From: Sphingosinicella sp. CPCC 101087
GTDB lineage: Bacteria > Pseudomonadota > Alphaproteobacteria > Sphingomonadales > Sphingomonadaceae
Reading direction: 5' to 3'
Assembly: GCF_004151485.1 (NCBI RefSeq)
Contig: NZ_SBFF01000019.1
Location: 1-32,459, forward strand
DNA: 32,459 nt
The notes beneath the pieces were generated by a model. It was given only the letters and a program-made list of their open reading frames with translations. It was not told the DNA's origin and ran no database searches. Below, piece after piece: positions 1 to 32,459 of this stretch (positions are counted from its first letter, which is position 1; every line of letters begins with the position of its first letter). The position numbers and the translations under genes are program-made.

Positions 1-770
1 CGTCTTGACCGCACCGTTCGCTGGACTCGCATCGCCCGCTCGAGGTCTCGGCGAACGGCCGCGTTGGCGGGATCGGCGGCAAGCGCCTGGCGCAGAAGCG
101 CGACGGCACGATCGACGGCGCCGCTATTGAGTGCGGCGAGCCCCTGGGTGCGCAGGCGTCCAGCCAAAGCCGGGTTCGTGGTCGGAGAGGGCGAGGTGGC
201 CGCTGGCGGAGCCGCACGCTGGGGCGCCGGGCGTTGCGGGCCCGCCGAGGGGCGCGGCTGGCGAGCCGCTGGTGTCGGTGCGGGGCGCCGACCGGGGACC
301 TGAATGACCTGTCCCGCCGAAGTCGATTCCGGGACCGCGATATTGTTGTAGCGCGCCAGGATGTAGAACATCATCGGATTGCCGAGGGCGCGCTGCGCGA
401 TCGTCGACAGCGTCTCGCCTTCTCGTAGCGTGTAGCTGTAGCTCTCCGATCCGAGCATCTGGCGGGGATCGCCGTCGATCTGCGAAATGAGCTGGCGGGC
501 TATGCCGTCACCGGGATCCAGCTCTAGGACGGACATGAGGCGTTCTCGCGCGCGTTCCGCCTCGCCGCGATTGAGCAGCGCGATGGCTTCCTGCACGCCC
601 TCGCGTCCACGCCACCCCCCTTCATTGGCCGGGGGCGCGGATGCCGGCGCCGGTTCGGGCGCCGGTGCTTTGCTCGCGCAGCCTGAAAGGCCGACGCTCG
701 CGACCAGGAGGAGCAGCCCGGCTGTCGCGCTGTGCCGCGAGCGTCGCTTCGCATGAATCGCCTTCATCAT
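1..770 (-). CDS. LysM and TPR lipoprotein (partial, C-terminus beyond left edge)
   Basis: Likely an envelope lipoprotein that binds peptidoglycan. The frame starts MMKAIHAKRR and has a hydrophobic stretch ending in the lipobox LSGC (Cys31), then an Ala/Pro linker and a short helical repeat (EAIALLNRGEAERARERL). A LysM domain follows (YTLREGETLSTIAQRALGNP to GQVIQVPG), then a Pro/Ala-rich linker and a TPR-like segment (GLAALNSGAVDRAVALLRQA) that is still open at base 1. The start ATG (770-768) overlaps the TGA of the upstream EAL gene as ATGA, with AGGGA 5 bp upstream, so the two are probably translationally coupled. This frame is open from 770 to the edge. The domain calls rest on motif recognition; the specific role is unknown. 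Confidence 0.85.
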   Translation of the reverse strand, partial: MMKAIHAKRRSRHSATAGLLLLVASVGLSGCASKAPAPEPAPASAPPANEGGWRGREGVQEAIALLNRGEAERARERLMSVLELDPGDGIARQLISQIDGDPRQMLGSESYSYTLREGETLSTIAQRALGNPMMFYILARYNNIAVPESTSAGQVIQVPGRRPAPTPAARQPRPSAGPQRPAPQRAAPPAATSPSPTTNPALAGRLRTQGLAALNSGAVDRAVALLRQALAADPANAAVRRDLERAMRVQRTVRSR

Positions 771-2389
771 CTCATTCCCTGCCTGAGCATCTCCAATTGG
801 CCGCGCGCGTCCTCGCGGCCCGAACGACCGTCACGATGAACGGCGTAGCGAATGAAATCCTGAGCGTTCAGCGGCTTGGAGAAATAGAATCCCTGAAACA
901 GATGGCAGCCGAGCTTCTGAAGTGTCTCGACTTCTTCGATCGTCTCGACACCTTCGGCGAGTACGGCGATGCCGAGCCCCCTGCTGAGCTCGATCAGGCT
1001 GTGACAAATGGCCCGGCTGTCTCGGCGGAGATGCACCTGCTGCACGAACTCTCGGTCGATCTTGAGCTTGTCGAACGGCAGGTTCTTCAAATAGCTGAGG
1101 CTGGAATAGCCGGTTCCGAAATCGTCGATGGCGATGCTCACGCCGATCGCGCGAAGCTGCCCGAACAGATGCCGGGCCCGCTCCGCATCCTTGGCGGAGG
1201 CGGTTTCCGTCAGCTCTATCTCGAGCGAGCCGGGAGCGAGTCCGTGACGGTTTAATGTGCGCTCGACGGCATCTTTGAGGTTGAGGTCGCCGAGCTGCCG
1301 GCCGGAGAAGTTGACGGCCACCTTCAGGTGGCCGAGGCCGAGCCCGTTCCACGCCTTCACTTCGCTGCAGGCGGCATTGAGCGTCCATAATCCGATTTCG
1401 CGCGTGAGGTCGCTGTCCTCGAGGACGGGCACGAACGTCGCCGGTGCGATGAGTCCGACCTGCGGATGCCGCCATCGGAGGAGTGCCTCGGCGCCGATGA
1501 GCAACCCGCGGGAAAGGTCGATGACGGGTTGGAAATGGAGCTCGAGCTCATGTCGCTGGATGGCGAGCCTCAGACCCTGCTCGATCACGAAGCGCTCGCG
1601 CGCGACGTCCGCCGTGCTCGCCTCGGCGCAGGCAGCCTCCGATCCCTCGCCGACACGGGACAACATGACGAGGGCGTGGTTCAGCAGCCCCACGGCACTA
1701 TCGGCATCGTCCGGAAAGATCGCGCCGCCTGCCTCGATCTCCGGAATGAGCGCGAGCCCTTCCGCTTCGATCTCCGCGCCCATCGCGTAGCACAGAGCCG
1801 ACATTTCGCGTTGCGCCGCGTCGGGTGTGGACTGCTCGAAGAACAGTGCGAAGCAGTCGCGATCGACATGCGCGAGCAGCCGCTCCTTGCCCAGGCTCAG
1901 CGCCAGCCGCTCGGCGAAGACCTTCAGCGCCACTTCGGCTGCATGGGGGTCGAAGGCAGCCAGGCGCTTGTAATCGGCAAATCGAATGGCTCCGACGAAG
2001 GCGCGGCCGGCGTCCGCGGAAACATGGGCCTCGATGCGTTCGAGCAGACTCTCGCGGATCGGGAGACCGGTGATGGCATGCCGCCTTACCCACCGATGAT
2101 CGAGCGCCTCCAGCCGATCGAGCAGGCGACGCGTCTCCGCCAGAAGGACGACGCCATCGGTTTCCTCATCAGCGCTCGGATCGTTGCGCGCGTCGCGTAA
2201 CAGGCGCGCAGCCTGGGCCGCCGGACGCAGGGCATAGTGCAACATCAGGACTGCCGACACGGAGACGATGGCGCAGAGACCAAGGAACCCCGAGCTGACG
2301 AAGGGCGAGGCTATGGCGACCCATGGCGCGGTCGCCAGCAGCGCAATAGCGAGCGCCCTGTACTGCAGACTTCGAAAGCCGATAGCCAC
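767..2389 (-). CDS. Membrane EAL phosphodiesterase with degenerate GGDEF domain
   Basis: Predicted cyclic-di-GMP phosphodiesterase of 540 residues. Two hydrophobic helices (about 11-30 and 34-52) anchor it in the inner membrane. Residues 100-255 align with a GGDEF fold, but the signature position reads HVDRD (174-178), so cyclase activity is not expected. The EAL domain (about 270-520) keeps the catalytic set: EALLR (301-305), N360, E395 in ELTETA, DD422-423 in IDDFGTGYSS, K443, E479 and Q499. This predicts active hydrolysis of c-di-GMP to pGpG. The start is GTG at 2389, with GGAGCGGAGCG just upstream. Its stop overlaps the start of the LysM lipoprotein, suggesting an envelope-linked output. 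Degenerate GGDEF domains often act as GTP sensors; that role here is inference. Confidence 0.93.
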   Translation of the reverse strand: MAIGFRSLQYRALAIALLATAPWVAIASPFVSSGFLGLCAIVSVSAVLMLHYALRPAAQAARLLRDARNDPSADEETDGVVLLAETRRLLDRLEALDHRWVRRHAITGLPIRESLLERIEAHVSADAGRAFVGAIRFADYKRLAAFDPHAAEVALKVFAERLALSLGKERLLAHVDRDCFALFFEQSTPDAAQREMSALCYAMGAEIEAEGLALIPEIEAGGAIFPDDADSAVGLLNHALVMLSRVGEGSEAACAEASTADVARERFVIEQGLRLAIQRHELELHFQPVIDLSRGLLIGAEALLRWRHPQVGLIAPATFVPVLEDSDLTREIGLWTLNAACSEVKAWNGLGLGHLKVAVNFSGRQLGDLNLKDAVERTLNRHGLAPGSLEIELTETASAKDAERARHLFGQLRAIGVSIAIDDFGTGYSSLSYLKNLPFDKLKIDREFVQQVHLRRDSRAICHSLIELSRGLGIAVLAEGVETIEEVETLQKLGCHLFQGFYFSKPLNAQDFIRYAVHRDGRSGREDARGQLEMLRQGMR

Positions 2390-2455
2390 AAACGCTCCGC
2401 TCCATTCGGAGCGACCGCTCTAATATGATTCGGTTGTGGACCGGTTAAGCCATTG

Positions 2456-2474
2456 GGCCGCTTCATCAGCGGCC
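2456..2474 (-). terminator. Possible terminator hairpin after the small protein gene
   Basis: GGCCGC and GCGGCC form a 6-bp perfect stem with a 7-nt loop, between the stop of the 56-residue gene (2520) and the EAL gene start (2389). No U-tract follows on the minus strand, so the terminator call is weak. Confidence 0.3.
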
Positions 2475-2519
2475 TCCCGCCCCGCGTTCCGCTTCGCCAG
2501 CGGATCGGACCTCCCTCCC

Positions 2520-2690
2520 CTATCTCGCAGCGCTCCTCCGCTCGGCTTCGTTGATGGCGGCGAGCAGGCTCTCGAACTGGTTCGCCTCCTCGAGCGGGAT
2601 AGCGCGCCGAAAGCCCGCCCCGAGAATGTCGAGGTCGCCCTGCGTCAACAACCCGATCGCGACCACGCGATGCGTCTCTCGCTTCGGCAC
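2520..2690 (-). CDS. Small conserved sphingomonad-type protein, 56 aa
   Basis: Small soluble protein of unknown function. With a GTG start at 2690 it reads MPKRETHRVV, then IGLLTQGDLDILG, GFRRAIPLEEANQFESLLAAI and NEAERRSAAR. The start was chosen because GGAGG lies 5 nt upstream of that GTG; a TTG start at 2714 would add eight residues but has no such site. The pattern of LLTQ-D-LG, FRRA-P and a Leu-rich amphipathic helix resembles short hypothetical proteins I recall from sphingomonad genomes, but I cannot confirm that by search. It has no signal peptide, membrane helix or Cys pair. It sits alone between a flavoprotein gene and the EAL gene on the same strand. Confidence 0.6.
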   Translation of the reverse strand: MPKRETHRVVAIGLLTQGDLDILGAGFRRAIPLEEANQFESLLAAINEAERRSAAR

Positions 2691-2919
2691 TTCGCCCTCC
2701 AAGGACCTGACCAATCGGACTAACGCCCTGGCCAGGCCGTCGTGCAGACCGTTGAGCCTGCTACGAGCCAGTCTGCACCGGACGCAGGTCCGACCGAGGG
2801 TCAGCGGGTGCGGGCTGAGGCGTCGGCACGGTAGGAATTGCCGTCAGGAGCTGCGCGCCCCGCCGGAACGGCTGCCGGGGCACAGCACGTTTGCAGGACC
2901 GTCAACGCGTGAGGCTGCA

Positions 2920-4095
2920 TCAAACCGCTTGGCCGGCCGCCCACCCGCTGGCCCAGGCCCATTGAAAATTGTATCCGCCCAGCCATCCGGTCACATCGAC
3001 GGCTTCGCCTATCACGTAGAGCCCAGGGACCCGCTTGGCCTCCATGGTCTTAGACGACAAGTCGGCGGTACTGACTCCACCCACCGTCACTTCGGCCTTG
3101 GCGAAGCCTTCGGTGCCATTCGGCTGGAAACGCCAGTCCCTGAGCCGGGTCTCGGCAGCTCGCAAAGCCGCATCCTTCACATTGGTGAGGGGACCATCCA
3201 GGGCGAGCCGGTCGTTCAGGGCATCGGCCAGCCGATGGGGAAGCGCGGAACGCAACAGGCTGCGCAGGGTAGCGCGTGGACTCTGCTGCTTCGCGCTCAG
3301 CAACCATCCGGTGTCCTCGTGCGGCAAGAAGTCGATCGCTATGGGGCTGCCTCGGCGCCAATAGGAGGACACTTGAAGAATGGCCGGGCCGGACAGCCCG
3401 CGATGAGTGAACAAGGCCGCCTCCCGAAACGACGCGCCGCCGCAACGCGCGATCACTTCCGTCGCAACGCCGGAAAGGTCCCGGAAAAGGGCGTCTGCAC
3501 CGCTCAAGGTCAGCGGCACCAGCGCCGGACGAGGCTCGACGATCTTGAGGCCGAACTGGCGTGCAAGATCGTAGGCGTATCCGGTTGCGCCCATCTTCGG
3601 AATGGAAGGGCCGCCAGTGGCAATCACCAGTGAAGGGGCGTCCGCCGCCTGCCGATCGGTCGTGACGGTGAATCGTCCATCGCCATGTTCGATCCTCGCG
3701 ATGCTCTCGCCGCAGGAGAGGTCGACACCGGCCTTTGCGCACTCTGCGAGCAGCATGTCGACGATCTGGCGGGCGGATCCATTGCAGAAGAGCTGCCCCA
3801 GGGTCTTTTCATGCCAGGCGATGCCGTAGCTTTCGACCAACGCCAGGAAATCCTGTGGAGTGTACCGACTGAGCACCGACTTGGCGAAGTGCGGGTTGGC
3901 GGAAAGGAACCGGTCGGGAGCGGTGTGGATGTTCGTGAAATTGCATCGGCCGCCGCCCGAGATCAGGATCTTCTTGCCGGGTTTGTCGGCGCGATCGACC
4001 ACCAGCGCCCGCCGGCCCCGCTGCCCCGCCTGCGCCGCGCACATCAAGCCAGCCGCACCGGCGCCAAGAATGATCACATCGTAACGGCTGCGCAT
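2920..4095 (-). CDS. BaiN/HI0933 family NAD(P)/FAD-dependent oxidoreductase
   Basis: Soluble flavoprotein of 391 residues, close to the usual length for the HI0933/YhiN/BaiN family. The N-terminus carries a dinucleotide-binding motif, VIILGAGAAGLMCAAQAG (GxGxxG at about 12-17). The family signature GKKILISGGGRCNFTN follows, and the C-terminal FAD-contact block is GLYVIGEAVDVTGWLGGYNF. The best-known member, BaiN, reduces a bile-acid intermediate, but most relatives are uncharacterised, so no substrate is assigned. It starts at an ATG (4095). Neighbours give no pathway context: a GAF-GGDEF-EAL gene lies upstream and a small protein gene downstream, both on the same strand with gaps of about 175 and 230 bp. 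The family call is firm; the reaction is not. Confidence 0.92.
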   Translation of the reverse strand: MRSRYDVIILGAGAAGLMCAAQAGQRGRRALVVDRADKPGKKILISGGGRCNFTNIHTAPDRFLSANPHFAKSVLSRYTPQDFLALVESYGIAWHEKTLGQLFCNGSARQIVDMLLAECAKAGVDLSCGESIARIEHGDGRFTVTTDRQAADAPSLVIATGGPSIPKMGATGYAYDLARQFGLKIVEPRPALVPLTLSGADALFRDLSGVATEVIARCGGASFREAALFTHRGLSGPAILQVSSYWRRGSPIAIDFLPHEDTGWLLSAKQQSPRATLRSLLRSALPHRLADALNDRLALDGPLTNVKDAALRAAETRLRDWRFQPNGTEGFAKAEVTVGGVSTADLSSKTMEAKRVPGLYVIGEAVDVTGWLGGYNFQWAWASGWAAGQAV

Positions 4096-4270
4096 CTTTG
4101 AAGACCATCCCGCGGCGAAAGCCCTGGCAGCTTACAGCCCCCATTGTCGGTTGGGCCAGATCGTCGGGAAGAGCGAGCATCTTCTATCCATAACAGCGGC
4201 AAGCGTCAGCTCTTGCGGGCGCCGCGATCGCGGATCGGCGCTCCCGCCGGGCTTCCGCCGCTCCATCTCG

Positions 4271-6118
4271 CTAGGACGAGCGGCGCGCCGCCAGCTTACG
4301 TGCCGCAGGCACGAACCTGTCGGCTTCCCTCGAGCGCTGTGATCGGCCGATGAGCCGCGCCGTCGTCGCTTGTCGATCGACAGCGCGGGAGAACAGGTAA
4401 CCTTGGCCAAGGATGCAGCCGGCCGCCTGTAGCTGCTCGGCTTGAGCTTCGGTTTCGATCCCTTCGGCGATCACCCGGATGTCGAGCTTCGTCGCTATCT
4501 GGATGAGCCCCTCGACGATGGCCAGGCTGGCATCGCCGGGCGCGAGACGGTCGACAAATCTCTTGTCTATCTTAATGATGTCGACGGGCACGGTCAGCAG
4601 GTGCGTCAGCGAGGCATAGCCCGTTCCGAAATCGTCCAGCGCGACCCGGAGGCCCTTGGCGCGCAGGGCTTCGACCGCTTTTTGCACGAGGCGGTCTCCA
4701 TCGCCCATATAGACGGTTTCGGTGACTTCGAGGATGACGTGCTTCAATGGCACGTTCTCCCGCTCGAACGCTTCCGTAAGAACGCGGTCGAGCGAACCGC
4801 CGTGCATGTCCGCCGACGAGACGTTGATGCCGACATGCTCGAACGGAATGCCCAGATCGAGCCAGGTCCGAACGTCGGCGGCGACGAGCTCCATCATGCG
4901 GGCCGTCATGGCTGTCGCGACATGAACGTCCTTGGTCGCTTCCTGGAATTGGGCGGCACACACGATCTGGTCGCCCAGTCGCATCCTGCAGAGCGCCTCG
5001 AGCCCCACGATCTCGCGGGTGTCCAACCGAACCACCGGTTGGTAGTAGGCGTCGATCCGATCCTCGCGGAGCGCTGCGTCCACTTCGCGAATGTCGCGCA
5101 GGCGGCGGGTGATGTTGGTCCCGAGCCCCGGCCAGTAGCGCACGAATCCGCCGCGCCCGGTTTCCTTGGCGTGGTACAAGGCGAAATCGGCATTCTGCCG
5201 GACTCGCTCCGCCACCCGGTCTCCAGCCGAGAGGACCGCGCCGCCGACGGTTGCGCGTGGAACCACGATATGCCCGGCGCAATTTGCAGGCTCTGCGAGG
5301 GCGGCCAGGATCCGCTCCGCCGCCCGTTCGAGATCGCTCGACATCTCCGGTGACTGCAGGATCATGGCGAATTCATCACCGCCGATCCGAAACGCCCGGT
5401 CGGGCGCGATCTCGGCCGCGATCCGCTCTCCGGCGACCCTCAGAAGGCAATCGCCCGCCTGGTGGCCGAACGTGTCGTTGACCACCTTGAGGTTGTCCAG
5501 ATCGAGGACCAGCAACGCCCAGTCTCCTGGAACCTCGCAGTCCAGCTCCGACAGGGCCGCGTTGAACGCAGCCCTGTTGGAAAGCCCGGTCAGTGCATCT
5601 GCGAAGGCGCGCCGCTCATGTTCGATAACGCGCTGATGGCGGTCCAGGGCGATCACGCACAGATGGACGCAGTGTCGGACGATTTCTTTCTCGAGCTCCG
5701 TCGGACCCCTGCATTCGCGATAATAGAAAGCGAAGGTGGCGATCGGTTCGCCTTCTGCGTCCAGAATCGGGCTCGACCAGCAGGCTCGAAGCCCGAGAGG
5801 AAGAGCCAGATGCTTGAAGGCCGCCCATCTGGGATCCGTCTCGATGTCGGTCACCGTCACTTCGGTGCGAAGATGGGCGGCCGTCCCGCACGACCCGGCG
5901 TGCGGCCCCAGTTCGACGCCGTCCAGAGCTGCCGAATAGTCCGGCGGAAGGCTTGGCCCGGCAAGGGGGCGGACGAAGCCCCCGCGATCGACGGTGAGGA
6001 CCGAGCAGATGACATCCGGCGCCAGCTTTTCAGCCTCCAGGCACATGCGCGAGATGGTGCTCGCAAGCGTATCGCCCTTCGCGATCATTTCGAGAATGAT
6101 GTTCTGGAGCTGTAGCAT
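4271..6118 (-). CDS. GAF-GGDEF-EAL cyclic-di-GMP protein
   Basis: Soluble bifunctional c-di-GMP protein, 615 residues from the ATG at 6118. That start has GAGGA 4 nt upstream; a GTG at 6154 would add 12 residues. A GAF sensor domain spans about 15-160. The GGDEF domain (about 170-328) has an intact active site, RIGGDEF, at 246-250. The product-inhibition site reads IAPD rather than RxxD, so feedback inhibition is probably absent. The EAL domain (about 340-590) keeps E374 (LEALCR), N432, E467 (EVTETV), DD495-496, K516, E552 and Q572, so phosphodiesterase activity is also plausible. The GAF ligand is unknown. There is no membrane segment or signal peptide. It is monocistronic by spacing. Confidence 0.93.
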   Translation of the reverse strand: MLQLQNIILEMIAKGDTLASTISRMCLEAEKLAPDVICSVLTVDRGGFVRPLAGPSLPPDYSAALDGVELGPHAGSCGTAAHLRTEVTVTDIETDPRWAAFKHLALPLGLRACWSSPILDAEGEPIATFAFYYRECRGPTELEKEIVRHCVHLCVIALDRHQRVIEHERRAFADALTGLSNRAAFNAALSELDCEVPGDWALLVLDLDNLKVVNDTFGHQAGDCLLRVAGERIAAEIAPDRAFRIGGDEFAMILQSPEMSSDLERAAERILAALAEPANCAGHIVVPRATVGGAVLSAGDRVAERVRQNADFALYHAKETGRGGFVRYWPGLGTNITRRLRDIREVDAALREDRIDAYYQPVVRLDTREIVGLEALCRMRLGDQIVCAAQFQEATKDVHVATAMTARMMELVAADVRTWLDLGIPFEHVGINVSSADMHGGSLDRVLTEAFERENVPLKHVILEVTETVYMGDGDRLVQKAVEALRAKGLRVALDDFGTGYASLTHLLTVPVDIIKIDKRFVDRLAPGDASLAIVEGLIQIATKLDIRVIAEGIETEAQAEQLQAAGCILGQGYLFSRAVDRQATTARLIGRSQRSREADRFVPAARKLAARRSS

Positions 6119-6581
6119 GACTTCCTCAAGCACGACCGCGGCGCCGAGTCCCACCCGGCCCTGGGTCGGCTAAGGAAGCATGAGGGAAACTGTTAAAGAT
6201 TTACCTTCACGCACAGCGCCTTAGTAGCGATGCGACGCCGCTTCGGATCGTCTGGGCTGGCTTGGCCGACCAGCACATCGCGACAAGTCGACGTCCGGGG
6301 TAGAATTCCTTCAGCGGCATATGCTCGAGCTTCGACATTTCTCGAGGGAGATTGAATTGGACGGGTGGAGCACATTGTCGCCTGCGGCGAGCGGCTTGCC
6401 TTCGGGCGTCTTGTGCGAGGCCCCGACGCCGTGAGAGAAGCTGAGCAACAGCCGGGCACGCAGTCGGCTGCTTCGGAGGCCAGCTACAAAGGCTCAATCA
6501 CACTGGGGAATCCGCCGACGAACATGGATGGGCTTGCGCATGAACCGGCTATCCGAGGCCCGAGGCGATGGATGGCAGATC
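6119..6581. other. Intergenic region between divergent genes (463 bp)
   Basis: This stretch separates the GAF-GGDEF-EAL gene (minus) from the TPR-oxygenase gene (plus) and must hold both promoters. I see no clear sigma70 pair. The GC content dips near 6185-6205. A minus-strand frame from about 6340 (MSKLEHMPLKEFYPGRRL) has only a weak upstream purine run and no recognisable family, so I do not call it a gene. Confidence 0.4.
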
Positions 6582-8384
6582 ATGACCTTTGACTACGCGC
6601 TGGCGCGGGCAATGGAGCACCTTCGGGCCGGCCAGCTGGAGCCTGCAAGCGCCCTTCTCAACGAAGTGCTGGGGACCGCCCCCGACGAGCCAGACGCGCT
6701 CCAGCTCCTCGGTCTGGTTGCTCGTGCTCGCAAGCACCATGAACGGGCCGCCGAGCTGTTTCGGCAATCGCTCCGAACCAAAGCCGATCAGCCGCACGTC
6801 CTCAACAATCTCGGCAATACGCTGCTCGACCTGAAGCGGCCGATCGAGGCGATAGAAGCCTATCGAGCCGCCTTGGCGCTCCAACCCTCTTATGGGGATG
6901 CGATCACCAATCTGGGTCTCGCCTATATTGCAGCCGGGGACGCTCAGAATGCGTGCGAAGCGCTCCGCCGGGCCGCCGACATGGATAGCACGAACGCCAA
7001 GGCCTGGTCCGCCCTCGGTCGCGCGCTGAGGGCCTCGGATCGGCTCGACGAGGCCATTGCGGCGTTCGGCACGGCCTTGTCGCTGCGCCCGAATAGCCTG
7101 CCGACGCGGCACAATCTGGCGGTCACGCTTCGCTTGGCCGGCAAGCCGGAGCAGGCGGTCGGGATGCTGGAGGAATGTGCCGCCGCCAATCCGAGCGCCG
7201 CCGAAATCCGCTACAATCTTGGGCATTGCTATTACGACCTTGGCCGGCTGGACGAAGCGGCCGCCGCATATCGGGCCGCAATCGCGGCGAAACCGAGCTA
7301 TCGAGACGCCCATGACTCCCTCAACCGCCTCCTTTGGCAGCGGGGCGACACGACCCATTACCTGCGCAGCTATGCGGAGGCGCTTCGCCGCGATCCGGAT
7401 GATGCCGACCTGCTGGCGGACCTCGCCAACCGCCTCAACCTGGATGGCCGGACCGCGGACACTGTCCGGCTCCTGGAAGACGCTCTTGCCAGGGGCGTCG
7501 ACAGCCCTTCGATCCGCCACCGGCTCGGACAGGCCTGCTGGGCCGAAGGTGACAAGAAGGCGGCGCTGTCGCATCTCGAGGCCGGAATGGGATCGGGGGC
7601 CGGGATCGATTGCCGGCTCGAGCTCGTCCGCTGCCTGATCGTGCAGGGGCGCTACGACCACGCGCTCGAGGCCGTGGCGCCCGCGCTGGAGGCCAGGCCG
7701 TTCGATCAGCAGGCCATCGCCTATCAGGGCCTCGCCTGGCGGCTCCTCGGAGATCCGCGCGCGGAGCGTCTCAACGATTATGATCGCTTCGTCTCGGCGC
7801 GAATCCTCCAGCCGCCGGAGGGCTGGGGCAGCGTCGAACGGTTCAACGCGCGACTGGAGAAGGTTCTGGAGTCGCTCCACACGACCCGGCAGCATCCACT
7901 CGAGCAGACGCTCCGCGGCGGCACGCAGACGATGGGAGAGCTGTTCGACAGGGACGTGCCGGAAATCTCGGCGGTCAGGCGGATGATCGAGGCCGCGGTG
8001 GAGGAATATATCGCGGCGCTGCCGAACGATCCGAGCCATCTCTTCCTGAAGCGGCGCACGGACGGATTCCGCTTCTCGGGGTCCTGGTCCGTCCGCCTCC
8101 GGCGCGAAGGCTTTCACCTGAACCACGTCCATTCGAAAGGGTGGATCAGCTCCTGCTACTATGTCGGCCTGCCCGGCTGCACCGCGGACGAAGCCCGAAA
8201 GGAGGGCTGGATAAAGTTCGGGGAGACCGGGTTCAGTCTCGGCGAGCGGGAAACTATCGCGCGAACCCTGAAGCCCGAGGTGGGGAAGCTGATCCTCTTC
8301 CCCTCCTATTTGTATCACGGCACCATTCCCTTCGCGGCCGACAGCCCGAGGACGACGATCGCGTTCGACGTGGTACCGCGATAG
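6582..8384 (+). CDS. TPR protein with C-terminal 2OG-Fe(II) oxygenase-like domain
   Basis: About 600 residues. The N-terminal 400 are consecutive TPR units (for example PHVLNNLGNTLLDLKRPIEA and AEIRYNLGHCYYDLGRLDEA), a protein-interaction solenoid. The last ~105 residues match the putative 2-oxoglutarate/Fe(II) oxygenase family PF13759/TIGR02466: FRFSGSWSVRL, then FHLNHVHSKGWISSCYYVGL (His512, 515, 517), GKLILFPSYLYHGTIPF (His579) and R-TTIAFDV (Arg590). Which His residues bind iron is not certain. I chose ATG 6582 because the first TPR begins there and GGATGG lies upstream; in-frame ATGs at 6528 and 6540 are alternatives. Proteins of this type recur near TonB-dependent receptors in sphingomonads and Caulobacter (from memory). 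Here it is convergent with a TBDR gene 129 bp away. The substrate is unknown. Confidence 0.88.
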   Translation: MTFDYALARAMEHLRAGQLEPASALLNEVLGTAPDEPDALQLLGLVARARKHHERAAELFRQSLRTKADQPHVLNNLGNTLLDLKRPIEAIEAYRAALALQPSYGDAITNLGLAYIAAGDAQNACEALRRAADMDSTNAKAWSALGRALRASDRLDEAIAAFGTALSLRPNSLPTRHNLAVTLRLAGKPEQAVGMLEECAAANPSAAEIRYNLGHCYYDLGRLDEAAAAYRAAIAAKPSYRDAHDSLNRLLWQRGDTTHYLRSYAEALRRDPDDADLLADLANRLNLDGRTADTVRLLEDALARGVDSPSIRHRLGQACWAEGDKKAALSHLEAGMGSGAGIDCRLELVRCLIVQGRYDHALEAVAPALEARPFDQQAIAYQGLAWRLLGDPRAERLNDYDRFVSARILQPPEGWGSVERFNARLEKVLESLHTTRQHPLEQTLRGGTQTMGELFDRDVPEISAVRRMIEAAVEEYIAALPNDPSHLFLKRRTDGFRFSGSWSVRLRREGFHLNHVHSKGWISSCYYVGLPGCTADEARKEGWIKFGETGFSLGERETIARTLKPEVGKLILFPSYLYHGTIPFAADSPRTTIAFDVVPR

Positions 8385-8468
8385 GCTGGATACGGGTTTG
8401 ACGCGTCGTCATCGAAGCGTTGGCGGGTCGCCGCGGAGTTCGACTTTCCGCTTGCGCATCCGCGCCCA

Positions 8469-8490
8469 TCCCCTCCCTGCGAGCAGGGAG
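8469..8490. terminator. Hairpin between convergent genes
   Basis: CCCTCCCTGC and GCAGGGAGGG form a perfect 10-bp stem around GA. It lies between the TPR-oxygenase stop (8384) and the TBDR stop (8513), so it could end transcription from both sides. There is no T-run on either flank. Similar GC hairpins (CCCTCCC…GGGAGGG) are common between alphaproteobacterial genes. Confidence 0.5.
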
Positions 8491-8512
8491 GGAGATAGGC
8501 CGACTTCGAATA

Positions 8513-11500
8513 CTAGAACCTGACGGTCGCTCCGGCGAAGAAGCGGATGCCGAGGGGATCGTAGGTGCTTGGGAAGGTGTTCAGCTGCTCTTGCGAGCTG
8601 CCGATGAGCGTCTGCTTGTTGTCGGTGAGGTTGATGACGCCGCCGAACACGGTCAGCCGCTCCTCTATGTCCCAGGCGAGCGACAGGTCGAAATAATGCT
8701 CCGGATGGATCACCGGGACGGCCAGGTCGTCCGGCGAAAGGAGACCGCGGGTCACCCGGTCGTCCGTCACCTCGCCGACATAGCGGTAGCGCAGGCTCGC
8801 CGTGAACTCCTCGATCTCCAGGGTCGCACGGGCGGTGCCCTTCCATTCCGGCAGCGGCTCGCCGCAGGTCAGCCCGAATGCGCCGGCGCAGCGATTGACG
8901 AGATCCGGCACGTCGACGACGGGGTTGCGGTCGAACGTGTTCAGCCAGTTCAGGGAGCCTGCCAGGGTGAGGCTGCTCTCGGCGCCGAACAGCGAGCTCA
9001 CGTCCATCGAATAAGCGACGCCGACGTCGATGCCGTCGGTCTTGATCGATCCGATGTTGGCGAAGGGGGCGCTGATACCGCCCGGGCTGCCGATCGTGCC
9101 GTCGGGGAGGCGTTCGATCGACTGGCAGTAGAAGCTGTCGATGTCCTGGAACTGGTTGTAGCAGAGGTCGAGCACCACGTTGAGTGGTGCGCGAAAAATG
9201 GCGTCCTTGATGTCGATATTGTAATAGTCGACGGTGACGGCGAGACCCCGCGTCGGTCGGATTACGGCGCCCAGCGTGAAGGTATCGGTCGTCTCCTCCT
9301 CGAGGTCCGGATTGCCGCCGACGATGCCGGTCATCTGGAAGCTCGGCTGGATTCCGGTGTTGCCGACGGCGTCCGCCGGAACGCCGGTCGCGATGCAAAG
9401 GTCCCGGATCGGGCCGGGGTTCGCCGCCGAGGCGAGTGCGCACGGATCCGTCGCAGCCTCGGAGACCGTGCTCTCGGAGCGATAGAGCTCGTCGACGCTC
9501 GGGGCCCGCACCGCGCGCTGGTATTGGCCGCGAATCATGACTTGCGGAATGATCTGCCAGGTAGCGCCGCCGCCATAGGTCCACACGCCGTTCACATTCG
9601 GGAGAGAATAATCGGAGTAGCGGAAGGCGCCGTTCAGCTCGAAGCCGTCGAACACCGGCACGCGGACCTCGCCGAAGACTTCCTTGACGTTATACTCGCC
9701 TCCGGAAATCTCGCCGACGTCGCCGAAGCCGCCCTGTGACGGAACGAAAAGGGCATAGACGTCACGCCATTCGACACCGGCGGCGAAGCCCACCGGTCCC
9801 GCGGGCAGCTGCATGAGGTTGCCCGACACATAGGCGGTGGCGACCTGCATCTCCGCGTCTTCGCTGCTGCTCGAGCGCGTCGTGATGAAATCCAGCCCCT
9901 CCTGGGAGATATTGGGGCCGAAGATGTTCAGCGGCACGCAGCCATTGGCCTGGTTCTCGCACACCAGCTCCCCGCCGCCGGAAACGCCCGCGAACGGGAA
10001 CGGGCTGGTCTCCCCGGTCGCCGGATTGCGGAAGACCGTGGTCACGCCCTGCGTGAACGCCGCCGAGAGGATATTGCCTTCGGACTGGGTGTTGTTGCTG
10101 GTCTTCGCGAACGAATAATAAGCGTCATATTTGAGGTCGGTCAGGAAACTCTCGCTGACGGATCCGATATCCCCGCGAAGACCGGTCACGATGCGCCAGG
10201 CATCGCGCTCGAACGTCACGTCGCGAGTGCCGCCCTCGGAGATGCGCCGTCCAATGCTGAGGTTGGTGAATCCATCGCCTTGGGTGGCCGCGTCCGCTTC
10301 GGTCTCGTCGAGCGCGCGAAGCAGGTTCTGCACCCCTGCCGGAAGGAAGGGGCTGTTCACCTGAAAGCGATAGCTGCCGCTGATCGGCGTCGCCGCCCGC
10401 TTGGTCTGGACGACGTTGTTCGTGAAGACCCCTTCGACATAGAGTTCGGCGCCGGGCGAGATCTCGTAATTGGCCATTCCGCCGAAGATCCGCCGCTCCT
10501 GCGGAAGCTGCAGATAGTTTTCGGGGTTGAAGTTGTAGCGGTCGCCCGGCACGACGAAACGGCTGACCTGCGTTCCCGTCGCGTCGAACTTGAACCCATT
10601 GGCGTCGATCCCCGTGAGGCCCAACGCGCCGAGCGCGGCCTGCACCTGGGGACGGGCCGCCAGCGCAGCACCGAGCGGAAGGCCGGCGAAGCGTCCGTTC
10701 GGAATTCCGGCGCTGCCGCCGCAAGCGAGCGCGGGCTCGCCGTTGATGATCGTGTCTTCGAGGAAGCATTCCGACTGCTCCCGGGCGCCGGCCAGCGTGG
10801 GCTTCCGTTCGAAATAATTCACATAGAAGGTGGCGTTGCCGCGGCCCTCCGCGAAATTGCTCCCGACGATGAGATCGAGGTTCGCCTTTGCCGCGTCGCC
10901 CCGCGCGGTGATGTCATATTGGGCGGTGGCTTCGACGCCTTCGAAATCGTCCTTGAGGATGAAGTTGACCACGCCGCTGACGGCGTCTGATCCGTAGACC
11001 GCCGAAGATCCGCCGGTGATCAGTTCGACCCGGTCGACGAGGGCCGTCGGGATGGTGTTCAGGTCCGTCACCTGCCGCGCATCGAAGAAGATGTAGCGGC
11101 GCCCGTTCACCAGGATCAGGTTGCGCTGCTCGCCCAGGCCGCGCAGATTCACGGTCGCGACCCCGCTGCTCTCGTTGTTGGTGAAGCCGGACTCGCCCGG
11201 CACGACCTGCGGAAGGGTGTTGAGCAGATTCTCAGCCGTCGCCGAACTCGTGAGGCTGAATTCCTCGGACGAAATCTGGGATATCGGATTGGGCGCCGTC
11301 AGCGCCTGGGAGGCGATCCTCGATCCGGTGACGACGATCGCGTCTCCGGCCTGCGGCTCGCTGCCGTCCGCGCCGACAGGGTCGGTCCGGGCTTCATCAT
11401 CGAGCGAAGCCGGCGCCTGCTCTCCTTCGGGCGGCGCCACCTGAGCGTAGACCGGCGTCACCGTTACGACCAGCACCAACGTCGAGGCGACCCCCGCCAG

Positions 11501-11533
11501 CAGATGCGTGCGCAGCTTCTTCGCGTTCGTCAT
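8513..11533 (-). CDS. TonB-dependent outer-membrane receptor (region C)
   Basis: Outer-membrane active transporter of 1006 residues. The ATG at 11533 is chosen because GGGGA precedes it by about 6 nt and a signal peptide follows directly (KKLRTHLLAGVASTLVLVV, cleavage near VYA-QV). The frame extends upstream to 11692 but that part has no signal-like character. A TonB-box-like DAIVVTGSRI is followed by the plug domain (ENLLNTLPQV, NLRGLGEQRNLILVNGRRY, DRVELITGGSSAVYGSDAVS) and a 22-strand-type barrel ending GIRFFAGATVRF with a C-terminal Phe. Its size and plug motifs match the large sphingomonad/Caulobacter receptors that import peptides, sugars or other non-siderophore ligands. It lies divergent from the marR gene. 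A peptide-like ligand is inferred from the locus only. Confidence 0.95.
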   Translation of the reverse strand: MTNAKKLRTHLLAGVASTLVLVVTVTPVYAQVAPPEGEQAPASLDDEARTDPVGADGSEPQAGDAIVVTGSRIASQALTAPNPISQISSEEFSLTSSATAENLLNTLPQVVPGESGFTNNESSGVATVNLRGLGEQRNLILVNGRRYIFFDARQVTDLNTIPTALVDRVELITGGSSAVYGSDAVSGVVNFILKDDFEGVEATAQYDITARGDAAKANLDLIVGSNFAEGRGNATFYVNYFERKPTLAGAREQSECFLEDTIINGEPALACGGSAGIPNGRFAGLPLGAALAARPQVQAALGALGLTGIDANGFKFDATGTQVSRFVVPGDRYNFNPENYLQLPQERRIFGGMANYEISPGAELYVEGVFTNNVVQTKRAATPISGSYRFQVNSPFLPAGVQNLLRALDETEADAATQGDGFTNLSIGRRISEGGTRDVTFERDAWRIVTGLRGDIGSVSESFLTDLKYDAYYSFAKTSNNTQSEGNILSAAFTQGVTTVFRNPATGETSPFPFAGVSGGGELVCENQANGCVPLNIFGPNISQEGLDFITTRSSSSEDAEMQVATAYVSGNLMQLPAGPVGFAAGVEWRDVYALFVPSQGGFGDVGEISGGEYNVKEVFGEVRVPVFDGFELNGAFRYSDYSLPNVNGVWTYGGGATWQIIPQVMIRGQYQRAVRAPSVDELYRSESTVSEAATDPCALASAANPGPIRDLCIATGVPADAVGNTGIQPSFQMTGIVGGNPDLEEETTDTFTLGAVIRPTRGLAVTVDYYNIDIKDAIFRAPLNVVLDLCYNQFQDIDSFYCQSIERLPDGTIGSPGGISAPFANIGSIKTDGIDVGVAYSMDVSSLFGAESSLTLAGSLNWLNTFDRNPVVDVPDLVNRCAGAFGLTCGEPLPEWKGTARATLEIEEFTASLRYRYVGEVTDDRVTRGLLSPDDLAVPVIHPEHYFDLSLAWDIEERLTVFGGVINLTDNKQTLIGSSQEQLNTFPSTYDPLGIRFFAGATVRF

Positions 11534-11946
11534 GTCTATCCCCTTGAGGCGCGCGTACGCGCATGGCTTGTTTCCCTGCCCAATGTGCTGTTCTGGTTTT
11601 TCGATTGGCCCTGCATGGCGGTTCGGGCGCAGCGAACTGCAGTGGCCGAGGGATGGCGATCCGGCCGGCGCCCGCGCCCGCTCCTGCCCCATAATCCTGG
11701 AGCCGCCGGTCTCGCGTAACGAGGATCATGTGGACATGCCCTCCCAGCCGTCGGAGAGCGCCCGGCAAAGCGGCGCTCAAGATGGTTTAAGTATATACTA
11801 TATGAGATAGGGCGCAAGAAGATTCTTGAAGCTTGAAGTTTCTATGCGCTCTGGGCGACAGGCCGGCTTGCGCACCAGTTGCTAAGGGTGTCTTTCCCTT
11901 TAAGTGGCAAATTAACTGGCGAAGAGTTTCGCTCAGGGGAGTGAAG
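11534..11946. other. Divergent intergenic region TBDR / marR (413 bp)
   Basis: This region holds the TBDR promoter and leader, and the marR promoter. An AT-rich segment at 11780-11835 stands out from the GC-rich surroundings and contains the palindrome AGTATATACT (11790-11799). The 250 bp between that segment and the TBDR start would make a long 5' leader; I see no recognisable riboswitch in it. Confidence 0.5.
11790..11817 (-). promoter_or_regulatory. Candidate TBDR promoter with embedded AT-rich dyad
   Basis: On the minus strand TTGCGC (11817-11812) and TATACT (11795-11790) are 16 bp apart, a plausible sigma70 promoter for the TBDR. The -10 lies inside the perfect palindrome AGTATATACT (11790-11799). 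The core TTTAAGTATATA (11786-11797) matches 10 of 12 positions of the core of the 22-bp dyad at 19358, though the flanks match poorly. It may be a diverged operator of the same regulator. Confidence 0.4.
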
Positions 11947-12453
11947 ATGGACGAGTTACGATCGGAATCTTACGTGCTTGCCGAAAAACATTATGATGCC
12001 GTCTCCGAACCGGCGGCGGTGCGCTTGTGGCTGCGGCTGCTCACCTGCTCCCTCACGATCGAGAAGCGTCTGCGACGCCGTCTCGCGGACGAGTTCAGTA
12101 CCACTTTACCCCGATTCGACGTGCTCGCCGCACTGGACCGCCGTGCTGCCGGCATGACGATGGGCGAGCTCTCGAAGGCGCTTCTGGTGTCCGGCGGCAA
12201 TCTGACAGCGCTCGTCAGGCAGCTGGAACGCCAGGGCTATCTGCAGATGGAACGCGATCCACAAGATCGCCGCTCCTGGCTGGTGAGGATCACGCGTTCC
12301 GGACGGAAGCATTTCAAGGAGGTTGCGGCCGAGCATCATCATTGGGTCGCCGGCATGTTCGCCGGGATGTCGGCCGATCACAGCAACAAGCTCTACGAGC
12401 TGCTTGCGGAACTCAAGGATTCGCTGGCCGCCAATTCGCGGGAACATCCGTGA
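11947..12453 (+). CDS. MarR family transcriptional regulator
   Basis: Winged-helix DNA-binding protein of 168 residues, the usual MarR length. After an N-terminal dimerisation helix it reads TLPRFDVLAALDRR, then the recognition-helix region MTMGELSKALLVSGGNLTALVRQLERQGYL and the wing with the family motif DPQDRRSWLVRIT. A C-terminal helical dimerisation segment follows. The ATG at 11947 is preceded by AGGGGAGTGAAG. Its stop overlaps the GTG start of the CDGSH-bicupin gene (GTGA), so the two form an operon. It is the only dedicated regulator in region C and therefore the best candidate to bind the 22-bp dyads at 14742, 19358 and 22089. MarR proteins usually repress and are released by small ligands; that is family knowledge, not shown here. 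Confidence 0.93.
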   Translation: MDELRSESYVLAEKHYDAVSEPAAVRLWLRLLTCSLTIEKRLRRRLADEFSTTLPRFDVLAALDRRAAGMTMGELSKALLVSGGNLTALVRQLERQGYLQMERDPQDRRSWLVRITRSGRKHFKEVAAEHHHWVAGMFAGMSADHSNKLYELLAELKDSLAANSREHP

Positions 12454-13520
12454 CGGACGATGGCTCCCGAGCGGGCGTGACGGCCAGCCCGAGGCCCTAT
12501 TATTGCGAGCTCAGGCGCGGACGGCCGATCGCCTGGTGCCGCTGCGGCCGGTCGCAGCGACAGCCCTTCTGCGACGGACGCTCGCACCAGGGTACGGGTT
12601 TCGAGCCGCTCATTTACCGCCCGCAGGAGGCCTGGGAGGAAGTGCTGCTTTGCGGGTGCAAGCGCACGGGAACACCGCCCTTCTGCGACGGCACGCACAA
12701 CAACCTGCCCGGCGGCTACCGTGCCGACGCGCGAAGCGAGGACGTGCGGAACGGACTTCGGAGGGCGCAAGCGGACGATCGCGGGATCGCCAGGCTCGAT
12801 GGCCGCTGCTACGTCGTGAGTCCCGCACCGACGGCGGACAGTCGCGGAGCACCGTTCCGGATCCGCAAGCTCATCGGCCGCTCGCTCGGCGCCGAGCATC
12901 AGTCACTGTTCGAGCTCGAGGCTGGGTCAGGCACCACACCGTCCTTCGGCGCCGGATCGGCGGACGTGATCCTGTTCGTGGCGCGGGGCTCTGCGACCAT
13001 CGAGATTTCGGGACGCACGTTCGAGGTTCGCGAGCGGGACGGGCTGCACGTGCGTCCCGGCGAGTGGTTCCGGGCCGCGAGTCAGACCTGTTCCAGACTG
13101 TTCGTTTCGACCCTACCGGCGGCCGAGTCGCTCACGCCCGCCCTTTCCTCCGCGGCAGATTTCGACGACCGCTTTCCGGACCGGGTGAGAGGCGTCGACG
13201 AAGCGATCCGCTCCGAAATGGGGCCGCGCTATTTTCAGATGCTGGTGGACAGCGCCGTGGGCCTCCGAGGCGCCGCTCAGTTCATCGGCCACATCCCTCC
13301 CTCGCGCGCCGAGATGCATCGCCACCTCTACGAGGAGGCGCTGATGGTGCTCTCCGGCCGAGGCATCCTCTGGAACGAGGAGAGCCGCGCCGACGTGAGA
13401 GCCGGCGATGTGATCTTTCTGCCTCGCAAGCACGCCCATTCGCTGGAATGCACCGATACCGACGGAATGGACGTCGCGGGAATCATCTATCCCGGAGATA
13501 ATCCGAGCCTAAATTATTAG
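12450..13520 (+). CDS. CDGSH iron-sulfur / bicupin fusion protein
   Basis: A 356-residue fusion. Two CDGSH-type Fe-S motifs come first: WCRCGRSQRQPFCDGRSH (Cys30, 32, 41, His46) and LCGCKRTGTPPFCDGTH (Cys68, 70, 79, His83). The second has the canonical Cys-to-His spacing of 4. The first has an extra Arg (CDGRSH), giving a spacing of 5. Two cupin domains follow. The first (about 150-225) lacks metal-binding His. The second has the full set, HRHLYEEALMVLSG (His290, His292, Glu296) and PRKHAHS (His330), so one metal site is expected. The GTG at 12450 overlaps the marR stop and has GGGAA upstream. A metal-dependent oxygenase or a redox sensor are both possible; neither is shown. The gene ends in a shared hairpin. 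Confidence 0.85.
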   Translation: MTDDGSRAGVTASPRPYYCELRRGRPIAWCRCGRSQRQPFCDGRSHQGTGFEPLIYRPQEAWEEVLLCGCKRTGTPPFCDGTHNNLPGGYRADARSEDVRNGLRRAQADDRGIARLDGRCYVVSPAPTADSRGAPFRIRKLIGRSLGAEHQSLFELEAGSGTTPSFGAGSADVILFVARGSATIEISGRTFEVRERDGLHVRPGEWFRAASQTCSRLFVSTLPAAESLTPALSSAADFDDRFPDRVRGVDEAIRSEMGPRYFQMLVDSAVGLRGAAQFIGHIPPSRAEMHRHLYEEALMVLSGRGILWNEESRADVRAGDVIFLPRKHAHSLECTDTDGMDVAGIIYPGDNPSLNY

Positions 13521-13536
13521 GGCCTTCGGGCTCTAA
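13517..13536. terminator. Bidirectional UUCG-type hairpin spanning two stop codons
   Basis: TTAGGGCC, loop TTCG, GGCTCTAA: an 8-bp stem (one G-T pair) on a stable UUCG tetraloop. It includes the TAG stop of the CDGSH-bicupin gene (13518-13520) and the TAG stop of the convergent PLP-enzyme gene (13535-13533). Confidence 0.65.
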
Positions 13537-14726
13537 GCGAGCAGTTCCCGGTTCGCCCGCAGGGCCTCGATCAGCCGATCCACGTCGCTCCTGTCGTTGT
13601 ACAGGTGAAAGCCGGCCCTGACGTTGCCATCGCGGTACGAGGTGACCACGTTCCGCTCGATCAGCCTGGTGACGAGCGCCACGGCATCACGCGCCTCGAG
13701 AGTCAGCATCGGACCGCGTGAGCTGTCCTCCACCGGCGTCGCGACGGGAAAGCCTTCCGCAATGAAGCGATCGAGCGCGTAGCGCGTGAGGGCGCTTATC
13801 CGTGCCGCAATGGCCTCGATGCCATATTCCAGGATGATGCCAAGGCCGGCATCGGCCGCGTAGCAGCTCGGAACCGGCGGCGTGCCGGCTTCGAAGCGGC
13901 TGGCGGTATGGCTCGGATCGTTCGCGAAGATGTTCATGGCGCCGATGTCGTCCTGCGCGAACCAACCGGACGCGGTTGGGACGAGATCGGGGATCAACTC
14001 GCGGCGGACGTACAGAAAGCCGATTCCCGCCGTCCCCAACAGATACTTGAACATCCCGCCGACCGCGAAGTCCACGCCGAGCTCCTTCACGTCGATCACC
14101 TCGGCTCCGGCGGACTGGAAGCAGTCAAGGATCACATACGCCCCATGGTCATGCGCCACTTCGACGATGGACCGGATGCTCCCGTTCGAAAATTTGCCCC
14201 CATGCCGATAGCAGACGTGGGAAAGGACGACGATTCGCGTGCGCTCGTCGATCCTATCGGCAAAATGCTCAGGTGGGATCAGTCCCGACTCGTCTTCCGC
14301 CACGTGCTCGACGACGGCTCCGCGACGCGCCTGCGCATGCCAGATCTGACCGCTGGTCGGGAATTCGTAATTGCTTACGAGAATCCTGTCGCGCCCACCG
14401 GAAAAATCGAGCGCCGACGCAAGCGCGTTGATTCCCGCTGAGGCCGAGGCCGTTACCGCGATTTCGTCTCTTTGGGCCCCAAGCAACCGGGCAACCTTGT
14501 CGCGCACCCTCCCCGCCCGATCCACCCAGAGGTCCCAATCAGCCCCGACCTTCACCCGATGATCCATATACTCTTCAAGCGAAGCTCGGACCGTGTCGCC
14601 CAACAGGCCGTAGGAGCCGCTATTGATGTAAGCGAGCCGTTCGAGCGTGGGAAATCGACGGCGTGCGTCCTGCAGCCCGTCAATTTGAATCGAACTTTGC
14701 TCGCAGGCGGATTCGAGGCTGGACAT
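13533..14726 (-). CDS. Class V aminotransferase-fold PLP enzyme
   Basis: Cytosolic PLP-dependent enzyme of 397 residues (fold-type I, aminotransferase class V). The N-terminus YINSGSYGLLG is typical of the class. The cofactor-anchoring block is YVILDCFQSAGAEVIDV (Asp201, Gln204), and the Schiff-base lysine is K227 in VGGMFKYLLGTAGIGFLYV. This class includes kynureninase, isopenicillin N epimerase-like proteins, cysteine/selenocysteine lyases and ergothionase-type C-S lyases. The sequence alone does not tell me which reaction. The ATG is at 14726, only 15 bp from the 22-bp dyad at 14742-14763, so it is probably co-regulated with the divergent amidohydrolases. No signal peptide, so it would act on a product after uptake. 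Confidence 0.88.
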   Translation of the reverse strand: MSSLESACEQSSIQIDGLQDARRRFPTLERLAYINSGSYGLLGDTVRASLEEYMDHRVKVGADWDLWVDRAGRVRDKVARLLGAQRDEIAVTASASAGINALASALDFSGGRDRILVSNYEFPTSGQIWHAQARRGAVVEHVAEDESGLIPPEHFADRIDERTRIVVLSHVCYRHGGKFSNGSIRSIVEVAHDHGAYVILDCFQSAGAEVIDVKELGVDFAVGGMFKYLLGTAGIGFLYVRRELIPDLVPTASGWFAQDDIGAMNIFANDPSHTASRFEAGTPPVPSCYAADAGLGIILEYGIEAIAARISALTRYALDRFIAEGFPVATPVEDSSRGPMLTLEARDAVALVTRLIERNVVTSYRDGNVRAGFHLYNDRSDVDRLIEALRANRELLA

Positions 14727-14741
14727 CCTGCATTTAATAGA

Positions 14742-14763
14742 ATTACTTTAGGCTTATAGCAAT
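14742..14763. promoter_or_regulatory. 22-bp operator-like dyad, copy 1 (divergent PLP enzyme / amidohydrolase)
   Basis: Arms ATTACTTTA and TATAGCAAT separated by 4 bp. Read on the minus strand it differs at a single base from the copy at 22089-22110 and at four from the one at 19358-19379. It sits in the 70-76 bp gap between the divergent starts at 14726 and 14803, so one bound regulator could control both units. Size and symmetry fit a MarR dimer site. Confidence 0.75.
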
Positions 14764-14802
14764 AGGGCTGCAGACCGCGACAGCCTCAACGGGGGAATGA
14801 AG

Positions 14803-16191
14803 ATGCGCCTGTCCAAGTTTCTGGCCTTCTCCGTCTGCGCCGCCCTCGCTTTGGCGGCGCCCGGCGTGGCGCAGCGAAACGTCGAACCCGGACAGCCGGC
14901 CCATCCCACTGCGCGAACGGCCCTGCCGACCATAATCCACGCGGGACACCTCATGACGGAACCTGGTGCGCAGGTCATGGTCAACGCCACGCTCGTGGCG
15001 ATGGATGGAAAGGTCCACTCCGTCCATGAGGGTTTCAGGAACGCGGCCGAGCTCGGATTGCCGCCCGATACGCGACTGGTCGACCTGTCGTCCAAATATG
15101 TCCTGCCCGGCTTCATGGATCTTCATGTTCACATAACGAGCGGTGGGATCGCGGCTCGCGGGTCCAGCCTGCGAATGCAGCAGGAAGACGCCTTCTTCGC
15201 CTTGAACGGCTATACCAATGCGCTGGCAACGCTGATGGCGGGCTTCACCACCATCCGCGATCTCGGCGCGCCCAATGCCGCCATCTTCTCGCTGCGCGAC
15301 GCGATCAAATACGGCGTGGTGCCCGGCCCCAACATCATCGCCGCCGGCGAGGGGATCAGCCCCACGAACGGACATGGCGACTCCCACGGGCTGAGGCGCG
15401 CCTTTCTCGACGCGGAGTCGCATGACAATGTCTGCGACGGTGCCGACGACTGCCGCCGCGCGACGCGCGCGGCCATCAAATATGGCGCCGATGTGATCAA
15501 GGTGCACGTGACCGGCGGAGTTCTGGATCCTTCGGATGCGGGCACCGAGCAGCAGTTCACGGACGAGGAGCTCAGGGCGATCGTCGAGGCGGGCCATTCG
15601 ATGGGACGCCGGGTCACCACGCATGCGCACGGCAAAGGCGGAATCGATGCCGCGGTCAGAGCGGGCTACGATTCTATCGAGCACGCCATGTGGGCGGACG
15701 AGGAAAGCCTCAGGCTGATGAGGCAGCATGGAACCTATCTCATTCCCACGGTGTGGCCGATCACATGGGTGGGCGACACTCCCGAGAAGGTGCTGCGTGG
15801 GCCGATGAGGGACATCAATCCGGTGTCTCTGGGCAAACTTCTGAGGCTGGGAGACCAGCCCAAGCGGCTCGTGCGTATGGCGATCCGGATCGGGACGCCG
15901 ATCGCTCTGGGCACCGACAGCGGCATTTCGCCGCACGGTACGAATGCGCAGGAAATGGTGGAATATGTCGAGGCGGGCATGACCCCGGTCGAGGCGCTGA
16001 GGACCGCTACCGTGAACGCCGCGGACGCGGCCGGCCTGCAGGATCGCGGCAAACTGGCGCCGGGCATGGCGGCGGACATCATCGCCCTGGACGGAGATCC
16101 TACCGCCGACATCAATGCCGTTTCGAGCGTCAGCTTCGTCATGCGCGACGGCATCGTCTTCAAGCGCGACGGCGCGGAAGTGAAGGAGTGA
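14803..16191 (+). CDS. Exported metal-dependent amidohydrolase, imidazolonepropionase/prolidase-like (1)
   Basis: Periplasmic amidohydrolase, 462 residues. A signal peptide (RLSKFLAFSVCAALALAAPGVAQ) is followed by a TIM-barrel hydrolase with a complete binuclear metal site: DLHVH (His108, His110), the bridging lysine K233 in VIKVHVTGG, His274 in VTTHAHG, His294 in SIEHAMWAD and Asp372 in ALGTDSG. This set is that of the Xaa-Pro/Xaa-Arg/Lys dipeptidases (Sgx9260/Cc2672 group) often annotated as imidazolonepropionase-like. It likely hydrolyses a dipeptide or N-acyl amino acid. ATG 14803 is preferred, with GGGGGA 6 nt upstream; ATG 14797 is possible. It heads an operon with a second amidohydrolase 5 nt downstream and carries the 22-bp dyad upstream. 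Confidence 0.92.
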   Translation: MRLSKFLAFSVCAALALAAPGVAQRNVEPGQPAHPTARTALPTIIHAGHLMTEPGAQVMVNATLVAMDGKVHSVHEGFRNAAELGLPPDTRLVDLSSKYVLPGFMDLHVHITSGGIAARGSSLRMQQEDAFFALNGYTNALATLMAGFTTIRDLGAPNAAIFSLRDAIKYGVVPGPNIIAAGEGISPTNGHGDSHGLRRAFLDAESHDNVCDGADDCRRATRAAIKYGADVIKVHVTGGVLDPSDAGTEQQFTDEELRAIVEAGHSMGRRVTTHAHGKGGIDAAVRAGYDSIEHAMWADEESLRLMRQHGTYLIPTVWPITWVGDTPEKVLRGPMRDINPVSLGKLLRLGDQPKRLVRMAIRIGTPIALGTDSGISPHGTNAQEMVEYVEAGMTPVEALRTATVNAADAAGLQDRGKLAPGMAADIIALDGDPTADINAVSSVSFVMRDGIVFKRDGAEVKE

Positions 16192-16196
16192 CACTG

Positions 16197-17630
16197 ATGA
16201 TCAGATTTCCCTCGCAAGCGCTCGCCACCTGCATGACCGCCGTCGCACTTGCCCTGGCCGCCCCGGCTCTCGCCGAGGATTTCGTGATCGAGAATGTGAC
16301 CCTGGTGGACGGCACGGGGCAGCCGAAGCAGGCCGACATGTCGATCGGCGTCGAAGATGGACGCATCACGTTCGTCACGCCGACGTCAGCGGCGCCCCGG
16401 GTCCCCGGGCGGCGTCTCGACGGCACGAACCATTATCTGATCCCGGGCCTGATCGACGCGCACATCCATCTCAAGGGCGCGCGCGGCGGCGACGGCCGGC
16501 GCATGGTCGGTGTCGAAAGGAACAACCCACAAGCATCACCGCCGCCGGAGCAGGCCACGGCCGATGCCGCGACCGCCCATGCTGCCGGCCTGCAGGCATT
16601 GGCCAGCTTTCTCTACTCGGGCGTGACCAGCGTCTTCGACGCCGGCAACGTTCCGGAGCACATTCTCGGCCTGCGTGCGGAAGAACGCGCCGGCCGGATC
16701 CTCTCGCCACGAATCTTCGCTACCGGCAACCTCGTCACTTATCCGGGCAGCCACGGCGGCTCGATGGCGATCGAGATCGACGATTGGAGCGAAGACAGGC
16801 CCGCGCTCCTCAGATATCTGGAGGAGCAGAAGCCGGATGTCGTTAAGCTGACGCTCGACGAGCATGGCTGGGGCACGCGCCCGCTCATCACCTTGTTGCC
16901 GCTCGATCTCATGCAGGAGATCATCCTCGAGGTGAACCGGCATGGCATCCGCACCACCGCCCACACCTCCAGCGAGCTGCGCGCGACGGAAGCGATCTTC
17001 GCGGGGATCGACAGCCTCGCCCATCCCGTCATCCAGGGCCCGATCACCGAGGAATTCGCGAAACTGATGGCGGCCAAGAGAACGCCGATGGCGACCACGT
17101 TGACGATCGGCGAAGGCTACAGCCGTCTTGTCGAGCATCCCGAATATCTCGACCAGCCGCTCTACCAGGCCTCCTACAGCCCTGCGGAGATCGAGGAGCT
17201 GCGGACCACGACGCTTCCAGCCTGGCGGGAGCGCGGCTGGACCTGGTGGATGAAGGTGATGACGCCCGTCGCGCAGGAGAATATGCGCATGATCGATGCG
17301 GCCGGTGGAATCATCGCGATCGCCACCGACCAGACGCTCGGGCCGGCTGTCCACCGCGAGATGGAGCTGCTCCAGGCCGCCGGCGTTCCTGCCGACCGTA
17401 TCATCACCATCGCGACCCTCAACGGCGCCAGGCATCTGGGCAAGCAAGATGAGCTCGGGTCGATCGAGCCTGGAAAGCTCGCCGACATGGTGCTCCTCAG
17501 TGCCGATCCCACTGTCGACATCGACAATGCCAAGCAGATCGTCTGGGTGATGAAGGCCGGGCAGCTGGTCGACGAAGACCGGCTCCCGCTCGCCGGGGGG
17601 CGGAGGCCGCTTCGGCGCGACCAGCGTTAG
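16197..17630 (+). CDS. Exported metal-dependent amidohydrolase, imidazolonepropionase-like (2)
   Basis: Second exported amidohydrolase of the pair, 477 residues. Signal peptide at 1-27 (cleavage near ALA-ED). The metal set is DAHIH (His89, His91), K217 in VVKLTLDEHGWG, His256 in TTAHTSS, His276 in SLAHPVI and Asp378 in IATDQTLG. It ends with the family's C-terminal beta-sandwich block, SIEPGKLADMVLLSADP. The ATG at 16197 is 5 nt after the stop of amidohydrolase 1, with GGAG upstream, so they are co-transcribed. The two share a fold but little detailed sequence, so they probably cleave different bonds or successive intermediates. The insert around 95-130 (GGDGRRM to PPPEQ) differs from copy 1. 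Substrate not known. Confidence 0.9.
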   Translation: MIRFPSQALATCMTAVALALAAPALAEDFVIENVTLVDGTGQPKQADMSIGVEDGRITFVTPTSAAPRVPGRRLDGTNHYLIPGLIDAHIHLKGARGGDGRRMVGVERNNPQASPPPEQATADAATAHAAGLQALASFLYSGVTSVFDAGNVPEHILGLRAEERAGRILSPRIFATGNLVTYPGSHGGSMAIEIDDWSEDRPALLRYLEEQKPDVVKLTLDEHGWGTRPLITLLPLDLMQEIILEVNRHGIRTTAHTSSELRATEAIFAGIDSLAHPVIQGPITEEFAKLMAAKRTPMATTLTIGEGYSRLVEHPEYLDQPLYQASYSPAEIEELRTTTLPAWRERGWTWWMKVMTPVAQENMRMIDAAGGIIAIATDQTLGPAVHREMELLQAAGVPADRIITIATLNGARHLGKQDELGSIEPGKLADMVLLSADPTVDIDNAKQIVWVMKAGQLVDEDRLPLAGGRRPLRRDQR

Positions 17631-17782
17631 GCTTCAAGTCCCGCCCGGCAGGTGATCGGGCTCGGCCGGATTGGGGCTGGGCCGGTGAATGAGGCGCGGC
17701 GTCCCACGCGGCAGGACCCGGCGTCAGCTCCTGGCGGAGCGCAGGCCGGCGCGTAGCGCGGCCGAGCTGATCATGAACCATT

Positions 17783-17813
17783 CTCTTCGACGTCCGGAAA
17801 CGCCGTCGAAGAG
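17783..17813. terminator. Strong hairpin between convergent amidohydrolase and permease genes
   Basis: CTCTTCGACG and CGTCGAAGAG form a perfect 10-bp stem with an 11-nt loop. It lies in the 266-bp gap between two convergent stops (17630 and 17897), with no gene in that gap. There is no clear U-tract, so it may be a factor-dependent or protective hairpin. Confidence 0.5.
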
Positions 17814-17896
17814 GCCGTTTGGCCGCGGGCCGCCGTTCCCAATCGGGGTTTGGCTCCCGGACGCTGGGGCTCCCTCCTGCCGCTGGCCGGGCTGCT

Positions 17897-19294
17897 TCAG
17901 GACGGGTTTGCGGCTGTGCGCGCCGATCGCGCGAGACTTCGTCGCTTCCAGACAAAGTAGGCGAGGGAGATCAGGACCAGCCACGGCACGCCGACGATCC
18001 AGGCCACGCTCCAGAAATCGGTGAAAGCCATGGTGAGAAGAATCGCGCCAAGGAGCACGAGCCCCGCTATCTGGACATAAGGGAAGAACGGCATTCGCAC
18101 CGGCAATTGCGAGACGTCGTGCCGACGACGGAAGCTCAGATGGCTGACCAGGATCGTCATCCACACGACGATGGCGCCGAAGATCGCGATGCCGAACAGA
18201 TAATTGTAGGCGAGCGGAGTCAGCATCGAGACGCTCGCCGCGACCAGGATGCAGGCGCCCGAAGTCAGGATCGCTCCGACCGGCGTTCCATTGCCGCTGA
18301 GCCTGCCGAGATATTTCGGCGCATAGGAGCCGCGCGAGAGCGAGAACAGCATTCGAGAGCAGAGATAGATATTCGTGTTCATGCTGGACAATGCGGCGCT
18401 GATCACGACGAAATTCATGATGGCGGCGGCATGGGGAATGCCTGTGTAGGCGAGCACCTTCACGAAGGGGCTCTGCTCGACGACTTCCGCGCCGGATTCC
18501 GTCCAGGGGACGAAGCTCACCACGATGGTTAGCGCAAGCACGTAGAAGAGGATGAGGCGCAAGGCCATCGTGCGGAGCGCCGCGGGAATGGCCTTTTCGG
18601 GCTGCCGCGTCTCGCCGGACGTGACGGCGATCACTTCGATGCCGACGAAGGAAAAGATACCGATCAGCACGCCCATCCAGACGCCCGTCCATCCATTGGG
18701 CATGAAGCCTCCCGGAAGGCCGGTGAGGTTTTGAAAGCCGATCGGCTCGGTACCGATGCCGAAGATCGTGCCGAGACCGAGAATGATGAATAACACGATC
18801 GCCGTCACCTTGATGAAGGCGAACCAGTATTCGAATGTGCCGAAGTCGCCCACCGAGCGCGAGTTGACGTAGAGGAGGATGAAGGCAAAGCCGAGCGACC
18901 AGACCCAGATCGGCAGGTCCGGAACCCAGTAGGTCATGTACACGCCCGCGGCGACCGCTTCGCCGCCGATCGCTATCACCTGCGCGATCCAGTAGGTATA
19001 GCGGACGACGAAACCCGCCCAGGGATTGAGGTAGGTTTCCGCATAGGTGCCGAATGAGCCGGCCGTGGGATGGACGACGGCCATTTCCGAAAGGCTGAAT
19101 ACCATGACGACGGCTGCGAAGCTGGCGATGAGGTAGCTGAGCACGACCGCCGGCCCGGCATAGTTGATGGCGATGCCGCTTCCCATGAAGAGGCCGGTGC
19201 CGATTGCACCGCCCAGCCCGATCATCACGACCTGAGCCTTGCTGAGCCCCTTGTGGAGGCCGCTTTCCCGCTCGACGATCTCGTTCTCGGTCAC
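17897..19294 (-). CDS. APC-family amino-acid permease (AAT type)
   Basis: Inner-membrane amino-acid transporter, 465 residues and about 12 helices. It starts TENEIVERESGLHKGLSKAQ and enters the signature Gly-rich helix VVMIGLGGAIGTGLFMGSG, typical of the AAT/GABA-permease branch of the APC superfamily. Later blocks also fit the family (SFVGIEVIAVTSGETRQPEKA and SMNTNIYLCSRMLFSLSRG). The GTG at 19294 was chosen because GGAGGGG lies 4 nt upstream; the frame extends to 19348, but that part (MPMMIVHGPGRES) is unlike the family. The 22-bp dyad (19358-19379) lies 64 bp upstream. It probably takes up the amino acid released by the exported hydrolases of this locus; the substrate cannot be named from sequence. 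Confidence 0.93.
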   Translation of the reverse strand: MTENEIVERESGLHKGLSKAQVVMIGLGGAIGTGLFMGSGIAINYAGPAVVLSYLIASFAAVVMVFSLSEMAVVHPTAGSFGTYAETYLNPWAGFVVRYTYWIAQVIAIGGEAVAAGVYMTYWVPDLPIWVWSLGFAFILLYVNSRSVGDFGTFEYWFAFIKVTAIVLFIILGLGTIFGIGTEPIGFQNLTGLPGGFMPNGWTGVWMGVLIGIFSFVGIEVIAVTSGETRQPEKAIPAALRTMALRLILFYVLALTIVVSFVPWTESGAEVVEQSPFVKVLAYTGIPHAAAIMNFVVISAALSSMNTNIYLCSRMLFSLSRGSYAPKYLGRLSGNGTPVGAILTSGACILVAASVSMLTPLAYNYLFGIAIFGAIVVWMTILVSHLSFRRRHDVSQLPVRMPFFPYVQIAGLVLLGAILLTMAFTDFWSVAWIVGVPWLVLISLAYFVWKRRSLARSARTAANPS

Positions 19295-19357
19295 TGCCCC
19301 TCCACCCGCGCTTTCCCGTCCGGGCCCATGGACTATCATCATCGGCACTCATGGCCA

Positions 19358-19379
19358 ATTGCTTTAAGTCTAAAGCGAT
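19358..19379 (-). promoter_or_regulatory. 22-bp operator-like dyad, copy 2 (permease promoter)
   Basis: On the plus strand, arms ATTGCTTTA and TAAAGCGAT around 4 bp: the most symmetric of the three copies, with one mismatch between the 9-bp arms. It matches the other copies at 18 (14742) and 17 (22089) of 22 positions. It lies upstream of the permease in the gap after the M14 gene, which suggests the permease has its own promoter. Confidence 0.75.
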
Positions 19380-19482
19380 TCCTGAATCCGCCGGAGCTGA
19401 TTGTCGTCGCCGCGGCTCGCCGCAGGGAGATGAGACCGGCCCGCCCCCTCGCTGCAGGCCCGCGCGCCATGTCGCGAATTCA

Positions 19483-22053
19483 TCAGCGCACCAGAGGCCC
19501 GAACAAGATGGCATTGAACAGCAATTGATGCAGATGCGTCCATTGGTTGCGCAGGTTGGGATCCTCGCCGAACATGATCACGCGGCCCCTTCCGACCGTT
19601 TCGGTCATCAGGAAATCGGTCGATGCGAGACTGGCCTCGTCCTCGCCCTGCAGGTAGCCCGCAATCTTCAGCCCATCGGCGGGCGCGTAGGAGAGCACCG
19701 AGCGCCCGCTTTCGCCCGCCGAGAACAAGCGCGTATTTCGCGAGAGCACGTGGAACGAATCCGGATAGCCGATCGTCAGCGGCGATCGATCCTCGACCTC
19801 CACCCGCACGATGGCGCCGGGGGTCTGGCGCGTCACGCCAAGCGATTCGGTGCTCGTCAGGCCACCGCCCTCCGATGAGGCAAAGGCGGTGCCGCCCTTG
19901 ACCGTGATGAGGGTGCCGCCCTGCTCCACCCAGTCCTTCAGATGCTCGGTCCCTTCCTCGCGGAAGTACCATTCGTAGGGCCTGCCTCGGATTCCCCCGC
20001 GACCGATGCTCTGGCCGCCATCCGGAATGATGATCGTGTTGTACCGGCGCAGGTCGGCCTGGGCGAGGTCTTCGATGGTGATCGGCGTGAAGGGCAGCCG
20101 GTACATCTCGTCGAAGAAGAAGTAGAAGCTGCCCCATGCCGAGGTGTCGGTGCCGTCGCGCGTGAGCACCGCGACCGCTGGCCTGCCGACCGGCTGCAAC
20201 ACGCCCGAGCCGAGATCCGAGCCCTCATTGGCATGGCCGGTGGAAACGGCCTGTATTTGCACGGGGACATCCTCGACCACGGCGCGCACGAGATCGTGGA
20301 TCGTCTCGTCATTCTCCTCGACCGGCGCGACGAACGCCGCGCCGTAGGAGGTGCCGGCGAGCGTGAACGGGCCCGGATGCAGGTACAGGTTCGCGCCTTC
20401 CTCGGCGAGGCGGTAGGCCGCGGCGGCATCGAGCGCTCCGCCGTACGGCCACACATAGGCGTAGCTCGCTTTGCCGCCGCTCAGTTCGCCCCAGAGCGGC
20501 AGCGGTTCGTTGACCGGCTCCACCGCGACCCGGGGCACGCTGTCCATCCAATAGCCGTCGATCCCGTATTGGTAGGGCAGGGCCCATACCGAAATGTCGT
20601 AGAAGACCGGGATCGAGTGAAACGGCTCCTTCTCGAGCAAGGCGTTGGCCAGTCGGCTCAGCGGCTGCCTCAGGGACACTATATAGCTGCCTGCCGGAAA
20701 GTCCTGTCGCTCGGCTGTGCTCGAGAAATATCCGTGGGCTCGGCGCACCGAAAAGGGCTCGGTGGCCCTTTGCACTTCTATGCCGTGGGCGAGAAGGCTG
20801 TCGATGAACTGCGACATCTTATTCGGATCGGCGTCCGGCGGAAACGCATAGGCCATGCGCTCGACGCCGGGCACGCCGTCCATCGAGGACCTGAAGAATT
20901 CATGGAAGTCGCGATGCAGTTCGCGGCGGTTCGCGACCGTGGTGTCGAGATAGGACATCATCCCGGTGACGTGATGCTGCACCCGGTCGCGAAGAGTCAG
21001 CAGCGAGCCGTTCTGCCGCTCGATGACCAGGCCTCCGCTACCGGCGCCCTGCTCGAAGAGGATACCGATCATACCGTGATACTGGGTGTACAAGGTGTGC
21101 ATGCCCAGGAAGGGCGAGCCGAACGAGTCGCCGGAAAAATACCGCCAGCCGCGCGCGTCGAACTGCTCGCGCATGTCCTGCGCGTAGATCTCCCACCACT
21201 TCCGCAGCGTGTCGTTGGGCAGGTTCGTGTTGTAGGGTTCCGGATAAGGCGGAAAGAAGAAGGTCGAGTCGACTCCCATCTCGTGAATGTCGAGCGCGAG
21301 CTCGGGCCGCCAGTTCCGGATCAATTCGACCTTGGCACGGCCTTCGCGCATTTTCAGCGGCACCATGTCTCGGTTCGGATCGAGCTGATAATGGTTGGAA
21401 TCATTGCCGACGCCCCAGGGCTCGTTGTGCTCCGCGGCATTCGGGTCGGCCTTGGGAATTCGGCTCTGCACCGTGCGGTACCAGGAGACATAGCGCTCCC
21501 GAGGTGACGGATTTTCGACCGGGATGATGTAGGTCAAGGCCTCGTCGAGGATACGCAAGGTGCGCGGATCCGTGCCGGCGAGAAGCTGGTAAGCTATGAT
21601 CTGCATGGCCTCGACCGAGGAAGCTTCGCTCGTGTCGATCGTCGAGATCATGACGGCAGCCGGCGTATTCTCGACTATGGTTTCGAGCTCGCCGTCGCGG
21701 AGCTTGCGCGGGTCCGCCAGCTTGCCGAGATTCTCGACGTGCGTCTCGAGGGCGGCCAGATTCGCCGGGCTGCTGACCACCAGCATGTAGAGCTTCTTGC
21801 CCTCATAATCTTCGCCATAGGTCACCAGCCTGGCCCGATCCGAAGCTTCGGCCCAGCGATGAAGCAGTCTTTCGGTCTCGTAGAAGCTCGTGAACTGCGC
21901 TGGCGGCTCGAAGCCGAGCACTTCCCCGATGGTCGGGATTTCGGGGTCGTAGGTGCTTCCCGGCACCCATTCCGCCGAGGCTGCCGCCGGACCCGACATG
22001 AGCTGGATCGCAACGAGGCAGGCCGCTCTTACCATAAGCCTGGAAAGACGCAT
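19483..22053 (-). CDS. Exported M14-type zinc carboxypeptidase-like protein with C-terminal GATase-like domain
   Basis: Large exported M14-family protein, 856 residues. Signal peptide 1-27 (MVRAACLVAIQLMSGPAAASA). M14 domain at about 50-400: the block matching HxxE reads IDTSEASSVEA, so the usual first zinc His is Asp140 while Glu143 is kept. Other family marks are present: NHYQLDPNRD, the third ligand region LDIHEMG (His257) and ILFEQGAGSGG with the catalytic Glu334. The C-terminal part (about 640-850) resembles the class I glutamine-amidotransferase-like domain found in this M14 subgroup (RRYNTIIIPDGG, WVEQGGTLITVKGG). ATG 22053 has GGGGAAG upstream. The 22-bp dyad lies 36 bp upstream. It likely trims peptides in the periplasm, if the altered site still binds zinc. 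Confidence 0.9.
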   Translation of the reverse strand: MRLSRLMVRAACLVAIQLMSGPAAASAEWVPGSTYDPEIPTIGEVLGFEPPAQFTSFYETERLLHRWAEASDRARLVTYGEDYEGKKLYMLVVSSPANLAALETHVENLGKLADPRKLRDGELETIVENTPAAVMISTIDTSEASSVEAMQIIAYQLLAGTDPRTLRILDEALTYIIPVENPSPRERYVSWYRTVQSRIPKADPNAAEHNEPWGVGNDSNHYQLDPNRDMVPLKMREGRAKVELIRNWRPELALDIHEMGVDSTFFFPPYPEPYNTNLPNDTLRKWWEIYAQDMREQFDARGWRYFSGDSFGSPFLGMHTLYTQYHGMIGILFEQGAGSGGLVIERQNGSLLTLRDRVQHHVTGMMSYLDTTVANRRELHRDFHEFFRSSMDGVPGVERMAYAFPPDADPNKMSQFIDSLLAHGIEVQRATEPFSVRRAHGYFSSTAERQDFPAGSYIVSLRQPLSRLANALLEKEPFHSIPVFYDISVWALPYQYGIDGYWMDSVPRVAVEPVNEPLPLWGELSGGKASYAYVWPYGGALDAAAAYRLAEEGANLYLHPGPFTLAGTSYGAAFVAPVEENDETIHDLVRAVVEDVPVQIQAVSTGHANEGSDLGSGVLQPVGRPAVAVLTRDGTDTSAWGSFYFFFDEMYRLPFTPITIEDLAQADLRRYNTIIIPDGGQSIGRGGIRGRPYEWYFREEGTEHLKDWVEQGGTLITVKGGTAFASSEGGGLTSTESLGVTRQTPGAIVRVEVEDRSPLTIGYPDSFHVLSRNTRLFSAGESGRSVLSYAPADGLKIAGYLQGEDEASLASTDFLMTETVGRGRVIMFGEDPNLRNQWTHLHQLLFNAILFGPLVR

Positions 22054-22088
22054 GAAGCTTCCCCGCCTTGCGCACGCCTCTGGTGCGA

Positions 22089-22110
22089 ATTGCTACAAGC
22101 CTAAAGTAAT
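22089..22110 (-). promoter_or_regulatory. 22-bp operator-like dyad, copy 3 (M14 peptidase promoter)
   Basis: On the plus strand, arms ATTGCTACA and TAAAGTAAT around 4 bp, 21 of 22 identical to the copy at 14742-14763 read on its minus strand. Its GCAAT end faces the M14 start 35 bp away, the same orientation and nearly the same distance as copy 1 relative to amidohydrolase 1 (39 bp). Confidence 0.75.
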
Positions 22111-22254
22111 CGTATCCGAGGCGGGATGTCCAGCTTCACGGAAGCGTCGCGGTTGCGGTCCGGCGCAGGACGCGCTGGCCGGCAGCGACATTCGAACGCC
22201 GCTACCTCGAAATGCGACTTTGTTCCCTGACCCGTCCGAGCTGCTTGCTTCACC

Positions 22255-22273
22255 TGGGAGGGCTGACCTCCCA
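22255..22273. terminator. Possible hairpin between GGDEF and M14 genes
   Basis: TGGGAGG and CCTCCCA form a perfect 7-bp stem around GCTGA, in the 273-bp gap downstream of the membrane GGDEF gene (minus strand). The gap holds no other gene that I can support. No U-tract, so confidence is low. Confidence 0.3.
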
Positions 22274-22383
22274 AAGCATAGGCGACCCAGGCACTAGGAC
22301 GAGGGACACCAAGGAGAGGCTATTCGTCCAGCGAGAAAGCTTCCTATGCGAGCGATCCCGGACCTCACGGATCCGCTCCGTCG

Positions 22384-23520
22384 CTAGGCCGAAAGCCTGC
22401 GCCGATCGGGCAGACTCTCCGGCTGATACAATGCGACTCCCCCACCCTCGCGTTTCACGCGGATCAACGCCTCGTCAGCCCTCGCAATCAGATCATCGAG
22501 GTCGCTGCCATGCTCGGGACAGAGCACATAGCCGACGCTCGTGCCCACGCTCAGCCGGTGGTCGAGTATGGCGTAAGGCTCGGAAAGGGTGCGGGAGAGG
22601 CGCCGCGCGAACAGCTCCGCTTCTCCGCGGTGCTGCGCGCCGGTCTGAACGAGCACGAACTCGTCGCCTCCTACCCGGGCAGCGACATCGCCGTTTCGAA
22701 GGGTGCGCCGCAGACGGTCCGCCACGGCCTGGAGGAGCGCGTCGCCGACCGGATGCCCAAAGGTATCATTCACCGCCTTGAACCGGTCCAAGTCCAAACA
22801 GTGAACCACGAGCATCTCTTTTGGCCCGGAGTTCATAAGCGCGCGGTCGAACTCTTCCCGAAGCGACAGCCGATTGTCGAGGCCGGTCAGCGCGTCCGCT
22901 CGTGCGAGTGTCGCGAACGTCCGGCGCGCCGTAATCTCAGCGGCGGCGGTTCTGAAGTTACGCATCATGCTGTGGATGCCGCCGGCCAGGAACAGCAAAA
23001 GCAGCACCCCTGCGGTGAAATAGGTGTGATCGGGCATGGTCAGCGCGACGACGATGCTGGGGACGATCGCCAGCAAGATGCTGGGCAGCGCAATCCATGG
23101 GCGAAGGAAGATGCCGGCGGCGACGCCAGCCCCGTAGCCAAACAGGAGGCCGACGACGAGCATGTGCGACTCGGCAGTGGCGATCTGGAAGGCACGAGCG
23201 GCGAAGACCCCGAAGATGGCTGCGAACGCGAAGTAGGAAAGGGCGAACAGGCGTTCGATCTGGCGTGCTCCGGCGAGATCGATCATGTCGCTGCGGGCGC
23301 GATGGCGGAAGAGCAGCAGCACGATCAGCCGGACCACCACGGCGCCCCCACCGAGCAGCGCAAGCAGCTCGAGCAGGAAGTCCGGAGTCTCCGACGCGAC
23401 ATGAGCGGCGACGCCCACAAACGCGACCGCCATGATCGTGCTCGGAATGAGCGTCGCATAGAGTGAGCGGACGAGCACGATATAAGTGCCGTCGGGCAAG
23501 GTGTTGGGGCGGTCGGCCAT
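22384..23520 (-). CDS. Membrane diguanylate cyclase, six-helix sensor plus GGDEF
   Basis: Predicted diguanylate cyclase of 378 residues that makes c-di-GMP from two GTP. Six hydrophobic helices (about 16-40, 48-71, 90-111, 119-138, 141-161, 167-185) form an N-terminal membrane sensor of a MASE-like kind that I cannot assign to a named family. The GGDEF domain (about 205-370) has DALTGLDNR, the metal-binding DLDRFKAVNDTFGH and an intact RVGGDEF (284-288). The inhibitory RxxD site is present at 275-278 (RNGD), so product feedback is likely, unlike the GAF-GGDEF-EAL protein at 4271. The ATG at 23520 has no good ribosome-binding site. It stands alone, flanked by long non-coding stretches. Confidence 0.93.
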   Translation of the reverse strand: MADRPNTLPDGTYIVLVRSLYATLIPSTIMAVAFVGVAAHVASETPDFLLELLALLGGGAVVVRLIVLLLFRHRARSDMIDLAGARQIERLFALSYFAFAAIFGVFAARAFQIATAESHMLVVGLLFGYGAGVAAGIFLRPWIALPSILLAIVPSIVVALTMPDHTYFTAGVLLLLFLAGGIHSMMRNFRTAAAEITARRTFATLARADALTGLDNRLSLREEFDRALMNSGPKEMLVVHCLDLDRFKAVNDTFGHPVGDALLQAVADRLRRTLRNGDVAARVGGDEFVLVQTGAQHRGEAELFARRLSRTLSEPYAILDHRLSVGTSVGYVLCPEHGSDLDDLIARADEALIRVKREGGGVALYQPESLPDRRRLSA

Positions 23521-24110
23521 TGAACGGTGAGAATATCAAGAAAGAGTAAAGGATTAGTGCCAAAGAGGCTTGGTCCGGCCACAAGGCGGAGTATTGGAGG
23601 ATCATGCTGCAGCAGGGTCGAACCGCGGCCGATCGCTGGCTGGATCAGCAGCGGCTAGCCGGGCAGTGACGGCATTATCGGCCGGTTGCGCTGCCGCTGA
23701 AGAATGTTCTGCCCTGAGCCTCGCACATCACCGGTCCGGCCAGGACAAAGTCACCTGCGTCTCGCATGCCCGCGGCACCGGCTCAGTGGCATTGGAGGCC
23801 GACCCATTCCTCTGGCTATCCGAGGATTCGGTCTCGTTGCTGACGTGGACCGCACTTCCTGTCGCGGTTTCGACGACCTGAATGCGGCTCTCGCGAGCCC
23901 GTTCAATGCGGCTATCGTCGTGCCTATGATGATGGGTTTCCCTTTGGAGCGCCCTTAGCAGCCGCGGCGCTTCGTATCGCTGATCCTGAGTTAGCGGACG
24001 GCCCGCTCAAGAATTCCGGTCGTAACAACTAGTTGACGGCTCACTTGCTGCGCCGCGAGGTGGCGGATTGCCGACCATCGATCATCTTCTCCCCAGAGAG
24101 GAATTCGGAC
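23521..24110. other. 590-bp stretch without a supported gene
   Basis: Several overlapping short frames occur here but none has a ribosome-binding site plus recognisable protein pattern. A perfect 10-bp palindrome, CAACTAGTTG (24026-24035), lies 75 bp upstream of the next gene and could be a regulator site. Otherwise I see nothing. Confidence 0.4.
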
Positions 24111-24833
24111 ATGAACGCCAACCGGCTTCTGATTGTCTATTCCGCGGTGCTGACCCTTGGCTGCGCGATCGGGCTGGCCAGCGGTGCCATGGCCAATCAG
24201 GCGCCGGGTACCGAAAAGGCGCAGTTCGGCGAGATCGACGTGCAGCGGATCAACATCCGCGAGCCCGACGGCACTATTCGTATGGTGCTGTCCAATACCG
24301 CAAAAGCCCCGGGCATTTATTGGCGCAACGTCGAGCGCCCCCACCCCAGCGGACGCCGGACGGCCGGCATGCTCTTCTTCAATGAGGAGGGCACCGAGAA
24401 TGGCGGACTGACGTTCAGGGGCCAGCGCATGCCGGACGGCAACGTCTCGAGCAACCTCCACCTTAGCTTCGACCAATATGAGCAGGACCAGGTCATAACG
24501 TTCAGCCAGGACGAAAATGGTGGCCGGCGCTTCGCCGGCATGATGGTGAGGGATGTGCCGGACGAGCCTGTCGATTTCGACCTTTTCCAGCGCCTCAACC
24601 AGATGCCGGAGGCGGAGCGGGCAGCGGAAATCCGGCGTCTGCGCGCAGCCGGCGTGGGCGGTCGCGACCGCGTCCTCATCGGCAAGACGCCGGACCGTCA
24701 GTCGGCGATTCTCCTTAGCGACGCACTGGGCCGGCCGCGTATCCGAATGCGCGTCGCCGCCGATGGCGCGTCGGCGATTGAATTCCTCGACGAGAATGGT
24801 GCGGTCGTTCGCAATTTGACACCGCAGGATTGA
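24111..24833 (+). CDS. Exported or membrane-anchored protein of unknown function
   Basis: Unrecognised 240-residue protein. A hydrophobic segment (LLIVYSAVLTLGCAIGLASG, about 6-25) acts as a signal peptide or single anchor. The body starts with a beta-type block, FGEIDVQRINIREPDGTIRM, then VLSNTAKAPGIYWR and GRRTAGMLFFNEEGTENGGL. It ends with a second, similar pattern (RQSAILLSDALGRPRIRM, then SAIEFLDENGAVVRNLTPQD). The recurring 'I-x-E/D-x-x-G-x-x-R' strands look like beta-hairpin repeats seen in other bacterial hypothetical proteins whose function I do not know. The ATG at 24111 is preceded by GAGAGGAATTCGGAC, a good ribosome-binding site; the frame runs open upstream to 24033 but without one. 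No operon partner. Confidence 0.82.
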   Translation: MNANRLLIVYSAVLTLGCAIGLASGAMANQAPGTEKAQFGEIDVQRINIREPDGTIRMVLSNTAKAPGIYWRNVERPHPSGRRTAGMLFFNEEGTENGGLTFRGQRMPDGNVSSNLHLSFDQYEQDQVITFSQDENGGRRFAGMMVRDVPDEPVDFDLFQRLNQMPEAERAAEIRRLRAAGVGGRDRVLIGKTPDRQSAILLSDALGRPRIRMRVAADGASAIEFLDENGAVVRNLTPQD

Positions 24834-25625
24834 TACTGTCCGTTCACCATAGGAATTTTTCCCGCATCCGTGACCGCCTCTGCATTCTGGTTGGTTCGCT
24901 CAGTGCAGCCACCCAGCACTGAAAAGGACGAAGATCGTCCATGCCGATCCGGTCGGACGTGGCCGTCGGCCGACCGGAGGTTTCGGGCGAATTCAGGTGC
25001 TCCCGCGGCAGTGGCGCGACATCATCAGCGCACATGGTTGGGCCGTCACGAGGACCAGGAAAGCGACACCGCTCATATCGTGCTTCCCTCCTGCCGGTCA
25101 CGTGGTCAGCATGAATCGGCATTTCGGCCTGAGGAGACGCATGATGAACCCGGCACCGTCTTCCAGCGCATGCTGCTCGCGACGGCGGTGCCGCTGACGC
25201 TCGCAGCCTGCGAGGCGCGCGCGGATAGAGAAGCAGAGTACCCACCCTCTGCTTGAATCCCTAGAACCGCTGATGCCCAAGCCTGGCGGTAACCAACCCT
25301 CTCTTTTGCTGGAACGCATTGGCCGCTACGCTGCAAAGTTGCGCTGGTCGCCTCGACCGGCCGTGAACGGGTTCCCGGATGCGCGCACGATAAGGCTGGG
25401 TGCTCGGATATCGTTCTGATCGTCTCGGCGTCGAGCGTCGCCTGGCCAGTGTTGCCGACGCCCCGGGGCCGGGACCGCTCCGGAACCGGCGCCCGAAGGG
25501 CATCGGGCTGCTGGAATTTCCACCCCGCGCCGGCAATTGTCTATGCGGGGCCAATGCGAATACAGACACTCCGCACCAGCTCCGGCCCCGAAGGTCACGT
25601 CGATGAAAATGTCAGGTCACCAGCA
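24834..25625. other. 790-bp stretch without a supported gene; possible lipoprotein remnant
   Basis: No convincing gene. Near its middle a short frame reads RMLLATAVPLTLAACEARAD and stops at 25256; this looks like the lipobox start (LAAC) of a lipoprotein but ends eight residues later. The upstream ATGATG at 25141, after GAGGAGACGC, is in a different frame, so this could be a decayed gene. The stretch must also hold the iclR promoter. Confidence 0.35.
25512..25522. promoter_or_regulatory. Possible IclR site upstream of iclR-type gene
   Basis: TGGAATTTCCA is a perfect 11-bp dyad about 104 bp upstream of the IclR start. It uses the same GGAA/TTCC half-sites as the tandem boxes at 26408 and 27628 but with a 1-bp spacer. 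It could mediate autoregulation; a chance match is possible. Confidence 0.3.
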
Positions 25626-26414
25626 ATGACATCGTCCTCGGACGAGAAGGAGCGCGGATCCGGCGCGCGCCTGTTGCTGCTCCTGGACATAATCGCAGGT
25701 GTCGAGGGCGATTTCGTCCTCAAGGACCTGGCGACCCGCGCGCGCCTGCCGGTCAGCAGCGTCCATCGGTTGCTGCAGATACTGGTGAAAGCGGGGCTGG
25801 TGGAGCGTGCGGGTAGCGTCGCCTATCGGCCCGGACGGGAATTGTTCCGGCTGGCCTCGCGCGTGCTGCGCCACATGGACTATGCGACGGTGGCCAAGCC
25901 TTTCGTCAAGGCGCTGTGGGACCGCTGGCAGGAAACCGCGGTCTTCTCGCTTTATCGCCCCGCGAACCACAGCGCCCTGGTGGTCGAGCTCATCCAGACG
26001 CCCCACCCGCTGCGCCATGTCCTCGAGCCGGATACCGAGCTCTCGTTGCTCTGGGGATCCCTGGGCCGGTCGATTCTCGCCCACCTGCCGCAGGAGGAGT
26101 TCGCCGCCGCCTATGCGAAGGCCGGGCTCGGGCCGATCACGCACGAGCCGCCAGTGAGCGCGGCGGTGCTCGCCCAGGAGCTCGAGAAGATCCGCAATGA
26201 CGGCGTCGCCGTCTTCAACAGCGAGGAAGCCGAACTGGCCGGGGTCGCTGCACCCGTTTTTGCGGGCGGCGTCGTGATCGGATCGCTGGGCGTGACCCAG
26301 CCCACCTATCGCTTCGCGCGGCTCGATGTCGAAGCCCTTGCCGCCGACGTCCGCGAGGGCGCGGCAGCACTCAGCGCGGCCCTGGGCGACATGGCTGGCG
26401 AAAGTAATTCCTGA
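25626..26414 (+). CDS. IclR family transcriptional regulator
   Basis: DNA-binding regulator of 262 residues, typical of the IclR family. A winged HTH occupies about 15-70 (LLLLLDIIAGVEGDFVLKDLA then LPVSSVHRLLQILVKAGLVE). A GAF-like effector domain follows (about 85-255), including the family-typical segments LLWGSLGRSILAHLP and EAELAGVAAPVFAGGVVIGSLGV. I chose ATG 25626, just before the HTH; the frame extends upstream to 25449 without features, and the ribosome-binding site is weak. It is followed in the same direction by a decarboxylase-like gene after 104 bp that contains the tandem operators. IclR proteins may activate or repress; here the boxes sit just upstream of the -35, a position common for activators. 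Confidence 0.92.
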   Translation: MTSSSDEKERGSGARLLLLLDIIAGVEGDFVLKDLATRARLPVSSVHRLLQILVKAGLVERAGSVAYRPGRELFRLASRVLRHMDYATVAKPFVKALWDRWQETAVFSLYRPANHSALVVELIQTPHPLRHVLEPDTELSLLWGSLGRSILAHLPQEEFAAAYAKAGLGPITHEPPVSAAVLAQELEKIRNDGVAVFNSEEAELAGVAAPVFAGGVVIGSLGVTQPTYRFARLDVEALAADVREGAAALSAALGDMAGESNS

Positions 26415-26443
26415 TACCGGAATTGCGTTTCCGGATGACGGAA
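26408..26443 (+). promoter_or_regulatory. Tandem IclR-type operators, set 1
   Basis: Two TTCC-N7-GGAA boxes, at 26408-26422 (arms extend to AATTCC and GGAATT) and 26429-26443, 21 bp apart (two helical turns). The same arrangement recurs at 27628-27663. GGAA/TTCC half-sites are typical of IclR-family operators. The set lies between the IclR gene stop and the -35 of the next promoter. Confidence 0.75.
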
Positions 26444-26448
26444 TTTCG

Positions 26449-26476
26449 TTGACTCGACCCGCTGCCCGTCTAGCCT
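26449..26476 (+). promoter_or_regulatory. Sigma70-type promoter of the decarboxylase-like gene
   Basis: TTGACT (26449-26454), 16-bp spacer, TAGCCT (26471-26476), 42 bp before the start codon. The -35 begins 5 bp after the second operator box. The hexamers and spacing match the promoter at 27670. Confidence 0.65.
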
Positions 26477-26518
26477 TGGCTCCGAGGCCTCACAGAAGGC
26501 GCAAGCAGGAGGGCTGGG

Positions 26519-27625
26519 ATGTCGGTCGATCGCAGGGAGTTCTTGGTCGCCGGAGCGGGCCTGCTGGCGGCACCCGCTTTGGCAGAGGCCGGATCAGGAG
26601 CGCAGGCGCAAAGGCAGCCGGCCCGGCAGCCGCCGCTGCGGCGCATCGCGACCGAAGAAGCCTGGACCATCCCGGAGCATCTCGACGCGCTGGCACCCCT
26701 GAGCCAGGGCACCTGGCGCAATCTCGATGTCGAGGTGATCAATCCGGCGGGCTCGCGCGCGACCGAGCCACTCTATGCCAATCTGCTGGACACCCAAAGG
26801 CGGCTGGCGGAGATGGACCGGCTCGGCATCGACATGCAGGTGCTTTCGCTCACGTCGCCCGGCGTGCAGTTGTTCCGCGCGGACCGTGCCGTCGCGCTTG
26901 CCGCCCTCGCCAACGACCGGCTGGCCGAGGTCGTAGGATCCGCCCCGACCCGATTTGCGGGCCTGGCCAGTTTTGCGCCCCAGGATCCGGCACGCGCATC
27001 ACGGGAAATGGAGCGTGCCGTCGAGCGGCTTGGATTGAGCGGCTTCATCGTAAACTCGCACACCGACAACGAATATCTCGACGAACAGAAATACTGGCCG
27101 ATCCTGGAGGCGGCCGAAGCGCTCGACCGCCCGATCTATATACATCCCCGCTGCCCCTCGGACGGGATGGCGGCGCCGTTCCGGGGCAATCGGCTGCAAT
27201 CGGCGATCTGGGGATTCGCTATCGAGACGGGAACGCATGCCATGCGGCTCATCACCTCGGGCGTGTTCGACCGGTTTCCGAAACTCAGGATCGTGCTTGG
27301 CCACATGGGCGAGAACATCCCCTTCTACCTGTGGCGGAGCGACCATTGGTTCGAGCGGCGCCGGGACGTCTATCGCTCCTCCCTCAAGCCTTCGGAGGTG
27401 TTCCGCCGCAACTTCATGATCACGACCAGCGGCGTCGAGCATGAACCGGCGCTCCGCTACGCAATAGAGGTTCTCGGCGCGGATCGAGTGATGTGGGCAA
27501 TTGACTACCCTTATGAGGCGATGTCGCCCGCCACGACTTTCCTGAACGACGCGCGGATCGAGGACGCGGACCGCGCAGCGATCTTCCACCGCAATGCCGA
27601 GCGGATATTCCACCTCCCCACCTGA
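26519..27625 (+). CDS. Tat-exported amidohydrolase_2, 5-carboxyvanillate/gamma-resorcylate decarboxylase-like
   Basis: 368 residues. A twin-arginine signal (DRREFLVAGAGLLAAPALA) predicts export of a folded metalloenzyme. The body follows the ACMSD/amidohydrolase_2 family and closely recalls LigW of Sphingobium SYK-6: RIATEEAW with the first metal Glu, LSLTSPGVQL, NSHTDNEYLDEQKYWPILEA, IYIHP (His), IETGTHAMRLITSGVFDRFP, VLGHMGEN (His) and WAIDYPYE (Asp). All four metal-site positions are kept, so an active decarboxylase or hydrolase is expected. A non-oxidative decarboxylation of a hydroxylated aromatic acid is the likely reaction by family; the actual substrate is unknown. Export is unusual, since LigW itself is cytosolic. 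AGGAGGG lies about 5 nt before the ATG. It has its own IclR-type promoter. Confidence 0.88.
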   Translation: MSVDRREFLVAGAGLLAAPALAEAGSGAQAQRQPARQPPLRRIATEEAWTIPEHLDALAPLSQGTWRNLDVEVINPAGSRATEPLYANLLDTQRRLAEMDRLGIDMQVLSLTSPGVQLFRADRAVALAALANDRLAEVVGSAPTRFAGLASFAPQDPARASREMERAVERLGLSGFIVNSHTDNEYLDEQKYWPILEAAEALDRPIYIHPRCPSDGMAAPFRGNRLQSAIWGFAIETGTHAMRLITSGVFDRFPKLRIVLGHMGENIPFYLWRSDHWFERRRDVYRSSLKPSEVFRRNFMITTSGVEHEPALRYAIEVLGADRVMWAIDYPYEAMSPATTFLNDARIEDADRAAIFHRNAERIFHLPT

Positions 27626-27627
27626 AT

Positions 27628-27663
27628 TTCCGATATATGGAATCTTAGTTCCTTATTTTGAAA
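27628..27663 (+). promoter_or_regulatory. Tandem IclR-type operators, set 2
   Basis: TTCC-N7-GGAA at 27628-27642 and TTCC-N7-GAAA at 27649-27663, again 21 bp apart. The same GAAATTTCG/GGAATTTCG-type sequence leads into the -35 as at set 1. It begins 3 bp after the stop of the decarboxylase-like gene. Confidence 0.75.
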
Positions 27664-27669
27664 TTTCGA

Positions 27670-27697
27670 TTGACTTTGTGCCGGGGCTGAATAGCCA
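27670..27697 (+). promoter_or_regulatory. Sigma70-type promoter of the TBDR-dioxygenase-ThDP operon
   Basis: TTGACT (27670-27675), 16-bp spacer, TAGCCA (27692-27697). It matches the promoter at 26449 in hexamers, spacing and position relative to the operators. A leader of about 40 nt precedes the ATG at 27746. Confidence 0.65.
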
Positions 27698-27745
27698 TGC
27701 CCTCAGCAAAGAGCGCCGGAGGGCGCCGCAATGGGGAGGAATGGC

Positions 27746-30184
27746 ATGGAGAGGCTGTTCGATCTGAAAGAAGGCCGCGTCTCGCGGCTTTCCACTGGAG
27801 CGCGATGGAGCGGCTCGCTCGCGGCCCTGCTGGCCGGGTTGGCGAGCCCGGCGCTGGCCCAGGAATCGCCCATCGATTCCGCCGAAGCCGCCGATGAGGC
27901 CGCGACGGTCGAGGAGATCGTGGTCACCGCCCAGTTTCGCGAGCAACGCCTGCAGGACACGCCGATTTCGATCACGGCGGTGACGGGCGAGATGCTGGAA
28001 GCGCGCAGCCAGACCAGCATCGCCCAGGTCGCCGCGCAGGCGCCCAACGTCAATTTGCAGGAAGCGCCGGCCACCTACGGGCCCTCGATACAGGCCTTCA
28101 TCCGAGGCGTGGGTCAGTCGGATTCCACCTTCGCCCTCGAGCCGGGCGTCGGCCTCTATGTCGACGATGTCTATTATTCCACGCTGCAAGGCTCGATGCT
28201 GGAACTGCTCGACCTCGAGCGCATCGAGATCCTGCGCGGTCCACAGGGCACGCTCGCGGGGCAGAACTCGATCGGCGGCGCGATCCGGCTCTATTCACGC
28301 CGTCCCGACGGGGATGACGGAGGCTATGTCCAGGCGACCTACGGCCGCTTCCAGCGAACCGAGTTGCGCGGCGCCGCCGACTTCACGCTGGTGCCGGATC
28401 AATTGTTCGCACGCATATCGGGGACGGCGGTCAATCGCGAGGGCTATGTCACGCGCTACGATTACCGGTGCACGCATCCGGATTCCCCGATCCGCTCGTT
28501 CGCGACCTCGAACGACTGCGTCCTCGGCACAGAGGGCGGCAAATCCTATGTCGCGGGCCGCGCAACCGTGCGCTGGGTTCCGCGCGACGATCTCGAATTC
28601 CTGGTGATCGGCGACGTGACGCGCGACGACAGCGAGTCCGCGCCCTCGACTTTGCTTTACGTGGGTTCTCTCGCCGGGCCGGGCACGCCGGCGACCCCAC
28701 CCTATCTGCTCGACGGCGTCCAACTCGGCACGCCGGCGGGCTCGCCGTTCATCACTTATTCGCCCTACGGCAACTTCGCGCTCGACACCTTCACGGACAG
28801 CCGGTTCGTCAGCTACGAGAATTACATCAACTCGGAACCGCGCGACGGCACCGCGCCTTATTCGGTGCCGTCGGAGAACTCGCTCGACACCTGGGGGGTT
28901 TCGGGGCAGCTCAACTGGGATGTCACTGGCAATCTCTCGCTGACCTCGATCAGCGCCTATCGCCACTATAATGCGATCTTCTCGTCGGCGGAATCTTCGC
29001 CGCTCAACACATCGCTCGTCACGAATGACGTGACGCACCGCCAGTTCACCCAGGAGCTGCGGCTGACCGGCCAGGTCGGCAGGCTCATCGACTATACGGT
29101 GGGCGGCTTCTATCTGGACTCGCACAGCGAGGGCGGCTCGCGAGTCCAGCTCACCACGCTCGAATTCCGCCAGACCGACGATGTGCGTCAGGAGACCAAG
29201 GCGGCCTTCGCCAATGTCGAGGTCCACGTTACCGATGCGCTGAGCCTGATCGGGGGGCTGCGCTACAGCGATATCACCAAGACCTTCACTTATGCGCGCC
29301 TCGGGACGCCCGGCAACATCTATGGCGGCGCGGCGCCGCCTGCGCTGGCCCCGCTCGACGGGCTCGTCGTGGAGTTTTCGGGCGACCGCGTCGATTATCG
29401 CGCGATCGTACAATATCGCTGGTCCGACCAGCTGATGACCTACGCGCAGGTCGCGACGGGCTTCAAGAGCGGCGGCGCCAATCCGCGGCCCTTCTTCCCC
29501 AGTCAGGCGCTGAGCCACGACCCCGAGGTCCTGACCGCTTATGAGGTCGGCTTCAAGAGCGACATGTTCGACCGCCTGCTCAGGCTCAACGCCTCCGCCT
29601 TCCTCAACCGGTACAGCGACATCCTGGTCTCGGTCGCGACCTGCCCGACCGTCCCGGCGACACCCTGCGCGCTGCCGCTCAACGCCGGAGAGGCGGAGCT
29701 CCGGGGCTTCGAACTCGAGGCCTCGTTGCGGCCGGTCGCCGGCCTCCTGATCGACGCGTCGCTCGGCTATCTCGATTTCGAATATAAGTCGATCTCCGCG
29801 CTCGGCACGAGCGCCGGCATCACCTTGGATATGGACGCGCCGTTCGTGCAGGAGTGGCGGTGGAGCATCGGTGCCCAATATGAGATCGACCTCGGCAGCC
29901 TCGGCACCCTGACGCCGCGCCTCGACGTCAGCCATCAAAGCCCCTTCTTCGCCCAGGCGATCAACCGGCCGCCCTTCAACCGGGTGGAATCGCGGACCCT
30001 CGCCAATGCACGGCTCACCTACCGCGATCCCGGCCGCGACTGGCAGGTCTCGCTCGAAGTGACCAATCTCACTGACGAATTCTACTATGACGGGATCTTC
30101 GACAATCGCGGCTCCACCTCCTCCATCCAGGGACGGCCCGGGCGGCCCCGCGAGTGGGCGATCACGCTGAGACGCAATTTCTAG
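27746..30184 (+). CDS. TonB-dependent outer-membrane receptor (region E)
   Basis: Outer-membrane receptor of 812 residues. The ATG at 27746 follows GGGGAGGA by 5 nt; an ATG at 27731 would remove that site. A signal peptide ends near ALA-QES (about 35). The TonB box is EEIVVTAQ, and the plug follows with LQDTPISITAVTGEML, FIRGVGQSD, GLYVDDVYY and LERIEILRGPQGTLAGQNSIGG. The barrel ends REWAITLRRNF with a C-terminal Phe. These plug motifs are those of the sphingomonad receptors common next to aromatic and xenobiotic catabolic genes. It is first in an operon with the dioxygenase and ThDP genes (gaps 44 and 45 bp) and is under the set-2 operators, so it probably imports the substrate of this pathway. 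Confidence 0.95.
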   Translation: MERLFDLKEGRVSRLSTGARWSGSLAALLAGLASPALAQESPIDSAEAADEAATVEEIVVTAQFREQRLQDTPISITAVTGEMLEARSQTSIAQVAAQAPNVNLQEAPATYGPSIQAFIRGVGQSDSTFALEPGVGLYVDDVYYSTLQGSMLELLDLERIEILRGPQGTLAGQNSIGGAIRLYSRRPDGDDGGYVQATYGRFQRTELRGAADFTLVPDQLFARISGTAVNREGYVTRYDYRCTHPDSPIRSFATSNDCVLGTEGGKSYVAGRATVRWVPRDDLEFLVIGDVTRDDSESAPSTLLYVGSLAGPGTPATPPYLLDGVQLGTPAGSPFITYSPYGNFALDTFTDSRFVSYENYINSEPRDGTAPYSVPSENSLDTWGVSGQLNWDVTGNLSLTSISAYRHYNAIFSSAESSPLNTSLVTNDVTHRQFTQELRLTGQVGRLIDYTVGGFYLDSHSEGGSRVQLTTLEFRQTDDVRQETKAAFANVEVHVTDALSLIGGLRYSDITKTFTYARLGTPGNIYGGAAPPALAPLDGLVVEFSGDRVDYRAIVQYRWSDQLMTYAQVATGFKSGGANPRPFFPSQALSHDPEVLTAYEVGFKSDMFDRLLRLNASAFLNRYSDILVSVATCPTVPATPCALPLNAGEAELRGFELEASLRPVAGLLIDASLGYLDFEYKSISALGTSAGITLDMDAPFVQEWRWSIGAQYEIDLGSLGTLTPRLDVSHQSPFFAQAINRPPFNRVESRTLANARLTYRDPGRDWQVSLEVTNLTDEFYYDGIFDNRGSTSSIQGRPGRPREWAITLRRNF

Positions 30185-30228
30185 GCATCGCGGCGCCCGG
30201 CGCCGATCTGTGAACAGGAGTGATTTCG

Positions 30229-31185
30229 ATGGCCACCACGCTCGACAAGCCTCAAGCCGCCCCGGCGCAGCCGGAGGGGACGATCGTCGCCGGGCTGCCC
30301 ATGCCGCGGTTCGAGAGGATTCAGGTGGAGCCGATAAGCGGAGCCTGCGGTGCGGAAATCTCGGGCGTGGACCTGCGCCAGCCGCTGGACGACGAGACCC
30401 TCGCCGAGGTGATGAAGGCCTTCGAGCATTTCCTGGTCATCGTGTTTCGCGACCAGGACCTCACCGTCGACCAGCACAAGGCCTTTTCGGACCTCTTCGG
30501 CGAGCGGATGGAGCTGCCGCAGGCCCCCACCTACGGCGAGCATAGCGACATGCAGGAGGTTCGCCGCGAGGCGCACGAGCCGTCAAACGTCGTACCGTCC
30601 TTCGAATATTTCCACACCGACAGCCCGTTCCTCGCCCAGCCGCCCAAATGCATCGTGATGCGGGCGCTCGAGGTCCCCAGATATGGCGGCGATACCGCAT
30701 TCTCGAACGGCTATCTCGTCTATGAGAGCCTTTCGGACGGGCTCAAGACGCTGCTCGACGGGCTGGAGGTCGTCTATTCGGGCAAGGACATCTGGGCCCG
30801 GAACGAAAAGCTGCCGCCCGAAAAGCGCCTTCGTCTGCGCGAGTCCCACGGCTTTGGCGAGCACGAGCTCGAGAACGTCCATCCCGCCGTGCGCGTCCAC
30901 CCGGCGACCGGCCGCAAGGCGCTCTATGCCACGACCGCCTATTTCCGCCACTTCGTCGGATGGAACGAGGCCGACAGCTGGGCGCTGCTGAACCATCTTC
31001 AGTCGCTCGCCCAGTACCTCCACTTCCAGTGCCGGGTGAAGTGGAAGAAGGACACGGTCATCGTCTGGGACAACCGGTTCCTGCTCCATCGCGGCGTGCA
31101 CGACTTCACGATGGAGCGCCGCCATCTGTGCCGCACCACCGTGCGCGGGGAACGCCCGCTCGGCCCTAACAGCGCTCGTGTCTGA
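30229..31185 (+). CDS. TauD/TfdA family 2-oxoglutarate-dependent dioxygenase
   Basis: Fe(II)/2OG dioxygenase of 318 residues. The iron facial triad is complete: His129 and Asp131 in YFHTDSPF, and His287 in WDNRFLLHRG. The downstream block ERRHLCRTTVRGERP lines up with E. coli TauD so that Arg298 would hold 2OG and Arg302 the substrate anion (my alignment by eye). This suggests an acidic substrate such as a carboxylate or sulfonate. The family covers taurine, alkyl sulfate and aryloxyalkanoate (TfdA) cleavage; which one applies here is not decidable. The ATG at 30229 has AGGAG 8 nt upstream; GTG 30220 is an alternative. Cytosolic. Second gene of the TBDR operon. Confidence 0.92.
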   Translation: MATTLDKPQAAPAQPEGTIVAGLPMPRFERIQVEPISGACGAEISGVDLRQPLDDETLAEVMKAFEHFLVIVFRDQDLTVDQHKAFSDLFGERMELPQAPTYGEHSDMQEVRREAHEPSNVVPSFEYFHTDSPFLAQPPKCIVMRALEVPRYGGDTAFSNGYLVYESLSDGLKTLLDGLEVVYSGKDIWARNEKLPPEKRLRLRESHGFGEHELENVHPAVRVHPATGRKALYATTAYFRHFVGWNEADSWALLNHLQSLAQYLHFQCRVKWKKDTVIVWDNRFLLHRGVHDFTMERRHLCRTTVRGERPLGPNSARV

Positions 31186-31230
31186 AGCGACGGCTGCGCG
31201 GGCGGCGCCGGGGTCGGGGGAAATGGAAGA

Positions 31231-32459
31231 ATGAAGCTGGGCGGAGCGATCGCGCAGGTCCTGAAGCGCGAGGGGGTCGACGTCATATTCGGCTATCCGC
31301 GCAATGCGGTGCTGGAAGAGGCGGCCGCGGCCGGCATTCGCACCGTCATCGTGCGGCAGGAGCGCACCGGCGTCCACATGGCCGACGCCCTTTCGCGGCT
31401 GACCCGCGGCGAGCGGATGGGCGTGTTCGCCATGCAGCACGGGCCGGGCACCGAAAATGCGTATGGCGGCGTCGCGCAGGCCTATGCGGAATCGGTGCCG
31501 GTTCTCGTCCTGCCCCAGGGTTACGCCCGCCGCCTCGCCTTCGTGCCCGACAATTACAACGCTTCGATCTCGATGCGCGACGTCACCAAGCATGCCGAGC
31601 CGGTGACGTCGGTGGATGAGATGGCGACGATCATGCGCCGCGCCTTCACCCAGCTTCGCAACGGACGCCTGCGCCCGGTTCTCGTCGAGCTGCCCAACGA
31701 TCTCTTGTCGGACGAGCTGTCTCGGCCGCTCGATTATCGTCCGGTGGTGCGCGCCCGCTCCGCTCCGGACCCCGATGCGGTCCGCGCGGCCGCGCAGTTG
31801 CTGGTAGCGGCCACGCGGCCCGTCATCCATGCCGGACAGGGCGTGCATTGGGCCGGAGCCTATGACGAGCTGCGCGACCTTGCCGAGCTGCTCGGAGCGC
31901 CGGTCTCCACCACCCTCGAGGGTAAGAGCGCCTTCGACGAGACGCATGAACTTGCGCTCGGGTCGGGAGGCGCTGCCATTCCCCGCACGGTTCGCCATTT
32001 CCTCGACCAGGCCGACCTGATCCTGGGAATCGGCTGCAGCTTCTCGGAAACGGCTTTCGGCGTCGCGATGCCCACCGGCAAGGAGATCATCCATGCGACG
32101 CTCGACCCGGCCGATCTCAACAAGTCGGTGCCCTGCTCGCTGGCGCTGATCGGCGATGCCAAGTGGACGCTCGCCATGCTGGTCCGGGCCGTGCGCGAGC
32201 TCATCGGCACGCCGCGCGAGCGCTCCGCTATCGTCCGCGAGGTCAAGCAGGTGGAGCAGGCCTGGCTGGCCGAATGGTGGCCGCTGCTGACCTGCGACGA
32301 GGCGCCTCTCAGCCCTTATCGCGTTCTTTGGGATCTGCAGCAGACGGTCGACGTCGCAGACACGATCATCACCCACGACGCGGGAAGCCCGCGCGACCAG
32401 CTCTCGCCCTTCTGGAAGACGATCGCGCCGCACAGTTACATCGGATGGGGCAAGTCCAC
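31231..32459 (+). CDS. Thiamine-diphosphate-dependent enzyme, acetolactate synthase-like (partial)
   Basis: N-terminal 409 residues of a ThDP enzyme; the right edge cuts it before the diphosphate/Mg-binding GDG-N region. The pyrimidine-binding domain has VDVIFGYPRNAV, the catalytic Glu44 in VRQERTGVHMADALSRLTRG, and QHGPGTENAYGGVAQAYAES. The middle domain follows (TRPVIHAGQGVHWAGAY, LILGIGCSFSETAFG). The usual FGxPG reads GYPRN here. The fold covers acetolactate synthase, benzoylformate decarboxylase, oxalyl-CoA decarboxylase and sulfoacetaldehyde acetyltransferase types; the specific reaction is unknown. The ATG at 31231 follows a GGGGGAAATGGAAG run and is 45 bp after the dioxygenase stop, so it is in the same operon. 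A long minus-strand frame over this gene is a shadow. Confidence 0.9.
   Translation, partial: MKLGGAIAQVLKREGVDVIFGYPRNAVLEEAAAAGIRTVIVRQERTGVHMADALSRLTRGERMGVFAMQHGPGTENAYGGVAQAYAESVPVLVLPQGYARRLAFVPDNYNASISMRDVTKHAEPVTSVDEMATIMRRAFTQLRNGRLRPVLVELPNDLLSDELSRPLDYRPVVRARSAPDPDAVRAAAQLLVAATRPVIHAGQGVHWAGAYDELRDLAELLGAPVSTTLEGKSAFDETHELALGSGGAAIPRTVRHFLDQADLILGIGCSFSETAFGVAMPTGKEIIHATLDPADLNKSVPCSLALIGDAKWTLAMLVRAVRELIGTPRERSAIVREVKQVEQAWLAEWWPLLTCDEAPLSPYRVLWDLQQTVDVADTIITHDAGSPRDQLSPFWKTIAPHSYIGWGKS

What the first reader, a model, noticed from the sequence alone, without database searches (positions are those of the whole stretch)
14742..22110. A near-identical 22-bp dyad in three promoters defines an unrecorded regulon
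Copies at 14742-14763, 19358-19379 and 22089-22110 agree at 17-21 of 22 positions, with 9-bp arms of the form ATTGCTNNA-N4-TAAAGYRAT. Each lies in a short intergenic gap 35-64 bp before the start of an exported amidohydrolase, a permease or an exported peptidase, always with the GCAAT end facing the gene. Copy 1 also serves the divergent PLP enzyme. Identical operators at several units 5-7 kb apart, plus a MarR gene in the same locus, suggest one controlled pathway.
Basis: partly seen in the sequence, partly recalled or inferred. Interest (0 to 1): 0.75.

Follow-up and report, generated by a model that had tools for sequence, protein, structure and literature searches.

The report
MarR operator sites in catabolic cluster
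Three near-identical DNA palindromes, plus a weaker fourth, look like the landing sites of a local MarR-type switch protein that in related bacteria mostly sits with genes for breaking down benzoate-like aromatic rings; it is a convincing but conventional gene-control circuit, and DNA binding has not been shown.

Summary
In detail: three copies of a 22-bp dyad, confined to this locus in the genome at up to 2 mismatches. The MarR reading is well supported. Relatives of the window MarR (11947-12453) occur in 51 of 347 sampled genomes of the family; 48 of 55 such loci hold a salicylyl-CoA 5-hydroxylase-type gene (anthraniloyl-CoA monooxygenase kin). A degenerate form of the dyad lies 11-84 bp before that gene in 39 of 47 loci tested. 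All four recur at the matching places in Pelagerythrobacter aerophilus. M14-peptidase orthologues carry a site in 4 of 4 genomes, amidohydrolase orthologues clearly in 3 of 10 (this genome counted). Whole-genome control: 34 sites in 40 genomes with this MarR type, 3 in 40 without. Most likely it is a MarR repressor, released by an aromatic acid or its CoA ester, controlling exported amide/peptide hydrolases, a permease and a kynureninase-like enzyme. Binding, ligand and sign of control are inferred. New member of a known kind.

The parts
14742..14763 (-). Dyad site 1 (ATTGCTATAAGCCTAAAGTAAT), between the PLP enzyme and the amidohydrolase pair; counterpart in G332
   Evidence: score 27.1 with a matrix trained without window or G332 sites
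19358..19379 (+). Dyad site 2 (ATTGCTTTAAGTCTAAAGCGAT), before the amino-acid permease; counterpart at the same place in G332
   Evidence: 27.2
22089..22110 (+). Dyad site 3 (ATTGCTACAAGCCTAAAGTAAT), before the M14 peptidase; a site lies upstream of 4 of 4 orthologues, this one counted
   Evidence: (23.8)
11781..11802 (+).
   Evidence: 17.9; G332 26.2; maximum in 20 shuffles of the window 10.2
11821..11842 (+). Possible weak partner dyad 40 bp from the fourth site; counterpart 41 bp away in G332; score below the shuffle maximum
   Evidence: 9.0; G332 9.5
11947..12453 (+). MarR-family regulator (168 aa), proposed to bind the dyads
12450..13520 (+). CDGSH iron-binding plus cupin protein, its frame overlapping the end of the MarR gene
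13533..14726 (-). Class-V PLP enzyme, kynureninase-like but below the kynureninase cut-off
14803..16191 (+). Amidohydrolase 1, signal-peptide-like N-terminus by eye; solved relatives include Cc2672 and ochratoxinase
   Evidence: start
16197..17630 (+). Amidohydrolase 2, signal-peptide-like N-terminus by eye
17897..19294 (-). APC-type amino-acid permease
   Evidence: scanned from the longer frame 17897-19348; start inferred from the ribosome-binding-site-like stretch shared with G332
19483..22053 (-). M14 zinc carboxypeptidase-like protein, signal-peptide-like N-terminus by eye
8513..11533 (-). TonB-dependent receptor, divergent from MarR; its promoter region would share the fourth site (84% identical orthologue in G332)
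   Evidence: receptor type read from the sequence, not scanned

Best explanation
The dyads are operators of the MarR-family protein encoded at 11947-12453. A MarR dimer binds the 22-bp palindrome (family form WTTRYTTTARNNYTAAARYAAW), which lies over or next to the promoter, and keeps four units off: the MarR/TonB-receptor pair, the PLP enzyme/amidohydrolase pair, the permease and the M14 peptidase. An aromatic acid of the anthranilate or salicylate type, or its CoA thioester, is the likely signal that releases it. The units then supply exported amide and peptide hydrolases, a receptor, a permease and a kynureninase-like enzyme that feed the salicylyl/anthraniloyl-CoA ring-hydroxylation route, whose genes lie elsewhere in this genome under a diverged form of the same operator and a paralogous MarR. 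Shown by comparison: the sites, their conservation and their linkage to this MarR subfamily. Inferred: binding, repression, ligand and substrate.
For: Chance expectation and confinement to the locus. A near-identical dyad in a congener lies 12 bp before a hydroxylase gene whose operon holds a 49%-identical MarR. In 59 fetched stretches, 55 of them with a subfamily MarR gene, 45 matches at 0-3 mismatches to the degenerate motif against 0 in Markov shuffles. Whole genomes at up to 2 mismatches: 40 with this MarR type gave 34 sites in 23 genomes (reversed-pattern control 6 sites); 40 without gave 3 sites in 2 genomes (reversed control 5). 24 of the 34 lie within 20 kb of a MarR gene of the type; leaving out the 3 window sites and 9 others that I had seen before drawing the pattern, 13 of 22, where about 1% is expected by my arithmetic. 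The hydroxylase gene has a site within 220 bp upstream in 39 of 47 loci, 12 of the 39 sites having been in the training set. A matrix trained without window or G332 sites ranks the four window sites and five G332 sites above all else in both loci. Genomes with the amidohydrolase orthologue: 10 of 10 have the MarR, against 51 of 347 overall. In G107 the amidohydrolase and the peptidase, and in G184 the peptidase, lie on other contigs than the MarR gene but carry the site. The stretch LLVSNGNVT, taken to be part of the recognition helix, is unchanged in 40 of 55 subfamily proteins.
Against: No binding or expression data. The paralogous MarR on contig C1 could bind the same sites. Six of 10 amidohydrolase orthologues lack the site, including five that are 58-69% identical. 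The window and its closest relative have LLVSGGNLT instead of LLVSNGNVT, and window sites keep C/G at positions 5/18 where half of the family half-sites have T/A, so specificity may have drifted. The profile search of the genome recovered only one of the three window sites. The promoter scan found no sigma-70-like promoter in 11500-22400, so overlap with a -10 box is by eye only. 17 of 40 MarR-bearing genomes had no site at up to 2 mismatches. The ligand is guessed from gene context.
Confidence: 0.82

Rival explanations
1. The dyads are operators, but of another regulator: the paralogous MarR on contig C1, the IclR-type protein at 25449-26414, or a protein elsewhere.
For: The genome has a 48%-identical MarR paralogue whose operon has a related dyad; an IclR gene lies 3.3 kb from site 3.
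Against: No dyad lies in the IclR half of the window. The P. aerophilus genome has one subfamily MarR at the cut-off used and still shows all the sites. In two loci with a MarR gene but no hydroxylase gene in the stretch, L065 and L073, a site lies beside the MarR gene.
Confidence: 0.12
2. MarR binds the dyads but acts as an activator or with mixed sign, so loss of the protein lowers expression.
For: MarR activators and dual regulators exist (PMC9613470, passage seen); promoter geometry here is unclear.
Against: Sites lie 11-84 bp before hydroxylase genes, and many follow a TTG-type hexamer that starts about 16 bp upstream (by eye), which fits blocking of RNA polymerase; most characterised MarR proteins repress (same passage).
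Confidence: 0.15
3. The dyads are recurrent promoter or hairpin elements without a dedicated regulator, or chance palindromes.
For: They are A+T-rich stretches in G+C-rich promoters; sites 1 and 3 also share CTGGACATCC at the same spacing upstream (read by eye).
Against: Shuffles give none or far weaker ones; 40 genomes without the MarR type have 3 sites against 34 in 40 with it.
Confidence: 0.02

Closest known systems
CouR (MarR repressor of p-hydroxycinnamate catabolism, Rhodococcus jostii; PMC4737184, start of abstract seen in search listings)
   Same: MarR protein; operator for CoA-dependent aromatic catabolism genes; a CoA-thioester ligand is the model favoured here
   Different: CouR controls p-hydroxycinnamate genes and its ligand was measured; here ligand and binding are unknown and the controlled genes include exported hydrolases
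IadR/MarR_73 and IacR (MarR regulators of auxin catabolism; PMC9613470, passages seen)
   Same: MarR repressor beside an aromatic catabolic locus with a DNA site upstream of the first gene; ligand releases it
   Different: The ring genes linked here are a salicylyl-CoA 5-hydroxylase-type operon; auxin binding was not tested here
2-Aminobenzoyl-CoA monooxygenase/reductase pathway (Azoarcus evansii, Arthrobacter Rue61a; PMC3534580, passages seen)
   Same: The gene most often linked to this MarR subfamily is of what I take to be the same enzyme type (NF006101 above cut-off in two tested), with hydratase, dehydrogenases and often a CoA ligase; proteins above the kynureninase cut-off near two loci
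   Different: 'marr' does not occur in the main text of that paper; whether the substrate here is anthranilate or salicylate is not settled; one site lies before a cupin related to gentisate dioxygenase but below that cut-off

Membership tests
MarR family | MarR winged-helix domain above curated cut-off | tested here: met
   MarR_2 49.5 bits against cut-off 27; MarR 40.5 against 24.6
MarR family | Palindromic sites near own gene and targets (predicted, from sequence) | tested here: met
   Fourth site between MarR and TonB receptor; three target sites; counterparts in G332
MarR family | Dimer binds operator and is released by ligand | not testable with these tools
   Needs protein
BilQ, HpaR, FabT, MprA and other named MarR equivalogs | Score above NCBIfam cut-off | tested here: not met
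   Best is BilQ 48.7 bits against 125; HpaR 34.5 against 121.2; none of the 15 listed families reached its cut-off
IadR/IacR auxin regulators | Binds indole-3-acetic acid and regulates iad/iac genes | not tested
   Only passages of PMC9613470 seen
CouR-type CoA-thioester-sensing MarR | Aromatic acyl-CoA as ligand | not testable with these tools
   Inferred from gene context only
Kynureninase (PLP enzyme, 13533-14726) | TIGR01814 above cut-off | tested here: not met
   89.1 bits against 246.4, though the closest solved structure is kynureninase 1qz9

The most novel reading that the evidence does not exclude
This MarR subfamily governs a complete, so far unnamed route in this bacterial family in which exported amidohydrolases of the ochratoxinase type and an M14 carboxypeptidase split aroyl-amino-acid conjugates (anthraniloyl, salicyloyl or kynurenine-containing) outside the cytoplasm. 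The released aromatic acid is activated to a CoA ester, hydroxylated, and drained through glutaryl-CoA, all from one operator class.
Probability: 0.25. Interest if true: 0.6.

Novelty: new member of a known kind. Interest (0 to 1): 0.42.

Why it matters
It gives a testable regulator-operator pair for the CoA-dependent breakdown of anthranilate- or salicylate-like acids across many genomes of one bacterial family. It also ties exported amide hydrolases of unknown natural role, relatives of an ochratoxin-cleaving enzyme, to that pathway, which narrows the search for their real substrates.

Tried and rejected
Considered and rejected: regulation by the IclR protein (no dyad in its half of the window); chance or a general promoter element. 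A congener hit with one mismatch, ATTGCTCAAGCGGTAAAGCAAC in G025, showed no hydroxylase or MarR-subfamily gene that I recognised in the listed frames and was treated as chance. A profile hit at G000:C9:28993 lies inside a hydrolase reading frame by my reading and was dropped as chance. Of the 34 sites in MarR-bearing genomes, two (G017:C1, G139:C4) lie inside reading frames and remain unexplained. Sites in genomes without the MarR type (G048 twice, G211, and G225) sit in contexts that look unrelated by eye.

Results that did not help or went against: the profile search of five genomes was weak (best E 0.026), found nothing in G163, only one of the three window sites and only the hydroxylase site in G332, where the matrix finds more. 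The sigma-70 scan found no promoter. The genome-contig scan gave 2 loci, one close relative (P. aerophilus, 90%) and one distant. Eight of 47 hydroxylase loci had no site within 220 bp: in L075-L077 it lies before the first gene of the operon instead, in L050 about 205 bp upstream, and in L052, L086, L095 and L100 matrix hits lie elsewhere in the stretch. L047 was left out of that count because its hydroxylase gene is cut. Four of 55 MarR loci have no site by matrix (L047, L069, L084 on short contigs, L078 with a distant MarR); that matrix was partly trained on the same loci. The fragment at the end of C2 matched no NCBIfam family at 1e-10, and two fuller relatives did not reach the glutaryl-CoA dehydrogenase cut-off (224 and 203 bits against 470) although solved glutaryl-CoA dehydrogenases match one of them strongly. 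The shuffles keep only neighbour-base frequencies, so one search is the better control. Its limits: I gave it 39 of the 51 MarR-bearing genomes plus G010, which had been found through the motif, and 40 of the 296 others, picked by hand; the degenerate pattern was drawn partly from sites in these genomes. The 10-of-10 co-occurrence treats genomes as independent. A planned structure prediction was not made.

Full report
OBSERVATION. The pattern ATTGCTNNA-N4-TAAAGYRAT is present without mismatch at the three stated places; shuffled windows almost never contain it. In the whole genome (4.70 Mb, 44 contigs; the window is all of contig C11) it occurs at up to 2 mismatches only at these three places. 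The sites are palindromes lying 35-63 bp before the likely starts of the amidohydrolase, the permease and the M14 protein, and 15 bp before the divergent PLP enzyme (sequence, frames).

GENES. Pfam and NCBIfam give: a MarR protein; a CDGSH/cupin protein overlapping it; a class-V PLP enzyme (kynureninase C-terminal domain above its Pfam cut-off; kynureninase equivalog not reached; closest solved structure kynureninase 1qz9); two amidohydrolases; an amino-acid permease; an M14 peptidase, for which no solved relative was found by sequence. Amidohydrolase 1 matches solved amidohydrolases including arginine carboxypeptidase Cc2672 and ochratoxinase 4c5y. The N-termini of the amidohydrolases and the M14 protein look like signal peptides by eye. 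None of the listed named MarR families reaches its NCBIfam cut-off.

THE DYAD TRACKS A MarR SUBFAMILY. A congener (G010) has ATTGCTTTAGCCCTAAAGTAAA 12 bp before a 763-residue flavoprotein gene, in an operon with a MarR 49% identical to the window's. A protein search found this MarR type in 51 of 347 sampled genomes of the family, this genome included. I fetched stretches around these genes. 48 of 55 MarR loci hold a gene for the same flavoprotein, which NCBIfam calls bifunctional salicylyl-CoA 5-hydroxylase/oxidoreductase (two tested: 1288 and 1283 bits, cut-off 1078), commonly with a short-chain dehydrogenase, enoyl-CoA hydratase, acyl-CoA dehydrogenase, thioesterase and RidA. I take the enzyme type to correspond to the 2-aminobenzoyl-CoA monooxygenase/reductase discussed in PMC3534580 (passages); that correspondence is recalled, not tested. 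Near two loci lies a protein above the kynureninase cut-off (272 and 271 bits, cut-off 246), and one site lies before a cupin related to gentisate dioxygenase (312 bits against a cut-off of 442, not met).

COUNTS. With the degenerate form WTTRYTTTARNNYTAAARYAAW, 59 stretches gave 45 matches at 0-3 mismatches, shuffles none; some of these sites had shaped the pattern. In 47 hydroxylase loci a matrix site lies within 220 bp of the gene in 39 (each 0 of 200 shuffles), 12 of these sites having been in the training set. As a whole-genome control I took 40 genomes with and 40 without the MarR type, at up to 2 mismatches: 34 sites in 23 genomes against 3 sites in 2; the reversed pattern gave 6 and 5 sites. 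Of the 34, 24 lie within 20 kb of a MarR gene of the type (places and, for G010). Without the three window sites and nine others that I had already seen when drawing the pattern, it is 13 of 22, where I estimate about 1% by chance. Of the 10 unlinked sites, eight lie before or beside genes that suit the pathway: two before glutaryl-CoA-dehydrogenase-like genes (one also before a hydroxylase gene), one before a benzoate-CoA-ligase-family gene, two before TonB receptors, two before a partial hydroxylase gene with dehydrogenase and hydratase genes behind it, and one before the amidohydrolase orthologue; the other two lie inside reading frames. The stretch LLVSNGNVT, taken to be part of the recognition helix, is unchanged in 40 of 55 MarR proteins; the window and G332 have LLVSGGNLT.

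THE WINDOW'S OWN SITES IN RELATIVES. A matrix trained on 22 sites from other genomes, none from the window or G332, ranks in the window 19358 (27.2), 14742 (27.1), 22089 (23.8) and then 11781 (17.9), between MarR and the TonB receptor; the next is 9.0 and the maximum in 20 shuffles was 10.2. There the matrix finds sites at the four matching places (site 1 28.2, site 2 27.0, site 3 23.7, MarR/TonB 26.2) and a fifth (31.5) before a hydroxylase operon 7 kb beyond the TonB gene, in which no MarR gene was found. That genome has a single MarR of the subfamily at the cut-off used, so one protein probably serves both clusters. Although sequences drifted at sites 2, 3 and 4, palindromes stayed in place.

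ORTHOLOGUES. Ten of 347 genomes have a close orthologue of amidohydrolase 1, and all ten have the MarR type (2e-9 if genomes were independent, which they are not). Three carry a strong upstream site (this genome, G332, G107), one a borderline site (G163, 14.2), six none. The M14 orthologue occurs in four genomes and all four have a site upstream (23.8, 23.7, 21.6, 19.5). In G107 the amidohydrolase and the peptidase, and in G184 the peptidase, lie on other contigs than the MarR gene, so physical linkage does not explain the shared site; the amidohydrolase of G184 has none. In G163 the permease homologue and the PLP/cupin pair also have sites (17.3 and 19.1).

IN THIS GENOME. Further sites lie before the hydroxylase operon on C1 with its paralogous MarR (GATATTTTAGCCTTAAAATAAA) and near the start of contig C2, before the beginning of an acyl-CoA-dehydrogenase gene. 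The fragment is 70% identical to a protein of G184 whose strong solved relatives are mostly glutaryl-CoA dehydrogenases, but NCBIfam cut-offs were not met. A glutaryl-CoA exit would suit CoA-dependent ring degradation; this step is inference from general knowledge.

MECHANISM. Best-supported: a MarR dimer represses by covering promoter DNA and is released by an aromatic acid or its CoA ester, as in CouR (PMC4737184, start of abstract) and IadR (passages of PMC9613470). Upstream of many hydroxylase sites a TTG-type hexamer starts about 16 bp before the dyad (by eye), which would place the -10 region inside the dyad; the simple promoter scan of the window found no consensus promoter. The pathway idea, that exported hydrolases release an aromatic acid or kynurenine-type amino acid that feeds the hydroxylase route, fits the gene set but nothing here tests it.

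NOVELTY. MarR operators before aromatic catabolic genes are a known kind. I found no description of this MarR subfamily or its operator in searches of an open-access paper library only (listings; passages of two papers); no supplementary files and no operator databases were searched. I rate it a new member of a known kind, well supported by comparison and untested at the bench.

Noticed in passing
L115 (G000:C2) 397-416: A strong dyad lies near the start of contig C2, before the start of an acyl-CoA-dehydrogenase gene (glutaryl-CoA-dehydrogenase-like by likeness to a relative) that is cut by the contig end; a masked stretch lies between.
   Followed up: partly
L079 (G359:C125) 10251-10504: A dyad about 80 bp before a MarR-like 5' fragment (52 residues, 62% identical) that does not continue, next to a frame that looks like an IstB transposition helper: a broken copy of the regulator.
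   Followed up: no
L121 (G359:C63) 1981-2060: Two dyads before a partial hydroxylase gene (only its last third matched), followed by dehydrogenase and hydratase genes.
   Followed up: partly
window 25449-32457: Separate cluster: IclR regulator, Amidohydro_2 protein, TonB receptor, TauD-type dioxygenase and, at the contig edge, what looks like a thiamine-diphosphate enzyme; none of the dyads.
   Followed up: no
window 6528-8384: TPR protein with a C-terminal part that looks like an oxygenase, next to the TonB receptor; the pair is also adjacent in P. aerophilus (77% identical).
   Followed up: no
L046, L093, L097, L098, L067, L068, L070-L072, upstream of the hydroxylase gene: A second half-site or dyad (ATATTTCAA...) lies directly upstream of the main site, suggesting tandem MarR binding in some genomes.
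   Followed up: no
L096 (G163): Permease, two PLP-enzyme and one CDGSH/cupin homologue of the window lie around a MarR/hydroxylase operon, with matrix sites before the permease, in the PLP/cupin gap and before the hydroxylase.
   Followed up: partly
window 14719-14763 and 22089-22133: Sites 1 and 3 share CTGGACATCC 13 bp before the dyad, so the likeness extends beyond the palindrome; in site 1 it overlaps the PLP start codon.
   Followed up: no
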